Assembly: GCF_002943525.1 (NCBI RefSeq)
Contig: NZ_CP025394.1
Span: forward strand, 7,207,001 to 7,271,000
DNA from: Kitasatospora sp. MMS16-BH015
Lineage (GTDB): Bacteria; Actinomycetota; Actinomycetes; Streptomycetales; Streptomycetaceae
DNA: 64,000 nucleotides
Direction of reading: 5' to 3'
Shown: positions 1 to 64,000 of the stretch, one piece after another
Layout: each line of letters opens with the position of its first letter
How positions within the stretch are numbered: the stretch's first letter is position 1
Notes under the pieces: generated by a model
What the model was told of the DNA's origin: nothing
Seen by the model: the letters and a program-made list of their open reading frames with translations, nothing else
The model's database searches: none
Position numbers and translations under genes: made by a program

Positions 1-1
1 C

Positions 2-1114
2 GGCCAGGAACTCGGGCTCACCCGGGCCCAACTCAAGTCGGTGGCAGCCGCCTTCGACGCGCACGGGATCAAGGCCGGCTGGCAGAAGAGGATCGGGGTG
101 GACAGCCGGCTGCTACTGGGCGACGTCTCCGCCTCGGTCGCTCCGGCCGTGGCCGACGGCCGCTGGGTGATGGCCAACGTGGCGGGCGGCAAGGGCAATT
201 CGGCCGTCTACACCGGTTCCACCGCCGCCGCCGGCACCCCGCTGAAGCTGAGCCCGGACGACGGTCGGACGCACAACTCCCCGGCCACCGACGGCACCAC
301 CGCCGCCTGGCTGGCCGTGGGGACGGACGCCCAGGGCAAGTGGGGGATGTCGGTGCTGGCCGCCCCGACGGCCGGCGGCCCGGTCCGCACGCTGTTCAGC
401 TCGGCGAACCAGGAGCCCGGCGGGATCCAGGTGTCCGGCGGCGACGTGGCCTTCACGGTGACGGACTTCGCCACCGGCCACAAGCGGGTGCAGCTCTCCC
501 GTGCCGGCGGACCGGCAGTGGAGCTCCCGCTCCCCGACGGCCACCGGCCGGAAGGGCTGACTTTCAAGAACGGACTGCTCGGCTGGGTCGAGTCCTGGGC
601 GGCCGGCGCCGGGCAGGTCTACGCGCCGACGGTCTACTCCGTGGCCACCGGCAAGGTGACCGCCCGGTACGTGCTGGGCAACGCGGACGGCAGCGGCAAG
701 GTGATGGCGGAGAGCACCCTGCTCGCCGGCGGGCGACTGCTCTGGACGGAGCGGCAGCTCGACGGCGAGCACCGCGCCTCGGTCCGCTCGGGTGCGGTGG
801 ACGGCTCGGGCACGACCAGCCTGCTGGCGGCGGACTCCCCGCTGGCCACCCAGCTCAACAGCCTGGTGGCCTCCGACCGGGCGGTCACCCTGGTGGTCGG
901 CTCCACCACCAAGCCCACCGCGGGCTGGTCCAACGCCGCCCTGCCCAAGCTCTGGCAGCTGCCGATCACCGGTGGCGCCCCCGTACGGGTCTCCTGCAAC
1001 CGGGGCAGTCAGGAGGCGCCCGCCGCCGCCCAGGGCAGCAAGCTCCTCTGGCTCGACTCCACCGCCGGCCGCACCGACCTGGTGACCAGGACGAAGGCGG
1101 CCGGCACCTGCTGA
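2..1114 (+). CDS. 3' part of a hypothetical protein, possibly beta-propeller-like
   Basis: The frame is open to the left edge, so the gene begins outside the window and only about 370 C-terminal residues are visible. A GTG at 41 exists, but the sequence before it stays coding-like (GQELGLTRAQLKS), so it is not taken as the start. The protein alternates short beta-prone segments with Gly/Asp turns (for example ADGRWVMANV, ASDRAVTLVVG, AQGSKLLWLD). This is the rhythm of TolB/WD40-like propellers, but no catalytic motif is visible. It ends in a Cys-containing tail (VSCNRG...AAGTC). A strong hairpin follows 14 nt after the stop. Function is unknown; the propeller idea is inference from pattern only. 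Confidence 0.6.
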   Translation, partial: GQELGLTRAQLKSVAAAFDAHGIKAGWQKRIGVDSRLLLGDVSASVAPAVADGRWVMANVAGGKGNSAVYTGSTAAAGTPLKLSPDDGRTHNSPATDGTTAAWLAVGTDAQGKWGMSVLAAPTAGGPVRTLFSSANQEPGGIQVSGGDVAFTVTDFATGHKRVQLSRAGGPAVELPLPDGHRPEGLTFKNGLLGWVESWAAGAGQVYAPTVYSVATGKVTARYVLGNADGSGKVMAESTLLAGGRLLWTERQLDGEHRASVRSGAVDGSGTTSLLAADSPLATQLNSLVASDRAVTLVVGSTTKPTAGWSNAALPKLWQLPITGGAPVRVSCNRGSQEAPAAAQGSKLLWLDSTAGRTDLVTRTKAAGTC

Positions 1115-1128
1115 CCGGAAACACCGAA

Positions 1129-1160
1129 GCCGGCCGGTCAGCCTCCGCTGACCGGCCGGC
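1129..1160. terminator. Bidirectional hairpin terminator
   Basis: A perfect 13-bp inverted repeat (GCCGGCCGGTCAG and its complement) with a 6-nt loop lies between two convergent genes, 14 nt after one stop and 9 nt before the other. As usual in high-GC actinobacteria there is no U-tract. Confidence 0.85.
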
Positions 1161-1169
1161 TCGCACCGG

Positions 1170-2384
1170 CTACGGGACGATGCGGCCCGTCACCTCGCCG
1201 AAGCCGATCACGGTGCCGTTCGGGCCCGGGGCGGTGGCGGAGATGGTGACCTCGTCCTCGTTCTCCAGGAAGGTGCGGGTGGTGCCGTCGGGGAGCTTGA
1301 CCGGGTTCTCGCCGTTCCAGGTGAGCTCGATCAGGGCGCCGCGGGTCTCCACCTCGGGGCCGCTGACCGTGCCGGAGGCGAACAGGTCGCCCGGGCGCAG
1401 CGAGGCGCCGTTGACGGTCATGTGGGCGAGCTGCTGGGCGGCGGTCCAGTACATGCCGGCGAACGGGGGGCGGGAGATGAGGTGCCCGTTGAGGCGGACC
1501 TCCATCGAGATGTCCAGGCCCCAGGGCTCGCCCTCGCGGTCGTCCAGGTAGGGCAGCGGCTCCACGTCGCGGGCCGGCGGGGTGACCCGGGCCGATTCCA
1601 GGGCCTCCAGCGGCACGACCCAGGGGGAGACGGAGGTGGCGAAGGACTTGCCGAGGAAGGGGCCGAGCGGCACGTACTCCCAGGCCTGGATGTCGCGGGC
1701 CGACCAGTCGTTGAGCAGCAGCACGCCGAACACGTGCTCCCGGAAGGCCTCCAGCGGCACCGAGCTGCCGAGCCGGGTGCCGGCGCCGACCACGAAGCCG
1801 ACCTCGGCCTCGATGTCCAGGCGGCGGGACGGGCCGAAGGAGGGGGTGGCGTCGGTCGGGGCCTTGCGCTGGCCGTGCGGGCGCACCACCGGGGTGCCGG
1901 AGACCACCACGGTGCCGGCCCGGCCGTGGTAACCGATCGGCAGGTGCTTCCAGTTGGGGGTCAGCGGCTCGGTGCCGGGGCGGAAGATCCGGCCCAGGTT
2001 GCTCGCGTGGTGCTCGGAGGCGTAGAAGTCGACGTAGTCGGCGACCTCGAACGGCAGGTGCATCTCCACCTCGGCGCGGGGCACCAGGCAGGGGCCGACG
2101 GCCTCGCGGAAGGACTCGTCGCTCAGCCAGGCGGTGAGCGAGGCCCGTACCGACTGCCAGACCGGACGCCCGGCGGCCAGCAGCGGGTTGAGGGTGTCGG
2201 CGTCGAGCAGCACCGAGGGCTCGCCGACGGCGCGGGCGGCGGCGCCCGCGTCCAGCACGGAGTCGCCGACGGCGACGCCGATCCGGCGCCGGCCCGGCTG
2301 GTCGGGCGCGGTGAAGACGCCGTACGGCAGGTTGTGCAGGCCGTAGGGCGAGTCCTGCGCGGAGGCGATCCAGCTGGCGGTCAC
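1170..2384 (-). CDS. fahA: Fumarylacetoacetase
   Basis: 404 residues, the usual length for fumarylacetoacetate hydrolase. It catalyses the last step of homogentisate breakdown, 4-fumarylacetoacetate to fumarate and acetoacetate, in the cytosol. Family landmarks are present: an N-terminal SH3-like part, then DFYASEHHASNLG with the acid/His pair, the metal-binding EAEVGFVVG, and LLNDWSARDIQAWEYVPLGPFLGKSF in the active site. The GTG start overlaps the stop of the upstream gene by 4 bp (GTGA), so translation is coupled. It is the last gene of the hpd-hmgA-unknown-fahA operon and ends at the terminator at 1129-1160. Assignment is secure. Confidence 0.96.
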   Translation of the reverse strand: MTASWIASAQDSPYGLHNLPYGVFTAPDQPGRRRIGVAVGDSVLDAGAAARAVGEPSVLLDADTLNPLLAAGRPVWQSVRASLTAWLSDESFREAVGPCLVPRAEVEMHLPFEVADYVDFYASEHHASNLGRIFRPGTEPLTPNWKHLPIGYHGRAGTVVVSGTPVVRPHGQRKAPTDATPSFGPSRRLDIEAEVGFVVGAGTRLGSSVPLEAFREHVFGVLLLNDWSARDIQAWEYVPLGPFLGKSFATSVSPWVVPLEALESARVTPPARDVEPLPYLDDREGEPWGLDISMEVRLNGHLISRPPFAGMYWTAAQQLAHMTVNGASLRPGDLFASGTVSGPEVETRGALIELTWNGENPVKLPDGTTRTFLENEDEVTISATAPGPNGTVIGFGEVTGRIVP

Positions 2385-3187
2385 GGGGTCTCCTGGTGCG
2401 GAAGCAGGCCGAGGGCGGCCAGGTCGTCGAGCGGTTCGGCGATGCTACAGGTGCCGAAGGCGGTGAACGCGGAACGGGCCTGCTCGATCTGACCGGGCGT
2501 CAGGTCGAGGACGGCCGAGGCCAGCAGCTTGCCGGAGCGCTCGGCCAGCACCTCCTCGGCCCGGGCCGGGTCGGCGGCGGCCAGCAGCACGTTGAGGAAG
2601 CCGTGGTGCTCGAAGCCGGTGGCGTGGTCGGTGTGCCGGACGGCGTTGTGCAGGCCGGCCGTGCACTTGAACGGCAGGTCGCGCTCGGCGCAGGCCCGGA
2701 TGAAGGCGGCCAGCTCGGCCTCGGTCGGGAAGGCTTCGGCGGCCAGCCCGCCGGTGCGGTACTTGGCCCGGTAGGGCGTACCGGCCAGCACGTCCAGCTC
2801 CTCGAACAGGCCGGGCCCGCGCGGGAGTTCGACCGCGCCGGCGACGCCGTCCGGCAGCTGTGCGAAGGCGGCCAGCGCGGCCCGGGCCCCGGCGGCGAGC
2901 TCCACGCCCACCACGGTCAGCCCGGCGGTGGCCGCCAGCGCCGGGGCGAGCTGCTCGGGCCCGCCCGGCAGCACCAGGGCCACCGGCATGCCGGGCTCGG
3001 CCAGCGCGGCCAGGTCGGCGAGGCGGTTGGCCCCGCAGAGGAAGGGGCCGACCAACTCGGCGTACCAGGCGTCCTGGTGGGCCAGGTGGGCCGGCACGGC
3101 CTGGGGCAGCGGCAGGTCTCCCGGGGGGAAGACCGCCGCGTCGTCGAAGAGCCCGTCGAACGGGCCCGGGGTGGGCAACGGGTTCAC
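2381..3187 (-). CDS. Conserved protein of the homogentisate operon, function unknown
   Basis: 268 residues starting at a GTG that overlaps the hmgA stop by 4 bp; its own stop overlaps the fahA start by 4 bp. This gives a tightly coupled hmgA-X-fahA block. I do not recognise a characterised family. The sequence shows repeated beta-alpha units (VALVLPGG, LTVVGVELAAG, YRAKYRTGG, LPFKCTAGLHNAVRH), suggesting a TIM-barrel-like fold. Conserved-looking Lys (AKYRTGG, FKCTAG) and His (LHNAVRHTDHATGFEHHGF) residues sit where catalytic groups would be at strand ends. The pathway needs a maleylacetoacetate-to-fumarylacetoacetate isomerisation, and no glutathione-S-transferase-type isomerase lies in this operon. 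A role at that step is a hypothesis based only on position. Confidence 0.85.
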   Translation of the reverse strand: MNPLPTPGPFDGLFDDAAVFPPGDLPLPQAVPAHLAHQDAWYAELVGPFLCGANRLADLAALAEPGMPVALVLPGGPEQLAPALAATAGLTVVGVELAAGARAALAAFAQLPDGVAGAVELPRGPGLFEELDVLAGTPYRAKYRTGGLAAEAFPTEAELAAFIRACAERDLPFKCTAGLHNAVRHTDHATGFEHHGFLNVLLAAADPARAEEVLAERSGKLLASAVLDLTPGQIEQARSAFTAFGTCSIAEPLDDLAALGLLPHQETP

Positions 3188-4389
3188 TGCTGCGGCCCCC
3201 GACCGGACCAGGTCCAGGCGTACTTCGGGTCCTCGCTGGCGGTGGCGCCCTCGCCGAGCTCCAGCGGGCGGAAGGTGTCCACCATGACGGCCAGCTCGTC
3301 GAAGTACTCCGCGCCGATCGAGCGCTCGTAGGCGCCCGGCTGCGGGCCGTGGGTGTGGCCGCCCGGGTGCAGCGAGATCGAGCCCTGCTTGATGCCCGAG
3401 CCCTTGCGCGCCTCGTAGTTGCCGCCGCAGTAGAACATCACCTCGTCGCTGTCCACGTTCGCGTGGTAGTACGGCACGGGGATGGAGAGCGGGTGGTAGT
3501 CCACCTTGCGCGGCACGAAGTTGCAGATCACGAAGTTGTGGCCCTCGAAGACCTGGTGGGCCGGCGGCGGCTGGTGGATCCGGCCGGTGATCGGCTCGTA
3601 GTCGCTGACATTGAAGGCGTACGGGTAGAGGCAGCCGTCCCAGCCGACCACGTCGAACGGGTGGTGCGGCACGGTGTACCGGGTGCCGACCACGCCGCCG
3701 GGGCCGGATCCCCGGTGCTTGACCAGCACGTCCACGTCCTCGCCCTCGACCAGCAGCGGGCCCTCGGGCCCGCGCAGGTCGCGCTCGCAGAACGGCGCGT
3801 GCTCCAGGAGCTGGCCGTACTTGGAGAGGTAGCGGCGGGCCGGGGTGATGTGGCTGTTGCCCTCGATGCAGTACGCCCGCAGCGGCTCCTCGCCGGTGGG
3901 CACCCAGCGGTGCGTGGTGGCCCGGGGGATGATCACGTAGTCGCCCTGGCCGACCGTCAGGGAGCCGAAGACGGTCTCCAGGACGGCCGTGCCGGACTCG
4001 ATGTACACGCACTCGTCACCGAGCCCGTTGCGGTAGAGCTCGCTCGGGGCACCGGCGGCCACGTAGCTGATCCGTACGTCACCGTTGCCGAGCAGCAGCC
4101 GGCGGCTGGTGACGGCGTCGGCCGACTTCCACTCCTGGCCGGGGAAGAGCTCGTGCAGCTTGAGGTGGCGCGGCAGCAGCGGCAGGTTGGGCGTGGTCGC
4201 CTGCTCGGGCAGCTCCCAGACCACCGCGTTCACCACCGAGGACGGGATGCCGCGGTGGTAGAGCAGGGAGGAGTCCGAGGAGAACCCCTCCTCGCCCATC
4301 AACTCCTCGTAGTACAGCCCGCCTTCGGGGGTGCGGTGCTGGGTGTGGCGCTTGGGCGGGATGCTGCCAAGCTGCCGGTAGTACGCCAT
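3184..4389 (-). CDS. hmgA: Homogentisate 1,2-dioxygenase
   Basis: About 401 residues; opens the homogentisate ring to maleylacetoacetate using Fe(II) and O2. Cupin-fold landmarks are visible: GDYVIIPRATTHRW in the first barrel, and PVPYYHANVDSDEVMFYCGG followed by HPGGHTHGPQPG in the second, which carry the metal-ligand His/Glu residues. The ATG at 4389 is preferred because GAGGAG lies 9 nt before it. A GTG two codons upstream sits almost on that Shine-Dalgarno sequence. The gene lies 36 nt after hpd and overlaps the next gene by 4 bp. Confidence 0.96.
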   Translation of the reverse strand: MAYYRQLGSIPPKRHTQHRTPEGGLYYEELMGEEGFSSDSSLLYHRGIPSSVVNAVVWELPEQATTPNLPLLPRHLKLHELFPGQEWKSADAVTSRRLLLGNGDVRISYVAAGAPSELYRNGLGDECVYIESGTAVLETVFGSLTVGQGDYVIIPRATTHRWVPTGEEPLRAYCIEGNSHITPARRYLSKYGQLLEHAPFCERDLRGPEGPLLVEGEDVDVLVKHRGSGPGGVVGTRYTVPHHPFDVVGWDGCLYPYAFNVSDYEPITGRIHQPPPAHQVFEGHNFVICNFVPRKVDYHPLSIPVPYYHANVDSDEVMFYCGGNYEARKGSGIKQGSISLHPGGHTHGPQPGAYERSIGAEYFDELAVMVDTFRPLELGEGATASEDPKYAWTWSGRGPQQ

Positions 4390-4425
4390 GGTCACCCTCT
4401 CCTCGGTGTGGCGGGCAGTCTACGA

Positions 4426-7148
<2,723 letters not shown>

Positions 7149-7246
7149 GGTGCGGGCACCTCCGCAGGGTCTCGCCCCCACTGTCCACCGTACGGCGCCG
7201 GGCTCGCCGGGGGCGGCCGCCGGTCCGGGGTCCCAGGGACCAGGTC

Positions 7247-7279
7247 GAGACCGTACGCCCGTGCGGCCGGGACACCGGG
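7247..7279 (+). promoter_or_regulatory. Shared 33-bp DosR-like element, copy A (cyclase operon)
   Basis: The 14-bp box GAGACCGTACGCCC is followed directly by GTGCGGCCGGGAC and ACCGGG. It ends 58 nt before the GTG of the cyclase gene, between it and the divergent phosphoribosyltransferase fusion. Spacing is identical to the other five copies. In all six, GGGAC-type half-sites start 22 bp apart. Confidence 0.7.
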
Positions 7280-7337
7280 ATGGCGACCGTGGAGGACAAG
7301 AAGTCCTGCCGTGACGAACGTGACGAAGGAGGCCGGT

Positions 7338-8510
7338 GTGCCTGCCAAGCGAGACGACTCTCACGGGCTCTACACCCTCGGGGAGCCCGTCACCGGGTGG
7401 ACGGTGACCACCGCCCTGCCGGTGACCTACCAGGTGAGCTTCAGTCCGGGGGTGCTCAACCCGGCCAACCCGGCGCTGGCCACGGCCGGGGCCACCCCCG
7501 GGCGGCGGCTGGTGGTGGTGGACGCCACCGTGCACGCGCTGCACGGCCACCGGATCCGGACCTACTTCGAGGCCCGGGGCCTGCCGCACCGGATCTGCGT
7601 GCTGCCCGCCCACGAGCAGCTCAAGACCATGGACTCCGTCTTCCGGGTGGCCGAGGCGATGGAGGGCTTCGGCTTGGCCCGACGGGGTGAACCGGTGATC
7701 GCCGTGGGCGGCGGCGTGCTGATGGACGTGGTCGGCCTGGCTTGTAGCCTCTACCGGCGCTCGACCCCGTTCGTCCGGGTGCCCACCACGCTGATCGGGC
7801 TGGTGGACGCCGGGGTCGGCGCCAAGACCGGGGTCAACTTCGGCCCGCACAAGAACCGGCTGGGCACCTACCACCCGGCCACCGCCACCCTGCTCGACCC
7901 GGCCTTCCTGGCCACCCTCGACCGGCGCCACCTGAGCAACGGCCTGGCCGAGATCCTCAAGGTGGCCCTGATCAAGGACCGCCGCCTGTTCGACCTCCTG
8001 GAGCAGGGCGGGGAGACCCTGCTGGCCCAGCGCTTCCAGGGCCCGGCGGCGATCGGCGGCGAGGTGCTGGTGCGGGCCGTGCACGGCATGCTCCAGGAGC
8101 TCCAGCCCAACCTCTGGGAGCACCGGCTGGAACGCTCGATGGACTACGGCCACTCGTTCAGCCCGACCGTGGAGATGCGGGCACTGCCCGAACTGCTGCA
8201 CGGCGAGGCGGTCTGCGTGGACATGGCGCTGACCACGGTGCTCGCCCAGCGGAGGGGACTGGTCGAGCCCGGGCAGCGGGACCGGATCATCGAGCTGATG
8301 CGCCGCCTCCGACTGCCGGTCTGGCACCCGCTGATGGAGCCGGCCACCCTCGGCGAGGCGCTCACCGACACCGTCCGCCACCGGGACGGCCGCCAGCGCC
8401 TCCCGCTCCCGGTCGGGATCGGCGAGGGCTGCTTCGCCGATGACCTCACCGCCCGCGAACTGGCCTCCGCGGCAGCCGAATTGAAGGAACTCTCATGCGT
8501 CACGCAGTGA
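7338..8510 (+). CDS. Sugar phosphate cyclase, 2-epi-5-epi-valiolone synthase type
   Basis: 390 residues, dehydroquinate-synthase superfamily. This clade cyclises sedoheptulose 7-phosphate to a C7-cyclitol (2-epi-5-epi-valiolone, or a close relative such as 2-epi-valiolone). Key motifs: NAD-binding AVGGGVLMDVVG (about 121-132), VPTTLIGLVDAGVGAKTGVN (about 148-167), KNRLGTYHP, the metal/active-site Glu in NGLAEILKVALIKD, MDYGHSF (His272) and HGEAV (His288). ACSLYRR and the AKTGVNF-KN-GTYHP block separate it from ordinary AroB. The GTG start is 5 nt after AAGGAGG (7326-7332); upstream sequence in the frame is not coding. It overlaps the next gene by 16 bp. It is the scaffold-forming enzyme of the cluster running to 19801. 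The exact product cannot be decided by eye. Confidence 0.93.
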   Translation: MPAKRDDSHGLYTLGEPVTGWTVTTALPVTYQVSFSPGVLNPANPALATAGATPGRRLVVVDATVHALHGHRIRTYFEARGLPHRICVLPAHEQLKTMDSVFRVAEAMEGFGLARRGEPVIAVGGGVLMDVVGLACSLYRRSTPFVRVPTTLIGLVDAGVGAKTGVNFGPHKNRLGTYHPATATLLDPAFLATLDRRHLSNGLAEILKVALIKDRRLFDLLEQGGETLLAQRFQGPAAIGGEVLVRAVHGMLQELQPNLWEHRLERSMDYGHSFSPTVEMRALPELLHGEAVCVDMALTTVLAQRRGLVEPGQRDRIIELMRRLRLPVWHPLMEPATLGEALTDTVRHRDGRQRLPLPVGIGEGCFADDLTARELASAAAELKELSCVTQ

Positions 8511-9214
8511 TCGTCGCGGACACCCGGCAGCCTGCCGAGGTGCACGGGGTGCACGGCACCCGGGGCCGCACCCGCTGGGCCTGCCTGGCCCGCCGGGCCG
8601 GCCTCGGCGGCGGCTGGGAAGCCGTCGAATGGGCCAGCGTGCCCCCGGGCGGGGTCAGCGGTGAACACCGCCACACCCGCACCGAAGAGGTCTACGTGCT
8701 GCTCGGCGGCCGCGGCGAGATCACCCTCGACGGCCGCCCCCACCCCGTCGAGGCCGGCGATGCCGTGCTCACCGGCCTCGGCACCACCCACGGCCTGCGC
8801 AACACCGGGCCGGAGAACCTGGACTGGCTGGTGATCGAGATGCCCGCTGCTCCTGTTGCCGATGCTACCGACGCCACCGACGGCCCGGTGGTCCGCCACA
8901 GCGTGGTGACCAACCTCCGCCGGGTCGGCCCGGTCGACCCGGCGGCCGTCTTCACCGGGCCGCTGCGCCTGCTCGAACACGTCACCCTGCCGCCGCGCGA
9001 GCGCGCGGTCTTCCGTACCGAGGGCGTCGAACACACCCTCTACGTCACGGCCGGCTCCGGCCGGGCCGCCACCGGTGACGTCCGGGTGCCGCTGATGCCC
9101 GGCCGGGCCCTCACCCTCCCGCTGGGCACCGGCGCCGCCCTGACCGCCGGCCTGGAGGGCCTGGAGTACGTCCACGCCGTCCTCACCGTCCCGCCCCGAG
9201 AGGTCGACCGATGA
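8495..9214 (+). CDS. Bicupin protein of the cyclitol operon
   Basis: 239 residues, two cupin barrels. The first (about 30-125) is a standard cupin_2 with HRHTRTEEVYVLLGG and GDAVLTGLGTTHGLRN, giving His/Glu/His metal ligands. The second (about 135-239) is divergent, lacks a clear metal set (GVEHTLYVTAGSG, PLMPGRALTLPLG), and is closely related to the separate gene at 14677-15021. The start codon lies inside the end of the cyclase gene (16-bp overlap) and the stop overlaps the next start (ATGA), so expression is coupled to cyclase. Cupins in such contexts are usually isomerases, epimerases, dehydratases or dioxygenases; which applies here is unknown. Confidence 0.85.
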   Translation: MRHAVIVADTRQPAEVHGVHGTRGRTRWACLARRAGLGGGWEAVEWASVPPGGVSGEHRHTRTEEVYVLLGGRGEITLDGRPHPVEAGDAVLTGLGTTHGLRNTGPENLDWLVIEMPAAPVADATDATDGPVVRHSVVTNLRRVGPVDPAAVFTGPLRLLEHVTLPPRERAVFRTEGVEHTLYVTAGSGRAATGDVRVPLMPGRALTLPLGTGAALTAGLEGLEYVHAVLTVPPREVDR

Positions 9215-9600
9215 TCGTCGCCGACATCGCCTACGCCACCGTCCACCTGGGCCCCGGCACCCAACGCGTCCGCACCCGCTGCCTGGCCCGCCGCGGCATG
9301 CTGCACAGCGAGTGCGAGTCCGTCGACCACGTCCGCCTCAGCCCGGGCGCCTGCTACGACCTGGCGGGCCGCACCGACACCGAGGCCGCCTGGTACGTCC
9401 TACGCGGCCCGGTCGCGTTGATCGACTGCTGCGACCACCCCCAACGCACCCTGCACGACGGCGACTTGCTCCTCGCCCCGGACGGCGAACGGGTCCACCT
9501 GCACGGCGGCCCGCTGGGCGCGGAGCTGCTCTGCCTGGCGGTCCTCCCGGCCGGGGTGAGCGGCGAACTGCCGGAGCGGCGGCCGGACTTGCCGCACTGA
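9211..9600 (+). CDS. Small cupin-like protein
   Basis: 129 residues, single cupin-like barrel: RTRCLARRGMLHSECESVDHVRLSPG, TEAAWYVLRGPV, LHDGDLLLAPDGERVHLHGGPLGAELLCL. The usual HxH metal motif is not obvious. It overlaps the upstream bicupin by 4 bp (ATGA). A clear paralogue is at 15018-15425, which also follows a paralogue of the bicupin C-terminal half, so a two-gene unit has been duplicated in the cluster. The gene ends 12 nt before the stop of a convergent gene. Function unknown. Confidence 0.82.
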   Translation: MIVADIAYATVHLGPGTQRVRTRCLARRGMLHSECESVDHVRLSPGACYDLAGRTDTEAAWYVLRGPVALIDCCDHPQRTLHDGDLLLAPDGERVHLHGGPLGAELLCLAVLPAGVSGELPERRPDLPH

Positions 9601-9612
9601 GGGCTCGGTGGC

Positions 9613-11613
9613 TCAGTCGGCCGGGGTGAAGGTCAGCCAGGGTAGGGGGGTGCCCGGGCGGGAGATGTCTTCGAGCAGGTCGGCGCAGGTCCGGCCGGTC
9701 TCGGCGAGGTGATCGGCGGCCTGGGCCAAGGCGCCCGGGAGGTTGCCCAGCGCGGCCGCGAGCACGATGAGGTCCGCGCCGGGTTCGTGCGGGAGTCGGG
9801 TGCTCAGATAGCTCATTGCTTCCGACGTGTGGTACTCGTGCACGGGATGGACCAACAGGCCTGTCTGGGACAGCACGCCGTACCGCCGCCGAGTGGTCAC
9901 CAGAGTGCGTCCGGTCGGGCTCGATGGCGGCCAGAGGTTGGACAGATCGGCCGGGTCCAGCAGGTCGTCCAGCACCACCAGCCACCGGCAGGGTGGCTTC
10001 GTTCCCTTGGCTTCGAGCCAGGCCAGGAACATCCTCGCGGAGACCTCGGCCTCCTCGACCTCGGAGGGGATCAGTTCGGCGGTGGCCTGGGCGAAGCCTG
10101 CCACGATGCCCGCGCGGCTCCGAGCGTCGACCCAGACCAGCACGTCCAGGTCGCCGCGACCCTGGCTGCCCCGGGCGTACTCCGCAGCGAGTTGGGTCTT
10201 GCCCACCCCGCCTAGGCCGACGAGCGCCACCCCGTCGTGGTCGTCCAAGAGACGGGCCAACTGTGCGCTCTCGTCGCGTCCTTGGTACGAGAATGCCTGC
10301 CGGGGCACCACGCCGACCTGGTGCGGCCAGGGGGCCGGTTGGCGGGGTGCCGGCTGGACGATCGTGACACTGCTGTGGCCGCCGATCGTGATGTGGCTCG
10401 GCTCCGGCCTGGCGGGCTCTGCCGGCGGCAGCAGGCGGACGGTGACGAAACCCTCCTCCTGAAGCACGAGCGGCTGAGCGTTGCCCTTCTCCCGGCAGGC
10501 CTGGACGGCGGTCGGGATGCCGCTGCCCTCGCCCTCCACGTACCGTGACCAGGTGAGCATCCGGGCCAGTTGGTAGTTGCGCTTGCGCGAGTGGCTCTCC
10601 AGGGTGCCGAGCTCCACCGGGGTGTCTCCGGCCGGGGATTCGCCGTACCAGGTGCCGGGGCTGCTGACCTCCAGGCGGTCCGCGAAGACCCGGACGTGGA
10701 CGCAGGAGTCGAGCCGGCTGAAGTCGCGGTGGACCACGGCGTTGGCGATGATCTCGCGGACGGCGATCTGCGGGTAGGGGTGGTAGGGCTCGGCCTTGGC
10801 GGAGGACGAGGAGGGGAGCTCACCTCGGACGGTGTGCGCGGAGATGAACTCCCAGGCGCCGTCGATCTGGGTGAGCACGGAGCCCTCCAGCGTCACCGCG
10901 TCGCGGCTCGCCGAGCGGTCGGTACCGTGGTAGCGGACGCACTTGACGGCGTAACTCGCCTGCCCGGGCGAGGGATGGCGGGCGAAGAGCACAGCGCCGG
11001 TGCGGGTCAGCGAGCCCTGGGCCCAGAGCCCGGCCAGCTCCAGGAAGTGCCGGGCCGGCAGCGCCGGCGGATACTCGGCCTGGACCTCCTCGCGCATCCC
11101 GCTGCGGAACTCGTGCAGGAGCAGGTGGTCGAACTCGGCGATGCCGCTGGGCTCGTCCAGGTACTGGCCCCCGGCCACGGTGACGCCAGGGGAGACCGGC
11201 TCGGGCGGTGGTGGCGGCAGTGTGGGCGGGAACTTGTCGTGCAGGGCAGCGATCAGGCGGGCCATGGCCTGCGCCGGGTCGTCGCAGTAGCGGGCCACCT
11301 CGGTGCCGACGGCGAGGTGGTCCACATACGCGTCCCGGTGCATCTGGACCACGAACACCGGCAGGCCGCCGACCCGGGCGGCGTTGACCAGTTGGTTGGT
11401 CCAGGTGCTGCCGGCGGCCTCCTTGGTGGCGCAGAGCACCACGGGGGTGTTCCGCTTCAGTGCTTCGGTCGCCGCCGCGATGATCGAATCGCCCACCCGC
11501 ACCGTGCCGTTGTGGAGGACCACGTACCCCTCCGCCGCCAGCGGCAGCGCGAGCTCCTCGGCCAACTCCCGTTCGCCGTCCGCCGCGGCGACGTACACCT
11601 GCTGTCGTTCCAT
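9613..11613 (-). CDS. TIR-HATPase-NB-ARC multidomain protein
   Basis: 666 residues. The N-terminus (about 4-125) resembles a TIR domain (QVYVAAADGERELAEELA, NTPVVLCATKEAAGSTWTNQL). At the position of the NADase catalytic Glu after the Trp there is a Gln, so NADase activity is doubtful. The middle (about 270-345) has the HATPase_c_4 pattern seen in AlbA/RecG-like proteins (AVREIIANAVVHRDFSRLD, DRLEVSSPG). The C-terminus is NB-ARC: P-loop VGLGGVGKTQ (about 464), Walker B WLVVLDDLL (about 543), and GRTLVTTRR as sensor. There are no visible TPR/LRR/WD repeats after it, so the usual sensor is absent or short. It lies inside the cyclitol cluster, divergent from the degenerate cyclase. It could be an atypical regulator or a defence-type STAND protein. 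Confidence 0.85.
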   Translation of the reverse strand: MERQQVYVAAADGERELAEELALPLAAEGYVVLHNGTVRVGDSIIAAATEALKRNTPVVLCATKEAAGSTWTNQLVNAARVGGLPVFVVQMHRDAYVDHLAVGTEVARYCDDPAQAMARLIAALHDKFPPTLPPPPPEPVSPGVTVAGGQYLDEPSGIAEFDHLLLHEFRSGMREEVQAEYPPALPARHFLELAGLWAQGSLTRTGAVLFARHPSPGQASYAVKCVRYHGTDRSASRDAVTLEGSVLTQIDGAWEFISAHTVRGELPSSSSAKAEPYHPYPQIAVREIIANAVVHRDFSRLDSCVHVRVFADRLEVSSPGTWYGESPAGDTPVELGTLESHSRKRNYQLARMLTWSRYVEGEGSGIPTAVQACREKGNAQPLVLQEEGFVTVRLLPPAEPARPEPSHITIGGHSSVTIVQPAPRQPAPWPHQVGVVPRQAFSYQGRDESAQLARLLDDHDGVALVGLGGVGKTQLAAEYARGSQGRGDLDVLVWVDARSRAGIVAGFAQATAELIPSEVEEAEVSARMFLAWLEAKGTKPPCRWLVVLDDLLDPADLSNLWPPSSPTGRTLVTTRRRYGVLSQTGLLVHPVHEYHTSEAMSYLSTRLPHEPGADLIVLAAALGNLPGALAQAADHLAETGRTCADLLEDISRPGTPLPWLTFTPAD

Positions 11614-11680
11614 CACCGCCCCAGGTGCCCCGCCCCGCTCCAGGCGGCTGAGTCTAGCGGGACCGGAGCGGGCCCAGGAC

Positions 11681-11713
11681 AGGACCGGCTGCCCGTGCGG
11701 CCGGGACGGCGGG
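11681..11713 (+). promoter_or_regulatory. Shared 33-bp DosR-like element, copy B (degenerate cyclase)
   Basis: AGGACCGGCTGCCC followed by GTGCGGCCGGGAC and GGCGGG, ending 42 nt before the ATG at 11756. Positions 15-27 are identical to copy A. It lies in the divergent gap with the TIR/NB-ARC gene and could serve both. Confidence 0.7.
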
Positions 11714-11755
11714 CGCCGCACGGTGGAGGGGAGAAATCGCCGAGGGAGGGCCGAG

Positions 11756-13246
11756 ATGGCCGACTCGTACCGGCTGGACCGGTTGTTGTGCGTGGGGGCT
11801 GCCCAAGTACCGCTGCGGGTACGGGAGGGGGACCAGGGATGGGACGAACTGGTACGGGAGATCGCGGGTTTGGCGGCTGACCGGTACGTGCTGCTGACCG
11901 ACGGCGTGGTGCCGGAGCAGCTCGCTGCCCGGCTGCCGGCCGGGCAGCGGCTGCGGGTGCCGGGGGTGGTGAGTCTGCAGACCGTGCAGCGGCTGGCCGA
12001 ACGGGTGGCGGCCGAGGGGGTCGGCCGGCGCACGGTGCTGATCGCGGTGGGCGGGGAGGGGCTGTGCGGCACGGCCGGAGTGCTGGCCGGGCTGCTGCTG
12101 CGGGGGTTGCGGCTGGTCCTGGTGCCGACCACGCTCGCGGCACTCGGTGGCTCGGCACTCTCGCTGCGGCAACGGCTGCCCTGCGGGCCGGACTTGGGCG
12201 CAGCGATCGGCGTCTGGCACGCTCCGGCCCTGGTCTGGGGCCAACTCGACCTCCTGGCCGCCGCTCCGCCCGACCGGCTCCGGGCCGACCTGGTCACCGT
12301 GGCCCGCCACGTCCTCGCCGTCTGCCCGTCCCAGCTCGACCGGATCGCCCCGGTTCTCGGCCCGACCATCGGCGCGGTTCTCGGCTCGGCTCTCGGCCCG
12401 ACCGCAGACCCGGCGCTCGGCCCGACTCTCGGCCCGACCGTCGGCCCGGCCGAGCTGACGGCGTCCGTGGCGATCTGCGCGGACGCCCGCGCGGCCGTGG
12501 CCGAGCACGACCCCCAAGAGGTGGGCCCGGCCCGGGCGTTGGAGTACGGGCGAGTGCTCGGGCAGGCGATCGTTTCGGTGGCGGGGGAGGGCTCGGCGTG
12601 GAGCCGCACCGACGGTCGCGGCCGACTGCCGGCGCAGGCCGACGGCCCCGGGCTGTCCTCGGGCGCCCATGGTGCTCCCGGCGGGTCGCCGGGGCGGGCC
12701 GGTGATCCTGGGCTCTCCTCGGGCGCGCTCGGCGGTATCGGCCGGCCGTCGGGCCGGGCCGGTGGCCACGGCTTGCTGCCGGGGTACGCCGACGGTCTCG
12801 GTCTCCTGCTGGCGGCGCGGATCGCCGGGGTCCTGGGCCTGCTCGACCCGGCGGGGGAACGGGCCCACCGCGACCTGTTGCGCCGGATCGGTGCCCCGGT
12901 CGCACTGCCGCCCGGCATCGACCTCGCCGCGCTGCTCGAAGCCGTCGGCCGCGCCATGGCCGCCACCGGCGAGCCGGGCCTCCTCCTGTTGGCAGGCCTC
13001 GGCCGACCGCACGTGGCCGAGGGCAGCCTGCTCACCCGGATCGGGCCCGACACCCTCCGGAGCGCCCTCGACTCCCTGCACACCACCCCGACTTCGGAGC
13101 GGAGGAGCACCACCCTGGCTCCCGCCTCCGCCTCGGCGACCGGGGGCGCCGCTCCTGCCTCCGCCCCCGGTCCTGCCTCCGCCCCCGTTCCGGCTCCCGC
13201 CCCCAGTCCCGTTGTTCCGGCTGCCCGGGCGGTGTCGGAGGCGTGA
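11756..13246 (+). CDS. Catalytically degenerate sugar phosphate cyclase homologue
   Basis: 496 residues. It aligns along its length with dehydroquinate-synthase-fold cyclases but has lost the active site. The N-terminal VPGVVSLQTVQRLAERVAAEGVGRRT matches the PGE-K-S-L-T segment. LIAVGGEGLCGTAGVLAGLLLRG replaces GGGV-MD, and VPTTLAALGGSALSLRQRL (about 123) keeps VPTT but loses the VDA-VG-KTG block. LEYGRVLGQAIV (about 262) replaces YGH-F-H, losing His. The HGEA motif has become PGYADGLGLLLAARIAGVLGLLD. A Gly/Ser/Pro-rich insert of about 60 residues and repeats of LGPT/VGPA interrupt it, and the tail is Ala/Pro-rich. ATG follows GGGAGGG. It is probably a structural or regulatory partner of the active cyclase, not an enzyme. 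Confidence 0.82.
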   Translation: MADSYRLDRLLCVGAAQVPLRVREGDQGWDELVREIAGLAADRYVLLTDGVVPEQLAARLPAGQRLRVPGVVSLQTVQRLAERVAAEGVGRRTVLIAVGGEGLCGTAGVLAGLLLRGLRLVLVPTTLAALGGSALSLRQRLPCGPDLGAAIGVWHAPALVWGQLDLLAAAPPDRLRADLVTVARHVLAVCPSQLDRIAPVLGPTIGAVLGSALGPTADPALGPTLGPTVGPAELTASVAICADARAAVAEHDPQEVGPARALEYGRVLGQAIVSVAGEGSAWSRTDGRGRLPAQADGPGLSSGAHGAPGGSPGRAGDPGLSSGALGGIGRPSGRAGGHGLLPGYADGLGLLLAARIAGVLGLLDPAGERAHRDLLRRIGAPVALPPGIDLAALLEAVGRAMAATGEPGLLLLAGLGRPHVAEGSLLTRIGPDTLRSALDSLHTTPTSERRSTTLAPASASATGGAAPASAPGPASAPVPAPAPSPVVPAARAVSEA

Positions 13247-13269
13247 GAGGGGCGCGCTAGCCTGCCGAG

Positions 13270-13770
13270 ATGGGGATGACCACCACGTACCTGGAGATGA
13301 CGGCGCCGAGTGAGCTCCGTCCGGCTGCCGTCGTGCCCGAGTTGGGGCTGCGGCTGCTCGACCGGTCCTCGCCGTTGGTGCGCGGCACCCAGGCGGCGGT
13401 CGGCGCGGACTACGGCTGGCGGAGTGCGACCTGCACCGACGAGCAGTGGCTGGCGAAGCTCGCGGCGCACCCGCTGCGGCAGTACTGGCTGCTCACCCAC
13501 GGGGAGGAGCCGGCCGGGGTGGCCTACCTGGAGCCGCAGGCCCCCGGCGAGGTGGAGCTCACGGCCTTCGGGCTGGTGCCCGAGTACCTCGGCCGGGGGT
13601 TCGGCGGCTACGCGCTCACGTTGGCGTTGCAACAGGCCTGGGCCACCGAGCCGCTGGCGGCTGAGCGGGTCAACCGGGTCTGGCTGCACACCTGTTCCGA
13701 CGACCACCCCCATGCGTTGGCGAACTACCTTCGGCGCGGCCTGCGTTCGTACCGGGTGGAGACCGAGTGA
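13270..13770 (+). CDS. GNAT-family acetyltransferase
   Basis: 166 residues starting 23 nt after the degenerate cyclase and likely co-transcribed. The acetyl-CoA-binding motif A is visible as GLVPEYLGRGFGGYALTLALQQAW (the R/Q-x-x-G-x-G/A loop is LGRGFGG), preceded by the usual beta4 strand VELTAFGL. The C-terminal VNRVWLHTCSDDHPHALANYLRRGL is the typical motif B. The substrate is unknown. Position suggests, but does not prove, a role in the cyclitol cluster. The Shine-Dalgarno sequence is weak, consistent with coupling. Confidence 0.85.
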   Translation: MGMTTTYLEMTAPSELRPAAVVPELGLRLLDRSSPLVRGTQAAVGADYGWRSATCTDEQWLAKLAAHPLRQYWLLTHGEEPAGVAYLEPQAPGEVELTAFGLVPEYLGRGFGGYALTLALQQAWATEPLAAERVNRVWLHTCSDDHPHALANYLRRGLRSYRVETE

Positions 13771-13950
13771 GGGCCGGGGTGGGCGGTTACGCTCCGTTCG
13801 AGTGAACGCGGCGGATGTGACTGGCCGTGTGCGGATGATCACTGCTACCAATTGCTGTGTACTCGAACCGAAATGCTCGGAGCGAGCCTCGAGTGCACCG
13901 ATCGGCCGTGCCCGCATGGCACGGCCTACCAGTGAGAACGGAACCGCCCC

Positions 13951-14433
13951 ATGGCAATCGCCCTCCGCAAGACGCTTGCCCTCGCCACCCTGGCGCTGAC
14001 CGCTTCGCTCCTCCCCGCCGGTACGGCGGGCGCCGCCGCCCCGGCGGCCCAACCGGCCAAGCGCACACCCGGCCTCTACTGCCTCGCCAACGCCTGGAGC
14101 ACCCCGAACGTCGGCACCAAGCCGTGCGACGGGGGCGACCAGGGCCAGCACTGGACCGTCACGGGCGAGCAGATCTCCCTCTCCGGCGCTCGGGCCTACT
14201 GTCTCGCCAACACCTGGGGCAAGCCCGACATCTCCACCAAGGGCTGCAACACCGGTGACCAGGGCCAGTACTGGAGCATCCAGGGCGACCAGATCCACCT
14301 GACCTTCGCCCCCGCCTACTGCCTCGCCAACACCTGGAACACCCAGAACGTCTCCACCAAGCCCTGCGACTCCGCCGACAAGGGCCAGCACTGGGTGGTC
14401 TTCGGCGACCAGATCAGCCTGGGCCAGGCCTGA
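13951..14433 (+). CDS. Secreted three-repeat lectin-like protein
   Basis: 160 residues. An N-terminal Sec signal (about 1-29, RKTLALATLALTASLLPAGTAGA) is followed by three tandem repeats of about 39 residues (about 43-79, 82-118, 122-157). Each has the form YCLANTW-x5-ST-KPCD-x2-D-GQHW-x-V-GDQI-L. Two Cys per repeat would form a disulphide, and the GQHW/GQYW motif recalls the QxW of beta-trefoil (ricin-type) lectins. Three repeats would close one trefoil. It is monocistronic: a 180-nt gap precedes it and a strong hairpin follows. It lies between the two halves of the cyclitol cluster and may not belong to it. Confidence 0.85.
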   Translation: MAIALRKTLALATLALTASLLPAGTAGAAAPAAQPAKRTPGLYCLANAWSTPNVGTKPCDGGDQGQHWTVTGEQISLSGARAYCLANTWGKPDISTKGCNTGDQGQYWSIQGDQIHLTFAPAYCLANTWNTQNVSTKPCDSADKGQHWVVFGDQISLGQA

Positions 14434-14443
14434 CCGACCCCTC

Positions 14444-14477
14444 GGTGCCCGTGGCGGCTGCAGCCGCCACGGGCACC
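14444..14477. terminator. Hairpin terminator after the three-repeat protein
   Basis: Perfect inverted repeat with 16-nt arms (GGTGCCCGTGGCGGCT and complement) separated by GC, starting 10 nt after the stop. It separates the lectin-like gene from the following operon. Confidence 0.85.
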
Positions 14478-14596
14478 GCTGTCGTACCGGGGGCCTTCCC
14501 GTCCCGGGCCGCCCGTCCTGACGTGCTCCTGAAGGCACTCCCGAACCGGCCCGGGACCGGGGCGGGAAGGCCGGGCCCGGGGTGGGACGGGAAGAC

Positions 14597-14629
14597 GGGA
14601 CCGGGTGCCCGTGTGGCCGGGACAGCGGG
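14597..14629 (+). promoter_or_regulatory. Shared 33-bp DosR-like element, copy C (cupin/dehydrogenase operon)
   Basis: GGGACCGGGTGCCC followed by GTGTGGCCGGGAC and AGCGGG, ending 47 nt before the ATG at 14677. This copy has intact GGGAC and GCCC halves. It is the only promoter-like signal ahead of the seven-gene operon to 19801. Confidence 0.7.
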
Positions 14630-14676
14630 CGGGTGAGAGTCGAGGACAGAACGGAGTACAGCGAGGAGCACCCGAG

Positions 14677-15021
14677 ATGTCCAGCACTGCGATCACCGCC
14701 CTGCACCGGGGCCGCGCCGTCGACCCCGGGCAGGTGCTCACCGGCCCGCTGCGTGGGGTCGGGCTCTCCTGGCTGGAGCCGGGGGAGAGCATCCTGCTCG
14801 AGGCCGACGAGGTCGAGCACGCCGTGTACGTCACCGCCGGCAGTGGCCTGGCCGCTGCGGAGGGTGACGGGGAGGGCCCGGACGAGGAGGTCGAGGTACC
14901 GCTCGCCGAGGGCACCGCGCTGACCCTGCCGCTGGGCGGCGAGGTCACCATCGTGGCCGGGGAGGCGGGGCTGGAGTACTTCCACGCCGTCCTGGCCGTG
15001 TCGCGAGGAGGCATCCGATGA
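14677..15021 (+). CDS. Small cupin-like protein, paralogue of the bicupin C-terminal half
   Basis: 114 residues, first gene of the seven-gene operon. It matches the second half of the protein encoded at 8495-9214 almost block for block: VDPGQVLTGPLRGVGLSWLEPGES versus VDPAAVFTGPLRLLEHVTLPPRE, VEHAVYVTAGSGLA versus VEHTLYVTAGSGRA, and LEYFHAVLAVSRGG versus LEYVHAVLTVPPRE. GAGGAG precedes the ATG. The stop overlaps the next start (ATGA). No metal-binding HxH is present, so a structural or ligand-binding role is as likely as catalysis. Confidence 0.82.
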   Translation: MSSTAITALHRGRAVDPGQVLTGPLRGVGLSWLEPGESILLEADEVEHAVYVTAGSGLAAAEGDGEGPDEEVEVPLAEGTALTLPLGGEVTIVAGEAGLEYFHAVLAVSRGGIR

Positions 15022-15425
15022 TCGTCACCACCGCAGGAGCGGCCGCCATGGTGGTCATGGGCCGGGGCAGCGAGCGGACCCGCGTCCGCTGCCTGGCCCG
15101 CCGCGACCTGCTGCACAGCGAGTGCGAGGCCTTCGAACACGTCCGGCTCAGCCCCGGCGGCTCGCACCGCCGGAGCGGTCGCCGGGCCACCGAGACCGCC
15201 TGGTACGTGCTGCGCGGCCCGGTGCTCGCCGTCCAGGGCCCGGACCCGGTGCAGCACCTCGCCGACACCGGCGACCTGCTGCTGATCGGCCGGGGCCAGG
15301 ACCTCGACCTGGCGGCCGGCCCGCTCGGAGCCGAGCTGCTCTGCCTGACCATCGGCGCCGAACCCGCCCTCCCGGTCCTCACGGCCGCCCGGCGGGCCCG
15401 CCCCCGGCGGACGGACCGGCCGTGA
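15018..15425 (+). CDS. Small cupin-like protein, paralogue of 9211-9600
   Basis: 135 residues. Shares RTRVRCLARRDLLHSECEAFEHVRLSPGG, TETAWYVLRGPVLAV and GPLGAELLCL with the product of 9211-9600, which sits in the same order behind the same partner. It is coupled on both sides by 4-bp overlaps (ATGA, GTGA). The C-terminus carries an extra Arg/Pro-rich tail (ARRARPRRTDRP) absent from the paralogue. Function unknown. Confidence 0.82.
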   Translation: MIVTTAGAAAMVVMGRGSERTRVRCLARRDLLHSECEAFEHVRLSPGGSHRRSGRRATETAWYVLRGPVLAVQGPDPVQHLADTGDLLLIGRGQDLDLAAGPLGAELLCLTIGAEPALPVLTAARRARPRRTDRP

Positions 15426-16588
15426 CCACCGCGGCCCAGGCCGGCCCGAAGGTGCCCGCGCAGGCGGGCACCATGGCGGCGCTGCGGATCGAGGGGCCGC
15501 ACCGGGTCGCGCTGGCCCGGGTGCCGCGCCCGGAGCCCGGCCCGGGCAGTGTGCTGGTGCGCACCGCCCTGGTGGGCCTCTGCGGCACCGACCTGGAGCT
15601 GCTGCACGGCACCGCCTCGTACCTGCGGGACGGGCGGGCGGGCTACCCCGTGGTGTTCGGCCACGAGTGGACCGGCACCGTGGTCAGCCCCGGCCACGAA
15701 CTCGCCGTCGGCGAACGCGTGGTGGGCCACACCATGCTGCACTGCGGCTACTGCCGGATGTGCCTGCGCGGGCGCCGCACGCTCTGCGAACGGCTCCGCG
15801 AGGTCGGCCTCTACGGCCAGCAGGGCGCCGCCGCCGAGTACGTGGTGATGCCCGAGGGTTCGCTCAGCCGGGTGCCGGACGGGGTCACCGACCGGGCCGC
15901 GGCGCTCACCGAGCCCGCCGTGACGGTGGTCGGCGGCCTGGAGCTGGCCCGCTGCGGGCTGGCCGACCGGGTGGCCGTGATCGGCACCGGCACGATCGGC
16001 CTGCTCGCCGTCCAACTCGCCGCCCGTACCGCCGGATCGGTGGACGCGATCGGGATCGACCCGGCCGGTCTGGAGCTGGCCCGTCGGTGCGGGGCCCGGC
16101 GCGGGCTCACCCCCGAGCTGGCCGGCCGCACCGGGCTCGGCCGCTACTCCCTGGTGGTGGAGGCCAGCGGCGCGGCCAGCGCCTTCCGGCTGGGCCTCGA
16201 CCTGCTGGAGCCGGGCGGCCGGCTGACCGTGATCGGGGTGGCCGGCGCCCCCGCCGAGGGCTTCGCCCCGGGCGAGTTGGCGCTGCGCGGCCTGGAGGTG
16301 ATCGGCGTGCGGCACGGCCTCGACTACTACGACCGCACCCTGCGGCTCTACCAGGACGGCGTCCTGGACGCCGACCCGCTGATCGCCGCCGTGCTCCCCG
16401 CCGCCGAGGGCCCCCGTGCCTTCGAGCTGCTGGCGAACGGGCGCAGCGGCCCCCCGAAGCTGCTGCTCGACTTCTCCGACTCGGCCGACCGTGGCCGAGC
16501 TGACGGTGACCGGGCCGACCGCAACCAGGCCGACCGCAACCAGGCCGACCATGACCCGGCCGACCACGACCGAGGAGGCTCCCGATGA
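15422..16588 (+). CDS. Zinc-dependent alcohol/polyol dehydrogenase (MDR family)
   Basis: 388 residues, medium-chain dehydrogenase. Catalytic-zinc ligands are in LCGTDLELLHG (Cys) and FGHEWTGTV (His-Glu). The structural-zinc loop is HCGYCRMCLRGRRTLC (four Cys). The Rossmann motif is VAVIGTGTIGLLAVQLAA. The closest pattern is sorbitol/threonine/inositol-type dehydrogenases acting on polyols, fitting oxidation of a cyclitol hydroxyl. The GTG start overlaps the preceding stop. The C-terminus extends beyond the fold with a charged repeat (RADRNQADRNQADHDPADHD) encoded by 15-bp direct repeats, an oddity probably irrelevant to catalysis. Exact substrate unknown. Confidence 0.9.
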   Translation: MTTAAQAGPKVPAQAGTMAALRIEGPHRVALARVPRPEPGPGSVLVRTALVGLCGTDLELLHGTASYLRDGRAGYPVVFGHEWTGTVVSPGHELAVGERVVGHTMLHCGYCRMCLRGRRTLCERLREVGLYGQQGAAAEYVVMPEGSLSRVPDGVTDRAAALTEPAVTVVGGLELARCGLADRVAVIGTGTIGLLAVQLAARTAGSVDAIGIDPAGLELARRCGARRGLTPELAGRTGLGRYSLVVEASGAASAFRLGLDLLEPGGRLTVIGVAGAPAEGFAPGELALRGLEVIGVRHGLDYYDRTLRLYQDGVLDADPLIAAVLPAAEGPRAFELLANGRSGPPKLLLDFSDSADRGRADGDRADRNQADRNQADHDPADHDRGGSR

Positions 16589-17334
16589 TCCTGGTACCCG
16601 CCGCGATACCCGAACGAGCGCCGTGCTTCCGGCGGTTGATCGACCTGCAGCTCTTCCCGCAGGCCCTGGGCGGCGTCACGGTGGAGGCCGTGCACGCCGG
16701 GACGCGGGCCGAGGAGTCGACCGGGGCCGAGGCCGTGACGGTGCTGCTGACCGGCCGGGCCGGCTGGCCCGGCGGTGAACTCCGGCCCGGCCACGGGCTC
16801 TACCACCCGGCGGGCACCCGGTACGGGATCAGCGTGGGCCGCTCGCCGGCCGTGCTGCTCACCGTGCACGCCCGTCCGGAGCCGGGGCCGCGCTGTGTCC
16901 TGCCCGCCGCGCGCAGCGAGGACGGGCACGGCGAGCACGGGGGGAGCGTGCCGCTGGCCCGGCGGCGCGAGCGGGGTGAACTCCGGCGGGCCGGTGGCTT
17001 CGAGGGGATGGCCGTGCACTGGCTGGCCACCACCGGCACCGTCGGTTCCCGCCGACTGGCCGTGGCCACCTCCACCTTCGTGCCCGGCGGCACCCACCAC
17101 CTGCACCGGCACCCGGCGGCGGACGAGTTCTTCCTCGTGCTGCTCGGCGGCGGCGACCACCTCACCGAGAACGGGCGGGTGCGGCTCGGCCAGGGCGACT
17201 TGGCGTACGTGCCGGCGGGGGAGTGGCACGGCTTCCGGACCAGGCGCGGGGTCACCACGGTGGCGCTGTACGGGTACCTGGGCGCGGGGAGCCTGGCCGG
17301 GGCCGGGTACCAGGTGCGCGAGGAGGCCGCCTGA
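16585..17334 (+). CDS. Bicupin protein, second copy in cluster
   Basis: 249 residues, two cupin barrels. The N-terminal barrel (about 20-105) lacks a clear HxH. The C-terminal barrel (about 140-235) is canonical, with STFVPGGTHHLHRHPAADEFFLVLLGGG giving HxH and Glu, and GDLAYVPAGEWHGF giving the last His. It therefore probably binds a metal and is enzymatic or sugar-binding. ATGA overlap with the upstream dehydrogenase and TGATG overlap with the SDR show tight coupling. It is not an obvious paralogue of the bicupin at 8495. Precise reaction unknown. Confidence 0.85.
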   Translation: MILVPAAIPERAPCFRRLIDLQLFPQALGGVTVEAVHAGTRAEESTGAEAVTVLLTGRAGWPGGELRPGHGLYHPAGTRYGISVGRSPAVLLTVHARPEPGPRCVLPAARSEDGHGEHGGSVPLARRRERGELRRAGGFEGMAVHWLATTGTVGSRRLAVATSTFVPGGTHHLHRHPAADEFFLVLLGGGDHLTENGRVRLGQGDLAYVPAGEWHGFRTRRGVTTVALYGYLGAGSLAGAGYQVREEAA

Positions 17335-18113
17335 TGGCCGCGATCGTGACCGGGGGCAGCTCGGGGATCGGCCGGGCGGTGGTGCTGGCCCTGGCGGCGG
17401 CCGGGCACCAGGTGGCCGTGGGGTACCGGAGCGACCGGGCGGGGGCCGTGCGGACGGCCGAACTGGCCGGTCAGGGGCTGGTGTTCGCGCTGGACCTGGC
17501 GGACCCGGCCGGCGCCGCGGCGGCCGTGGGGCGGGCGGCCGAGCGGTTGGGGCAGGTGGACGTGCTGGTCAACTGTGCGGGGGTGAACCGGCGTTCGCCG
17601 GTGCTGACGGAGACGCTGGCCGAGTGGCAGCGGATCCTCACCGTCGACCTGACCGGCCCGTTCGCCTGCGCCCAGGAGGCGGCCCGCCGGATGGTGGCGC
17701 TCGGGCGGGGCGGCCGGATCGTCAACGTCACCTCGGTGCACGAGTACGTGCCGATCCTCGGCGGGGCCTCCTACTGCGCGGCCAAGGGCGGGCTCGGCGA
17801 GCTGACCAAGGTGATGGCGCTCGAACTGGCGCCGTACGGCATCACGGTCAACGCGGTGAGCCCCGGCGAGACGGCCACCCCGATGAACGGCGTGCCGGAC
17901 GGGCAGGACGCCGCCGAGTACCCCCGCCCCGAGATCCCGCTCGGCCGGCCCGGCCGGGCGGCCGAAGTGGCCGCAGCCGTGGCCCACTTGGCCGCACCCG
18001 AGGCGGCCTACACCACCGGCGTGACGCTCACCGTGGACGGCGGGCTCAGCCTGACGGCCGCGCTGGCCAACCAGCGCTACGCCGCGATCACCGAGAACGG
18101 AGACCCGCGATGA
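17334..18113 (+). CDS. Short-chain dehydrogenase/reductase
   Basis: 259 residues, classical SDR. The cofactor motif is IVTGGSSGIGRAV (TGxxxGIG), followed by VNCAGV (NNAG equivalent), the catalytic Ser in IVNVTSVHE and YCAAKGG (YxxxK). The C-terminal TTGVTLTVDGGLS is typical of 3-oxoacyl-ACP-reductase-like SDRs. The ATG at 17334 is chosen because it forms a TGATG junction with the upstream stop; longer forms would overlap the bicupin. In the operon it would reduce or oxidise a carbonyl/hydroxyl on the cyclitol. Assignment of family is secure, substrate is not. Confidence 0.93.
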   Translation: MAAIVTGGSSGIGRAVVLALAAAGHQVAVGYRSDRAGAVRTAELAGQGLVFALDLADPAGAAAAVGRAAERLGQVDVLVNCAGVNRRSPVLTETLAEWQRILTVDLTGPFACAQEAARRMVALGRGGRIVNVTSVHEYVPILGGASYCAAKGGLGELTKVMALELAPYGITVNAVSPGETATPMNGVPDGQDAAEYPRPEIPLGRPGRAAEVAAAVAHLAAPEAAYTTGVTLTVDGGLSLTAALANQRYAAITENGDPR

Positions 18114-18682
18114 CCGGCCATTCCCCCCAGCGCGGCATACCGGGTGCCCTCGCCGTGCACCATGTCGCCTACACCGTGCCGGATCTGGACCAGGCGGTGG
18201 AGTTCTTCACCACCGTGCTCGGCGCCCGGTTGCTCTACCGGATCGGACCGGTGGCGGACGCCGAGGGCGACTGGATGACCCGCCAACTCGGCGTCGACCG
18301 GGCCGCCTCCGCGCAGATCGCGATGCTGCGGCTCGGCCCGGTGACCAATCTGGAGCTGTTCGAGTACACCGCTCCCGACCAGCGCCGCACGCTGCCGCGC
18401 AACAGCGACTGGGGCGGCCACCACCTGGCCATCGCGGTGGCGGACGTGGACGCGGCGGTGGCCTACCTGCGGGCGCAGCCGGGCGTGGAGGTGCTCGGCG
18501 AACCGCAGACCATCACCGACGGCGGCCCGATCGACGGCGACCGCTGGGTCTACTTCCGCGCGCCCTGGGGCCTCCAGCTGGAGGTGCTGCGGATGCCGCC
18601 CGGCATGCCGTACGAGCGGGCCACCGAGGCCCGGCTGTACGCCCCGGACGGGCCCTGGAGCACACCGGGCGAAGGGAGTTGA
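18110..18682 (+). CDS. VOC-family protein, candidate cyclitol epimerase
   Basis: 190 residues, glyoxalase/VOC fold. Two beta-alpha-beta-beta-beta modules: ALAVHHVAYTVPDLDQAVEFFTTVLGARLLYRI, and GGHHLAIAVADVDAAVAYLRAQPGVEVLG ending YFRAPWGLQLEVLRMP. Metal ligands are plausibly His in HHVAY, Glu in NLELFEY, His in GHHLAIAV and Glu in QLEVLR. In cetoniacytone biosynthesis a VOC protein (CetB) next to the cyclase epimerises 2-epi-5-epi-valiolone. The same pairing here makes that activity a good but unproven guess. It overlaps the SDR gene by 4 bp and is followed 3 nt later by the last dehydrogenase. Confidence 0.85.
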   Translation: MTGHSPQRGIPGALAVHHVAYTVPDLDQAVEFFTTVLGARLLYRIGPVADAEGDWMTRQLGVDRAASAQIAMLRLGPVTNLELFEYTAPDQRRTLPRNSDWGGHHLAIAVADVDAAVAYLRAQPGVEVLGEPQTITDGGPIDGDRWVYFRAPWGLQLEVLRMPPGMPYERATEARLYAPDGPWSTPGEGS

Positions 18683-18685
18683 GCG

Positions 18686-19801
18686 ATGAACCTGGCGACG
18701 CAAGCGGCCGTGGTCCGCACCCCGGGCGGCCCGTTCGAGCTGGAGCAGGTCTGGCTGGACGTGCCCAAGGCGGACGAGGTGCTGGTGCGGATCGAGGCGG
18801 TGGGCATCTGCCACACCGACCTGAGCGTCCGAGCCGGGCGCACCCCCGGGCCGCTGCCCGCCGTGCTGGGGCACGAGGGCAGCGGGGTGGTCGAGGCGGT
18901 CGGCCCGGCGGTGACCCGGGTGCGGCCCGGGCAGCGGGTGGTGCTCACCTTCGCCTCCTGCGGCGGCTGCCCGCCCTGCCGGGAGGGCAGCCCGGTGCGC
19001 TGCGAGCACTGGCCGGCCCTCAACCTCTACGGCGGCGCCCGGCTGGACGGCAGCGCCACCCTCTGGGCCGCCGACGGATCGCCGCTGCACGGTCACTTCT
19101 TCGGCCAGTCCTCCTTCGCCGGCCATGCGTTGGCGAGCGAGCGGAACGCCGTCCCGGTGCCGGACGGACTGCCGCCCGAGCTGCTCGCCCCGCTCGGCTG
19201 CGGGGTGCAGACCGGGGCCGGTGCCGTGCTCAACGTGCTGCGGCCCGGGCCGGGCGAGACGCTGGTGGTCTTCGGCGCGGGCGGGGTCGGCCTGGCCGCT
19301 GTGCTGGCCGCCCGGCTGACCGCCGCCACCCGGATCCTGGTGGTCGACCTGCTGCCCGCCCGGCTCGCGCTCGCGCTGGAGCTGGGCGCCACCGAGGTGA
19401 TCGACGCCGGGGCCGAGGATGCGGTGACCACCGTCCGGCGGCTGACCGGCGGCAGGGGGGCCGAGCACGCGCTGGAGACCACGGGCAGTGTGCGGGCGCT
19501 GCGGCAGGCGGTGGAGTGCCTGGCCGTCGGCGGCGCCTGCGGGGTGGTCGGCGCCCCGCCCGCCGGGACGGAGGTGGCCCTGGACGTGCCCGCGCTGCTC
19601 GGCCGGGCGCCCCGGATCCTCGGCATCAACCAGGGCGCGGCCCGGCCGGCCCGCTTCCTGCCCGCGCTGGCCGAACTGGTCCGGTCCGGGCGGCTGCCGG
19701 TGGAGCGGCTGGTGCGGTGCTACCCCTTCGCCGAGATCGAGCGCGCGGCCGAGGCGGCCCGCTCCGGAGAGGTGGTCAAGCCGGTGCTGGTTCTCACCTG
19801 A
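18686..19801 (+). CDS. Zinc-dependent alcohol dehydrogenase (aryl-alcohol type)
   Basis: 371 residues, MDR family. Catalytic-zinc residues are in GICHTDLSVRAG and LGHEGSGVVEAVG. The structural-zinc Cys cluster is SCGGCPPCREGSPVRC, and the Rossmann motif is LVVFGAGGVGLAAVLAA. The GAGGVG motif, LFGQSSFAGHAL loop and overall order resemble benzyl-alcohol (XylB-like) and mycothiol/alcohol dehydrogenases. It is the last gene of the operon, 3 nt after the VOC gene. With the dehydrogenase at 15422 and the SDR, the cluster has three nicotinamide oxidoreductases, implying several oxidation-state changes on the C7 ring. Confidence 0.92.
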   Translation: MNLATQAAVVRTPGGPFELEQVWLDVPKADEVLVRIEAVGICHTDLSVRAGRTPGPLPAVLGHEGSGVVEAVGPAVTRVRPGQRVVLTFASCGGCPPCREGSPVRCEHWPALNLYGGARLDGSATLWAADGSPLHGHFFGQSSFAGHALASERNAVPVPDGLPPELLAPLGCGVQTGAGAVLNVLRPGPGETLVVFGAGGVGLAAVLAARLTAATRILVVDLLPARLALALELGATEVIDAGAEDAVTTVRRLTGGRGAEHALETTGSVRALRQAVECLAVGGACGVVGAPPAGTEVALDVPALLGRAPRILGINQGAARPARFLPALAELVRSGRLPVERLVRCYPFAEIERAAEAARSGEVVKPVLVLT

Positions 19802-19885
19802 TCGAGCGATCCTGACCAGGGAACCTATCGGGCTCGGCCGCGCGTTGGTCAGCTTGCGACAACGGATGATCACTTCGGAGGAGAG

Positions 19886-21097
19886 ATGGGCGCGATCCTT
19901 TCCCGTGGCGGGAACGCATCGCTCGGCAAGGAGGCCCCCGGGGCCGCCGCCGTCACGGTGGCACTGGGCTGGCAGGCCGGGCCCGGCCTCGACCTGGACG
20001 CCTCGGCGCTGCTGTGCGACGCGGCCGGCCAGGTGGTCTCCGACCGGCACTTCGTCTTCTTCAACAACCTGCGCAGCCCCGACGGTTCGGTCACCCACGC
20101 GGGCGGCAAGGCCACCGGTACGGACCGGGAGCGGATAGCGGTCGCGCTCGGCGCCGTGCCGGCCGCCGTGGAGAAGATCGTCTTCGTGGTGGCGATCTAC
20201 GAGGCCGAGCAGCGCCGCCAGAGCTTCGGCCAGGTCGGCGGCGCCTACATCCGCCTGCTCGACGCGGCCGACGACCGCGAGGTGTTCCGCTACGACCTCG
20301 CCGAGGGCACGGCCGGCGAGACGGCGATGCTCTTCGGCGAGCTCTACCGCCACGGCGCCGACTGGAAGTTCCGCGCCGTCGGCCAGGGCTACGCCACCGG
20401 CCTGCGCGGCATCGCCACCGACTTCGGCGTGGACGTGGGCGGCCCGGCCACCCCGGCCGCGCCGCCCGCCACCCCACCGGCCGCCGACCCGTACGCGGCG
20501 CACCCGGCCCCGTCGGCCCCAGCCGCCGCAGCGGGAGCGCGGCCGGCCGCACCTCCGTCGCCGCCGGCCGCACCCCCGCAGTCCTTCACCCCGCCGCCGC
20601 AGCCCCTCGGGCAGCCGCAGCCGCAGCCGCAGTCGCAGTCCTTCCCCGCCCCCATCCCGAGCAGCCTGCCCGTACCCCAGGAGAGCCCCGTGACCTGCTT
20701 CTTCGACCCCTCGCACGGCCCGGGCACGGCGGTCGCGCTCTGGTCCCCGCAGTGGGGCGTGCCGCGGCAGATCCAGTCCTGCCCGGCCTGCGCCCAGCGC
20801 GTCCAGACCACCGCCCCGCCGTTCTACACCCCGCAGCAGGGTTACCCCCAGGCCGGTTACCCCCAGCAGGGTTACCCGCAGCAGGGGGGTTACCCCCAGG
20901 GCGGCGGCTACCCGCAGCAGGGCTACCCCCAGCAGTACCAGCCGGAGGTGCACCAGCCGCAGCAGCAGCGCCGCGGCTACGGCACCGGCGCGCTGATCGG
21001 CGCCGGCGCGGCCGGCCTGGTCGGCGGTGCGCTGCTCAACGAGGTGTTCAGCGACGACGAGCCCGACGTCAACATCGTCAACGTCTACGAGGAGTAG
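19886..21097 (+). CDS. TerD-domain protein fused to a repeat-rich linker and glycine-zipper tail
   Basis: 403 residues. Residues 1-185 are a TerD/tellurium-resistance Ca-binding domain (VALGWQAGPGLDLDASALLCD, DRHFVFFNNLRSPDGSVTHAGG, FVVAIYEAEQRRQSFGQV). A Pro/Gln/Ala linker (about 190-270) follows. Then comes a small block with CFFDPSHGPGT and SCPACAQR that may bind metal, then a QGYPQ/AGYPQ repeat array (about 312-350). The end is a glycine-zipper-like hydrophobic stretch (GTGALIGAGAAGLVGGALL) followed by an acidic tail. TerD proteins act in stress and development in streptomycetes. The tail suggests membrane or self-association. SD GGAGGAG precedes the ATG. Confidence 0.88.
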   Translation: MGAILSRGGNASLGKEAPGAAAVTVALGWQAGPGLDLDASALLCDAAGQVVSDRHFVFFNNLRSPDGSVTHAGGKATGTDRERIAVALGAVPAAVEKIVFVVAIYEAEQRRQSFGQVGGAYIRLLDAADDREVFRYDLAEGTAGETAMLFGELYRHGADWKFRAVGQGYATGLRGIATDFGVDVGGPATPAAPPATPPAADPYAAHPAPSAPAAAAGARPAAPPSPPAAPPQSFTPPPQPLGQPQPQPQSQSFPAPIPSSLPVPQESPVTCFFDPSHGPGTAVALWSPQWGVPRQIQSCPACAQRVQTTAPPFYTPQQGYPQAGYPQQGYPQQGGYPQGGGYPQQGYPQQYQPEVHQPQQQRRGYGTGALIGAGAAGLVGGALLNEVFSDDEPDVNIVNVYEE

Positions 21098-21117
21098 GCC
21101 GAGGAGCGGCCCCCGCG

Positions 21118-21552
21118 TCAGCGGGCGTAGTAGGTCTCGATCGGCACCCGGGCCTCCGCGAGGAGGGCCGGGCCCTCGGCCGGCACCGGCGGCCACTGGC
21201 CGGAGGGCGGGTTGAGCTCGACCAGCTGCTCGGTGGCGAGGGCGTAGACCACCCGGCCGAGGCCGGAGCGGAGGATGGCGCCCTCGCACATGCCGCAGGG
21301 CTGGCAGCTGGTGTACATGGTGGTGCGGGCGGCCACCTCGGGGCTGAGGTGGCGGGCCGCCCAGCGGGCCAGCTTGAGCTCGGGGTGGGCGGTGATGTCT
21401 TCGTCCCGGCGGACGGTGTTGTGCTCCTCGGCAAGCACGGTGCCGTCCTCGGCCGCGAGCAGCGAGCCGTACGGGGCGTCGCCGAGGGTGATCGCGCGGG
21501 CCGCGAGGCCGATCGCGCGGCGCAGCAGGGCCTCGTCGGCAGGGGTGGTCAT
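21118..21552 (-). CDS. Nucleoside/cytidine deaminase family protein
   Basis: 144 residues, CMP/dCMP-type zinc deaminase. The zinc/catalytic motif is ITAHPELKLARWAAR (HPE in place of HAE) with TSCQPCGMCEGAI (PCxxC). The family includes guanine deaminase and tRNA adenosine deaminase-like proteins. The first motif HPE is typical of the nucleoside deaminase/guanine deaminase-like group. The start (ATG at 21552) overlaps the stop of the LLM oxidoreductase gene by 4 bp, so both form an operon. Substrate not determinable. Confidence 0.88.
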   Translation of the reverse strand: MTTPADEALLRRAIGLAARAITLGDAPYGSLLAAEDGTVLAEEHNTVRRDEDITAHPELKLARWAARHLSPEVAARTTMYTSCQPCGMCEGAILRSGLGRVVYALATEQLVELNPPSGQWPPVPAEGPALLAEARVPIETYYAR

Positions 21553-22364
21553 GCGTGCCTCCAGTAGGTGGCCACGGTGGTGAGGGCCCGCCAGGCGTCC
21601 TGGGGGCGGCGGGTCTCGGCCGGATCGCCGTGGTAGGGGTCGAGCACGACGGCCTCGGCGCCGAGCTCGCGCAGGGCGCGGAGGTCCTCGATCACCTGCT
21701 CCACCGTACCGACCCCGGCGAGCCGTTCGGGGTCGTGCACCGGCGCGTCGGTGAGTCGCAGCGCGATCCGGGGTGCCAGGCCGGGCAGGTCCTGGCCGGC
21801 CAGGGCGGAGCGCAGCCAGGGCAGGGTGACCCGCAGCGGGTGCCAGGCGTCGCCGAAGGCGAGGGTGCGGCGCAGGCCGGCGGCGCTGTTGCCGCCGATC
21901 CAGAGCGGCACAAAGACGCCCTCCTCCTGCCAGGCGGTGCGCAGCGCGGCCAGCGCCTGGTCGGTGCGGCGCCCGCGCTCGGCGTACGGCACCCCGAGGG
22001 CGGCGAACTCCTGCCGCGCCCAGCCCACCCCGACCCCCAACACCAGCCGCCCTTCGCTGAGTTGGTGCAGGTTGGTGGCCATCCGCGCGGTGAGCAGCGG
22101 GTGCCGGTAGGGCAGGATCAGCACGGTGGTGCCGAGCCGCACCCGGCTGGTCTGCCCGGCCAGCCAGGAGAGCGTGGTGAACGGCTCGTAGAACGGCGCC
22201 GGGTACCGCTCGGCCACGTCCTCGGTGATCGCCACGTGGTCGGAGACCATCAGCAGGTCGAAGCCGAGGCCCTCCACCAGCTGCGCCCATTCGCGCAGCA
22301 CGCCGGGGTCGGTGCCGGGGCCGAAGTTCGGTACGTTGACGCCTAGTTGCATGCGTTGGTGCAT
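21549..22364 (-). CDS. LLM-class F420-dependent oxidoreductase
   Basis: 271 residues, luciferase-like monooxygenase fold. Characteristic segments: LGVNVPNFGPGTDPGVLREWAQLVEGLGFDLLMVSDHVA at the N-terminus, RVRLGTTVLILPYRHPLLTARM, LSEGRLVLGVGVGWARQEFAALGV and PLWIGGNSAAGLRR. These match TIGR03619-type F420-dependent enzymes. A second in-frame ATG at 22352 (MQLGVN) is an alternative start. Divergently transcribed from the Lrp regulator across a 93-nt gap, which could therefore control it. Substrate unknown. Confidence 0.88.
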   Translation of the reverse strand: MHQRMQLGVNVPNFGPGTDPGVLREWAQLVEGLGFDLLMVSDHVAITEDVAERYPAPFYEPFTTLSWLAGQTSRVRLGTTVLILPYRHPLLTARMATNLHQLSEGRLVLGVGVGWARQEFAALGVPYAERGRRTDQALAALRTAWQEEGVFVPLWIGGNSAAGLRRTLAFGDAWHPLRVTLPWLRSALAGQDLPGLAPRIALRLTDAPVHDPERLAGVGTVEQVIEDLRALRELGAEAVVLDPYHGDPAETRRPQDAWRALTTVATYWRHA

Positions 22365-22457
22365 GTCACGAGGCTAGCTCGAAGATCACTTCCGGCGGAA
22401 CGGACTTCTCCCGGCAGAAGGGGCTTCTGACCGCCGAATTCCAGGTAGCATCGCGCC

Positions 22458-22904
22458 ATGGCCGTGAATCTCGACGAAGTCGACTGGGCGATCCTGGAAC
22501 AGCTCCAGCAGGACGGCCGCATCTCGCTCAGCGAGCTGGGCCGCCGGGTCAACCTCAGCCCCTCCGCCACCACCGAGCGGGTTCGCCAGCTGGAGACCCA
22601 GGGGGTGATCACCGGCTTCCGGGCCGTGGTCGACCTGGAGAAGGTGGGGTACCCGGTGCTGGCCGTGGTCCGGCTCAAGTACCCCGGCAACCGGCACCAG
22701 CCGCTGCGTGACCTGCTCGGCGAGCGCCGGGAGATCCTGGAGTGCCTGCGCACCACCGGCGACGACTGCTACACCCTCAAGGTGGCGGCCACCTCGATGG
22801 GCCACCTGGAGCAGCTGATGGACGAGCTGGCCGGTTTCGGCTCCACCACCACCAGCGTGGTCTACAACCAGACTCTCCCGTTCCGCGGCCCGGTGCGCCC
22901 CTGA
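22458..22904 (+). CDS. Lrp/AsnC-family transcriptional regulator
   Basis: 148 residues. N-terminal winged HTH (LDEVDWAILEQLQQDGRISLSELGRRVNLSPSATTERVRQLETQGVITGF), then a RAM/effector domain (PVLAVVRLKYP, CLRTTGDDCYTLKVAATSMGHLEQLMDEL). Typical length and domain order for a feast/famine regulator sensing an amino acid or small ligand. Divergent from the LLM oxidoreductase and deaminase operon, its most likely target along with itself. Confidence 0.93.
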   Translation: MAVNLDEVDWAILEQLQQDGRISLSELGRRVNLSPSATTERVRQLETQGVITGFRAVVDLEKVGYPVLAVVRLKYPGNRHQPLRDLLGERREILECLRTTGDDCYTLKVAATSMGHLEQLMDELAGFGSTTTSVVYNQTLPFRGPVRP

Positions 22905-22991
22905 GGCATCAACCACCTTCGCATGCAGTCGAGTTGGGGATACCCTACGGAGTTGCCGACCCTCGCCGAGGGCCGGCGTCTCAGCGACGGC

Positions 22992-24233
22992 ATGACGGGG
23001 GAAGTCATCAACACACGCCTGAGAACCTTGGTGAGCGCTGCCCTGCTCGCCTTCACCCTGCTCCTGGCCTACGGCTTCGGGGCCGACGGCGCCCTGGCGG
23101 AGAGCGGTGGCCACCAGCTCAAGGCCACCGTGGCCACCACCGGTTCGTCCTACACGCCGATCACCCCGACCCGGGTGCTCGACACCCGGAGCGATCACGG
23201 GGCGGCGGTGCCGCCGGGCGACACGGTCGTGCTCCGGCTGGCCGGGCGGTACGGCCTGCCGGAGCACGGGTTGACGGCGGTGACCTTGAACGTGACGGTC
23301 ACCCAGCCCACCGCCCCGGGCTACCTGACGGTCTACCCGACCGGGGTGCCGATGCCGGTGGTCTCCAGCCTCAACTGGACGGCCGGCCAGACGGTGCCGA
23401 ATCAGGTCACCGTCCAGGTGGTGGACGGGTCGGTCAGCCTCCACAACGGGAGCCAGGGCACCGCGCACCTGGTGGTGGACCTGCTCGGCTCCTACGCCGA
23501 GACCGGCAACGGCTACCACGCGGACGCGCCGAAGCGGCTCCTGGACACCCGGACCGGCCTGTTCGCGGAGCAGCGGCCGGTGCCGCCGGGCGGCTCGATC
23601 GACCTCCGGCTGCTAGGGGTGCCGAGCAGCCCGCCCGAGGTGATGACGGCCGTGACGCTCAACGTGACGGTCACCCGGCCCACCGCCCCGGGCTACCTGA
23701 CGGTCTACCCGACCGGAGTGCCCAGGCCGCTGGCCTCGAACCTCAACTGGACGCCCGGGCAGACGGTGGCGAACCTGGTCACCGTCCCGGTCAAGGACGA
23801 CCGGATCACCTTCTACAACGGCAGCTCGGGCACCGTGCAGGTGGTGGCCGACCTGGCGGGGCACTTCGCCGAGACCGGGCTGCGCTACTACCCGGTGACG
23901 CCCCAGCGGCTGATCGACACCCGTGGCCGCTTCGGCCACGGCCCGCTGGTGCCCGGGGCCCGGTTCTTCTACAGCGGGCAGTGGTTCGACGGTCTGCCGG
24001 CGGCCCGGGTGCTGAACGTCACCGTCACCCAGCCCACCGCCCCGGGCTACCTGACGGCCTTCGGCCAGGGTGACGTGCCGCCGCCCGTCTCCAGCCTCAA
24101 CTGGTCGGCCGGGCAGACCGTGGCCAACGGCGCGGTCACCACGATCGACGGCTACAACGAGATCGGCTTCTACAACGGCAGCCAGGGCTCGACGCACCTG
24201 GTGGTCGACCTCTTCGGCTCCTACGCCTACTGA
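22992..24233 (+). CDS. Secreted three-repeat protein
   Basis: About 413 residues. A hydrophobic segment near the N-terminus (RTLVSAALLAFTLLLAYGFGADGALA) is a signal peptide. The mature part is three tandem modules of about 125 residues. Each carries a TPTRVLDTR-type opening, LNVTVTQPTAPGYLTVYPTGVP, SSLNWTAGQTVPN and FYNGSQGTAHLVVDLLGSYAE. This module is common in actinobacterial secreted and cell-surface proteins of unknown function and looks beta-rich. The start is uncertain: ATG 22992 lacks a good Shine-Dalgarno, and ATG 22923 is an alternative with a long N-terminus. The DNA end carries a 23-bp tandem repeat that includes the stop codon. Confidence 0.8.
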   Translation: MTGEVINTRLRTLVSAALLAFTLLLAYGFGADGALAESGGHQLKATVATTGSSYTPITPTRVLDTRSDHGAAVPPGDTVVLRLAGRYGLPEHGLTAVTLNVTVTQPTAPGYLTVYPTGVPMPVVSSLNWTAGQTVPNQVTVQVVDGSVSLHNGSQGTAHLVVDLLGSYAETGNGYHADAPKRLLDTRTGLFAEQRPVPPGGSIDLRLLGVPSSPPEVMTAVTLNVTVTRPTAPGYLTVYPTGVPRPLASNLNWTPGQTVANLVTVPVKDDRITFYNGSSGTVQVVADLAGHFAETGLRYYPVTPQRLIDTRGRFGHGPLVPGARFFYSGQWFDGLPAARVLNVTVTQPTAPGYLTAFGQGDVPPPVSSLNWSAGQTVANGAVTTIDGYNEIGFYNGSQGSTHLVVDLFGSYAY

Positions 24234-24293
24234 TCGGCGGTCAGGGAACCTACTGATCGGCGGTCAGGAAACCTGCTGATCGGCGGTCAGGAG
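24228..24293. repeat. 23-bp tandem repeat between convergent genes
   Basis: Two complete copies of TACTGATCGGCGGTCAGG followed by RAACC (24228-24250, 24251-24273) and a partial third (24274-24293). The first copy contains the stop codon of the plus-strand gene and the third contains the stop of the minus-strand gene. Confidence 0.9.
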
Positions 24294-25144
24294 TGGCGGA
24301 AGCCCTCCAGGGAGACGGTGTACTCCCCGGTCGCGGGGTGGTGGCGGAGGCAGTACCGGTCGGGGTACCAACCGGGCCGCTGCCACCCCGCCGGCCGTTT
24401 GACGGCGGTGCAGTCGGTGGCGGGGGAACGGAGTTCCGCGACGGTGATCATCGGCTCCAGGAAGGTGATCGCGCCGCCGTAGGCACCGTAGATGAAGGTG
24501 CGGGTGAACGGGCCGCCGCGCCACTCGGGGCCGGCCGGGTCGACCAGGTGGTTGCCCATCGCGGGCTCGACCAGGTGGCGGTCCTCGTAACCCGGCGGCA
24601 GGTACTCGGGCGGGACGGGCTCGGTCGCGGTCGCCTGGTCGGCGCAGTCGACCAGGACCTGGCAGGGGCCCGGGCGGATGGCGTCCCGTTCGGCCTTGGC
24701 CTGCAGGTAGAAGTGCACGTCGAAGTGCGCCCAGTCGTAGACCATCGGCGGCCCGTGGCCCAGCGGGTTCCAGTTGAGCAGCAGCCAGGAGTACGGCGCC
24801 GGTGCGCCCGGCGGCAGGTCCAGGACGTGCTCGTGGCCGTCCGAGCACTCGTGCACCGGGTCGATCCGGCCGTCGCCGTCCAGGTCGTAGCAGTGGTGGC
24901 CGTCGTTGGCCACGGTGGGCAGGTGGTCGAGCGCACCGGGGGTCAGCGCGAGGCCGAGGGCCAGCGGGCGCTCGCCGTCCCAGACGGCGTAGCTGCGCGC
25001 CGCGCCCGCGCCGAGCGCGACGGCCGGCCCGTACGAGACGCAGGCCGCGCGGGGGCAGGCGGCGGCCGGGGTGACGGGCGCGGCGAGGGCCAGCCCCGTG
25101 AGGGTGAGCGCGCCCAGCAGGGGGATGGTGCGTCGACCGCTCAC
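24287..25144 (-). CDS. Secreted protein, TTHB210/DUF5602-like
   Basis: 285 residues. GTG at 25144 is chosen: GAGGAG lies 4 nt upstream and a signal peptide follows at once (SGRRTIPLLGALTLTGLALAAPVTPAAA). The mature part has Asp-rich DLDGDGRIDPVHE, a possible Ca site, and HFDVHFYLQAKAERDAI, the HFD-HFY signature of the TTHB210-like family. It ends with a region of six aromatic residues and Cys (CTAVKRP, DRYCLRHH). The six or more Cys suggest disulphides outside the cell. The function of this family is not known to me. Confidence 0.78.
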   Translation of the reverse strand: MSGRRTIPLLGALTLTGLALAAPVTPAAACPRAACVSYGPAVALGAGAARSYAVWDGERPLALGLALTPGALDHLPTVANDGHHCYDLDGDGRIDPVHECSDGHEHVLDLPPGAPAPYSWLLLNWNPLGHGPPMVYDWAHFDVHFYLQAKAERDAIRPGPCQVLVDCADQATATEPVPPEYLPPGYEDRHLVEPAMGNHLVDPAGPEWRGGPFTRTFIYGAYGGAITFLEPMITVAELRSPATDCTAVKRPAGWQRPGWYPDRYCLRHHPATGEYTVSLEGFRHS

Positions 25145-25311
25145 GGCCGCTCCTCTCACGCGCCGGTGCGGCGCCGAAACCCCGCCCACCAGGTGCTGAA
25201 CCTCCGCCCGCCCGCTGCCGGAGCCCTGCCGACGCGACACTGAGCCCCCGGCGGCGGCCGGTCCAGCATGTCACGGAAAGTCATACTGCGCTCACTGGTA
25301 GTGTCGGCCGG

Positions 25312-25998
25312 GTGGATGAGCAGCTGCGGGATGGGCAAGGCACGGCGGGGCCGGTTCGGGTACTGATCGTCGACGATCACCCCCTGTTCCGGGAGGGGCT
25401 GAAGGCGGCGCTGGAGAGCGCCGAGGGGGTGAGCGTGGTGGGGGAGGCCGAGACGGTGGCCGTCGTCGCGGAGGCGGTGGCGCAGAGCCGGCCCGACGTG
25501 GTGGTGATGGACCTGACGCTGCCGGACGGTTCGGGGCTGGACGCCACCCGGCGGATGGCCGAGCAGGGGCCGGCGGCGCCGCCGGTGCTGATGCTGACCA
25601 TGGCGGACGACGACGGCAGCCTGCTGGCCGCGCTGCAGGCGGGCGCCCGGGGCTACCTGGTCAAGGGGGCCGGGCGGGACGAGGTGCTGCACGCGGTGCG
25701 GACGGTCGCCGCCGGCGGGGCGGTGTTCGGGGCCGAGATCGCCGGGCGGATCACCGCGCTGCTGGCCGGCACCAAGCTGCGCGAGGCCGGGCAGCTCTTC
25801 CCCTCGCTGACGGCCCGCGAGGCGGAGGTGCTGGCGCTGGTCGCCCGGGGCTTCGACAACCACCGGATCGCCCGCGAGCTGGTGGTGGCCGAGAAGACCG
25901 TGCGCAACCACGTGACCCACATCTTCGAGAAGCTGCACGTGGCCACCCGCGCCGAGGCGGTGGCCCGGGCCCGCGACATGGGCCTCGGCGAGGAGTGA
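25312..25998 (+). CDS. NarL/LuxR-type response regulator
   Basis: 228 residues. The receiver domain (about 10-130) has VLIVDDHPLF (acidic pair), VVVMDLTLPDGSG (phospho-acceptor Asp), MLTMADD and GYLVKGA (Lys). The C-terminal LuxR HTH (about 165-225) is LTAREAEVLALVARGFDNHRIARELVVAEKTVRNHVTHIFEKL. The recognition helix AEKTVRNHV keeps the Lys and Asn that in Mycobacterium DosR (AEKTVKNYV) contact GGGAC. Start is GTG at 25312 with little leader; it may be leaderless. The partner kinase begins 107 nt downstream, with a copy of the shared element between them. It is the best candidate in the window to bind the 33-bp elements. Confidence 0.92.
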   Translation: MDEQLRDGQGTAGPVRVLIVDDHPLFREGLKAALESAEGVSVVGEAETVAVVAEAVAQSRPDVVVMDLTLPDGSGLDATRRMAEQGPAAPPVLMLTMADDDGSLLAALQAGARGYLVKGAGRDEVLHAVRTVAAGGAVFGAEIAGRITALLAGTKLREAGQLFPSLTAREAEVLALVARGFDNHRIARELVVAEKTVRNHVTHIFEKLHVATRAEAVARARDMGLGEE

Positions 25999-26028
25999 AC
26001 CCCGGCGCCGCGGGGGCGGCGGCAGGAC

Positions 26029-26061
26029 GGGACTCCAGGCCCTCGCCCCTGGGACGGCGGG
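26029..26061 (+). promoter_or_regulatory. Shared 33-bp DosR-like element, copy F (histidine kinase)
   Basis: GGGACTCCAGGCCC followed by TCGCCCCTGGGAC and GGCGGG, ending 43 nt before the kinase ATG. The centre differs from other copies but both GGGAC half-sites and their 22-bp period are kept, and the last six bases equal copy B. Confidence 0.65.
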
Positions 26062-26104
26062 CGCAGCAGCATGGCGTCCACAGCCCGGCCACAGGAGGGT
26101 CCCC

Positions 26105-28213
26105 ATGAGCCAGACCGCGCCGTTCCGCGAGTCCGTCGCCACCCCGAGCGGGCGGGCGGCGCCCGTCCTGCGACAGCGGCTGGCCCTGGCCGCCTGCGGG
26201 TTGACCCAGCTGAGCGGGTTGGCCTGGGCGGTGATGGCGCTCTCCCACCCGCACGCCGAGGTGAGCTTCTTCTACACGTACTTCGGCGGGCTGCTCGCGC
26301 TGGCGATGTGCTTCTCGCTGGTCGGCGCCTCGCTGGTGATCCGCCGCAAGGCGGCCGGGCTCGGCGTGGTCTTCCTGGTCGACGGCCTGCTGGAGGCCGT
26401 CACCCTGGCGGCCACCCTTGGGGCAGCGCTGACCGGGGCCGACGGCCTGGTGCTGGACGTGCTCACGGCGGTGGCGGTGGTCTTCTGGATCGCCAACAAC
26501 TTCCTGATGATGGCCCTGCCGCTCTGGCTGCCCGACGGCCGGCTGCCGGGCGGCCTGCTCGGGCGGGGCCTGGTCGCGCTGACCGGGCTGGCCGCCGTGC
26601 TGCTCGGGTACTTCACGGCGGCCGGGTACCCGATCTGGTTCGTGGTGGACAACCCGCTGGCCCACGGGGTCTGGGGCGAGCTGGAGGACGGCCTGACCCA
26701 CCTGCTCGGCGATCCGCACGCCACCGTGCAGATGGCCCAGCACGTGTTCGTGGCCTTCATGGCCGTCAACCTGCTGGTGGCCGTCCTGCGCTGGCGCCGC
26801 TCCACCGGCCCGCACCCGGGGATGGCCGGGGTGCTGGTCGCCTACCTGCTCTGGGCCACCGCCATCACCCTGCCGTACTACCTGGGCGTGGACGGCTGGC
26901 CGCTGGACGTGCTGACCATCCTCGGCCCGGTGCTGGTGGTGCCGCTGCTGGTGCAGGGGTACCTGCGGGACCGCTCGCTGCCGCTGGACCGCTCCACGCT
27001 GCGCTGGCTCGGCGCGTACACCTGCAGCGCGCTGCTCCACCTGCTGGCGGTGGCGCTGGTCTACGTGGTGCACGAGCTGCTGCCGGGGGTGCACTGGGGC
27101 GGCTCGGTCTGGTGGTGGAGCGTGCTCGGGGCGCTCGCGGCCGGGGCGCTGCTGCGGCCCGGGGCCGAGCGGGTGGTGCGCGCGGTGGACCGGTACTTCT
27201 ACGGCGACCGCGCGCAGCCGTACCACGTGGCCCGCGGCCTGGCCGAGCAGCTGCGCCGCACCGTCGACCCGGCCGACGCGCCCCGGCTGCTCTGCGAGAC
27301 GGTGGTCGGCTCGCTCGGCATGCCCGCCGCCGCCGTGCGGGTGGAGGGCCGGGGCGGTCGGCGCGAGCTGGCGGCGCTCGGGCCGGTGGACCGGGTGGCG
27401 GTGGTGCCGGGGGAGAGCTTCCCGCTCAGCTACGAGGGCACCGCGATAGGAGAGCTCTGGGTCAGCCCGCGGGCCGGGCAGAACGCCCTCGACCCGCAGG
27501 ACCGCGAGGTGCTGCAACTGCTCGCCGACCAGGCCTCGCCGGCGATCGCCTCGCTGCGCCTGTACGAGGACCTCCAGGCCAGCCGCAAGCAGCTGGTGCT
27601 GGCCCGGGAGGAGGAGCGACGCCGGCTGCGCCACGACCTGCACGACGGGCTGGGCCCGGCGCTCTCGGGCCTGCGGCTCCAGGTGGACGCGGCCCGGGCC
27701 GGGCTGTCCGGGCCCGCCGGGCAGACCCTCGCCTCCGCCTCGGCAGGCATCGGGCTGGCCATCACCGAGCTGCGCCGGATCACCGACGGGCTGGCCCCGG
27801 CCGCGCTGGGCAGCGAGGGCCTGGGCGGGGCGCTGCGCCAGCTGGCCGAGCGGCTGAACGCCAGCTCGGTGCGGATCGCGCTGGACCTCGCCCCCGACCC
27901 GCTGCCGCCGCTGCCCGCCGCCGTGGAGGTGGCGGTCTACCGGATCAGCGGCGAGGCGCTCAACAACGTGGTGCGGCACTCGGGCGCCACCGACGTGCGG
28001 CTGGTGGTCCGGGTGGACGAGCAGGACGTCACGGTGGAGGCCCAGGACAACGGCGCCGGCTTCCCCGGCCACACCGACGGCGCGGGGGTGGGCCTGCGCT
28101 CGATGGCCGAGCGGGCCGAGGAGCTGGGCGGCAGCTTCAGCGCCGCCAACGACCTCAAGGGCGCGGTGGTCCGCGCCGTCTTCCCCCGGCCGAACGCCCT
28201 GCAGGAGGGCTGA
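26105..28213 (+). CDS. Multi-membrane-spanning sensor histidine kinase (HisKA_3)
   Basis: 702 residues. The N-terminal third (about 15-340) holds about nine to ten hydrophobic segments (for example LAMCFSLVGASLVI, LTGLAAVLLGYFTAAGY, VLGALAAGALL). A GAF-like part follows (about 375-490, CETVVGSLGMPAAAVRV, LQLLADQASPAIASLRLYEDL). The dimerisation box is EEERRRLRHDLHDGLGPALSG with phospho-acceptor His. The HATPase has GEALNNVVRHSGAT (N box), DNGAGF (G1) and GVGLRSMAERAEELGG (G2). This is the NarX/DegS/DesK-like class that pairs with NarL regulators such as the upstream gene. The signal may be membrane, redox or small-molecule derived. AGGAGGG precedes the ATG. Confidence 0.93.
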   Translation: MSQTAPFRESVATPSGRAAPVLRQRLALAACGLTQLSGLAWAVMALSHPHAEVSFFYTYFGGLLALAMCFSLVGASLVIRRKAAGLGVVFLVDGLLEAVTLAATLGAALTGADGLVLDVLTAVAVVFWIANNFLMMALPLWLPDGRLPGGLLGRGLVALTGLAAVLLGYFTAAGYPIWFVVDNPLAHGVWGELEDGLTHLLGDPHATVQMAQHVFVAFMAVNLLVAVLRWRRSTGPHPGMAGVLVAYLLWATAITLPYYLGVDGWPLDVLTILGPVLVVPLLVQGYLRDRSLPLDRSTLRWLGAYTCSALLHLLAVALVYVVHELLPGVHWGGSVWWWSVLGALAAGALLRPGAERVVRAVDRYFYGDRAQPYHVARGLAEQLRRTVDPADAPRLLCETVVGSLGMPAAAVRVEGRGGRRELAALGPVDRVAVVPGESFPLSYEGTAIGELWVSPRAGQNALDPQDREVLQLLADQASPAIASLRLYEDLQASRKQLVLAREEERRRLRHDLHDGLGPALSGLRLQVDAARAGLSGPAGQTLASASAGIGLAITELRRITDGLAPAALGSEGLGGALRQLAERLNASSVRIALDLAPDPLPPLPAAVEVAVYRISGEALNNVVRHSGATDVRLVVRVDEQDVTVEAQDNGAGFPGHTDGAGVGLRSMAERAEELGGSFSAANDLKGAVVRAVFPRPNALQEG

Positions 28214-28264
28214 GCCGACGGTCCCGCGCGGGCGGGCTGAGCCGATGGTCCCGCGCCGGAAGTC

Positions 28265-28297
28265 GGGACTCCGGGCTCATGTGGCCGGGACGGTACC
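28265..28297 (+). promoter_or_regulatory. Shared 33-bp DosR-like element, copy D (small repeat protein)
   Basis: GGGACTCCGGGCTC followed by ATGTGGCCGGGAC and GGTACC, ending 56 nt before the ATG at 28354. The first seven bases are the same as in copy F. Confidence 0.7.
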
Positions 28298-28353
28298 GGG
28301 TCGATAGTCGATACATCGAGCAGTCGACACCTCGGAACCAAGGAGGAGACGAG

Positions 28354-28602
28354 ATGGCCGCGATATCAGCCCGCAAGGGCGCGGTGGTGGCCGGCGCACT
28401 GGCCGTCGCCGGTGCGGCGGTGACCTGGGTGCGCACCCGCCTCGGGGCGAACTGCCTGGTGGCGGAGCCCGCGGGCACCAGCGTCCCGCCGCCGCCGACG
28501 CAGGGGTTCGCGGAGCCGCCCGGCACCAGCGTCCCCCCGCCGCCCAAACACGGAGCGGTCCAGCCGATGGGGACCAGCGTGCCCCCGCCGCCCCACCACT
28601 GA
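28354..28602 (+). CDS. 82-residue protein with three P-x-GTSVPPPP repeats
   Basis: Small protein: MAAISARKGAVVAGALAVAGAAVTWVR at the N-terminus forms one hydrophobic helix with basic flanks, a membrane anchor or uncleaved signal. It is followed by three repeats of about 18 residues: EPAGTSVPPPPTQG, EPPGTSVPPPPKHG and QPMGTSVPPPPHH. The ATG is 6 nt after AAGGAGGAG, a very strong Shine-Dalgarno. It is a single gene ahead of a bidirectional terminator with its own copy of the shared element. Polyproline clusters would favour EF-P-dependent translation or SH3-like binding. I do not recognise a family; the strong ribosome site and regulation argue it is real. Confidence 0.75.
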   Translation: MAAISARKGAVVAGALAVAGAAVTWVRTRLGANCLVAEPAGTSVPPPPTQGFAEPPGTSVPPPPKHGAVQPMGTSVPPPPHH

Positions 28603-28625
28603 CCCGCACTGGAAGCCCACCCGTC

Positions 28626-28655
28626 CCGAGGCCGGAGCCGCCGCTCCGGCCTCGG
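28626..28655. terminator. Bidirectional hairpin terminator
   Basis: Perfect 13-bp inverted repeat (CCGAGGCCGGAGC and complement) with a 4-nt loop between convergent genes. Confidence 0.8.
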
Positions 28656-28672
28656 CCTCGTCCTGCCTGGGG

Positions 28673-29635
28673 TCAGAGCCCGACCCGGACGGTGCGGCTG
28701 CCGGGGCGGAAGCGAGCGAAGGACTGGTGCCAGGCGTCCTGCGGCCAGAGGTAGGAGACGCTGCCCTCGGCCGGGCGGTAGGCGGCGGTGTAGAGGGTGC
28801 CGAAGCCCTGGTCGTACTGGGTGCGGTAGAGCGGCCGGCGGGCCAGCGCGGCCAGCACGGTGGCCACCGGATCGTCCCCCGGCTCGGCCCGGGCGGCGCG
28901 CAGCGCGGTGAGCCGGGCCCTGGTCTGGGTGAACCGCTCGGTGGCCTCGTTGACCCGGCCGTGCTGGTGGTTGGTGGTGCAGATCTCGGCCACCGGGGTG
29001 GCCGGGATGTCCGGGCCGATGTGCACGGTGAGCGCCTGCTCGCCGTCGACCAGGGTGAGGTTCTGCACGGTGGCGGCGGGCAGCCGCTCCAGTGCCTTGA
29101 CCGCCTCGGCCACGCTCGCGCAGGTCTCCAACAGGTAGCGGACGATCATCATCACGCTGAACCCGCGCCCGTGCTCGGTGCGCCCGCCGAAGGTCAGCGA
29201 GACGGCCAGCCCGGCGTCGTTCATGCCGTCCAACAGGCCCCAGAGCAGCTCGGACATGCCGATCACCGGCCGCAGGAAGGTGCTGGAGAGGACCGTCCGG
29301 CAGGCGTAGCGCGGGTCGAAGTCGTAGGTGCGCAGCAGCTGGCCGGCCACGGCGGTCTGCGAGCAGTTGGCGAAGAACGGTCTCAGCCCGGTGTGGGTGA
29401 GCAGTTCGGCCCCGCCGGGCCGGTCCAGCTGTTCGGCCAACCGGTCGAGCTGGGGCAGGAGTTCGGGCATGTGCCGGGCGAAGAGCGCCCGGCCGGCGGC
29501 GGCTCCGGCCGGGGTGCGGGATTCGGCGGCGAGCCAGCGCTCGGCCTCGGGCCAGCGGGCCTGGGCGGTGGCCGCCCAGCGGCCGTCCGTGCCGTCTCCG
29601 GCCTCGACGGCGTGGAACTCCAGTTCGGCAAGCAC
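28673..29635 (-). CDS. C45 peptidase / acyl-CoA:6-APA acyltransferase-like Ntn hydrolase
   Basis: 320 residues with the GTG at 29635, chosen because GGAGGG lies 12 nt upstream. The longer TTG version at 29707 has no such site. The fold resembles AAT-type Ntn hydrolases: FFANCSQTAVAG carries the probable N-terminal nucleophile Cys, preceded by the segment that would be cleaved. VIGMSELLWGLLDGMNDAGLAVSLTFGG is the conserved core, with TTNHQH downstream. These enzymes hydrolyse or transfer acyl groups on amides. Natural substrate is unknown. It is convergent with the small repeat protein and not part of an evident operon. Confidence 0.78.
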   Translation of the reverse strand: MLAELEFHAVEAGDGTDGRWAATAQARWPEAERWLAAESRTPAGAAAGRALFARHMPELLPQLDRLAEQLDRPGGAELLTHTGLRPFFANCSQTAVAGQLLRTYDFDPRYACRTVLSSTFLRPVIGMSELLWGLLDGMNDAGLAVSLTFGGRTEHGRGFSVMMIVRYLLETCASVAEAVKALERLPAATVQNLTLVDGEQALTVHIGPDIPATPVAEICTTNHQHGRVNEATERFTQTRARLTALRAARAEPGDDPVATVLAALARRPLYRTQYDQGFGTLYTAAYRPAEGSVSYLWPQDAWHQSFARFRPGSRTVRVGL

Positions 29636-29753
29636 GGTGGTACGGCCCCCTCCGACGGCGATGGCGAATGCCGCGCAGCCTACGGCCCAGGTGACCGGAT
29701 TTTCCAATCACCCAGGCCAGTTGACGGTACGTCAGGACATGGCCGCCCGGCCG

Positions 29754-31595
29754 TCACATACCGCCGGTCGCCATCCCGCCCATCCCATCCATCCCGCCCA
29801 TGCCGCCCGTGCCGCCGGTCAGGTCGAGCACGGCGCCCGGGGTGACGGTGAAGGGCCGCATCATGCCGTCGTCCTCGTGGTCGAGGATGTGGCAGTGGTA
29901 CATGAACTTGCCGGTCGCTCCGGTGAACTGGCCCGCGATCCGGACGAGTTCACCCGGTGACACCTTGATCACGTCCTTCCAGCCCTGGTCGGCGGGCGGG
30001 ATCGGGGTCTCGGTGCCCCAGGTGACCGGCGAGCCGATCGGGGTGCCGCCGCCCTGGAAGGAGGAGACGTCGCAGACAGCTCGGGTCAGCTCCTGGAAGC
30101 GGATCAGGTGCAGGTGCACCGGGTGCAGCGCCACGCTCAGGTTGACGAAGGTCCACTGCTCCCAGGAGTCCTGCCGCACCCGGAAGTCGAGCCGGTCGTC
30201 GAAGTCGGCCGCCACCCGGCGGTAGGTCCGCACCGGCTGACCGGCCTGCTGGATCTGCACGTAGCCGTCCACCGTGGTTCCGGCGGGCGGGAGTTCGGCG
30301 TCCGGCACCGGCTCCATCTCCCAGAGCTGGAAGACCCCGGCGGTCGAGCGGCCCAGGGCCACCACGCGGTGCTCGTGCTCGGGCAGGGTGTCGTGGGAGA
30401 GGCGCCGGTAGCTCGGCGAGAGCACCGGGGGCAGGGTGAAGGGGTCAGGTTCGGGCTCCGGGGTGGCGCTCACCCGGAACTCCAGCACCTCCGGGTCGGG
30501 CAGCCGGTTGGCCGGGTCGGGCACCCCGACCGGGTCGGTGTCGCCGATCGGCTGGCCGTCGTAGGGCTGCGGGGCGGAGTTGACCAGCCGCAGCCGGCGG
30601 CCGGCCAGCGCGCGGAAGTCGATCAGGAGGTCGGCCCGTTCGGCGGCGGCCAAGGTCAGCCCCTGGGCCGGGAGTTCGGCCGGGGCGCCGAGCAGGCCGC
30701 CGTCGGTGCCGATCTGCCGGCAGATGCCGGGCACCCGCTGGTTCTCCTCGTCCACCAGGTGCAGCCGGAAGGCCCGCGAGCTGGAGGCGTTCAGCACCCG
30801 GAACCGGTACCAGCGGGCCCGCACCTCCAGGTGCGGCCAGATCGCGCCGTTGACCAGGGTGTACCGCCCGGCGAAGGGCAGCGGGCCGACGGTCTTGAAG
30901 AGCAGCTGCCCGGTCAGCGCGCCGTCGGCGTCGGTGGCCAGATTGCGGTCGCAGAGCACCAGCGGCACCTCGAACTCGTCGGCGGGCAGCCCGAGCGCGT
31001 CCTCCTCCTCGTCCCGGACGAGGTAGAGGCCGGCCAGCCCGGCGTTGACGTTCAGCCGGGTGATGCCCATCGCGTGGTCGTGGTACCAGAGTGCGGTGGC
31101 CGCCTGGTCGTTCGGGTACTCGGCGAGCTGCGACTCACCGGTGAGCACCCCGTTGTCCGTCCAGCCGTCGTGCCCGCCGCCGGTCACCCCACCGTGCAGG
31201 TGGGTGACCGTCCAGGCGGGCAGCGCGGCGGCCTTGGCGTCGACCAGCGTGGGGTCCAGGCCGGGGGAGTTCTCGGCCGGCGGCTGGGCGATGGCGGCCA
31301 GCCGGCCCACCTGGGCCGGGTACGGGGTGCTGAGCTGGTTCTGCCAGGCCACCCGCAGCCGCTGCCCGCGCCGCACCTCGATGGTGGGCCCGGGGAAGCT
31401 GCCCTCGTAGGTCCAGAGCGGGGTGGGCGGCAGCTCGGAGTGCAGCCGCTGCTCGGCGGGCAGCAGCCGCACCGTCAGCTCGGTGCCCGGCCGGAGCACC
31501 GGCGGTACGGGCAGCGGATCGGCGAACTTGGTCAGCTCGGTGGTGACAGCGGTGACGGTGGTGACAGCGGTGGCGGTCGGGGCAGGTGCGGTCAT
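29754..31595 (-). CDS. Multicopper oxidase (CotA/bilirubin-oxidase-like) with Met-rich tail
   Basis: 613 residues, three cupredoxin domains. Copper motifs: THLHGGVTGGGHDG and LWYHDHAMGITR in domain 1; HPVHLHLIRFQ and MYHCHILDHEDDGMMRPF in domain 3, with Cys-His coordinating type 1 copper and Met as axial ligand. No signal peptide is apparent, as in spore-coat CotA. The C-terminus adds a Met/Gly repeat (GGMGGMDGMGGM), possibly extra copper binding. AGGAAG precedes the ATG at 31595, and copy E of the shared element lies 50 nt upstream, linking it to the cyclitol cluster's promoters. Could oxidise phenols, metals or pigments. Confidence 0.93.
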   Translation of the reverse strand: MTAPAPTATAVTTVTAVTTELTKFADPLPVPPVLRPGTELTVRLLPAEQRLHSELPPTPLWTYEGSFPGPTIEVRRGQRLRVAWQNQLSTPYPAQVGRLAAIAQPPAENSPGLDPTLVDAKAAALPAWTVTHLHGGVTGGGHDGWTDNGVLTGESQLAEYPNDQAATALWYHDHAMGITRLNVNAGLAGLYLVRDEEEDALGLPADEFEVPLVLCDRNLATDADGALTGQLLFKTVGPLPFAGRYTLVNGAIWPHLEVRARWYRFRVLNASSSRAFRLHLVDEENQRVPGICRQIGTDGGLLGAPAELPAQGLTLAAAERADLLIDFRALAGRRLRLVNSAPQPYDGQPIGDTDPVGVPDPANRLPDPEVLEFRVSATPEPEPDPFTLPPVLSPSYRRLSHDTLPEHEHRVVALGRSTAGVFQLWEMEPVPDAELPPAGTTVDGYVQIQQAGQPVRTYRRVAADFDDRLDFRVRQDSWEQWTFVNLSVALHPVHLHLIRFQELTRAVCDVSSFQGGGTPIGSPVTWGTETPIPPADQGWKDVIKVSPGELVRIAGQFTGATGKFMYHCHILDHEDDGMMRPFTVTPGAVLDLTGGTGGMGGMDGMGGMATGGM

Positions 31596-31645
31596 GGCGG
31601 GTGACTTCCTGGGCGGTGGTTGTTGCCACCGCCCAGCGTCACGGG

Positions 31646-31678
31646 CCCGGTGTCCCGGCCGCATGAGGCACCGGCCCC
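31646..31678 (-). promoter_or_regulatory. Shared 33-bp DosR-like element, copy E (multicopper oxidase)
   Basis: Read on the minus strand: GGGGCCGGTGCCTC followed by ATGCGGCCGGGAC and ACCGGG. It lies 50 nt before the oxidase ATG. Its 3' 19 bases differ from copy A in only one position. It is just downstream of the stop of the neighbouring acyl-CoA dehydrogenase gene, so the oxidase is its only target. Confidence 0.7.
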
Positions 31679-31691
31679 GGAGTGCTACGCC

Positions 31692-33401
31692 TTACGGCTG
31701 CATCTCGTACGCGCCGGAGAGCGCCTCGACCTTCGCCCAGACCCGCGCGGTGCGCTCGGCGTCGGCGACGGGGCGGCGCACCTGGGAGAGGGCCCAGGCG
31801 GCCTGCTCCTCGGTGGTGGAGGTCTTGCCGTGCAGCTCGGTGGCGTGGGCGGAGAAGTCGCGGACCAGGAAGTCGAAGATCTGGTCCAGGGTGTCCGCGT
31901 CCAGGCCGGTCAGCTCGGCCTGCTCGAGCACCAGCTGGCCGTAGACCACCAGGGCGAAGAGCTGGCCGATCTCCAGCAGGAAGTCCAGGTCGGCCTGCTG
32001 GGCCTCGCTCGGGGCGTGGGTGAGCAGCAGGGCGCAGAGGCCGTCGGCCTGCTCGCGGAAGCGGGCCACGTTGGCCAGCGAGGCGTGCTTGTCGTAGGCG
32101 GTGCGCCAGTCGTGGAAGCGGATCGCGCCCAGGCCGCGGGCGGGGCCCTGCTGGAAGAGGAAGGCGTCGTCGGCCGCGTCCAGGCGGGTCGGCACCGGCG
32201 CGTACTCGGCCGGGGCGAACAGGTAGTTGGCCATGAACTTGAGGATCAGCGCCAGGTTGACGTGGACGGTGCCCTCCAGCTTCGGCAGGCCGCGGATGTC
32301 GCGGGCGGCCTTGTCGAAGTAGGTGTCCGCCTCGAAGCCCTTGGCCGCGATGACGTCCCACATGAGGTCGATGACCTTCTCGCCCTCGGTGGTGACCTTC
32401 ATCTTGGTCATCGGGTTGAAGAGCAGGTAGCGGCGGTCCTCGGGGGAGGCGGTGCGGAAGTAGTCCACGGCGCGGTCGCTGAACAGCTTCATCGCGATCA
32501 GGCGGGCGTAGGCGTCGGTCAACTCCCGGCGCACGTGCGGGAAGTCGGTGACCTTCTGGCCGTAGAGCTCGCGGTTGTGGGCGTGCGTGATCGCCTCGTA
32601 CATCGCGTGCTCGCAGATGCCGATCGAGGCGGTGCAGAGGTTGAACTTGCCGACGTTGACGGTGTTCAGCGCGGCGGAGAAGGCCTCCTTGCCGGTGTGC
32701 AGCACGTCCTCGGCCCGGACGGGGTACTCCTCCAGGCGGAACTCGCTGACGTACATCTGCGCGTTCACCACGTTCTTCACCAGGTGGTACGCCTCGTGGC
32801 GGCTGTCGGCGGCGAAGAAGACGTAGCCCTCGGGGCCCTCCACGTCGGAGCGGCGGCCGAAGACGGAGACCAGGCCGGCCACGTTGCCGTTGCCGATGTA
32901 GTACTTGGAGCCGGTGGCGGTGAAGCCGCCGTTGCCGTCCGGGGTGAGGATCATGTCGGTGGAGTAGATGTCGGCGCCGTGGCTGCGCTCGGAGAGACCG
33001 AAGGCCATCACGTGACCCTCCGTCAGGAGCTGGGCCGCGCGGGCCCGGACGGCCTCGTTCTCGCTCTGCCAGACCGGGCCGAGGCCCAGGATGGTGACCT
33101 GCCAGGTGTACCAGTAGCCCAGGCCGTAGAAGCCGAGGATCTCGTTCAGCTCGGCGATCCGCGCGGTGTCCCAGCGCTTGGACTCGTCGCCCGCGGCGTC
33201 GGCGCTCGGGGTCAGGAAGGCGGCGAACAGGCCCTCCTTGGCGGCGAATTCGAGGAAGTCCCCGTACCAGGCGCGGTCGATGTAGGTGTCGATCAGCGCC
33301 TTCTTGCCGCGCGTCTCGAACCAGTCGACGGTGGCGCGCAGCAGCCGGCGGGTCGGCTCGTCGAACTGCTGCGGGTCGTAGTTGCGCGGGTTGAAGAGCA
33401 A
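31692..33401 (-). CDS. Acyl-CoA dehydrogenase/oxidase family flavoprotein
   Basis: 569 residues, longer than standard acyl-CoA dehydrogenases and like the FadE/oxidase-type subgroup. Segments AFGLSERSHGADIYSTDMIL (flavin/substrate loop), ATGSKYYIGNGNVAG, FNLCTASIGICEHAMYEAI and LEGTVHVNLALILKFMANY are typical. The start is TTG at 33401, supported by AGGAG five nt upstream and by the 22-nt distance to PadR, so the two are co-transcribed with PadR first. The role would be alpha,beta-desaturation of an acyl-CoA; chain type unknown. Confidence 0.9.
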   Translation of the reverse strand: MLFNPRNYDPQQFDEPTRRLLRATVDWFETRGKKALIDTYIDRAWYGDFLEFAAKEGLFAAFLTPSADAAGDESKRWDTARIAELNEILGFYGLGYWYTWQVTILGLGPVWQSENEAVRARAAQLLTEGHVMAFGLSERSHGADIYSTDMILTPDGNGGFTATGSKYYIGNGNVAGLVSVFGRRSDVEGPEGYVFFAADSRHEAYHLVKNVVNAQMYVSEFRLEEYPVRAEDVLHTGKEAFSAALNTVNVGKFNLCTASIGICEHAMYEAITHAHNRELYGQKVTDFPHVRRELTDAYARLIAMKLFSDRAVDYFRTASPEDRRYLLFNPMTKMKVTTEGEKVIDLMWDVIAAKGFEADTYFDKAARDIRGLPKLEGTVHVNLALILKFMANYLFAPAEYAPVPTRLDAADDAFLFQQGPARGLGAIRFHDWRTAYDKHASLANVARFREQADGLCALLLTHAPSEAQQADLDFLLEIGQLFALVVYGQLVLEQAELTGLDADTLDQIFDFLVRDFSAHATELHGKTSTTEEQAAWALSQVRRPVADAERTARVWAKVEALSGAYEMQP

Positions 33402-33423
33402 CGGAACTCCTGGTCCTAGAAGG

Positions 33424-33966
33424 TCACTTGGCGAGCTTGTGCAGGGTGGCGAGGACGTCGTCCAGCCAGGCGAGGGTCATCCGCTCGTACTCGATGCCGC
33501 CGCGGAGCACCACGTGCTGGAGCTCGGCGGCCGGGGTGAGCGCGGTGAGGTCGGGGAAGTCGCGCTGCTCGCCGCTCAGGTAGCGGGCGAGCAGGGCCGC
33601 GTGGCCCGCGCGGTGGCGCTCGACCTCGGGGATCAGCGCGGCCGGGTCGTCGAAGGCGGCGGCCCGGATCCGGACGGCCAGCTCGTGCCGGACGGTCTCC
33701 GGCTCGACCGGCTCGCGGAGCCAGCCGGCCAGCGCGACCCGCCCGGGCTCGGCGGCCCGGTACACCTTCTTGTCGGGTCGGCCGTCCTGGGCCACCTCCT
33801 CGGCGGCGATCCAGCCGTCGGTCTCCATCCGGCGCAGCACCCGGTAGATCTGCTGGTGGGTGGCGGTCCAGAACCGGCCGATCGAGCGGTCGAAGCGACG
33901 CGCCAGCTCGTACCCGGAGCCCGGCTGTTCGAGCAGGGAGACGAGGATCGCGTGTTCGAGGGCCAT
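33424..33966 (-). CDS. PadR-family transcriptional regulator
   Basis: 180 residues. N-terminal winged helix (LEHAILVSLLEQPGSGYELARRFDRSIGRFWTATHQQIYRVLRRMETDGWI, then the wing DGRPDKKVYRA) and the C-terminal dimerising helices of the PadR_C/Vir type. Upstream of the start, GTTGCATAAGCAAC-like sequence (about 33975-34005, TGCACCGAGTTGCATAAGC) forms an A/T-richer imperfect dyad suited to a PadR operator. It is the first gene of a two-gene operon with the acyl-CoA dehydrogenase and probably autoregulates it. Confidence 0.92.
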   Translation of the reverse strand: MALEHAILVSLLEQPGSGYELARRFDRSIGRFWTATHQQIYRVLRRMETDGWIAAEEVAQDGRPDKKVYRAAEPGRVALAGWLREPVEPETVRHELAVRIRAAAFDDPAALIPEVERHRAGHAALLARYLSGEQRDFPDLTALTPAAELQHVVLRGGIEYERMTLAWLDDVLATLHKLAK

Positions 33967-34136
33967 GAGGGCATCTTGCTATGCACCGAGTTGCATAAGC
34001 AACGGGGTGCACCCGCAGTGAGACGGTGGTCACGCGGGGGAGAAACGTGACAGAACGGGACGAACTGTTAGATCTGCGTAAAAATGGGTAATGAGCATGC
34101 GCCTGCCATGGATCGGAAATCGAGGAGGTGGTCCTG

Positions 34137-34592
34137 GTGTCGACCCAGCTTCCGATGAGCATGGAGCATCACCCGGACATCGTGGCTCTGCGGGAACAGT
34201 ACGAACGGGCGTCCGTGACGCCGAGGGCCCAGGCCGTCGAGGCACTGGCCGTGGTCGCCGGGCTCTTCCTCGCCGTCTCGCCCTGGGTGGTCGGGTACAG
34301 CGCGGCCTTCTCGGCGCTGAGCGTCTGCAATCTGATCCTCGGCCTGGCCTTCGCCGGCCTGATGGGCGGCTACGGCACGGCCTTCGAGCGCACCCACGCC
34401 CGCGCCTGGGCCTGCGCCCTGATCGGCGCCTGGACGGTCATCGCCCCGTGGGCGATCAACGGCGGCGCGCACGTCCGCCGGACGATCCTGACCAACTGCA
34501 TCACCGGCGGCCTGATGCTCTGCCTGGCGCTGGCCGCGGCCGGGATGGCCACCTCGATGATCACCACCCGCCGGGCCAGGTCCGGCGGCTGA
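34137..34592 (+). CDS. SPW-repeat membrane protein
   Basis: 151 residues with GTG at 34137, eight nt after GAGGAGG; a GTG at 34128 would overlap that site. Two SPW-type repeats are visible: LFLAVSPWVVGYS and WTVIAPWAINGG, each at the end of a hydrophobic segment, within four transmembrane helices. The family is widespread in actinobacteria and has no established biochemical role. A short basic tail follows. Single gene ending at a terminator. Confidence 0.87.
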   Translation: MSTQLPMSMEHHPDIVALREQYERASVTPRAQAVEALAVVAGLFLAVSPWVVGYSAAFSALSVCNLILGLAFAGLMGGYGTAFERTHARAWACALIGAWTVIAPWAINGGAHVRRTILTNCITGGLMLCLALAAAGMATSMITTRRARSGG

Positions 34593-34600
34593 CTCCCAGA

Positions 34601-34632
34601 GGAGGGTGCGGCCCGGGCGGGCCGCACCCTCC
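34601..34632. terminator. Bidirectional hairpin terminator
   Basis: Perfect 15-bp arms (GGAGGGTGCGGCCCG and complement) between the convergent SPW gene and fumC. Confidence 0.85.
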
Positions 34633-34637
34633 GGGCG

Positions 34638-36050
34638 TCACGGGTGGGTCATCCGCAGCACGTCCAGCGCCTCGTCGAGCTGGGCCTCGCTGAGCAGCCC
34701 GCGCTCCAGGTAGCCCCGCTCGACCACCACCTGCCGGATGGTCTTGCGCTCGGCCAGGGCCTGCTTGGCCGTTTTGGCGGCCTCCTCGTAGCCGATGTAG
34801 CGGTTGAGCGGGGTGACCACGGAGGGGGAGGACTCGGCGTACTCGCGGGCCCGCTCGACGTTGGCCGTCAGGCCCTCGATCGTGCGGTCGGCCAGCAGCC
34901 GGGTGCTGGTGGTGAGCAGCCGCACCGACTCCAGCACGTTCCGCGCGATCAGCGGCAGCATCACGTTCAGCTCGAAGTTGCCGCTCGCGCCGGCCAGGGT
35001 GACGGCCGCGTCGTTGCCCACCACCTGGGCCGAGACCATCAGCACCACCTCGGGCAGCACCGGGTTGACCTTGCCCGGCATGATCGAGGAGCCCGGCTGG
35101 AGATCCGGCAGGTTGAGCTCGCCGAGGCCGGTGCGCGGGCCGGAGCCCATCCAGCGCAGATCATTGGCGATCTTGGTGAGGCCGACCGCGACGGTGCGCA
35201 GCTGACCGCTCAGCTCCACCAGCCCGTCCCGGGCGCCCTGGGCCTCGAAGTGGTCCCGGGCCTCCGTCAGCGGCAGGCCGGTGGCCCCCGCCAGCTCGGC
35301 GATCACGGCCGCCGAGAAGCCCGCCGGGGTGTTGATCCCGGTGCCCACCGCGGTGCCGCCCAGCGGCAGCTCCGCCACCCGGGGCAGGGTGGCGCGCAGC
35401 CGCTCCACCCCGTACCGGACCTGCGCCGCGTATCCGCCGAACTCCTGGCCCAGCGTCACCGGGGTGGCGTCCATCAGGTGGGTGCGGCCCGACTTCACCA
35501 CCTCGCGCCACTCGGCCGACTTGGCGGCCAGCGCCGCCGCCAGGTGCTCCAGCGCCGGGATGAGCTCGCCGGTGACGGCGGCGGTGGCCGCGATGTGGAT
35601 CGAGGACGGGAACACGTCGTTCGAGGACTGGCTCGCGTTGACGTGGTCGTTGGGGTGCACGGGGCGGCCGAGCCGCTCGCTCGCCAGGGTGGCGATCACC
35701 TCGTTGGCGTTCATGTTCGAGGAGGTGCCCGAGCCGGTCTGGAACACGTCCACCGGGAAGTGGTCGTCCCAGCGCCCCTCGGCCACCTCCTCGGCCGCCG
35801 CCCGCACGGCCTCGGCCGTCTCGGCGTCGAGCACCCCGAGCCGCCCGTTCACCACCGCCGCGGCGGCCTTGATCCGGGCCAGGGCGGCGATGTGCGAGCG
35901 CTCCAGACGCAGGCCGGACACCGGGAAGTTCGCCACCGCCCGCTGGGTCTGCGCCTGCCACTTCGCCCCGGCGGGCACCCGCACCTCGCCCATCGAGTCG
36001 TGCTCGACCCGGTACTCCTGCTCGTCACCCATGGCACCCATGACACTCAT
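34638..36050 (-). CDS. fumC: Class II fumarate hydratase
   Basis: 470 residues, the normal length for FumC. Interconverts fumarate and malate in the TCA cycle. Signature [15 protein letters not shown] holds the SS loop; substrate-binding blocks [26 protein letters not shown] and [21 protein letters not shown] are intact. The ATG at 36050 lies 9 nt after AGGAGGT; two further in-frame ATGs follow within six codons but are worse placed. The gene is not clustered with other TCA genes here, although fumarate is also released by the fahA pathway at the other end of the window. Confidence 0.97.
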
Positions 36051-36117
36051 GACGCGACCACCTCCTGCTCCCCAGCAGCCGCGTCCGCGTCGGGGCTATT
36101 CCCGGCCCGTCACACCG

Positions 36118-36396
36118 TCAGCCGTTCGGCTGCCCGAACGCACTCGGCCGGGCCCGGCGGAACAGCAGGAAGGCGGAGGCGGCGGTGTCGACCTGGTCGA
36201 AGTCCAGCTTGTCGAGCGCCCACCCCAGCGCCTCGACCGTCTCGATCAGCTCCGCCACGGCCGGCAGCGAGCCCGACTCCCGGGCCTCGAAGGTGCCCTT
36301 GTTGAGCCGGCAGACGAAGACCCGCCGACCGTCCGCGAGCGCCTCCTTCGCCTGCAGGGCAATCGCGGAGACCTCTTTGCTCTTGTACCAACCCAT
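36118..36396 (-). CDS. Hypothetical 92-residue protein
   Basis: Small protein beginning GWYKSKEVSAIALQAKEALADGRRVFVCRLNKGTFEA. It mixes an amphipathic helix with beta strands, and residues 60-80 (LGWALDKLDFDQVDTAASAFLLFRR) look like a second helix-strand unit. It is cytoplasmic, without Cys motifs or membrane segment apart from one Cys. The gene stands alone between fumC and a membrane protein gene. Codon usage is typical of the genome, so it is probably real. No family recognised. Confidence 0.7.
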   Translation of the reverse strand: MGWYKSKEVSAIALQAKEALADGRRVFVCRLNKGTFEARESGSLPAVAELIETVEALGWALDKLDFDQVDTAASAFLLFRRARPSAFGQPNG

Positions 36397-36492
36397 CGCC
36401 GTACCCCCGTCGGGAAACCGGCCGCCCGGTCGGCGGCCGTGCCGCCCAGCAGGCTAGCGGCCGCGATCCGGAGGTTCGCGAGCAGGGCGGGC

Positions 36493-37884
36493 TCAGATGA
36501 CCTTGGTCGAGTCGTCCGGGGTGGAGCCGTCGGAGCCGTCGGAGCCGCCGTGGGAGACGGACGGGAGGCCGAGGGCGGTGCGGAGCTTGTCGGTGAGGGC
36601 GTCGTCCGGGTAGGCGTAGCCCTTGTGGATCTCGGCGGCCAGCACGGCGGTGTCGGTGGAGCGGGCCGCGGCCTGCCAGTGCGCCTGGCCGCGCTTGAGG
36701 TCGGCGATCAGGGCGGCCACGGCCGGGGCGGCCTCGCTGCTCCAGGTGGTGCCGTTGAGCGCGGTGACCTCCTGGTCGACGGCCTGGTCCATCTGGCCGG
36801 CCCAGACCCGGTAGTCCGCCGGGTGGTCGGTCGCCTTGCCGGCGGGCGCGGCGTCGTAGGCCACGTTCAGCGCCTGGGCCGCGTTGAGGTAGACGATCTG
36901 CGGGCTGGTGTACTCGCTGCTGTTCTTGCGCACGGAACCGGAGCTCGGGTGGTCGCCGGTGACGAAGAAGCAGGTGGCCAGGTGCGAGGAGGAGGACCGC
37001 CAGGCCGCCGTGTCCGGGTAGAAGAAGTGCACCTTGACCTCGGCGGGCAGGGCGTCCCGGTCCAGCACGTACGTGGAGGAGTCGCTCAGGCAGGCCCGCT
37101 CGGCGCCCTTGACGATCTCGTCCTTGGCGGGGGAGGCGCCGAGGCCGGTGATGGCGGGCCGGCCGAAGACCTCGGCGTCGTGCATCTCCTCGCAGGGCAC
37201 CACGGTGACGGTGTGCTGGTCCGCGCGGTCCTCGGAGTCGCGGTTGAAGCAGCTGCCGGTGGATACGTCGAAGACGCTCACGTGGCCGTCGGTCGGCCGG
37301 TACGAGTCGAAGGAGCCGGCCGGGTGCCGGGAGCCGACCGTGAGGCCGAAGATGACGGCGGCCACCAGGACGACCGGCCAGAGCGAGCCCGCCACGATGC
37401 CGGTGATGGCCATGCCCCGGCCCTTCTGGTTGCGGGCCTTGATCTGGCGCAGGGCGACCGCGCCCAGGATGATCCCGAGCAGCCAGAGGAAGCAGAACGC
37501 GCCCAGGACGCCGGTGATCGCCGCGGCGACGGCCAGGCCGTTGGTCTCGGTGGGCGGACCGGGCGGCGGCCCCCAGCCGGCCGGGCCCTGCGGCCAGCCG
37601 GCCGGCGGCGGCCCCCACGGCCCGACCGGCTGCCCGCCCTGCGGCGGGTAGGGCTGGTACGGCGGCGGGACGGCGTCGTAGGGCGAGGCGGGAGTGGGGG
37701 GAGCGGCCGGAGCCGGCGGTGTGTCGCTGGGAGCGGCCCAGGGATCGGCGGGGGCCGCAGCCGCGGCGGGCTTCTCGAAGGAGACCTGGGGAGCGGGCTT
37801 TTCGAAGGAGACCGGCGCCGGGGGGACGATCGGCCCCGACGATATGGGCTCGTCCGGCTGGCTCGGCTCGTCGACCGGTGACAT
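36493..37884 (-). CDS. DUF4190/septum-formation-like membrane protein
   Basis: 463 residues with ATG at 37884, eight nt after GGAGGGGA. The first 120 residues are Pro/Gly/Gln-rich and cytoplasmic. Two hydrophobic segments (LAVAAAITGVLGAFCFLWLLGIILGAVAL and GMAITGIVAGSLWPVVLVAAVIFGL) form a DUF4190-like hairpin. The large C-terminal part outside has paired Cys (TGSCFNRD, VVPCEEMHDAEVFG, ERACLSD, ATCFFVTGD), as in septum-formation-type domains of actinobacteria. It occurs as a single gene. A role at the cell envelope is likely, details unknown. Confidence 0.78.
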   Translation of the reverse strand: MSPVDEPSQPDEPISSGPIVPPAPVSFEKPAPQVSFEKPAAAAAPADPWAAPSDTPPAPAAPPTPASPYDAVPPPYQPYPPQGGQPVGPWGPPPAGWPQGPAGWGPPPGPPTETNGLAVAAAITGVLGAFCFLWLLGIILGAVALRQIKARNQKGRGMAITGIVAGSLWPVVLVAAVIFGLTVGSRHPAGSFDSYRPTDGHVSVFDVSTGSCFNRDSEDRADQHTVTVVPCEEMHDAEVFGRPAITGLGASPAKDEIVKGAERACLSDSSTYVLDRDALPAEVKVHFFYPDTAAWRSSSSHLATCFFVTGDHPSSGSVRKNSSEYTSPQIVYLNAAQALNVAYDAAPAGKATDHPADYRVWAGQMDQAVDQEVTALNGTTWSSEAAPAVAALIADLKRGQAHWQAAARSTDTAVLAAEIHKGYAYPDDALTDKLRTALGLPSVSHGGSDGSDGSTPDDSTKVI

Positions 37885-38005
37885 GTGAGTTCCCCTCCAG
37901 GGTGCCTGCCCCACCTCACACGGCTGTTCGGTGGCCGCGCGACTCTAACCGAAAGCGGCCGGAGCGCGCCTCACCGTTTCGTCGTCGTCCCGCCCGCCCG
38001 TGCGG

Positions 38006-38371
38006 TCAGAACCGCTGGTTGACCAGGGCCTGCCGGTCCTTGGTGGCCACGGTGGTGTTGACCAGGGCGACGATGCCGAAGACGATCGCCAGGGTGTGCC
38101 GGTCGATCGCCCAGAGCGCGACGGTGGCGGCGGCGAAGACCAGGAACTTCACCAGCAGGACGTAGGGCAGCGAGACCTGGATCCGGGCCTTGGGTGCCGC
38201 GAAGGTGCCCCAGAGCACGGCCGCCAGCAGGGGCGCGCCCAGCCCTAGCAGGAGGTGGACGCCGATGTTGCTGCCGGTGCTGAAGCCCCACCAGCAGAGC
38301 GCGGCCAGGGCGGCCACTTCGATGATGAAGGCGAGGCCCTCGTTGAAGACGTGCAGCGGCTGTGGGAGCAC
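38006..38371 (-). CDS. YrdB-family small membrane protein
   Basis: 121 residues with GTG at 38371, preferred because GGAAGGTG sits 4 nt upstream. A longer reading is possible from 38413. Four hydrophobic helices cover most of the protein (LAFIIEVAALAALCWWGF, VHLLLGLGAPLLAAVLWGTF, LPYVLLVKFLVFAAATVALWAI, LAIVFGIVALVNT). This is the DUF2568/YrdB pattern. Function of the family is unknown. No operon partners in the same direction within 100 nt. Confidence 0.8.
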   Translation of the reverse strand: MLPQPLHVFNEGLAFIIEVAALAALCWWGFSTGSNIGVHLLLGLGAPLLAAVLWGTFAAPKARIQVSLPYVLLVKFLVFAAATVALWAIDRHTLAIVFGIVALVNTTVATKDRQALVNQRF

Positions 38372-38478
38372 GGGGCACCTTCCGGCGGGTACGAGTCCAG
38401 CTGTCAGACCCATGGTTCCCGTCGGGGGCCCCGTGACACCACTGATTTGTGCGGGGTTGACGGACCGTCAGGTACGGG

Positions 38479-39183
38479 TCAGATGGTGTGCCGCAGGATC
38501 GCGCCGGTCTCTGGGCCGGCCTGGGTGACCAGCGCGCCGCCGGGGGCCCAGAAGCCGGAGCCGCCGCTGGTGGCCGGGTACTCGCCGCTGGGGCCGGCGG
38601 TGTTGACCATCAGCCCCCACACGCCGTGCTCGGCGGCTGCCGAGGCCACGTGGCTGTCGCGGCGCTGGACGGCCACCTCGTCGTCCCCGTACAGCGTGCT
38701 GCCGAGGTAGGCGTCGATGCCGAGGGCGGCGGTCTTGGCGGCGTGCTCGGGGAAGGAGACGTCGGCGCAGATGGCCAGGCCGATCCGGCGGCCGTCCAGC
38801 TCCAGCACGTTGGGCTGCGCGCCCGGGACGAAGCGGTCGTTCTCCAGGCCGTGCAGGTGCATCTTGCGGTGCACGACGGAGACCTCCGAGCCGTCGAAGG
38901 CGAGCAGCGCGAGCGCCTCGGTGCCGTCCGGCTCGGCCAGGGCCACGCAGACCAGCGCCACGCTGCCGGTCTCGCGGCAGGCCTCGGTGATCGGCGCCAG
39001 CCGCTCGTCGTCCAGGGCGACGGCCGGGGCGGTGAGGTCGTAGCCGGTCAGCGACAGCTCGGGGAAGACCACCAGCCGGGCCTCGGCCGCGCGGATCAGC
39101 CGGGCGTGCTCGGCGACGTTGGCGGGGAGGTCGAGGTCGACGCAGGCGGGCTGGGCGAGGGCGACGGTCAGCTGTCCGGGCAC
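38479..39183 (-). CDS. Carbon-nitrogen hydrolase (nitrilase superfamily)
   Basis: About 234 residues. The catalytic triad is recognisable: Glu in FPELSLTGYDL, Lys in VHRKMHLHG and Cys in GLAICADVSFPEHA. Members hydrolyse amides or nitriles, acting on omega-amides, N-carbamoyl amines and others. The start at GTG 39183 is favoured by GGAG eight nt upstream; a GTG at 39207 would add eight residues. Substrate is undetermined. The gene is divergent from the TfoX-like gene across 187 nt. Confidence 0.87.
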   Translation of the reverse strand: MPGQLTVALAQPACVDLDLPANVAEHARLIRAAEARLVVFPELSLTGYDLTAPAVALDDERLAPITEACRETGSVALVCVALAEPDGTEALALLAFDGSEVSVVHRKMHLHGLENDRFVPGAQPNVLELDGRRIGLAICADVSFPEHAAKTAALGIDAYLGSTLYGDDEVAVQRRDSHVASAAAEHGVWGLMVNTAGPSGEYPATSGGSGFWAPGGALVTQAGPETGAILRHTI

Positions 39184-39370
39184 GGGGGCGACTCCATGGC
39201 TGAGCACCGGGGGTCGTCAGGGGCTGGGTGAGAGCCCGGTCGCGGCCACCGGCGGGGACGGTCTGGATTGATCACCAACCTATCCGGCGCCGTTCGGGCG
39301 GGGCAAGGGGATTCGGACGGGGTGAGCGGGCACCATGGACGGGCGGGGCCCGAGGAGGACGGAGAGTGGG

Positions 39371-39694
39371 ATGACGGAACCGGTCGACGCGGCGGGCCGC
39401 TACGAGGAGATCGCCGAGGAGTTGGCCCCGCGCGGGGCGCGGCGCTCGCAGATGTTCGGGATGCCCTGTCTGAAGGACCAGGCGGGCAAGGCCTTCGCCG
39501 GGCTGCACCAGGGCGAGCTGGTCTGCCGGTTGGGGCGCGACACCCCGGCCTTCGCCGAGGCGATGCGGCTGCCGGGGGCGCACCTCTTCGACCCGGCCGG
39601 CGGACGCCCGATGAAGGACTGGGTCTGCGTGCCGGCGGCCTCCGCGGGCCACTGGGACAACCTGGCGGAGGCCGCACTGCTGGCCAAACGGTGA
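39371..39694 (+). CDS. TfoX/Sxy N-terminal domain protein
   Basis: 107 residues. The sequence QMFGMPCLKDQAGKAFAGLHQGELVCRLGRD followed by GAHLFDPAGGRPMKDWVCVP matches the TfoX N-terminal fold, with MFG near the start and F-P-GG-PMK-WV. In proteobacteria TfoX promotes competence genes. In actinobacteria these single-domain proteins have no known role. ATG at 39371 follows GGAGAG. It is convergent with the chitinase pseudogene, only 19 nt between stops. Confidence 0.85.
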   Translation: MTEPVDAAGRYEEIAEELAPRGARRSQMFGMPCLKDQAGKAFAGLHQGELVCRLGRDTPAFAEAMRLPGAHLFDPAGGRPMKDWVCVPAASAGHWDNLAEAALLAKR

Positions 39695-39713
39695 GCCGGA
39701 CCGAACCGGCCGG

Positions 39714-40709
39714 TCAGCCGTGGTACTTGGCGATGATCTTCGAGAAGGCGTAGGGGGACTGGGCGATCCCGCTGCAGGTGTCCCCGGCGCTCTCGCCGCT
39801 GCCGCACTGCCGGTCCCGATTGACGGCCCAGAAGGTGAACCGGGCCAGGTGGTGCGCGGTGGCGTAGTTGAACATCGTGGTGAAGTCGCCGGTGGAGACG
39901 GATTCGTCGCTCTCGTCGGTGTGCCCGTTCATCGAGGAGATGCCGATGTGCTTGTAGGCGGTGGCCGAGTCGTAGCCGTAGGCGCCCGCCACCACGGACT
40001 TCAGGCCGTCGGCCGCCTTGGTGGTCACCGAGCCCATCGAGCCGCTGTGCGAGCCGAAGTCGAACGGCATGATCGTCCAGCCGTCCACGGCGGTGCCGGT
40101 GGCCGCGCCCTTCTTCACCAGGTCGGCGCCGTCCGCGTCCGGCCCGGTCGGGGTGGTGCCGAAGGTGACGTACACCTTGATGCCCGGGTTGTTCGTCTTG
40201 ACGGTCTTGAGCGCGCTGACCACCCGCTGGCGCACCGTGGCGCTGGCCACCTCGGTGTTCTCGATGTCGATGTCGATCGCCTTGAGCCTGTAGGCGTCGA
40301 TCACCTTCTGGTAGGCCCCGGCCAGCGCGGTGGCCGAGGAACACTTCTCGCCCAGCTTGTTGCCGCTCCAGCCGCCGAAGGAGACCACCACGTCGCCGCC
40401 GGCCGCCCGGATCGAGTTGATCGCGCTCTGGTCGCTGCCGCCGGCCAGTGCCCGGGTGCCGTCCCACTTCGGGTTGCAGGTGCCGTCGCTGAGCATGAAG
40501 GCCAGGGTGAGCTGCTTGACCCCGCTGGCCGCCATCACGTCGGTGGGCTTCTGCGGGCTGCCCCAACCCAGTTACTCGTACGGGGCGTTGAGGCCCACCG
40601 GGTCACTGGTGAGCGCGGTGGCGGGGGTGGCGCACTGGGCGACCCCGAGGGTGGTGGCGAGGGCGAGCAGCAGGGCGCCGGAGGAGCGCAGCAGGGTACG
40701 AGCGGTCAT
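39714..40709 (-). pseudogene. GH18 chitinase-like gene interrupted by an in-frame stop
   Basis: Reading from ATG 40709 gives a good signal peptide (RTLLRSSGALLLALATTLGVA) and then NAPYE, followed by TAA at 40574-40572. The same frame continues at once with LGWGSPQKPTDVMAASGVKQLTLAFMLSDG and runs to 39714 as a full GH18-like catalytic domain (VVVSFGGWSG, LKAIDIDIENTE with the D-x-D-x-E acid, FTFWAVNRDRQC). Related proteins read APYEYLGWG, so a single TAC-to-TAA change explains the break. The remainder is undamaged, so the mutation is recent or a sequencing error. As written, the secreted enzyme cannot be made, unless reinitiation at about 40538 gives a form without a signal peptide. A palindromic operator-like site remains upstream. 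Confidence 0.85.
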
Positions 40710-40764
40710 GGTTCACCTGTCCGTGGGCAGTTGGGGTGTACGGAGGTGGTGCGCATGGCGTCGA

Positions 40765-40783
40765 GTTAGGAAAGTTTCCTAAC
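40765..40783. promoter_or_regulatory. Palindrome upstream of the chitinase pseudogene
   Basis: GTTAGGAAAGTTTCCTAAC is a perfect 9+1+9 dyad, A/T-rich against its surroundings. It resembles operators described ahead of Streptomyces chitosanase and other polysaccharide-degrading genes and bound by ROK-family regulators of CsnR type. It lies 55 nt before the pseudogene start, the expected promoter position. Confidence 0.65.
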
Positions 40784-40942
40784 GGGGTGAGGCATGCCGG
40801 AAGGGAACCAGTTCACCGTGCTCGCGTCAAGAGGTTGCGCAGCACCCGGACACGGCCGGGCGTGTGGGCTGCGTCGTACCCGTGGTACTCGCCGGTAGGC
40901 GATACTCGCGGCACCACAGCACACCCACTGAGGAGCATCCAG

Positions 40943-42124
40943 ATGGCGTCCACCCCCTCCCGCCTCGACCCGGCCGACCTGCTGGCCGTCGGCGACCTGC
41001 TGACCGACGAGGAGCGGCTGATCCGCGACACCGTGCGGAAGTTCGCCGACGAGAAGATCCGGCCGTACGTCGGCGAGTGGTTCGAGCAGGGCGTCTTCCC
41101 GGCGCGCGAACTCGCGCCCGAGTTGGGCGCGTTGGGCGTGCTCGGGATGCACCTGGAGGGCTACGGCTGCACCGGATCCACCGCCGTGGAGTACGGGGTG
41201 GCCTGCATGGAGCTGGAGGCTGCCGACTCCGGGCTGCGCAGCTTCGTCTCGGTGCAGGGCTCGCTGGCCATGCGGTCGATCCACGCCTACGGCTCCGAGG
41301 AGCAGAAGCAGCGCTGGCTCCCGGAGTTGGCGGCCGGCCGGGCGATCGGCTGCTTCGCGCTCACCGAGCCGGACTTCGGCTCCGACCCGGCCAACATGCT
41401 GACCCGGGCCCGCCGCAAGGGCACCGACTGGGTGCTCTCCGGCACCAAGATGTGGATCACCAACGGCTCGATCTCCGACGTGGCGGTGGTCTGGGCGCAG
41501 ACCGAGACCGGCGTGCGCGGCTTCGTGGTGCCCACCGACATCCCCGGGCTGACCGCCCGGGACGTGCACGGCAAGCTCTCGCTGCGAGCCTCGGTGACCA
41601 GCGAACTCTCCTTCGACGAGGTGCTGTTGCCCGCCGACGCGGTGCTCCCCGGGGTGGAGGGCCTGCGCGGCCCGCTGGCCTCGCTCGGCGAGGCCCGGTA
41701 CGGCATCCTCTGGGGCACCGTCGGTGCGGCCCGCGAGTGCTACACCACGGCCCTGGAGTACGCCAAGACCCGGATCCAGTTCGAGCGTCCGATCGCCGGA
41801 TTCCAGCTCACCCAGGCCAAGTTGGTGGAGATGATGCTGGAGGTGGAGAAGGCCTACCTGGTCGCCGAGCGGATCGGCCGGCTCAAGGACGCCGGGCGGT
41901 GCCGCCCGGCCCACATCAGCTTCGGCAAGCTCAACAACGTCCGCGCGGCCCTGGAGATCGCCCGCTCCGCCCGCACCGTCCTGGGCGCCAACGGCATCAC
42001 CACCGAGTACCCGGTGCTGCGCCACGCCAACAACCTGGAGTCCGTCCTCACCTACGAGGGCACCTCCGAGATCCACACCCTGGTGCTCGGCGAGGCCATC
42101 ACGGGCGAGTCCGCCTACCGCTGA
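40943..42124 (+). CDS. gcdH: Acyl-CoA dehydrogenase, glutaryl-CoA dehydrogenase-like
   Basis: 393 residues. The blocks CFALTEPDFGSDPANMLTRARR, KMWITNGSISDVAVVWAQ, RYGILWGTVGAARECYTTALEYAKTRIQFERPIAGFQLTQ and LTYEGTSEIHTLVLGEAITG match glutaryl-CoA dehydrogenases. TEPDFGSDP and YEGTSEIHTL are typical for this group, with the catalytic Glu in YEGT. It would oxidatively decarboxylate glutaryl-CoA to crotonyl-CoA in lysine/tryptophan catabolism; a related short acyl-CoA substrate is possible. ATG follows GAGGAG. Monocistronic. Confidence 0.92.
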   Translation: MASTPSRLDPADLLAVGDLLTDEERLIRDTVRKFADEKIRPYVGEWFEQGVFPARELAPELGALGVLGMHLEGYGCTGSTAVEYGVACMELEAADSGLRSFVSVQGSLAMRSIHAYGSEEQKQRWLPELAAGRAIGCFALTEPDFGSDPANMLTRARRKGTDWVLSGTKMWITNGSISDVAVVWAQTETGVRGFVVPTDIPGLTARDVHGKLSLRASVTSELSFDEVLLPADAVLPGVEGLRGPLASLGEARYGILWGTVGAARECYTTALEYAKTRIQFERPIAGFQLTQAKLVEMMLEVEKAYLVAERIGRLKDAGRCRPAHISFGKLNNVRAALEIARSARTVLGANGITTEYPVLRHANNLESVLTYEGTSEIHTLVLGEAITGESAYR

Positions 42125-42192
42125 GCAGCGGGGCCCGGGCCCGGGGTCTACCGTGAAAGTGTCGGCCCCGCAACGGAGGTCTGGGGGACGCC

Positions 42193-42510
42193 ATGGACAG
42201 GGACCAGTCGCATACGGCAGAGACGCTGGTCGAGCGGACGCGGGCCCGGGCCGGCTTCCTCGTCGTGTTCTGCAGCGATCTGGCGATCTTCGGCGCGGCG
42301 CTCGCCGGGGTGCTCTGGCTCCGGCACGGGACGGGCTCCAACGCCACCGAGGTCGCCGCGATCCTGACCAGTGCCTTCACCACCATCGGCACGATGACCA
42401 CGGCGTACTTCGGCATCAAGTCGATGTCGAACACCGCGGTCTCGCTGCGTCAGCACGAACCGAAGGACCCGCCTACCGATCCGGAAGAGCCAGCCACTCG
42501 GCCCAGGTGA
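42193..42510 (+). CDS. Small two-helix membrane protein
   Basis: 105 residues. Charged N-terminus (DRDQSHTAETLVERTRARAG), two transmembrane helices (FLVVFCSDLAIFGAALAGVLWL and VAAILTSAFTTIGTMTTAYFGI), and a Pro/Glu-rich tail. The 3' end overlaps the convergent acetyltransferase by 38 nt. GGAGGTCTGGG lies before the ATG. No family recognised. Confidence 0.72.
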   Translation: MDRDQSHTAETLVERTRARAGFLVVFCSDLAIFGAALAGVLWLRHGTGSNATEVAAILTSAFTTIGTMTTAYFGIKSMSNTAVSLRQHEPKDPPTDPEEPATRPR

Positions 42511-42967
42511 TCTCCGGGCCGATCAGGGCGACCTTGGCGAAGGGCCACTCCTCCGCAAGCCAGCGGGGGACGGTGGCGTCCAGGGCCTGCTCCAGCTCGG
42601 TGCCGACCTGGGAGTCGACCACCCACCAGGAGACCTCGGCCTCGTAGTCGGCCTTGCGGGCGGGGTCGATGTAGACACAGCCGAGCAGGGCCGTCTCGGC
42701 CTCGTCGAAGAGGGCGTAGTTGAAGGACTCGTGGGCCTCGATCTCCACCGCGTGGCGGACGAGGTCCTCGTAGTCCTGCTGGTAGGTCATGGTGGCCGGC
42801 GGCCAGCTCCAGGCCTCGCCGTAGATCGACCAGAGGCGGTCCCGGGAGCCCATCACGGCCGGGTAGTCGAGCTCGGTGTCCTCGCCGGAGATCGGGCGGA
42901 GGTGGTAGCCGTCGAGCACGGGGACGCGGACGGGGTGGACGAAGTCTGCGGGGAGCCAGGGGTTCAT
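42473..42967 (-). CDS. GNAT-like acetyltransferase domain protein
   Basis: 164 residues. LDGYHLRPISGEDTELDYPAVMGSRDRLWSIYGEAWSWPPATMTYQQDYEDL at the N-terminus and FNYALFDEAETALLGCVYIDPARKADYEAEVSWWVVDSQVGTELEQAL in the centre follow the GNAT beta4-loop-alpha3 plan. The acetyl-CoA loop is degenerate (VVDSQVGTELE instead of R/Q-x-x-G-x-A), so catalysis is uncertain. Many such proteins in actinobacteria are annotated only as N-acetyltransferases. It overlaps the preceding gene's end on the opposite strand. Confidence 0.78.
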   Translation of the reverse strand: MNPWLPADFVHPVRVPVLDGYHLRPISGEDTELDYPAVMGSRDRLWSIYGEAWSWPPATMTYQQDYEDLVRHAVEIEAHESFNYALFDEAETALLGCVYIDPARKADYEAEVSWWVVDSQVGTELEQALDATVPRWLAEEWPFAKVALIGPEITWAEWLALPDR

Positions 42968-43180
42968 CCGGCGGAGGCTAGCCCAGGCCGGGCGGGCCCC
43001 GCACCTGGTTATCCCCGCCCTCCCTGCCACCGCCGGCGCTGCGGCGGGGGCCGATCGGAGGGGGTCTCGGGGTCCGTGTACGCCGCAAGGTGGAGACGCC
43101 TCGCGACCTCGTGCTGATTCGAGGGGCGGGCGGCCCGGACAGGATGGATCCCGAGAGCAGGCACGGGAGGAGTCGTGGAC

Positions 43181-43633
43181 ATGGGTGCTGCACGGAAGGC
43201 CGTGGTGGCGGTGGCGGCGAGCGCGGTGGGGCTGGCGGCGGCAATCGGGTTCGCGCTGCCCAAGGCCTCGGACTGGTTCTCCGAGCGCCACCGGGAGCAG
43301 GCCACCTACGCCTCGGGCGAGGCGGCCAAGGCGGCCCGGGCCTCGGTGCCGCGCTGGCTGCCGGATTCGGCCACCCACGTCTCGTACCTGATGTCCACCA
43401 CCGGCGGCGACCGCCTGCTCCGGGCCACCCTGCCCGGCGGCAAGCTGCCGGCGAGCTGCGCCAAGGGCGTCCCGGCCGGTCAGGTCAACCTCAAGGCCGA
43501 CTGGTTCCCGCAGGACGTGCTGGGCAGGTCGACCGTGCGGTGCGGCGCGTACAACGTCGCCCTGGTCGGCGAGCAGCTCTTCGCCTGGCAGGACGACGCG
43601 GTGGCCCGGATGGCCTCGGCCGCCAACGGCTGA
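43181..43633 (+). CDS. Membrane-anchored hypothetical protein
   Basis: 150 residues with ATG at 43181, nine nt after GGGAGGAG. A single N-terminal hydrophobic helix (AVVAVAASAVGLAAAIGFAL) would anchor or export it. The rest has two Cys (LPASCAKG and TVRCGAY) that could pair outside the cell. The central VPRWLPDSATHVSYLMSTTGGDRLLRATLP looks like a small alpha/beta domain. No family recognised. Single gene. Confidence 0.75.
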   Translation: MGAARKAVVAVAASAVGLAAAIGFALPKASDWFSERHREQATYASGEAAKAARASVPRWLPDSATHVSYLMSTTGGDRLLRATLPGGKLPASCAKGVPAGQVNLKADWFPQDVLGRSTVRCGAYNVALVGEQLFAWQDDAVARMASAANG

Positions 43634-43689
43634 GACCGCCCGGGCAGCGCCGACCGAGCCGTCCGGGCAGCGCCGCCCGGGCCGTCCGG

Positions 43690-44199
43690 TCAGGCGCCGG
43701 TGGTGCCGTCGATCGCCTCGCGGAGGAAGTCGGCGTGCCCGTTGTGGCGGGCGTAGTCGAGCAGCACGTGGTTCAGCACCAGCCGCAGCGAGACGTCCTC
43801 GCCCCAGCGCGGCTGGTGGCCGACCAGGTCGAGGGAGTCGGCGGCCCGCTCGATCCGGCGGGAGTGCTCGACCTCGGCCTCCCAGGCCGCGAAAGCCTCG
43901 GCGCGGGTCGAGGCGCTCGCGTCGTAGGCGGCCTGGAAGTCGATCTCCTCCGACCAGACCATCGGGATCCCGTGGTCCTCGAAGGTGCGGCGGAACCAGG
44001 CCCGCTCGACCTCGGCCATGTGCCGGACCAGCCCGAGCAGGGTGAGCGTGGAGGGCGGCATCGACCGCTCGCGCAGCTGCTCGTCGGTGAGGCCCGCGCA
44101 CTTCATCGCCAGGGTGGCCCGGTGGTAGTCGAGCAGGGCCCGCAGGGTCTCGCGCTCCCCGCCGAGCAGGGGCGGGCCGGTGCGGTCGTCGGTGGTCAA
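43690..44199 (-). CDS. DinB-family (DUF664) protein
   Basis: 169 residues with a TTG start at 44199, supported by AGGAG six nt upstream; longer readings lack a site. The helical bundle signature is clear: ERETLRALLDYHRATLAMKCAGLTDEQLRERSMPPSTLTLLGLVRHMAEVERAW, plus HVLLDYARHNGHADFLREAIDG. Three His residues (DYH, RHM-E, ARHNGHAD) are positioned as metal ligands, as in DinB/mycothiol-dependent transferase-like proteins. Enzymatic role unknown; thiol-transfer or metal-dependent chemistry is typical of the family. Confidence 0.87.
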   Translation of the reverse strand: MTTDDRTGPPLLGGERETLRALLDYHRATLAMKCAGLTDEQLRERSMPPSTLTLLGLVRHMAEVERAWFRRTFEDHGIPMVWSEEIDFQAAYDASASTRAEAFAAWEAEVEHSRRIERAADSLDLVGHQPRWGEDVSLRLVLNHVLLDYARHNGHADFLREAIDGTTGA

Positions 44200-44335
44200 G
44201 GAGGGCTCCTGTCGGTACGGACGGCGGCCGGCCGGGGGCCGGGGCCCCGAGCCGGTGATCGCCGACGAACCTACTACCGCAGGCAAGCGGTTTAGACCGC
44301 CCCCAATTGCCGGTCGGTCTTATCCGGCCACCGGT

Positions 44336-44920
44336 TCACTCGGCGTTCCAGCCGGCCGAGTCGGCGGCCAGCCGGGCGGCCTGCTCCTCGGCGGCCTTGC
44401 CGAGCGCGGCCAGCACGGCGGCGAGCGCGGTGCGGGTGGGCGGGTCGGTCAGGCGGCCCCCGGTGACCTTGCCGGTGGCGAAGGGGATCGGGAGGGATTC
44501 GGGCAGCACCCGGGCGCCCATCATCTCCAGCGTCTCGCGCAGCCAGGCCTGGGCCCGGTCGCCGCCGGCCGGGCCGGGGGAGGCGGTGACCACGGCCACC
44601 GGCTTGTCGGTGAACTCGCCGCCGCCGACCACCCACTCCAGCGCGTTCTTCAGCACGCCCGAGGTACCGTGCGCGTACTCGGGGCTGACCAGCACCACCC
44701 CGTCCGCCGCCGCGACCAGCCGCCGCAGTTCGAGCACCGACCCGGGCGGCCCGGCCAGCTCCACGTCCTGGTCGAAGAAGGGCAGCAGACCGATGCTCCG
44801 GTAGTCGGTGACCTCGGCGCCCGGCTCGCAGAGCTCCGGCAGGGTGTCGGTGACCGCCCGGTTGAGCGAACGGCCGCCGCGCAGGCTGCCGCAGACGGTG
44901 AGGAGACGGTGGGCGGGCAT
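44336..44920 (-). CDS. NADPH-dependent FMN reductase family protein
   Basis: 194 residues, flavodoxin-like. LLTVCGSLRGGRSLNRAVTDTLPEL is the phosphate-binding loop, LVSPEYAHGTSGVLKNALEWVVGGGEFTDKPVAVVTASPG is the conserved central block for FMN binding. Members reduce FMN, quinones, azo dyes or metals with NAD(P)H. Monocistronic; divergent from the MFS efflux gene across 256 nt. Physiological substrate unknown. Confidence 0.9.
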   Translation of the reverse strand: MPAHRLLTVCGSLRGGRSLNRAVTDTLPELCEPGAEVTDYRSIGLLPFFDQDVELAGPPGSVLELRRLVAAADGVVLVSPEYAHGTSGVLKNALEWVVGGGEFTDKPVAVVTASPGPAGGDRAQAWLRETLEMMGARVLPESLPIPFATGKVTGGRLTDPPTRTALAAVLAALGKAAEEQAARLAADSAGWNAE

Positions 44921-45176
44921 CGGACCTCCGGGGAGACGGGTACGGGATGCACCGGCTGTGCCCCCGGAGCTGCGAACGGCCGCCCACCGGGCCGGAATTC
45001 CCGCCGCTCAGGCTGGTGGCTGGGCAGTGTCAGGGCGGTGGCGGAGCTGACGGAGCTGCGGGCGACCGGTTACGGCGGTACGCGGAGCACGTGGAGTAGG
45101 GCAGTCTGTTCGAATGCCGCCCGCCGGTGGCTGCCCGACCAGCACGCAGCAACGTCCCGCAAGGAGCCGCCGCCCC

Positions 45177-46421
45177 ATGTCCGCCCCCGCCCTCGGCACC
45201 CAAGCCACCGACGACACCGGGATACGGCCCGAGGCGAAGCCCACCCGGGTCATCGTCACGCTGCTCGGCGGCCTGGTCGCGCTCGGTCCGCTGACCACCG
45301 ACCTCTACCTGCCCGCGCTGCCCGCGCTGACCCGCGACCTGGGCTCCACCGCGCCGGCCGTGCAGCTCACCCTCACCTCCTCGCTGATCGGCCTGGCCCT
45401 CGGCCAGCTCTTCTTCGGCCCGCTCAGCGACCGGCTGGGCCGGCGGCGGCCGCTGGTGATCGGGATGGCGGTCTACACCCTGGCCACCGTGCTCTGCGCG
45501 CTCGCCCCCTCGGTGCCGGTGCTGGTGGCCGGCCGGGCGCTGCAGGGCGCCGCCGGGGCCTCCGGTCTGGTGATCGGGCGGGCCATCGCCCGGGACCGGT
45601 ACGAGGGCCCGGCGATGATCCGCTTCCTGGCCACCCTCGGGGTGGTCTCCGGCCTGGCGCCGATCTTCGCCCCGCTGGTCGGCGCCCAGCTGCTGCGGGC
45701 CACCTCCTGGCGCGGCACCTTCGCCGTGCTGGCCGTGCTCGGCGCGCTGCTCACCCTCGGCGCCCTGCTCCGGCTGCCCGAGTCGCTGCCGCCGGAGCGT
45801 CGCCAGGGCGACGGCCTGGGCACCACCGTCCGGGCGATCGGCGGCCTGCTGCGCGACCGGGTCTTCCTCGGGTACGTGCTGACCAGCACCTTCGCCTTCG
45901 GCGCGCTCTTCGCCTACGTGGGCGGCTCCTCAGTGGTGCTGCAGACGGTGTACGGCATCTCCCCGCAGACCTTCAGCCTGCTCTTCGCCACCAACTCGGT
46001 CGCCCTGGTGGGCTTCACCCAGCTCAACGGCCGGGTGCTGGCGCAGCGGCTGGACGGCGTGCTGCTGATGCGGACCGGCCTCGCCTGCGTGGTGGTGGCG
46101 GGCACCGCGCTGGTGCTCTGCACGGCGGTCTGGGACACCGGCCTGGCGGGGGTCTGGCCCGCGCTCTTCCTGATGATGGCCGGCATGGGCGTGGTGCTGC
46201 CCAACTCCGCCGGCGCGGCCCTCACCATGGCGCCGCACGCGGCCGGTTCGGCCTCGGCGCTGCTCGGTCTGGGCACGTACCTGTGCGGCGCGCTGGTCGC
46301 TCCGCTGAGCAGCGCCGGCGGTCACCCCTCGGCCGTGCTGCTGGGCGTGGTGGTGCTGGGCAGCGCGGCCCTGGCCGGAGCCTCCTTCCTGACGCTCTGC
46401 GGGCGGAAGCCCACGGTCTGA
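45177..46421 (+). CDS. Bcr/CflA-type MFS drug efflux transporter
   Basis: 414 residues, about 12 transmembrane helices. Motif TTDLYLPALPALTRDL after helix 1 is diagnostic of Bcr/CflA pumps. LFFGPLSDRLGRRRPLVIG is MFS motif A, and GRALQGAAGASGLVIGRAIARDRY is motif C-like. Proton-driven export of drugs such as bicyclomycin or chloramphenicol is typical of the family. The ATG at 45177 follows AAGGAG. A short N-terminal cytoplasmic stretch is normal. No local regulator. Confidence 0.93.
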   Translation: MSAPALGTQATDDTGIRPEAKPTRVIVTLLGGLVALGPLTTDLYLPALPALTRDLGSTAPAVQLTLTSSLIGLALGQLFFGPLSDRLGRRRPLVIGMAVYTLATVLCALAPSVPVLVAGRALQGAAGASGLVIGRAIARDRYEGPAMIRFLATLGVVSGLAPIFAPLVGAQLLRATSWRGTFAVLAVLGALLTLGALLRLPESLPPERRQGDGLGTTVRAIGGLLRDRVFLGYVLTSTFAFGALFAYVGGSSVVLQTVYGISPQTFSLLFATNSVALVGFTQLNGRVLAQRLDGVLLMRTGLACVVVAGTALVLCTAVWDTGLAGVWPALFLMMAGMGVVLPNSAGAALTMAPHAAGSASALLGLGTYLCGALVAPLSSAGGHPSAVLLGVVVLGSAALAGASFLTLCGRKPTV

Positions 46422-46490
46422 CAAGCCTGGTCAGCGCGGCGGGAGTTGTGCGATGATCCGCCCTGCTCCCGCCGTGAAAGGGCCCTGACC

Positions 46491-46910
46491 ATGGCTTCTC
46501 GCCTGCTCGCCGTCGCTCTGCTGCCCGTGCTGCTGGGCGCGAGCGGCTGCGCCTACCTCACCGGCGGCCTGGGGCCCTACGGCAAGCCGGTGACGGCCGG
46601 GCAGCTGATCGGCACCTGGACCGGCGACTGCGCCTCCACCCTGGTGCTGCGCCCCGACCTGACGCTCACCGCCACCGGCTTCCCGCTCGAGTTCGACGAG
46701 CACGACCAGATCTCCACCCGCACCTCGGGCGCCGGCCAGTGGACCGTGCCGACCGGGGACACCGCCCATCCGCCGGAGCGGCTGCCCGTCAGCATCGGGC
46801 AGCACGGCTACGAGGTGGACCTCGCGATGGGCGCGCACGGCGCCCTCGTACTGGCCGTCACCGTGGGCGATCCGGACGAGGGCGTGGGCTGCCGCTACAC
46901 CCGGCGCTGA
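46491..46910 (+). CDS. Secreted lipoprotein, hypothetical
   Basis: 139 residues. Lipobox signal (RLLAVALLPVLLGASGC, cleavage before Cys about 20). The mature domain, LIGTWTGDCASTLVLRPDLTLTATGFP and later GAGQWTV with GDPDEGVGCRYTRR, is a small beta-rich lipocalin-like shape with a possible disulphide (GDC and VGC). Found as a short gene between an efflux pump and a convergent membrane protein. No family recognised. Confidence 0.8.
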   Translation: MASRLLAVALLPVLLGASGCAYLTGGLGPYGKPVTAGQLIGTWTGDCASTLVLRPDLTLTATGFPLEFDEHDQISTRTSGAGQWTVPTGDTAHPPERLPVSIGQHGYEVDLAMGAHGALVLAVTVGDPDEGVGCRYTRR

Positions 46911-46982
46911 GCGGGCAGTCCGGGAGGTTCAGCCCGTCCGCGATCCGGCAGCCGACTATCAGCTCTGCGAGCGCCGGTGCGG

Positions 46983-47888
46983 TCAGTGGCCCCGGGCCAG
47001 CAGGCGGTCCTGGGTCAGGGTGGCGAAGGACGGGGCGGCCGCGGTGGCGGTGGGGTCCTGGGTGGCTCCGCCGGGCTTGAGGGCGCCGGCCACGGTGTAG
47101 TAGGCGTAGCGGCCGATCGCGCCGTGGGTGGTGGCGCAGCCGGGGCCGGTGCAGAAGGAGATCGAGCCGGGGGTGACCAGGCCCTGGAGCTGGCCCTGGT
47201 AGCCGGCCTGGGCGGCGTCGGCCTGGCTGCGGTGGTCGAAGACGGCGATGCCGACCGTGACGGCGGCGGTGCCGGAGGCGTAGGTGGCGCGAAGGATGCT
47301 CTGGCAGCCTTGTGGGGCCAGCACGTTGCCCAGGCCGCCGGTGGTGGCCTTCCAGCACGGGGTGGTGGTCGCGGTGGTGACCCTCGTCCAGGTGTGGCCG
47401 CCGATGCCCGGGGCCTGCGCGGGGAAGAGCGCGGCCGGGTCGAGCGGGGCGGTGTCGGTGCCGGCCGTGGAGATCACGGCGAGCGGATCGGGCCTAGGGG
47501 CGGGGGTAGGCGAACTACTGTGTGCAGTGGGCGACTTCGAGGCCGTGGCGGAGATGCTGGTGCTCGGCTCCGGTGTGGTGGTGAAGCCGCGGGAGAGGTC
47601 GGGGTCGCCGCTCGCGGCCGGGCCCGGGGCGGCCGGGGTGGGGAAGGGGCTGTCGCTGGGGGTGGCGGCGGCCGCGGTGGGGGAGCCGCCCTTGCCCGTG
47701 AGGTTAACCGCCGTCGCGGTGATGCCGCCGATCACCAGGGTGGCGCCGATCACCGCGCCGATCACCTGGCGCTGCTTGCGGCGCCGGTGGTCCTGCTCGT
47801 TCCGGTCGGCCAGGGCGGCCCAGTCGGGCTCGGGGGTGCGCCCCGCCGTGCCGGCCCACCCGTGTCCGCCCTGCTGCCCCTCGTCCAT
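46983..47888 (-). CDS. Single-pass membrane protein with Ser/Thr/Pro stalk
   Basis: 301 residues. Cytoplasmic N-terminus (about 1-40), one transmembrane helix (QVIGAVIGATLVIGGITATAVNL), and a Pro/Ser/Thr-rich stalk (about 65-140). A folded extracellular domain (about 150-300) has three Cys pairs (TPCWKAT, PQGCQSI, ISFCTGPGCATT). The domain has alternating strands with QADAAQAGYQGQLQGL as one helix. No catalytic motif. Likely a cell-surface protein. It occupies a single transcription unit. Confidence 0.8.
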   Translation of the reverse strand: MDEGQQGGHGWAGTAGRTPEPDWAALADRNEQDHRRRKQRQVIGAVIGATLVIGGITATAVNLTGKGGSPTAAAATPSDSPFPTPAAPGPAASGDPDLSRGFTTTPEPSTSISATASKSPTAHSSSPTPAPRPDPLAVISTAGTDTAPLDPAALFPAQAPGIGGHTWTRVTTATTTPCWKATTGGLGNVLAPQGCQSILRATYASGTAAVTVGIAVFDHRSQADAAQAGYQGQLQGLVTPGSISFCTGPGCATTHGAIGRYAYYTVAGALKPGGATQDPTATAAAPSFATLTQDRLLARGH

Positions 47889-47926
47889 GGCAGCAGATCA
47901 TAGGAGCTGATCGTCGGAGCGGCGCA

Positions 47927-47956
47927 ACGGCCCCCGCCCGGGCGGGCGGGGGCCGT
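47927..47956. terminator. Hairpin terminator
   Basis: 13-bp perfect arms (ACGGCCCCCGCCC and complement) with a 4-nt loop, 17 nt after the stop of the GH18 gene on the minus strand. Confidence 0.75.
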
Positions 47957-47973
47957 CAGGGTGTGTGCCGGGG

Positions 47974-50025
47974 CTAGCTGAGGGCGAAGTCGTCGGCGTA
48001 AACGTTGCCCTGGCTGTACCAGCCGTGCAGGTAGACCGTCACGGTGCCGTTGGCGCCGGTGGTGAAGGGGACGGAGAGCTGGGTCCAGCCGGTGGAGGAG
48101 GTCCAGCTGGAGGCGGTGGCGCCGCCGCTGACGCCGAGGAAGGCGTAGCTGCCCTGGACCCAGGCGGTCAGCGTGTACTTGGTGTTGGGGGCCAGCGTCA
48201 CGGTCTGGTCGCACTCACCGGTCTGCCCGGCCGTGGCGGCCGCCTGGAGCGCGTGGGTGCCGCCGTGGGCGGGGCTGGTGACCACCGCGCCGCCGCTCTG
48301 GCAGGTCCACGGGGCCAGACTGCCGGATTCCAGGCCGCCGTTGACCAGGCCGCCGCTCGTGGCGGCGGTGACGGTCAGGGTGTAGGTGGCGGTGTGGGTG
48401 CCGGAGGGCGCGGTGCCGGTGACGGTCAGCGGGTAGCTGCCGGGGGCGGTCGAGCCGGTGGTGGCGAGGGTGAGGGTGGCGCTCGAACCGGCCTGCACGC
48501 TGCCGGGGTTGACGGTGGCGGTCACGCCGGCCGGGGCGCCGGAGACGGAGAGTGCGACGGTCTGCGCGTTGCCCGAGGTCACGGCGGTGGCCAGGTTCGC
48601 GGTGGTGGAGCCGCCGGCGGTCACGGAGCCTGCGGCGGGCGAGGCGGCGAGTGAGAAGTCGTTGGCGCCCATCGCGGAGACGTTCAGCGTGTAGGTGGCG
48701 GTGTGGCTGCCGGAGGCGGCGGTGCCGGTGACGGTCAGCGGGTAGCTGCCGGGGGCGGTCGAGCCGGTGGTGGCCAGGGTGAGGGTGGCGCTCGAACCGG
48801 CCTGCACGCTACCGGGGTTGACGGTGGCGGTCACACCGGCCGGGGCGCCGGAGACGGAGAGCGCGACCGACTGGGCGGCGCCCGAGGTCACGGCGGTGTT
48901 CAGCGTGGTGCTGACGGTGTTGCCCGCGACCACCGAGCCGGCCACCGGGGAGGCGGTCAGCGAGAAGTCGTTCTGCACCGGGCCGCTGCCCGTGGTGAAC
49001 GGCTCGAAGGTGTGGCTGAAGTCCCAGGTGCCCTGGGCGATGCCGGAGCAGGTGTCGCTGCCCGCCGTGCCCACGCAGCCGCCGTTGTCGCGCTGCAGTG
49101 CCCAGAACGACAGGGTGTTGACGCCCTTGCTGGTGGCCCAGTTGTAGACCGTGGTGGCGTCGGCGGCGGTGAAGGTCTCGCCCGCGCCGAAGTCGTCGAT
49201 GCCGATCATCTCGGTGATGCCGATCGAACCCCACAGCTGCGCCGGGGTCTTGCCCGGGTAGAGCTTGGCCAGCTGGTTGTAGAGCCCGGTGGTGGCGTTC
49301 TCGGTGTCGGTCGCCATCTCGTGGCTGGCGCCGTCGTAGTAGTCGAAGGTCATCTGGTTGACCACGTCGATCCGCGCGCCGTTGGAGACGGCGTTCTTCA
49401 GCACGGCGAGCCCGCTCGTGGCCAGGCCGCTGGTGGTGGTCGGCAGCGTGTAGGAGAACTGCACGGTACGGCCGTTGGCGGTGGCCCAGTCCTCGACCAG
49501 CTTGATCGCCTTGTTGCGGCGGTCGATCCCGGCCGTGTTGGTCAGCGAGTTGTCCTCGGTGTCGAGGTCGATCCGGCTGATGCCGTAGGTGGTGATGACG
49601 TTCTCGTACACCGCCGCGATCGCGTTGACGTCGGTGCAGCTGTCGGCGATCTCGGTGCCGGTGTTGTCGGCGGTGTAGCCGCCGAAGGACGGGATCACGT
49701 CTCCGCCGTTGGCGCGGATGGTGGCGATGTCGGAGCCGAAGCTGCTCTGGCTGATCGGCAGGCCGGTGTCACCGTTCCAGTACGCCGTGCAGGAGCCCTT
49801 GGTGGCGGCCTGGATGAACGCCATGGTCAGGTACTTGGCGCCGGACTGCTGGGCCAGAGCGGCCGGGCTCGCGCCCGTCCATGGCTCGAAGTACGGGGCG
49901 AAGACGTGCTGCGGCAGTGGGGTCGCGGCCTGGGCCGAGCCGCCGCCGACGACGGCGAGGCCGACGGCGGCAGCGAGGGTGGCACCGCTGGTCAGCAGTG
50001 CCTGGATGGATCTGTGCAGGCGCAT
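47974..50025 (-). CDS. Secreted GH18-like chitinase with two Ig-like repeats and a C-terminal CBM-like domain
   Basis: 683 residues. Signal peptide (about 1-33). The GH18-like barrel (about 38-330) has [31 protein letters not shown] with the D-x-D-x-E acid, and [17 protein letters not shown] near its end. Two Ig-like/fibronectin-like modules of about 100 residues follow ([19 protein letters not shown] and [19 protein letters not shown]), nearly identical in their second halves. A C-terminal carbohydrate-binding-like module (about 545-683) has [14 protein letters not shown] and [12 protein letters not shown]. The start at 50025 gives a clear signal sequence. Upstream is a DasR-type site overlapping a TTGACA promoter, so chitin/GlcNAc control is likely. 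Pairs with the broken GH18 gene at 39714. Confidence 0.92.
48381..48868. repeat. Internal direct repeat in the GH18 gene (period 309 bp)
   Basis: The DNA at about 48381-48560 recurs at about 48690-48868 with a constant offset of 309 nt (103 codons) and only scattered mismatches, most at third codon positions. It encodes the second halves of the two Ig-like modules. A recent in-frame duplication. Confidence 0.85.
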
Positions 50026-50186
50026 GAGTGCTCCAACAGACGTGATTGCGAAGGCCGTTCGCCCGGATTTGGGCATGACGGGGCCGGACTCGGGTGGCGC
50101 TGGGGTGGTACGGCGGTGCACAGGCACAGCCGGCCGGTGGTCACACCCCCACGATGCATCCCGGTCGGAACAACACCGCCTATGGT

Positions 50187-50210
50187 TGGTCTGGACCACT
50201 CGTCTGTCAA
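50187..50210 (-). promoter_or_regulatory. Promoter with DasR-type operator for the GH18 gene
   Basis: On the minus strand TTGACA (50210-50205) is a -35 box, followed 6 nt later by TGGTCCAGACCA (50198-50187). The 12-bp dyad agrees with the DasR site TGGTCTAGACCA at 11 of 12 positions and with the repeats reported in Streptomyces chitinase promoters. The operator lies in the -35/-10 spacer, a position suited to repression. Confidence 0.75.
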
Positions 50211-50437
50211 GAGTCCTAACAGTTCGTCAACGCCCTTGTTTGTCGCGGAGTGTGGCGGATGTGGCGGCCTCGGGGGCGGGGCGTGGAGGCCGTCATCTCA
50301 GTTGCTGGCGGTGGGGCGATCCGGAATGATCGGCCGGGTGTACGAACGCGGCGGGGGCCCAGCGCAACGCCGCCGACCGGCCGGGGCGCCGGGGGGCGTC
50401 CCGGCCGGACCCGCACCCTGCGGCGTGGCTGCCCAGG

Positions 50438-51235
50438 TCAGGGCTGCTGTGCCGCGGCGATGAAGTCGAGGACCTCGCTGGTGTCGGCGACCTGGTCGGC
50501 GGGTGGGGCGGTGACCTCCTTCGGCACGCCGAACCGGCTGAAGCTGGTGGTCGTGGTGACCTGGCCGAGGGTGGAGTCCTCCGTCTCGACGCGGCGGAGC
50601 AGCCGACCGTCCCGGTCGAGCCAGAAGTCGGCGGTGACCTCGGTGGTGCCCAGCTTTTTCAGGAGGGCCCGGAGCTCGTCACGTCGGCTGCCCGCAGCCT
50701 CGGTGGGGTCCGTGTAGTAGTCGGCGGCCGCGAGCTGGGCGTGCAGGTGGGTGGTCGGGGTGCCCTGGATCTCCTCCTGGCCCACCACGGACGGGGAGCC
50801 GGCGGCCGCACGGGCCAGTCCCTTGGCCGGGTCGATCCGCTGGTAGACCTTGAGCAGGGCGGTGGGCAGCGCGTCCGGCCCACGGGCGTGGCCGTTGGAG
50901 GCGAGGCCGGCCGGCCCGTCGGCCCGGGTCCAGGTCTTCCCGGCCACCCGGTTCGCCTGGAAGGCGGCGCCGTTCACCAGGCGCAGGTTGTCCCCGTCGA
51001 ACACGGCTTGGAGGCTCGGGTGCCACCGCACCGTAGCGACCTGCTGAACAGCGTCTCCGGGCCAGGTCTGGTCGATCCGCAGTTGTGCACCGCCTGCCAG
51101 CTCCATGGCCTTGGCCGCCGCCTGCAACTGCTCGCGCGCGGTCGGGGTGGATGCGGGCGTGCCCGGCGAGCTGCAGGCGGTGGCGGTGCCGAGCAGGGCG
51201 GTGAGGAAGGTGACGGTGGCGGTCGTGCGACGCAT
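50438..51235 (-). CDS. Lipoprotein, LppX/LprG-like
   Basis: 265 residues. Lipobox signal (TATVTFLTALLGTATAC, Cys 21). The mature part resembles the LppX/LprAFG fold: AMELAGGAQLRIDQTWPGDAVQQVATVRWHPSLQAV, then EEIQGTPTTHLHAQLAAADYY, WLDRDGRLLRRVETE and FSRFGVPKEVTAPPADQVAD at the end, typical of lipid-carrier lipoproteins. It is the only gene in its unit. Ligand unknown. 402 nt of non-coding DNA separate its stop from the GH18 start. Confidence 0.8.
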   Translation of the reverse strand: MRRTTATVTFLTALLGTATACSSPGTPASTPTAREQLQAAAKAMELAGGAQLRIDQTWPGDAVQQVATVRWHPSLQAVFDGDNLRLVNGAAFQANRVAGKTWTRADGPAGLASNGHARGPDALPTALLKVYQRIDPAKGLARAAAGSPSVVGQEEIQGTPTTHLHAQLAAADYYTDPTEAAGSRRDELRALLKKLGTTEVTADFWLDRDGRLLRRVETEDSTLGQVTTTTSFSRFGVPKEVTAPPADQVADTSEVLDFIAAAQQP

Positions 51236-51816
51236 GGGGCGGGGCTCCGGCTGAGGTGGGACGAGTCGGCAGATCGTATACGGCCCATCCGGGGTGGTGA
51301 TGGTCGACCCCTCCGCGGTCGCTCGTTGTGGCGGCGGTCACCCCCTCGGTCGGGCGCACCGCAGCGGAGGCGTCACGGCGGGTGAGCTCTGGGCCCCCGG
51401 GGCGGTGACACCAGCCACAGGGCAATCCAAGCAACGACGGTCGGTAGTAGGTCGGGGCGGGCGGCGGGAGGGGCGTGGCGGGGGCGCCCGGGGCGGGGGT
51501 ATGGAAGCCAAGGCTGCGCGGTGGCTACGACGGGGGGTCGTAGTGGGGGGTGGTTGATCCCGGTCGGGGGGTTCGGCATGGTGGGTGGAGTCGCAAGGCG
51601 CTCCGCCCAGTCGATGCCGGTCAACGAGCCGGGTCGGCCCCGGGGGAGCGCGAACCGTACGGCACCCGTAAGCGGCCCGAATGCGGGCCGGTGCCCTGGG
51701 TGCCCCCGGTCGTCGGCACACTCCCGCAGCGAGCGGCGCCAAGCCGCTCTGCTGTCGTGTGCCCACGGCCCGACCAACCGACCGAGCCCCGGCCCGGTCC
51801 AGGAAGGCCACACTCC
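51236..51816. other. Long divergent intergenic region with extended leader
   Basis: 581 nt without a convincing gene, between the lipoprotein start and the transglycosylase-like start. Nearly 300 nt precede the latter. The region 51550-51810 contains several G/C-rich inverted segments, for example GGCATGGTG to GCCGGTC around 51575-51625 and GGCCCGAATGCGGGCC at 51674-51689. In streptomycetes, genes for secreted wall-lytic proteins can carry ydaO (c-di-AMP) riboswitches here, but I could not match the consensus by eye. Confidence 0.4.
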
Positions 51817-52431
51817 ATGCGTAGCTCCCTCACCGCCGCCGTCCGCCGCCGTTCCACCCTCGTGGTGGCCGCCGGTCTGGCGACCGCCTGTGCCGCCACC
51901 GTCGCGGTGGCACTGCCCGAGGACCACGCCGCTGCCGCCGTGACCACCACCCCCGTCGCAGCCCAGGCCCCGGCCGCTCCGGCCGCCCCCGCTGCCCCCG
52001 CCGCGCCGGCCCCGGCCCAGGCCCCGGCCGCGCAGGCCCCCGCCGCGCCGGCTCAGGCGCCGGCCGAGCAGCCGAAGCCCGCCGAGGAGCAGAAGGCCTC
52101 GCGCTCCGAGGACCGCCCGGCCCTCGACGCCACCGACACCAGCCCGAGCGGCGTCAAGGCGCTGGCCAAGAGCATCGTGCCGGCCGACCAGTACGCCGCC
52201 TTCAGCAACATCATCAGCCACGAGAGCAGCTGGAACATCCAGGCCACCAACGCCTCCTCCGGCGCCTACGGCCTGGCCCAGGCGCTGCCGGGCTCCAAGA
52301 TGGCCTCGGCCGGCAGTGACTGGCGCACCAACCCGGAGACCCAGATCCGCTGGGCCCTGGACTACATGAACGGCCGCTACGGCTCCCCGAACGCCGCCTG
52401 GTCCTTCTGGCAGAACCACCACTGGTACTGA
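51817..52431 (+). CDS. Secreted transglycosylase-like protein (SLT fold)
   Basis: 204 residues. Signal peptide (about 1-41), an Ala/Pro linker (about 42-85) and a compact C-terminal domain (about 105-204). The domain has IISHESSWNIQATNASSGAYGLAQALPGSKMASAGSDWRTNPETQIRWALDYMNGRYGSPNAAWSFWQNHHWY. This is the lysozyme-like SLT pattern: catalytic Glu in HESSW, then SGAYGLAQ and the AL-YM-RYGSP-AAW ending common in actinobacterial resuscitation/wall-remodelling proteins. Strong terminator follows. ATG at 51817 follows AGGAAGG. Likely cleaves peptidoglycan in growth or germination. Confidence 0.9.
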   Translation: MRSSLTAAVRRRSTLVVAAGLATACAATVAVALPEDHAAAAVTTTPVAAQAPAAPAAPAAPAAPAPAQAPAAQAPAAPAQAPAEQPKPAEEQKASRSEDRPALDATDTSPSGVKALAKSIVPADQYAAFSNIISHESSWNIQATNASSGAYGLAQALPGSKMASAGSDWRTNPETQIRWALDYMNGRYGSPNAAWSFWQNHHWY

Positions 52432-52445
52432 GCCGGCTCGGACGA

Positions 52446-52508
52446 CGAAACCCCGAGGGGCGCGAGCACCGCACACCGCTGCGGTCGCTCGCGCCCCTCG
52501 GGGTTTCG
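52446..52508. terminator. Strong bidirectional terminator
   Basis: 22-nt perfect arms (CGAAACCCCGAGGGGCGCGA plus GC, and the complement) and an internal ACCGCA/TGCGGT extension. The minus-strand operon stop lies 8 nt away and the plus-strand stop 15 nt away. AAA/TTT at the outer ends resemble a canonical intrinsic terminator in both directions. Confidence 0.9.
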
Positions 52509-52515
52509 GCGTGGC

Positions 52516-53433
52516 TCAGCCCAGGTTGTTGGTCTTCAGCCAGTCCTTGGCCACCGTGGCCGGGTCCTCCTTGTCCACCGCGACGCGCTTCATCAGCGCG
52601 GTCAGCCCGGCGGTGTCGAGCTTGCCGGAGATCGCGTTGAGAGTGGCGGTGGTGGTCGCGTCCACGGCGGACTTGTTGACCAGCGGGGTGACGTTCTGCG
52701 AGCTGAAGACGTTCTTCGGGTCCTCCAGGGTGACCAGCTTCAGCTGGACGATCTTCGGGTCGGTGGTGAAGACGTTGCCCACGTCCACCGTGCCGTCCTT
52801 GATCGCGTTGGCGGTGGTGTCGCCGGTGGGCTTCCACTCCTTGAAGGTCAGGCCGTAGGCGTCCTTGAACTGCTGCTCCTTGCGGGACTTGAACTCCGGC
52901 GGGCCGCCCACGGTGAGCGGGCCGGCGGCGGCCAGGTCGGCGATGGACTTCAGGTGCTTGGCGTCGGCGGTGGCCTGCGAGACGGTCAGCGAGTCCTTGT
53001 CCTCGGCGGCGGCCGAGTCGAGGATGGCCAGCGTCGCGGGCAGCTTCTGGAGCAGCGCGGCGTTGACGGCCTGGGTGCCGGCGGCCGTGGTCTTCGGGTC
53101 GAGGTAGCCGAGCAGCGCGCCGTTGTACTCGGGCAGCACGCTCAGCGCGCCGCTCTCCAGCTGGCCGTAGAGCACCTCGCGGCTGCCGATGTTGAACTTC
53201 TCGGTCACCTTGACGCCCTTGGCCTTGAGCGCCTGCGAGTAGATCGAGGCCAGCAGCACGTTCTCGGGGAAGTTGGCCGAGCCGACCACCACGGTCTTGC
53301 CGGAGGCGGAGCCGGCACCGGCCGAGGCGGAGCTCCCGCCGAGCGGGTCGCTGCCGCCCGAGGACGAGGAGCAGGCCGCCGCGCCCGCCAGCAGGGCGAG
53401 GGCGGTGGCGGTACGGAGCACACGGGAGATCAT
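52516..53433 (-). CDS. Glycine betaine/osmoprotectant ABC transporter substrate-binding lipoprotein
   Basis: 305 residues, OpuAC-like. Lipobox signal (ATALALLAGAAAC, Cys 21), Ser/Gly linker, then binding protein: VVVGSANFPENVLLASIYSQALKAKGVKVTEKFNIGSREVLYGQLESGALSVLPEYNGALLGYL is the typical start of the OpuC/ProX fold. VGNVFTTDPKIVQLKLVTLEDPKNVFSSQNVTPLVN is the typical end. It binds quaternary amines such as betaine or choline outside the membrane. It is the last gene of a four-gene operon and 42 nt after the permease gene. Confidence 0.93.
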   Translation of the reverse strand: MISRVLRTATALALLAGAAACSSSSGGSDPLGGSSASAGAGSASGKTVVVGSANFPENVLLASIYSQALKAKGVKVTEKFNIGSREVLYGQLESGALSVLPEYNGALLGYLDPKTTAAGTQAVNAALLQKLPATLAILDSAAAEDKDSLTVSQATADAKHLKSIADLAAAGPLTVGGPPEFKSRKEQQFKDAYGLTFKEWKPTGDTTANAIKDGTVDVGNVFTTDPKIVQLKLVTLEDPKNVFSSQNVTPLVNKSAVDATTTATLNAISGKLDTAGLTALMKRVAVDKEDPATVAKDWLKTNNLG

Positions 53434-53475
53434 CGGGCGTCCTTCTGGGTCGGGTCGGGCGGAGCGGGGAGCGTC

Positions 53476-54162
53476 TCAGCCCCGGCGGGCGGCCGCGCGC
53501 TGGGCGCGCAGGCCGGCCGGGAGGCCGTAGCGGAGCAGGGCCGCGAAGAACAGCTGGGCGGCGACGGCGAGCAGCACCACGAGCAGGGCGCCGCCGACCG
53601 TCGCGGGGAAGTCCTTGGTGGCCAACCCGTCGATCACGTACCGGCCGAGGCCGCCGAGGCCCACGTAGGCGGCCACCGTGGCGGTGGCGATCACCTGGAC
53701 GGTGGCGGTGCGCAGGCCCGCGATCAGGGTGGGCAGGGCGGCCGGGAGGCAGACCCCGAACAGGACCTGACGGTGCGTCAGGCCGATGCCCCGGGCCGCG
53801 TCGCGCAGCTCGGGGTCGGTGCCCCGGATGCCCTCCACGGTGGCCACCAGCAGCGGCGGGGCGGCCAGCGCCACCAGCGGCACGAGCACCGCCGTGGAGC
53901 CGACCCCGGCCAGCAGCACGGTGAGCGTGACCAGGCCCAGGGTGGGCAGCGCGCGGGCCACCCCGGTCAGCGTGGTCACCGCGACGGCGCCGCGCCCGGT
54001 GTAGCCGATCAAGAGCCCGAGCGGCACGGCGAGCAGCACCGACCAGAGCAGCGCCTCGCCGCTGAAGGCCAGGTGCTCGGCGATCCGGTGGGTGATCGCG
54101 TCCGGGCCGCTCTGCCGGGCCGGGGCGGTGAAGAAGGTGTTCAGCCAGTCGAGCCAGTTCAC
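53476..54162 (-). CDS. Osmoprotectant ABC transporter permease
   Basis: 228 residues, about six transmembrane helices. The EAA-like loop is GTDPELRDAARGIGLTHRQVLFGVCLPAALPTLIAGLRTATVQVIATATVAAYVGLGGLG. GTG start at 54162 overlaps the upstream permease stop by 4 bp. Together with the gene at 54159 it forms a heteromeric membrane channel for the ATPase at 54817, as in OpuCB/OpuCD systems. Confidence 0.93.
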   Translation of the reverse strand: MNWLDWLNTFFTAPARQSGPDAITHRIAEHLAFSGEALLWSVLLAVPLGLLIGYTGRGAVAVTTLTGVARALPTLGLVTLTVLLAGVGSTAVLVPLVALAAPPLLVATVEGIRGTDPELRDAARGIGLTHRQVLFGVCLPAALPTLIAGLRTATVQVIATATVAAYVGLGGLGRYVIDGLATKDFPATVGGALLVVLLAVAAQLFFAALLRYGLPAGLRAQRAAARRG

Positions 54163-54827
54163 CGCGCGGCCCCCTTCGGACGGACGGCCCAGGGGGCGAG
54201 CAGCCGGCGGGCCAGCACCAGGAGCAGGTCGGTGACCAGCGCCAGCAGGGCCACCAGCACGATGCCGGCCAGGATCGGGGTGGTGAAGGTGCGCTGGAAG
54301 CCGTCGGTGAAGAGGTAGCCGAGGCCGCCCTGGCCGACCAGCGCGCCGACGGCCGCCAGCGAGATGCTGGAGACGGCCGCCACCCGCAGGCCGGAGAACA
54401 GGTACGGCACGGCGGCGGGCAGCTCCACGGCGGCGAGGCGCCGCCAGGGGCCGTACCCCATCGCGGTGGCCGCCTGCCGCACCGGCTCCGGCACCGACCG
54501 CAGGCCGTCCACCACGGTGGGCAGCAGCACGGCCAGCGCGTACCCGGTCAGCGGCACCATCACGGTGGCCTGGGTGGCCAGCCCGGTGTACGGGATCAGG
54601 ATCACGAACAGCGCCAGCGAGGGCAGCGCGTACACCACGTTGAAGACCGCCGAGACCGGCTGGTAGAGCCGGGGCAGCCGGGCGCAGAGCAGCCCCAGGG
54701 GCAGGGCGATCAGCAGGGCGATCAGCACCGGCACCAGGGCGAGTCGGGCATGGGTGAGGGTGAGCGAGAGCAGGTACGAGAGGTGGTCGCCGATCCAGTA
54801 CCAGCGGACCAGCGGTTCACCGTCCAT
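54159..54827 (-). CDS. Osmoprotectant ABC transporter permease
   Basis: 222 residues, about five to six helices. SVPEPVRQAATAMGYGPWRRLAAVELPAAVPYLFSGLRVAAVSSISLAAVGALVGQGGLGYLF is the EAA loop contacting the ATPase. ATG at 54827 overlaps the ATPase gene end by 11 nt, and its stop overlaps the next permease start by 4 bp. Paralogous to the following gene. Confidence 0.93.
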   Translation of the reverse strand: MDGEPLVRWYWIGDHLSYLLSLTLTHARLALVPVLIALLIALPLGLLCARLPRLYQPVSAVFNVVYALPSLALFVILIPYTGLATQATVMVPLTGYALAVLLPTVVDGLRSVPEPVRQAATAMGYGPWRRLAAVELPAAVPYLFSGLRVAAVSSISLAAVGALVGQGGLGYLFTDGFQRTFTTPILAGIVLVALLALVTDLLLVLARRLLAPWAVRPKGAAR

Positions 54828-55962
54828 CGGCGCTCTCCGGCTCCTCGACGGGCCCGGTCGTGCTCTCGGCCCCGGTCTTGCCCGTGGGCCCGCCTGTGCC
54901 CGTCGGCCGGCCCGTGCCCGTGGGCCCGCCCGTGCTCGCGGGCTCCGCGAGGGCGGCCAGCACGGCGGCCCGGTCGGCCGCGCCGACGGCGCGGCCGGTG
55001 GCGTCCACCGCCACCGCGAGGGCGGTGGGGGAGAGCACGGCGGCGTCCAGGGCGGAGCGCAGGGTATCGGTGGCGGGGTGGAAGACGGGCACGTCCTGGC
55101 GGCGGCCGTCGGTGTGCCGCCACTCGGTGGGGCGGCCCTCGGCGTCCGTGGTCAGCTGCCAACCACCGTGCCGCAGTGGGCCGTTGATCGGCTGCACGGT
55201 GACGGAGGCGGCCGGGCGCAGGCCGAGGCCGCGCAGGCCGCGGTCACGGCCGAGGAAGGCGGCCACGCCCTCGTCCGCCGGGGCGGTCAACAGGGTGTGC
55301 GGGTCGGCGAGTTGGGCGATCCGGCCGTGCTCGCGCAGCACCACGATCTGGTCGCCGAGCCGCACCGCCTCCTCGATGTCGTGCGTGACGAACAGCACGG
55401 TCTTGTTCAACTCGTTCTGCAGTCGCAGCAGTTCCTCCTGGAGCCCGGCCCGCACCACCGGGTCGACGGCGCTGAACGGCTCGTCCATCAGCAGCACCGG
55501 CGGATCGGCCGCCAGCGCCCGGGCCACCCCGACGCGCTGCTGCTGGCCGCCGGAGAGCTGGAAGGGGTACCGCCGCGCCGTCTCGGGCGGCAGACCGACC
55601 AGCTCCAGCAGCTCGGCGGCCCGGGCCCGGGCCCGCTTGCGGTCCCAGCCGAGCAGCCGCGGCACGGTCGCCACGTTGTCGATCACCCGGCGGTGCGGGA
55701 AGAGCCCGGCCTGCTGGATGACGTACCCGATGCCGCGCCGCAGCTTGGCGGCGGGCAGCCCGGCCACGTCGGCGCCGTCGAGCAGCACCCGGCCCGCCGT
55801 CGGCTCGACCATCCGGTTGACCATCCGCAGCAGGGTGGTCTTCCCGCAGCCGGAGGGGCCCACGAGTACGGTTATTCGCCCGGCGGGCACGTCCAGGTCT
55901 AGCCCCTCGACGGCGATGGTGCCGTCGGGGTGGCGCTTGGCCGCGCCGTCGAATCTGATCAC
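54817..55962 (-). CDS. Osmoprotectant ABC transporter ATP-binding protein with CBS-like tail
   Basis: 381 residues. Walker A GPSGCGKTT, signature QLSGGQQQRVGVARALA, Walker B VLLMDEPFSAVD and the H-loop FVTHDIEEAVRLGD are intact. After the ATPase (about 1-240) comes a degenerate CBS-domain region (about 270-345), the ionic-strength sensor of OpuA/OpuC transporters. The C-terminus is a low-complexity Gly/Thr/Pro repeat (STGGPTGTGRPTGTGGPTGK) encoded by short tandem repeats. First gene of the operon; no regulator adjacent. Confidence 0.94.
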   Translation of the reverse strand: MIRFDGAAKRHPDGTIAVEGLDLDVPAGRITVLVGPSGCGKTTLLRMVNRMVEPTAGRVLLDGADVAGLPAAKLRRGIGYVIQQAGLFPHRRVIDNVATVPRLLGWDRKRARARAAELLELVGLPPETARRYPFQLSGGQQQRVGVARALAADPPVLLMDEPFSAVDPVVRAGLQEELLRLQNELNKTVLFVTHDIEEAVRLGDQIVVLREHGRIAQLADPHTLLTAPADEGVAAFLGRDRGLRGLGLRPAASVTVQPINGPLRHGGWQLTTDAEGRPTEWRHTDGRRQDVPVFHPATDTLRSALDAAVLSPTALAVAVDATGRAVGAADRAAVLAALAEPASTGGPTGTGRPTGTGGPTGKTGAESTTGPVEEPESADGR

Positions 55963-56096
55963 GAACCGATCCTAAACTTCGGCGCGGTGCGCCGTACGGA
56001 GCTTCTGGTCTGACAGTGTGTCGGGACCGGTGTCGCCTGCCCGGAGCCCGGGCGGGCGAAACCTTGAGCCACGTCACACCATCAGGTCGTACCCGG

Positions 56097-56474
56097 TCAG
56101 GCGGTGGGCAGTCCGGCTGCGGCCCAGGCCACGAAGCCGCCCGCCAGGTCGGTGGCCCGGGTCAGCCCGAGCTCGCGGAGCGAGGCCGCGGCCAGGCTGG
56201 AGGCGTACCCCTCGGAGCAGACCACGATCACTTCCAGCTCGTAGCCGGTGGCCTCCGGGATGCGGTGGCTGCCCACCGGGTCGAGCCGCCACTCCAGCAC
56301 GTTCCGCTCGATCACCAGCGCCCCGGGGATCGACCCCTCCCGGGCCCGCTGCGCCTCCGGCCGGATGTCCACCAGCAGCGCACCCCGGCCGGCCGCCTCG
56401 TGCGCCTCGCGCGGCTCCGGCCGGTGCACCCCGGCCCTGGACCGCTCCACCAACTGCTCCACCGTCGTCACCAC
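56097..56474 (-). CDS. Rhodanese-domain protein
   Basis: 125 residues, single rhodanese fold. The active-site loop VIVVCSEGYASSLAAASLRELG has the sulphur-carrying Cys in CSEGYAS, and LLVDIRPEAQRAREGSIPGALVIERN is the typical N-terminal block. GTG start at 56474 lies inside the cysteine dioxygenase gene end (7-nt overlap), so the two are translated together. With a cysteine dioxygenase partner, it probably handles sulphur released in cysteine oxidation. Confidence 0.92.
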   Translation of the reverse strand: MVTTVEQLVERSRAGVHRPEPREAHEAAGRGALLVDIRPEAQRAREGSIPGALVIERNVLEWRLDPVGSHRIPEATGYELEVIVVCSEGYASSLAAASLRELGLTRATDLAGGFVAWAAAGLPTA

Positions 56475-56986
56475 TGCTCAGGCCCTTCGGTCGCGGTGCG
56501 GACCAGCCCGGCGGCCCGCAGTTCGTAACGGGTCATCTCGTTCAGCGGCGGCGAGTACGCGTGCAGCGTGACGGCCGGGCCGGCGGAGGTGTTGCGGATG
56601 TCGTGCAGGTACTCCGGCCCGAAGGCCCGCGCGGTCCCCGAGCCCACCCGGCGGGTGGTGAGCGCCCCCTGGGCGCCGAACGAGTACTCCTCCAGCTCGC
56701 CGAGCGCCACCGTGAACGCCCCGCGCGAGCCGCCGTGGTCGTGGAAGCCGGTGGACTGCCCCGGCAGCCAGCTGATCAGCCAGACCTCGTGGTCCTCGGT
56801 CAGCACGACCCGTTCGTACCAGCGCTCGCCGGCCGAGAGTCGCACCCGGTGCAGCCACTCCGCGGGCCGCTCGGCCAGCTCGGTGACGATCCGGCGCAGC
56901 GCGGCGGGCGAGAGCGGGGCCGGCGCGGCGGTGGTGGCGGTCGGGGCGGCGGTGGCGCTCGGGGCGATGGCGAGTTCGACGGTCAT
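56468..56986 (-). CDS. Type I cysteine dioxygenase
   Basis: 172 residues, cupin fold. Oxidises cysteine to cysteine sulfinate with Fe(II). STGFHDHGGSRGAFTVALGELEEYSF gives HxH plus following residues, and YLHDIRNTSAGPAVTLHAYSPPL gives the third His and the family's C-terminal block. The bacterial CDO architecture is standard, with an unusual Ala/Thr/Pro-rich first 25 residues. A Cys-rich leader peptide lies 148 nt upstream. Operon with the rhodanese gene. Confidence 0.93.
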   Translation of the reverse strand: MTVELAIAPSATAAPTATTAAPAPLSPAALRRIVTELAERPAEWLHRVRLSAGERWYERVVLTEDHEVWLISWLPGQSTGFHDHGGSRGAFTVALGELEEYSFGAQGALTTRRVGSGTARAFGPEYLHDIRNTSAGPAVTLHAYSPPLNEMTRYELRAAGLVRTATEGPEQW

Positions 56987-57134
56987 GGGTCACCTCGGAC
57001 AGGGGTGGGCGACGGATACGCGGGGGTGCCGGCTGCGCGGGGGTACGGCGGTATGGCGGTACGCGGGTACGGGGTGCGCGGCGGTGCGGGTCAGGCCCCG
57101 GAGCAGATCTCACGGGGTGGAGCGGGACGAACCG

Positions 57135-57212
57135 TCAGCAGGCACACATGTCGCTCGCCTGGCGTCGCAGATCGACGTGCAGGCGGCAGACCAGATGGGT
57201 GCCGGTGTCCAT
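57135..57212 (-). CDS. 25-residue Cys-containing leader peptide
   Basis: ATG 57212 to TGA 57135 encodes a peptide starting MDTGTHLV and continuing CRLHVDLRRQASDMCAC. This is the pattern of the putative leader peptides in streptomycetes that precede sulphur and cysteine genes (R-L-H-V-D-L-R-R-Q-A-S, then clustered Cys). Cys codons at residues 9, 23 and 25 lie near the end, so ribosome stalling under low cysteinyl-tRNA could change RNA folding before the dioxygenase gene 148 nt downstream. Too short for standard gene callers. Confidence 0.85.
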   Translation of the reverse strand: MDTGTHLVCRLHVDLRRQASDMCAC

Positions 57213-57284
57213 GCGCTGATCGTGACCGAGGCCGTCGGGCAGGTCAAGCACCGTCCGAGGTGTGGACCAGTGTGTCCACGGAGC

Positions 57285-57323
57285 AGGACGGCCCGCCCCG
57301 TGGGAGAAGGGGCGGGCCGTCCT
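57285..57323. terminator. Terminator upstream of the cysteine leader
   Basis: 15-bp perfect inverted repeat (AGGACGGCCCGCCCC and complement) with a 9-nt loop. It should end transcription from the lipoprotein genes at 57416-58062 before the cysteine dioxygenase leader begins. Confidence 0.85.
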
Positions 57324-57415
57324 GGTGAGGCGCAGCTGACGCTGTCGGTCACCGGCGCGGTCGGGTGCGCGGGCGGTCGGAGCGTCGGTGTGGGTGTCCG
57401 TCAGCTGGGCCGGGC

Positions 57416-57667
57416 TCAGTTGTTCTGGCCGGCGTCGGATTCGGCCTGGGCGGCGGCGCTCTCGGCGCCGTCCACCTTCTGCTGCATCTCCTGGAGCTGC
57501 TGGGAGTCGGCCTGCCCGGCGCCGGCCGAGGAGGTGCTCGCGGGCTGCTGCTCGGCCTGGCCGCCGCCCTGGTGGGTCGGGCCGCAGGCGGTGAGCAGCA
57601 GGCCGGTGCCGAGCAGCAGGGCGGCGAGGGCGGCCCCGGTGCTGCGGCGGGTGCGGTGGGTCCTCAC
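57416..57667 (-). CDS. Small lipoprotein, coiled-coil-like
   Basis: 83 residues with GTG at 57667, which overlaps the upstream gene's stop by 4 bp (GTGA). Lipobox signal (GAALAALLLGTGLLLTAC) and then a Gln/Ala/Glu-rich helix (DSQQLQEMQQKVDGAESAAAQAESDAGQNN) that could form a coiled coil. No family recognised. Probably partner of the secreted protein encoded before it. Confidence 0.75.
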   Translation of the reverse strand: MRTHRTRRSTGAALAALLLGTGLLLTACGPTHQGGGQAEQQPASTSSAGAGQADSQQLQEMQQKVDGAESAAAQAESDAGQNN

Positions 57668-58062
57668 TTGGCGGCCGCCGAGTAGCCCTGGGCGGAGCAC
57701 CAGCCGGCCACCGACTTGAGGTCGGCCTGGCGGGTCTCCAGGGTGGGCACCAGGCTCTTGCGGAAGGTCAGCCGGTCGTTGAGGTAGGTGTAGACCTCGG
57801 TGTGGCCGGCGGCCTTGGCGTCGGCCACCCGCTGGGTGAGGCGGGCCACCGAGCCGGCCACGGTGGCGTCGCCGTTGAGCCGCTTGAGCGAGGCGTCCAC
57901 CCGGGCCTCGGTCTTCGGCAGGCGCTTGCAGATGCCCTTGGCCCCGTCGCCGGTCGGCGCCTTGGCTGCGGGCGAGGCGGTGTCGGCCTGGGCGGGGGCG
58001 GTGGCGAGCAGCGCCCCGGCCAGGGTGAGGGCGGCGGTCACGGCGGCGGTGCGTCGGTTCAC
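57664..58062 (-). CDS. Small secreted helical protein
   Basis: 132 residues. Sec signal (about 1-26). The mature part has KGICKRLPKTEARVDASLKRLNGDATVAGSVARLTQRVADAKAAGHTEVYTYLNDRLTFRKSLVPTLETRQADLKSVAGWCSAQ. It is a helical hairpin closed by one Cys pair (GIC and GWC). GTG start at 58062. It is coupled by 4-bp overlap to the small lipoprotein and lies 106 nt downstream of the sensor kinase gene, so it may belong to that regulon. Unknown family. Confidence 0.78.
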   Translation of the reverse strand: MNRRTAAVTAALTLAGALLATAPAQADTASPAAKAPTGDGAKGICKRLPKTEARVDASLKRLNGDATVAGSVARLTQRVADAKAAGHTEVYTYLNDRLTFRKSLVPTLETRQADLKSVAGWCSAQGYSAAAK

Positions 58063-58168
58063 GGCGGTGTCTCCTTCGATCCCAACTCGGTTGGTCGGTC
58101 CAACGGAGCAGGACGGTAGACCCCGTTCTTGTGGATTCCTTGTGGGTCTCCGGGGGCGCGGTCGGGCC

Positions 58169-59623
58169 TCACAGCCAGCCGTGGACGGCGGGGAGTCGGA
58201 GGGTGGGGGCGTCGGCCCGGAGCAGCGGGAGGCGGAGCTCGAAGCGGGTGCCGGGGCCCTCGGCCGGGGTGGTGACGGTGACGGTGCCGCGGTGCAGGGC
58301 GGCCTGCTGGGCCACCAGGGTGAGGCCCAGGCCCGAGCCGGGGCTGCCGGGGCGGTGGTGGAAGCGGTGGAAGACGGCCTCGCGCTCGGCGGGCGGGATG
58401 CCGGGGCCCCGGTCCTCCACGGTGAGCAGGGCCCGGGCGGTGCCGTCCCGGCCGGTGCCGGCCTGGAGGCGGACGCGGATCCGGGCCGGTTCGCCGGGCT
58501 GGTGGCCGTGCACCACGGCGTTGGTCAGCAGATTGGCCACCAGGATCCGCAGGCCCGCCTCCCAGCCGAACACCCGCACCTCGCCGGGCAGTTCGGCGTG
58601 CAGCTCGGCCTCCGGGTGGCTGCGCCGGGCGGCGGTGACGGCGGAGTCGACCAACTCGGCCAGCTCCACCGGTCCGAAGGCGGAGACCTCCACCAACTCG
58701 CCCTGGGCGAGCATCCGCAGAGCGGTGAGCAGCTCCAGCATCCGGGCGTGGTCGCGCTGCAGGTCGGCCAGGATCTCGGCCCGCTCGGCGGCCGGCAGAT
58801 CGGGGTGGGCGGCCAGCACGTCCAGATCGGTGCGCATGCTCATCAGCGGGGTGCGCAGCTCGTGCGAGGCGGTCGCGGAGAAGGAGCGGGCGGTGTCCAG
58901 CGCCTGGCTGGTACGGGCCGCCTGCTCCTCGTACCGGGTGAGCAACCCGGCGATGGAGCCGGAGAGTTCGTCCACCTCGGCGATGTTGACCGGGGTGGCG
59001 GTGAAGGCGGCCGGCCCGGCGCCCGGGTCGAGCTCGGCGGCCCGGCGGCTGAGCCGCCGCACCGAGGCGGTGGCCCGCCCGGCCAGCCCGTACGCGAGCA
59101 GGCCGGAGACCGGTGCGGCGACCAGCGCCACGAACAGCACCCGGCCGCGGACGGCCGACAGCTGCGGGTCGGTGGCGGTGGCGGGGACGAACAGCCGCAG
59201 GGTGCCCGGCGCCGCGCCGTTCACCGGCACCGACTCCGCGAGCATGCGCCAACTGTGGCCCTTGGCACGGACGGTGACCGGACCGCCCGGGGTGTCGGCG
59301 GCGAGCTGCAGGGAGTCCGGCGGCTGCGGACCGGCCGTGAGCAGCACCGTGCCGTCGGCGCTGGTCACCCGGATGCCCGCGTCCAGCGCGTCGTCCAGCA
59401 CCTTGCGGTGCTGGTTCTGCTCCACCTTCTGCCGGTCGTCGCGCTCGGCGATCAGCAGGGCCCGGATGTCGGGCAGCACGGCGGCGGCGCGGCTCTGGAG
59501 GCGGGTGTCCTGCTGGTGGTGCAGGTCGCGGTTGACCAGGCCGAGCACGGTCAGGCCGGCGGCCAGCACCAGGAGCGGCACGACCACGGTCACCGAGAGC
59601 GCGATCCGGGTGGCGAGTCTCAT
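58169..59623 (-). CDS. Sensor histidine kinase, HAMP/HisKA type
   Basis: 484 residues. Two transmembrane helices (about 7-30 and 163-185) enclose a sensor of about 130 residues. Then HAMP (about 186-245), HisKA (TARSFSATASHELRTPLMSMRTDLDVLA, phospho-acceptor His in SHELRTPL) and HATPase (NLLTNAVVHG, VEDRGPGIP, HRPGSPGSGLGLTLVAQQ). The ATG overlaps the response regulator stop by 4 bp (ATGA). The external domain is unique, and its signal is unknown. The genes for a small secreted protein and a lipoprotein directly downstream might be targets. Confidence 0.94.
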   Translation of the reverse strand: MRLATRIALSVTVVVPLLVLAAGLTVLGLVNRDLHHQQDTRLQSRAAAVLPDIRALLIAERDDRQKVEQNQHRKVLDDALDAGIRVTSADGTVLLTAGPQPPDSLQLAADTPGGPVTVRAKGHSWRMLAESVPVNGAAPGTLRLFVPATATDPQLSAVRGRVLFVALVAAPVSGLLAYGLAGRATASVRRLSRRAAELDPGAGPAAFTATPVNIAEVDELSGSIAGLLTRYEEQAARTSQALDTARSFSATASHELRTPLMSMRTDLDVLAAHPDLPAAERAEILADLQRDHARMLELLTALRMLAQGELVEVSAFGPVELAELVDSAVTAARRSHPEAELHAELPGEVRVFGWEAGLRILVANLLTNAVVHGHQPGEPARIRVRLQAGTGRDGTARALLTVEDRGPGIPPAEREAVFHRFHHRPGSPGSGLGLTLVAQQAALHRGTVTVTTPAEGPGTRFELRLPLLRADAPTLRLPAVHGWL

Positions 59624-60342
59624 GGCCGGCCTCCGTTCGCGGGCTCCGGCAGGCGGAGCACGAAGCCCACGCCCCGGACGGTGTGGATCAGCCGGGGGTG
59701 GCCGCCCGCCTCCAGCTTGCGGCGCAGGTAGCTGACGAAGGTGTCCACGGCGTCGGTGCGCACGTCGAAGTCGTAGCCCCAGACCCGGTCCAGCAGCTGG
59801 TCGCGGGTGAGCACGATCCCGGCGTTCCGCACCAGCTGCTCCAGCAGCTCGAACTCGCGTCTCGTGAGCCGGAGTTCGACGCCCTCGCGGCGGGCCTGCC
59901 GGGTGGCCGGATCGATCTCCAGCGGTCCGGCCCGGAGCACCCCCGAGGGGGCCTGGGCCGGACGGCGGCGGAGCAGGGCGTGCAGCCGGAGCACCAGCTC
60001 CTCCAGTGCGAAGGGCTTGACCAGGTAGTCGTCGGCCCCCGCCTGGAGCCCGGCCACCCGGTCGGTCACCTCGTCGAGGGCGGAGAGCATCAGCACCGGG
60101 GTCTCGTCGCCCCGGGCGCGCAGCGTGCGGCAGACCTCGGTGCCGGTCAGCCCGGGCATCGTCACGTCCAGCACCACCACGTCCGGCGCGGCCGGCCCGG
60201 TCAGCGCGGCGAGGGCGGCCGGGCCGTCGGCCGCCAGCTGCACGGCGAATCCGCTGAGGCGCAGCCCGCGCTCCAGCGAGCGGCGGATGGCCGCGTCGTC
60301 GTCGGCCACCAGCACCCGCCCGGCGTTCGGTGGGCTCGTCAT
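59620..60342 (-). CDS. OmpR-family response regulator
   Basis: 240 residues. Receiver (about 9-122): VLVADDDAAIRR, VVVLDVTMPGLTG (phospho-Asp), MLSALDEVTDRVAGLQAGADDYLVKPF. DNA-binding wHTH (about 135-232): LRLTRREFELLEQLVRNAGIVLTRDQLLDRVWGYDFDVRTDAVDTFVSYLRRKLE, then VRGVGFVLR. First gene of the operon, partner of the kinase at 58169. Divergent from the GlsB-like gene. Confidence 0.95.
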   Translation of the reverse strand: MTSPPNAGRVLVADDDAAIRRSLERGLRLSGFAVQLAADGPAALAALTGPAAPDVVVLDVTMPGLTGTEVCRTLRARGDETPVLMLSALDEVTDRVAGLQAGADDYLVKPFALEELVLRLHALLRRRPAQAPSGVLRAGPLEIDPATRQARREGVELRLTRREFELLEQLVRNAGIVLTRDQLLDRVWGYDFDVRTDAVDTFVSYLRRKLEAGGHPRLIHTVRGVGFVLRLPEPANGGRP

Positions 60343-60595
60343 CCCGCTCTCCTCGCTGCTCCCGCGCTCCACTGCGGGGGCCGACCCTCTCATGCCCATC
60401 TTCCGCCCCCGGCCCCGGGGGCGCCGGAGCTCCGTCCCGGGGCGCCGGAACCCACAGGAGCCGGTACCCGCTGCTTGTCGGAACCGGCGAGGGAAGGATC
60501 GCGTCTTGCTGGGTACAAGCCGGAAGGGGCCGCCACAGCAGGCTCCGGGACGGGCGCACGCGACGGGGCGGCGCGGCGATGGCAGGAGAGACGTC

Positions 60596-60862
60596 ATGGG
60601 TATTGTCAGTTGGATCATCCTCGGCCTGATCGCCGGGGCGATCGCGAAGATCCTGCTGCCGGGGCGCGACCCGGGCGGCTTCGTGGTGACCACGCTGATC
60701 GGTATCGCGGGGTCGTTCGTCGGCGGCTGGCTCTCCAGCACCTTCCTGCACCACTCGGTGGCCAAGCACTTCTGGGACCCGGCCACCTGGGGCTCGGCCA
60801 TCGTCGGTGCCTTCGTGCTGCTCGTGCTCTACCGGATCTTCTTCGGCAACTCCCGCAACTGA
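60596..60862 (+). CDS. GlsB/YeaQ/YmgE-family membrane protein
   Basis: 88 residues, transglycosylase-associated family. Three short hydrophobic segments: GIVSWIILGLIAGAIAKILLPG (with the family's LIxGxIAkxllPG-D), VVTTLIGIAGSFVGGWL and SAIVGAFVLLVLYRIFF. Associated with stress response; biochemical role unknown. ATG at 60596 follows CAGGAGAG. A GGGTAC box about 85 nt upstream (60510-60515) resembles the -10 of stress sigma-B promoters of Streptomyces. A terminator follows. Confidence 0.9.
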   Translation: MGIVSWIILGLIAGAIAKILLPGRDPGGFVVTTLIGIAGSFVGGWLSSTFLHHSVAKHFWDPATWGSAIVGAFVLLVLYRIFFGNSRN

Positions 60863-60895
60863 ACGGTCGGTTGACGAGGAGTTCTTCTGACGTAC

Positions 60896-60933
60896 GACTG
60901 AGGGGCCGCGACGTCCGTCGCGGCCCCTCAGTC
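60896..60933. terminator. Bidirectional hairpin terminator
   Basis: 18-nt perfect arms (GACTGAGGGGCCGCGACG and complement) between two convergent genes. Confidence 0.88.
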
Positions 60934-60946
60934 GTTCACTGCGTGG

Positions 60947-62959
60947 TCAGGACACGTTGAGCGCGGTGTCGTCGATCACGAAGCTGGTCTGGAGCGAGGA
61001 GTCCTCGACCCCGGTGAACTTGACGGTCACGGTCTGCCCGGCGAGCGAGGACAGGTCGTAGGTCCGCAGGGTGTAGCCGTTGGCCGCGTTGACGTTGGTG
61101 AAGGTGGCCAGGGTGGTGGAGTTGGCTGCCACGGTCAGCTTGTCGTAGGCCGTGGTGCCGGTCTCCGCGGTGTCGATGTGGAGGTAGAAGCTCAGGCTGG
61201 CGTGGCAGCCGGCCGGGATCTTCACGCTCTGGCTGATCGAGTCGGTGTGCGAGGTGCCGTAGCCGTCCAGCCAGGCCTTCCAGCTGCCGGAGTGGGCGGC
61301 CTCGCTGCTGCTGCTGTCGATGACGCCGGCGGTGGCCGTCCAGGGCGAGGCGCTGCCGGTCTCGAAGCCGGGGTTGCCGAGCAGTTGGGCGCCGGTGCAG
61401 CCGCCGCCGGCGCCGATGACGGTCCAGGTGAAGGAGGCCGAGCCGGAGGCGCCGGTGGTGTCGGAGGCGGTCACGGTGACGCTGAAGGTGCCGGCGGTGG
61501 AGGCGGTGCCGGTGATCAGGCCGGTGGCGGAGTTGATCGACAGGCCGGTGGGCAGACCGCTCGCGCCGTAGCTGAGGGTCTGGCCGGCGGCCGAGTCGCT
61601 CGCGCTGATCTGGAGGCTGGCCGAACCGCCCTGCGCCGTCGACTGGTTGCCGGGGCTGGTGACGGTCACCGTGTTGCCGCCGGTGGTGCCACCGGTGAAG
61701 GCGGCGGTGCCGTTCGGGGTGCCGAGGCCGGTCGGGCCGTCGTAGCCGGTGCCCGCCGTGCAGAGGTAGGTCGGGGAGCAGGAGCCGTTGGAGCCGCTGG
61801 TCACGTCGAACAGCGAGGAGGTGTGGGCGTACGGGAAGGAGGCCGGGCTGCTGCCCGCGGCCGGGGCGCCGGCCAGGGCGTAGACGCCGGCGATGATCGG
61901 GGAGGAGGCGGAGGTGCCGCCGTACACGGCCCAGCCGGAGCCGCCGTAGGTCTGGTAGACCGCGAGCCCGGTGGCCGGGTCGGCCACGGCGGAGACGTCG
62001 GCGACGGTGCGGTTGGTGCAGCCGGTGTCCTTCTGCCAGCTCGGCTTGGCGTCGTACGTGGAGCAGCCGGAGCCCGCGCCGTTGCCGCCGGCGCTGGAGC
62101 CCCAGACCGACTCGGACCAGCCGCGGCTGTTGGAGGCCCGGCTCAGGCTGGTGCCGCCGACGGCCGTCACGTACTTGGAGGCGGCCGGGTACTCGACGCC
62201 GTAGCCGGAGTCGCCGGAGGAGACGGTGATCGCCACGCCCGGGTGGTTGAAGTACGAGCTGTCGGAGGTGGGGTCGGTGGAGTCCTCCGAACCGCCGTAG
62301 CTGTTGGAGACGTACTTCGCCCCGAGCGAGACGGCGGTGTTGACCGCTGCGCCGAGGTTGTCCATGGTCGCGCTGTCGGCCTCGACCAGCAGGATGTGGC
62401 AGGCCGGGCAGACGGCGCTCACCATGTCGACGTCCAGCGAGATCTCACCGGCCCAGCCGGTGTCCCCGGCGGGGTAGCTGGTGCCGCCGCGCTGGTCCAC
62501 CTTCTTGAAGCAGCCGTTCGCCGTGGTGCAGGCGGGCAGGCCGTAGGTGGACCGGTAGGTCGCCAGGTCGGATTCGGCGTTCGGGTCGTCGTTGGAGTCG
62601 ACGATCGCCACGGTCTGGCCGGAGCCGCCGGCGGGCAGCTTGTACGCGCCGGTCAGATCGCTCGGGCCGTAGCCGGAGGGGGTGGCGTTCGGGGCCAGCG
62701 AGTGCTGCGGGGCGAGGTCGGTGCGGGCCAGCGCCAGACAGGCCATCTGGCCGGGGTGCGTGGGCGCCGCGCAGACCCGCTTGGTGGTCACGGGGTGGCC
62801 GGCCGCGGGGCCGGTGGCGGGGGTAGGGGCGGCGAAGGCCGTGGTGGCCATCAGCCCGGTGGCCGCCATCGCCAGGGCGGGCAGCGTCGCGAGGGTGCGG
62901 CGCAGACGGGTGGAGCGACGCGGCGTCGGTGCGCCGGGGGCAGGGGTGCGGGTGCGCAA
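60947..62959 (-). CDS. Secreted S53 (sedolisin) peptidase with C-terminal Ig-like and CBM-like domains
   Basis: 670 residues with a TTG start at 62959 seven nt after GGAGG, giving a twin-Arg/Sec-type signal ([28 protein letters not shown]). Catalytic S53 residues: Glu and Asp in [11 protein letters not shown], Asp in SSGDSGYG (oxyanion) and Ser in [11 protein letters not shown]. The domain lacks the long N-terminal prodomain of kumamolisins, showing only about 60 residues before [14 protein letters not shown]. After the peptidase (about 90-420) come a He_PIG-type Ig domain (about 430-515) and a beta-sandwich with [25 protein letters not shown]. Active at acid pH on proteins in the medium. Confidence 0.94.
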
Positions 62960-63116
62960 GGGTCAACCTCCGTGGGGGTGTTGGGGGCTGTCGCTCGGGT
63001 GCACGGGCTCTCGCCGGCGGGGGGTTCGGGTCAGGGGTGCCGGTGGTGCGGCCTGCTGGGGCCGGTGCGGTGGCCAGGGGTGCGGCCCATCGGTACGGCT
63101 TTCGGCAGGACTGGCT

Positions 63117-63213
63117 GGTACGGCTGTTGGTACGGCTCTCGGTAACAGCCGTTGGTACAGCCGTCGGTACGGCTGTTGTTACAGCTGTCGGTACAGCCGT
63201 CGGTACGGATATC
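63117..63213. repeat. 12-bp minisatellite array
   Basis: Eight tandem units, mostly 12 bp, alternating GGTACGGCTGTT-like and GGTACAGCCGTC-like, one with an extra base. It lies in the 465-nt gap upstream of the S53 peptidase and has no convincing gene. Confidence 0.88.
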
Positions 63214-63424
63214 GGTGTGGGCATGACAGAACCGCCCGCAGGACCGTCCGCTGCTGGGGCGGCCGGGGTGCGGGCATGACGCTACTGGCGGGTTCGGGCG
63301 GGCGACAAGGGTGTCCTCGGTAGGCTTTGCCAGCCCTTGCCCGTCCAACTCCATTGACTTGACTGTGAGTTGTGGCTGGTGCGGCTGCTGTGGCGCGGGG
63401 GGTGCGGACGACCCGGCGGCCCGG

Positions 63425-64000
63425 TCAGGTGCGGCGCCGCTGCCACCAACGCCGGGGTGTGGCAGGGGTGGTGGCCGCTGCCGCCTTCCCAGCTGGTTCG
63501 GTACCGGCTGGTTCGGTCTTCACTGCTTCGATGCCCACTGCTTCGATGCCTGCTGCTTGGGCTGCCCCGCTGTGCGCTTCGGCTGCGAGAGCTTCGGCGA
63601 CGGCGGTGCGGATGCGGTCGAAGGTGGCGATCTCGGCCGGGCCCTCGCCGGGCAGTACGAGGCCGACGCAGATCAGTTGGAACCGGCCGCCGCCGAGCGG
63701 GCGTGCGATGAACACCGGCGCTCCGGCGCAGCCCTCGGGCAGTGGGGCGCTCCAGCGGACTACGCCGTCCGAGGTCCGGGCGACCGCGCCGACCAGGACG
63801 GCCTGCAGTCGCTCGTCCCGTCCCCTGCCCACCCCGCCGGGGTGGTCGACCTCGCCGACGTCATGGCCCAGGACGTAGGCGGATATCGGCTCGGGCCCGA
63901 TGGCGGCGATGTCCTCCGCCGTGGCCGCGAGGCCGTCGGTGATCTCGTCGGTGGTCCACCGCCAGCCCTTGCGCTCGGCGTGGGCGTCGAGGACGGCGGT
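63425..64000 (-). CDS. Hypothetical protein with repetitive tail, 5' end outside the window
   Basis: 191 visible residues; the frame is open to the right edge, so the N-terminus is missing. The visible start (AERKGWRWTTDEITDGLAATAEDIAAIGPEPISAYVLGHDVGEVDHPGG) is followed by SAPLPEGCAGAPVFIARPLGGGRFQLICVGLVLPGEG. The latter recalls trypsin-like peptidase domains, where a GxxG-x-P-V-F strand follows the active-site region (CAGAPVF). No catalytic Ser-containing GxSGG is present. The tail holds short repeats (IEAVGIEAVKTEPAGTEPAGK) and ends WWQRRRT. A degenerate protease-like or binding domain is possible. Confidence 0.7.
   Translation of the reverse strand, partial: TAVLDAHAERKGWRWTTDEITDGLAATAEDIAAIGPEPISAYVLGHDVGEVDHPGGVGRGRDERLQAVLVGAVARTSDGVVRWSAPLPEGCAGAPVFIARPLGGGRFQLICVGLVLPGEGPAEIATFDRIRTAVAEALAAEAHSGAAQAAGIEAVGIEAVKTEPAGTEPAGKAAAATTPATPRRWWQRRRT

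Follow-up and report, generated by a model that had tools for sequence, protein, structure and literature searches.

The window that we analyzed, a 64,000-nucleotide stretch of the genome of Kitasatospora sp. MMS16-BH015, holds a gene for an EEVS-type cyclase and, in the same carbasugar-type cluster, a gene whose product has the sugar-phosphate-cyclase fold without the catalytic residues. We refer to the latter as the pseudo-cyclase, or dead gene; L and G numbers below are our own handles for loci and genomes. The features of the window considered here are:

7258..7292, + strand: shared promoter element before the cyclase (pattern and matrix search)
7338..8510, + strand: EEVS-type cyclase, catalytic residues intact (PDB 4p53, ValA, E 1.7e-141; GTG start at 7338)
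8495..9214, + strand: cup1, two-part cupin (Pfam Cupin_2; metal motif HxH..E..H in the first half)
9211..9600, + strand: cup2, small cupin-like protein (without HxH; Pfam Cupin_2 below cut-off only)
11692..11726, + strand: shared promoter element before the pseudo-cyclase (0 mismatches; holds the inverted repeat CCGTGCGGC/GCCGCACGG)
11756..13246, + strand: pseudo-cyclase, 496 residues, sugar-phosphate-cyclase fold without catalytic residues
14608..14642, + strand: shared promoter element before hcup (pattern and matrix search)
14677..15021, + strand: hcup, relative of the second half of cup1 (without metal motif; no Pfam match)
15018..15425, + strand: cup2b, relative of cup2 (without metal motif; no Pfam match)
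15422..16588, + strand: zinc-type alcohol dehydrogenase (ADH) of the cluster
16585..17334, + strand: second two-part cupin (bicupin)
17334..18113, + strand: short-chain dehydrogenase (SDR)
18110..18682, + strand: VOC (glyoxalase-fold) protein
18686..19801, + strand: ADH2, second zinc-type alcohol dehydrogenase
25312..25998, + strand: response regulator, NarL/LuxR type (by co-occurrence, the likely regulator of the shared promoter)
26105..28213, + strand: sensor histidine kinase (a hydrophobic N-terminal half in the hydropathy profile suggests a membrane protein)
29754..31595, - strand: multicopper oxidase, the fourth transcription unit with the shared element
31633..31667, - strand: shared promoter element before the multicopper oxidase (1 mismatch)

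The pseudo-cyclase reading frame starts with an ATG at 11756 and its stop codon ends at 13246; for the cyclase, an upstream GTG at 7311 is also a possible start. The order of the cluster is EEVS, cup1, cup2, pseudo-cyclase, hcup, cup2b, ADH, bicupin, SDR, VOC and ADH2, with the response regulator and kinase farther on, and the left flank is devoted to tyrosine catabolism (HPPD and fumarylacetoacetase above the NCBIfam cut-offs, a homogentisate-dioxygenase-like protein below). The multicopper oxidase gene lies approximately 20 kb from the cyclase, and its 70–72% orthologues are found beside a histidine kinase in L112 and L113. In the window row of our cupin alignment and in one hcup query, hcup was read in the frame from 14678 rather than the correct 14677.

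Two other genes of the window lie between members of the cluster. The first (9613-11613, - strand), between cup2 and the pseudo-cyclase, encodes an HATPase/NB-ARC protein in which a TIR match stays under the cut-off; it had no homologue among the predicted genes of 17 other loci and may be an insertion of a defence-type or regulatory kind. The second (13951-14433, + strand), between the pseudo-cyclase and hcup, encodes a small secreted-looking protein of three similar repeats, ricin-B-like by eye, to which none of the predicted genes of the compared loci is homologous. A second layout, in which the dead gene is followed by EEVS, cup1, cup2, VOC and so on, occurs in L059, L100, L101, L104, L138, and L140. 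In L104 a type III polyketide-synthase-like gene (8345-9418, - strand) is situated between the dead gene and EEVS, with a weak copy of the promoter element (4 mismatches) before it. At L136 (7383-12571) the dead gene is followed by an NRPS-like protein of 1328 residues (AMP-binding, carrier, thioesterase); that locus has a perfect copy of the element and a two-component system.

The pseudo-cyclase has both the sequence profile and the fold of the DHQS-like proteins. It matched the Pfam family DHQ_synthase (PF01761) with 41.1 bits, above the cut-off of 24.2, and DHQS_C with 23.3, under the cut-off of 27.6; the one further match to the Pfam family in the window genome is presumably AroB. The closest solved relative by sequence was the 2-deoxy-scyllo-inosose (DOI) synthase (DOIS) BtrC (PDB 2d2x, E 6.7e-24), the next being a DHQS at 1e-9. 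An AlphaFold2 model of the pseudo-cyclase, made with seven family members, had a mean pLDDT of 61.8 and a pTM of 0.58, with pLDDT values of 72–88 in 12 of its first 13 ten-residue blocks and poorly predicted inserts and tail. A Foldseek search with this model placed DOIS 2gru first (E 4.6e-17), and VIA-align gave a Z of 27.9 over 344 residues against the same structure, approximately 27 against several DHQS, and 23.8 against ValA 4p53. As the VIA-align rows near Z 27 are effectively tied, the fold ranking alone is no proof of descent from a DOIS. An initial annotation, made from the letters of the window, had proposed that the fold pattern of the superfamily was kept, and the segments PGVVSLQT, AVGG, VPTTL, EYG, and GLLD are all present in the translation; the comparison of a predicted structure with EEVS and DHQS structures, which it had put forward as a check, returned the same fold.

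The active site has not been kept. In the residue numbering of A. nidulans DHQS, mapped on an AroB of the genus, the three metal ligands E194, H271, and H287 are Thr, Arg, and Pro in the window protein, and H275 is Gln. Every member of the substrate Lys/Asn set is changed or missing (K152, K197, and K250 to Arg; K161 and N162 lost), Gln or a gap stands in place of K84, D146 has become Gly, and GGG has Glu as its third residue. The catalytic losses claimed in the initial annotation are real, but they are not this strain's own, being a property of a whole old family. Among 18 dead proteins, residue 197 is Arg in all 18, Lys-152 and His-287 are found in none, His-271 in one (L059), Glu-194 in four, and the third Gly in two. 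Unlike BtrC, then, the pseudo-cyclase has neither metal ligands nor catalytic lysines, and most members have also lost the third Gly of the NAD loop; we are almost certain that the protein is not a cyclase.

The long Gly/Pro insert that had also been noted is present in the window protein as two inserts, at approximately residues 208–229 and 283–342, both tandem-repeat expansions. Both are missing from five aligned relatives, and the second is also missing from the other dead rows of a larger alignment, so that the inserts look strain-specific. Dead proteins range from 315 to 496 residues, and in seven loci some 11 internal residues are missing. Five genomes have a TGA within the last part of the profile match, and the frames there stop at profile position 366–375 of 389; the C-terminus is therefore possibly shorter in those five genomes.

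The cyclase tree included 21 dead rows (L026, which contains a stretch of N, was left out), and these formed a single clade (100/99) with the intact cyclase of L137 as sister (99/98) and L029/L102 next. The EEVS rows lie beyond the starred branches, on the other side of the tree from the dead clade. This places the dead proteins with DOIS-type enzymes, in a tree from which BtrC itself is absent and in which the functional labels of the reference cyclases L029, L102, and L137 rest on similarity; L137 matches BtrC (2d2x) with an E of 3.3e-75. The tree and the BtrC-like L137 thus trace the dead protein to an intact ancestor of DOIS type, on that side of the superfamily, rather than to its EEVS neighbor. 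That the gene is a dead copy of the neighboring EEVS is ruled out by the cyclase trees: the two proteins share a fold and a cluster, but the pseudo-cyclase falls outside the EEVS branch and has no active site. The description of the gene as a degenerate paralogue of the active one consequently holds at the level of the superfamily only. Behind the intact DOIS-like cyclase of L137 (8480-9631) come a cupin, whose HxH..E..H motif is complete, and a short-chain dehydrogenase.

A dead orthologue was identified in 17 of 70 genomes of the genus, a count that excludes AroB-level matches and weaker matches in G082, G023, G006, and G021 in which the catalytic residues are kept. Carriers include Kitasatospora paracochleata, K. 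purpeofusca, and Kitasatospora sp. MBT63 and A2-31, as well as Streptomyces sp. CB01881, Streptomyces sp. NRRL F-6131, and S. melanogenes (L059). In the family, for which 150 genomes were sampled from a larger group, 11 had a match at 1e-30; six of these are within the genus, and the five outside it comprise four dead genes (L136, L138, L139, and L140) and one intact cyclase (L137). In total there are 22 dead loci, 17 in the genus and five elsewhere (the four named and L059). A related-locus search with the window protein alone found none, and the same search with a family alignment found seven. Judged from these sequences, the pseudo-cyclase family is old, with every member lacking the catalytic center and with representatives in several genera.

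A 35-bp element, CYCRTGYGNCCGGGACNNCGGGNNNNNNANNGTSG, precedes EEVS, the dead gene and hcup, with one copy before each. Searched with up to three mismatches, the pattern has four sites in the 9-Mb genome, all inside the window (reversed control, 0), and GCCCGTGCGGCCGGGAC occurs without mismatch at two genome sites only, before the cyclase and before the dead gene. The earlier remark that the two cyclases have an identical promoter element upstream is thus borne out in a stronger form. Because the pattern was drawn from these sites, it is the lack of sites elsewhere and the fourth site, before the multicopper oxidase, that are informative; the multicopper oxidase probably belongs to the cluster. 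With a promoter matrix for which the training regions and the scored upstream regions were identical, and with several EEVS starts set by hand, 46 of 49 regions reached at least 8 bits, the lowest of the 46 having 19.3 and the best of 980 shuffled regions 18.8. The three misses were the EEVS of L096, where a pattern scan located the site further upstream, and both the dead gene and hcup of L095, which are without a site. Among the dead loci of the genus, L095 alone has no site even when four mismatches are allowed, the element before the dead gene being kept in all the others.

A two-component system encoded in the cluster itself probably makes use of the element. Most relatives have a site with one to four mismatches beside the kinase or regulator gene (in a scan run without a shuffled control), and in the window that position has a weak matrix match only, of 15 bits. 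No two-component system was found in approximately 55 kb around the locus in G042, the genome that carries L095; as this stretch has neither the system nor the site, the response regulator is the likely user of the element. The two-component system is the commonest companion of the dead gene, present in 20 of the 21 resolvable dead loci (L026 is cut by a contig end), but that companionship alone shows no functional link, since the system probably drives the promoter.

The initial annotation went further and suggested that a co-regulated dead paralogue acts as a partner, regulator or scaffold. A partnership has precedent: according to PMC5201418, the trypanosome AdoMetDC prozyme heterodimerises with its enzyme and activates it, and, like the pseudo-cyclase, it is a superfamily member without catalytic residues that is presumably co-expressed with an active one. 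The pseudo-cyclase would then form a heteromer with EEVS and activate, stabilise or restrain it. A second dead paralogue is reportedly also able to activate a partner. The promoter element common to both genes, their place in one cluster and their statistical association all favor such a partnership. Over the 70 genomes, 12 have both the dead gene and an EEVS (intact or broken), five the dead gene only, two EEVS only, and 51 neither, including one with a fragment (G044), giving an association of p 4e-8 with kinship ignored. This positive association leaves room for a role of the dead gene linked to cyclisation.

However, the two genes do not travel together as an enzyme and a prozyme would. 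At a threshold of E 1e-40, the EEVS orthologue of the 17 dead-bearing genomes is intact in nine (G000, G014, G077, G078, G002, G060, G054, G075, and G085), broken in three (G007, G082, and G063), and missing from five, of which G024, G006, and G041 have no match and G021 and G042 have a 44% and a 35% relative elsewhere, respectively. Conversely, in G048 and G061 EEVS is intact and the place between cup2 and hcup holds no dead gene; both genomes also keep cup1, cup2, hcup, cup2b, VOC, ADH2, and the two-component system. The constant presence beside the served enzyme that would be expected of a prozyme was therefore not found (5/17 without the enzyme; two with the enzyme alone). Outside the 70 genomes, EEVS is intact in L059, L138, and L140, and none was found in the stretches examined of L136 and L139. 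In L025, what is left of a cup1 gene lies upstream of the dead gene and suggests that EEVS was deleted there; no such remnant was found by tblastn upstream of the dead gene of L095. On a flank tree of 25 genomes (type B loci, which have no tyrosine-catabolism flank in the stretch examined, were excluded) the dead gene requires at least three changes, losses if presence is ancestral, and intact EEVS at least six; the two therefore change separately. An independent-pair test of co-evolution had five pairs only.

These distributions indicate that neither gene needs the other and that their association is as expected of members of one cluster, and EEVS activity apparently does not depend on the pseudo-cyclase. 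The dead protein descends, moreover, from another enzyme class than EEVS, a further point of difference from the AdoMetDC prozyme. Known EEVS such as ValA are active alone, which also counts against a partner. Of the suggested partnership, then, the dead fold, the shared element and weak selection (below) hold, and the pairing itself does not fit with descent from the DOIS side and separate change; we consider a heteromer in which it modulates EEVS very doubtful, though the two proteins may interact where both are present.

In the three broken EEVS genes the frame is open and catalytic residues are lost, by a loop deletion in L028 (8447-9559) and L098 (10528-11559) and by K152T, K161G, and K197Q in L096 (11931-13079). 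On these substitutions and deletions, the broken EEVS of the three loci is a candidate second pseudo-cyclase in the making. Nine further genomes have hcup and cup2b (one a cup2b fragment only) with neither EEVS nor dead gene, and in their reduced loci (L125–L133) hcup and cup2b stand behind the same element, mostly with bicupin and two-component parts. Seven reduced loci, in all of which the dead gene is kept, had pointed to a dead gene that preferentially outlives the pathway, a proposal withdrawn after these nine genomes were found; counting them and the G044 fragment as well, 9 of 11 loci that have an intact EEVS carry the dead gene vs. 8 of 18 without (p 0.06).

The dead gene might instead be what is left of a former second cyclase, decaying slowly and with no present function. 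Its weak constraint, its variable length and strain-specific repeat inserts, the possible C-terminal shortening in five genomes, its lack in G048, G061, and the nine-genome clade and the piecemeal loss of the cluster in the genus are all consistent with decay. The substitution patterns argue otherwise, as codon positions 1 and 2 of the dead gene changed less than intergenic DNA in all five pairs of loci compared. With site counts rebuilt from rounded rates, the changes were 51/784 vs. 118/908 for L028/L098 (p 1e-5), 156/724 vs. 440/1107 for L027/L030, 128/742 vs. 119/243 for L095/L094, 75/592 vs. 72/187 for L103/L104, and 117/726 vs. 97/462 for L101/L100, the weakest pair (p 0.04). Codon position 3 in L028/L098 equals intergenic DNA (p 0.79). 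Frame-breaking indels are also fewer, with 6 of 22 indels inside the dead gene not divisible by three vs. 38 of 49 in the DNA between genes (p 1e-4). Such indels are seen inside the dead gene in the DNA alignments of three of the five pairs (2/6, 2/6, and 2/5), and these must compensate one another or be misaligned, because both frames are open.

By our own NG86-type estimate, whose values are biased upwards by high G+C, dN/dS for the dead gene is 0.43–0.62 (13 pairs). For EEVS the same estimate gives 0.20 and 0.22 in two pairs with both copies intact and 0.31, 0.52, and 0.57 in pairs that include a broken copy, so that by this measure the dead gene resembles a broken EEVS. Taken with the codon-position and indel results, the dead gene is, by these comparative measures, under weak purifying selection. 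Since the EEVS genes of both L028 and L098 have lost the D146/K152/K161/N162 loop, selection on the dead gene apparently continued there without an intact EEVS. Decay is also difficult to reconcile with a frame that stays open across the conserved region in each of the 17 rows counted and with the invariant columns, 34 of 311 well-filled columns in 17 dead proteins (L026 left out of the count). The element is kept before the dead gene in every locus of the genus bar L095, and the dead proteins form a single clade without catalytic residues that spans several genera. We therefore regard a functionless relic as unlikely, and believe that the pseudo-cyclase is probably maintained for a function.

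The invariant columns raise the question of whether the protein has become a new catalyst, with a metal- and NAD-independent reaction performed by residues invariant in the dead family. Several of these have reactive side chains (in window numbering, the invariant residues include R184, C190, C241, D252, Y264, and H371), and there are family-specific motifs such as RHVLAVCP and CADARAA. However, R184 and R245 merely substitute the old lysines, a change also favored by high G+C, and seven loci have internal deletions. Further, no enzyme of the cyclase fold is known to work without metal or cofactor. A new catalytic activity is in our view highly improbable.

A kept fold, a shared promoter element and maintenance by weak selection together make a non-catalytic role likely. 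The explanation that we prefer, with moderate confidence, is that the DOIS-derived pseudo-cyclase was kept as a non-catalytic accessory, in binding or regulation, and is dispensable for cyclisation. An intact DOIS-type cyclase would have entered, or stayed in, a cyclitol cluster built around EEVS, lost its metal, NAD, and substrate-lysine sites and been retained as an accessory, apparently co-expressed with the cluster and transcribed behind the element common to EEVS, the metal-less hcup/cup2b and the multicopper oxidase. The protein may bind a cyclitol or cyclitol phosphate in a remodelled pocket, or another protein of the cluster, for example one of the cupin-like proteins or part of the sensor system; such binding may help in regulation, handling or product tolerance, rather than in the cyclisation step. 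A more specific version, in which the pseudo-cyclase is a ligand-binding sensor for the cyclitol or sugar phosphate of the pathway and tunes the two-component regulon together with the metal-less cupins, is distinctly unlikely as it stands. If true, it would mean that an ancestral DOIS had turned into a metabolite receptor able to outlive its pathway.

Pseudoenzymes are well known in signalling. A kept fold, lost catalysis and a probable binding or regulatory role would place the pseudo-cyclase among the pseudoenzymes in general, as treated in PMC10211241, in whose main text the words cyclase and dehydroquinate do not appear. The members of the sugar phosphate cyclase superfamily are given in PMC4426668, and PMC11528492 concerns a different pseudoenzyme. 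Among the matches listed in the open-access literature, the scope of our search, there was no described catalytically dead sugar phosphate cyclase, and likewise no description of this EEVS cluster with its private four-promoter regulon, which is itself a usable lead. The series from the intact sister in L137 to 21 dead descendants can be traced, with natural losses of either gene, and the genomes in which EEVS and the pseudo-cyclase are separated make the purpose of a dead biosynthetic enzyme directly testable.
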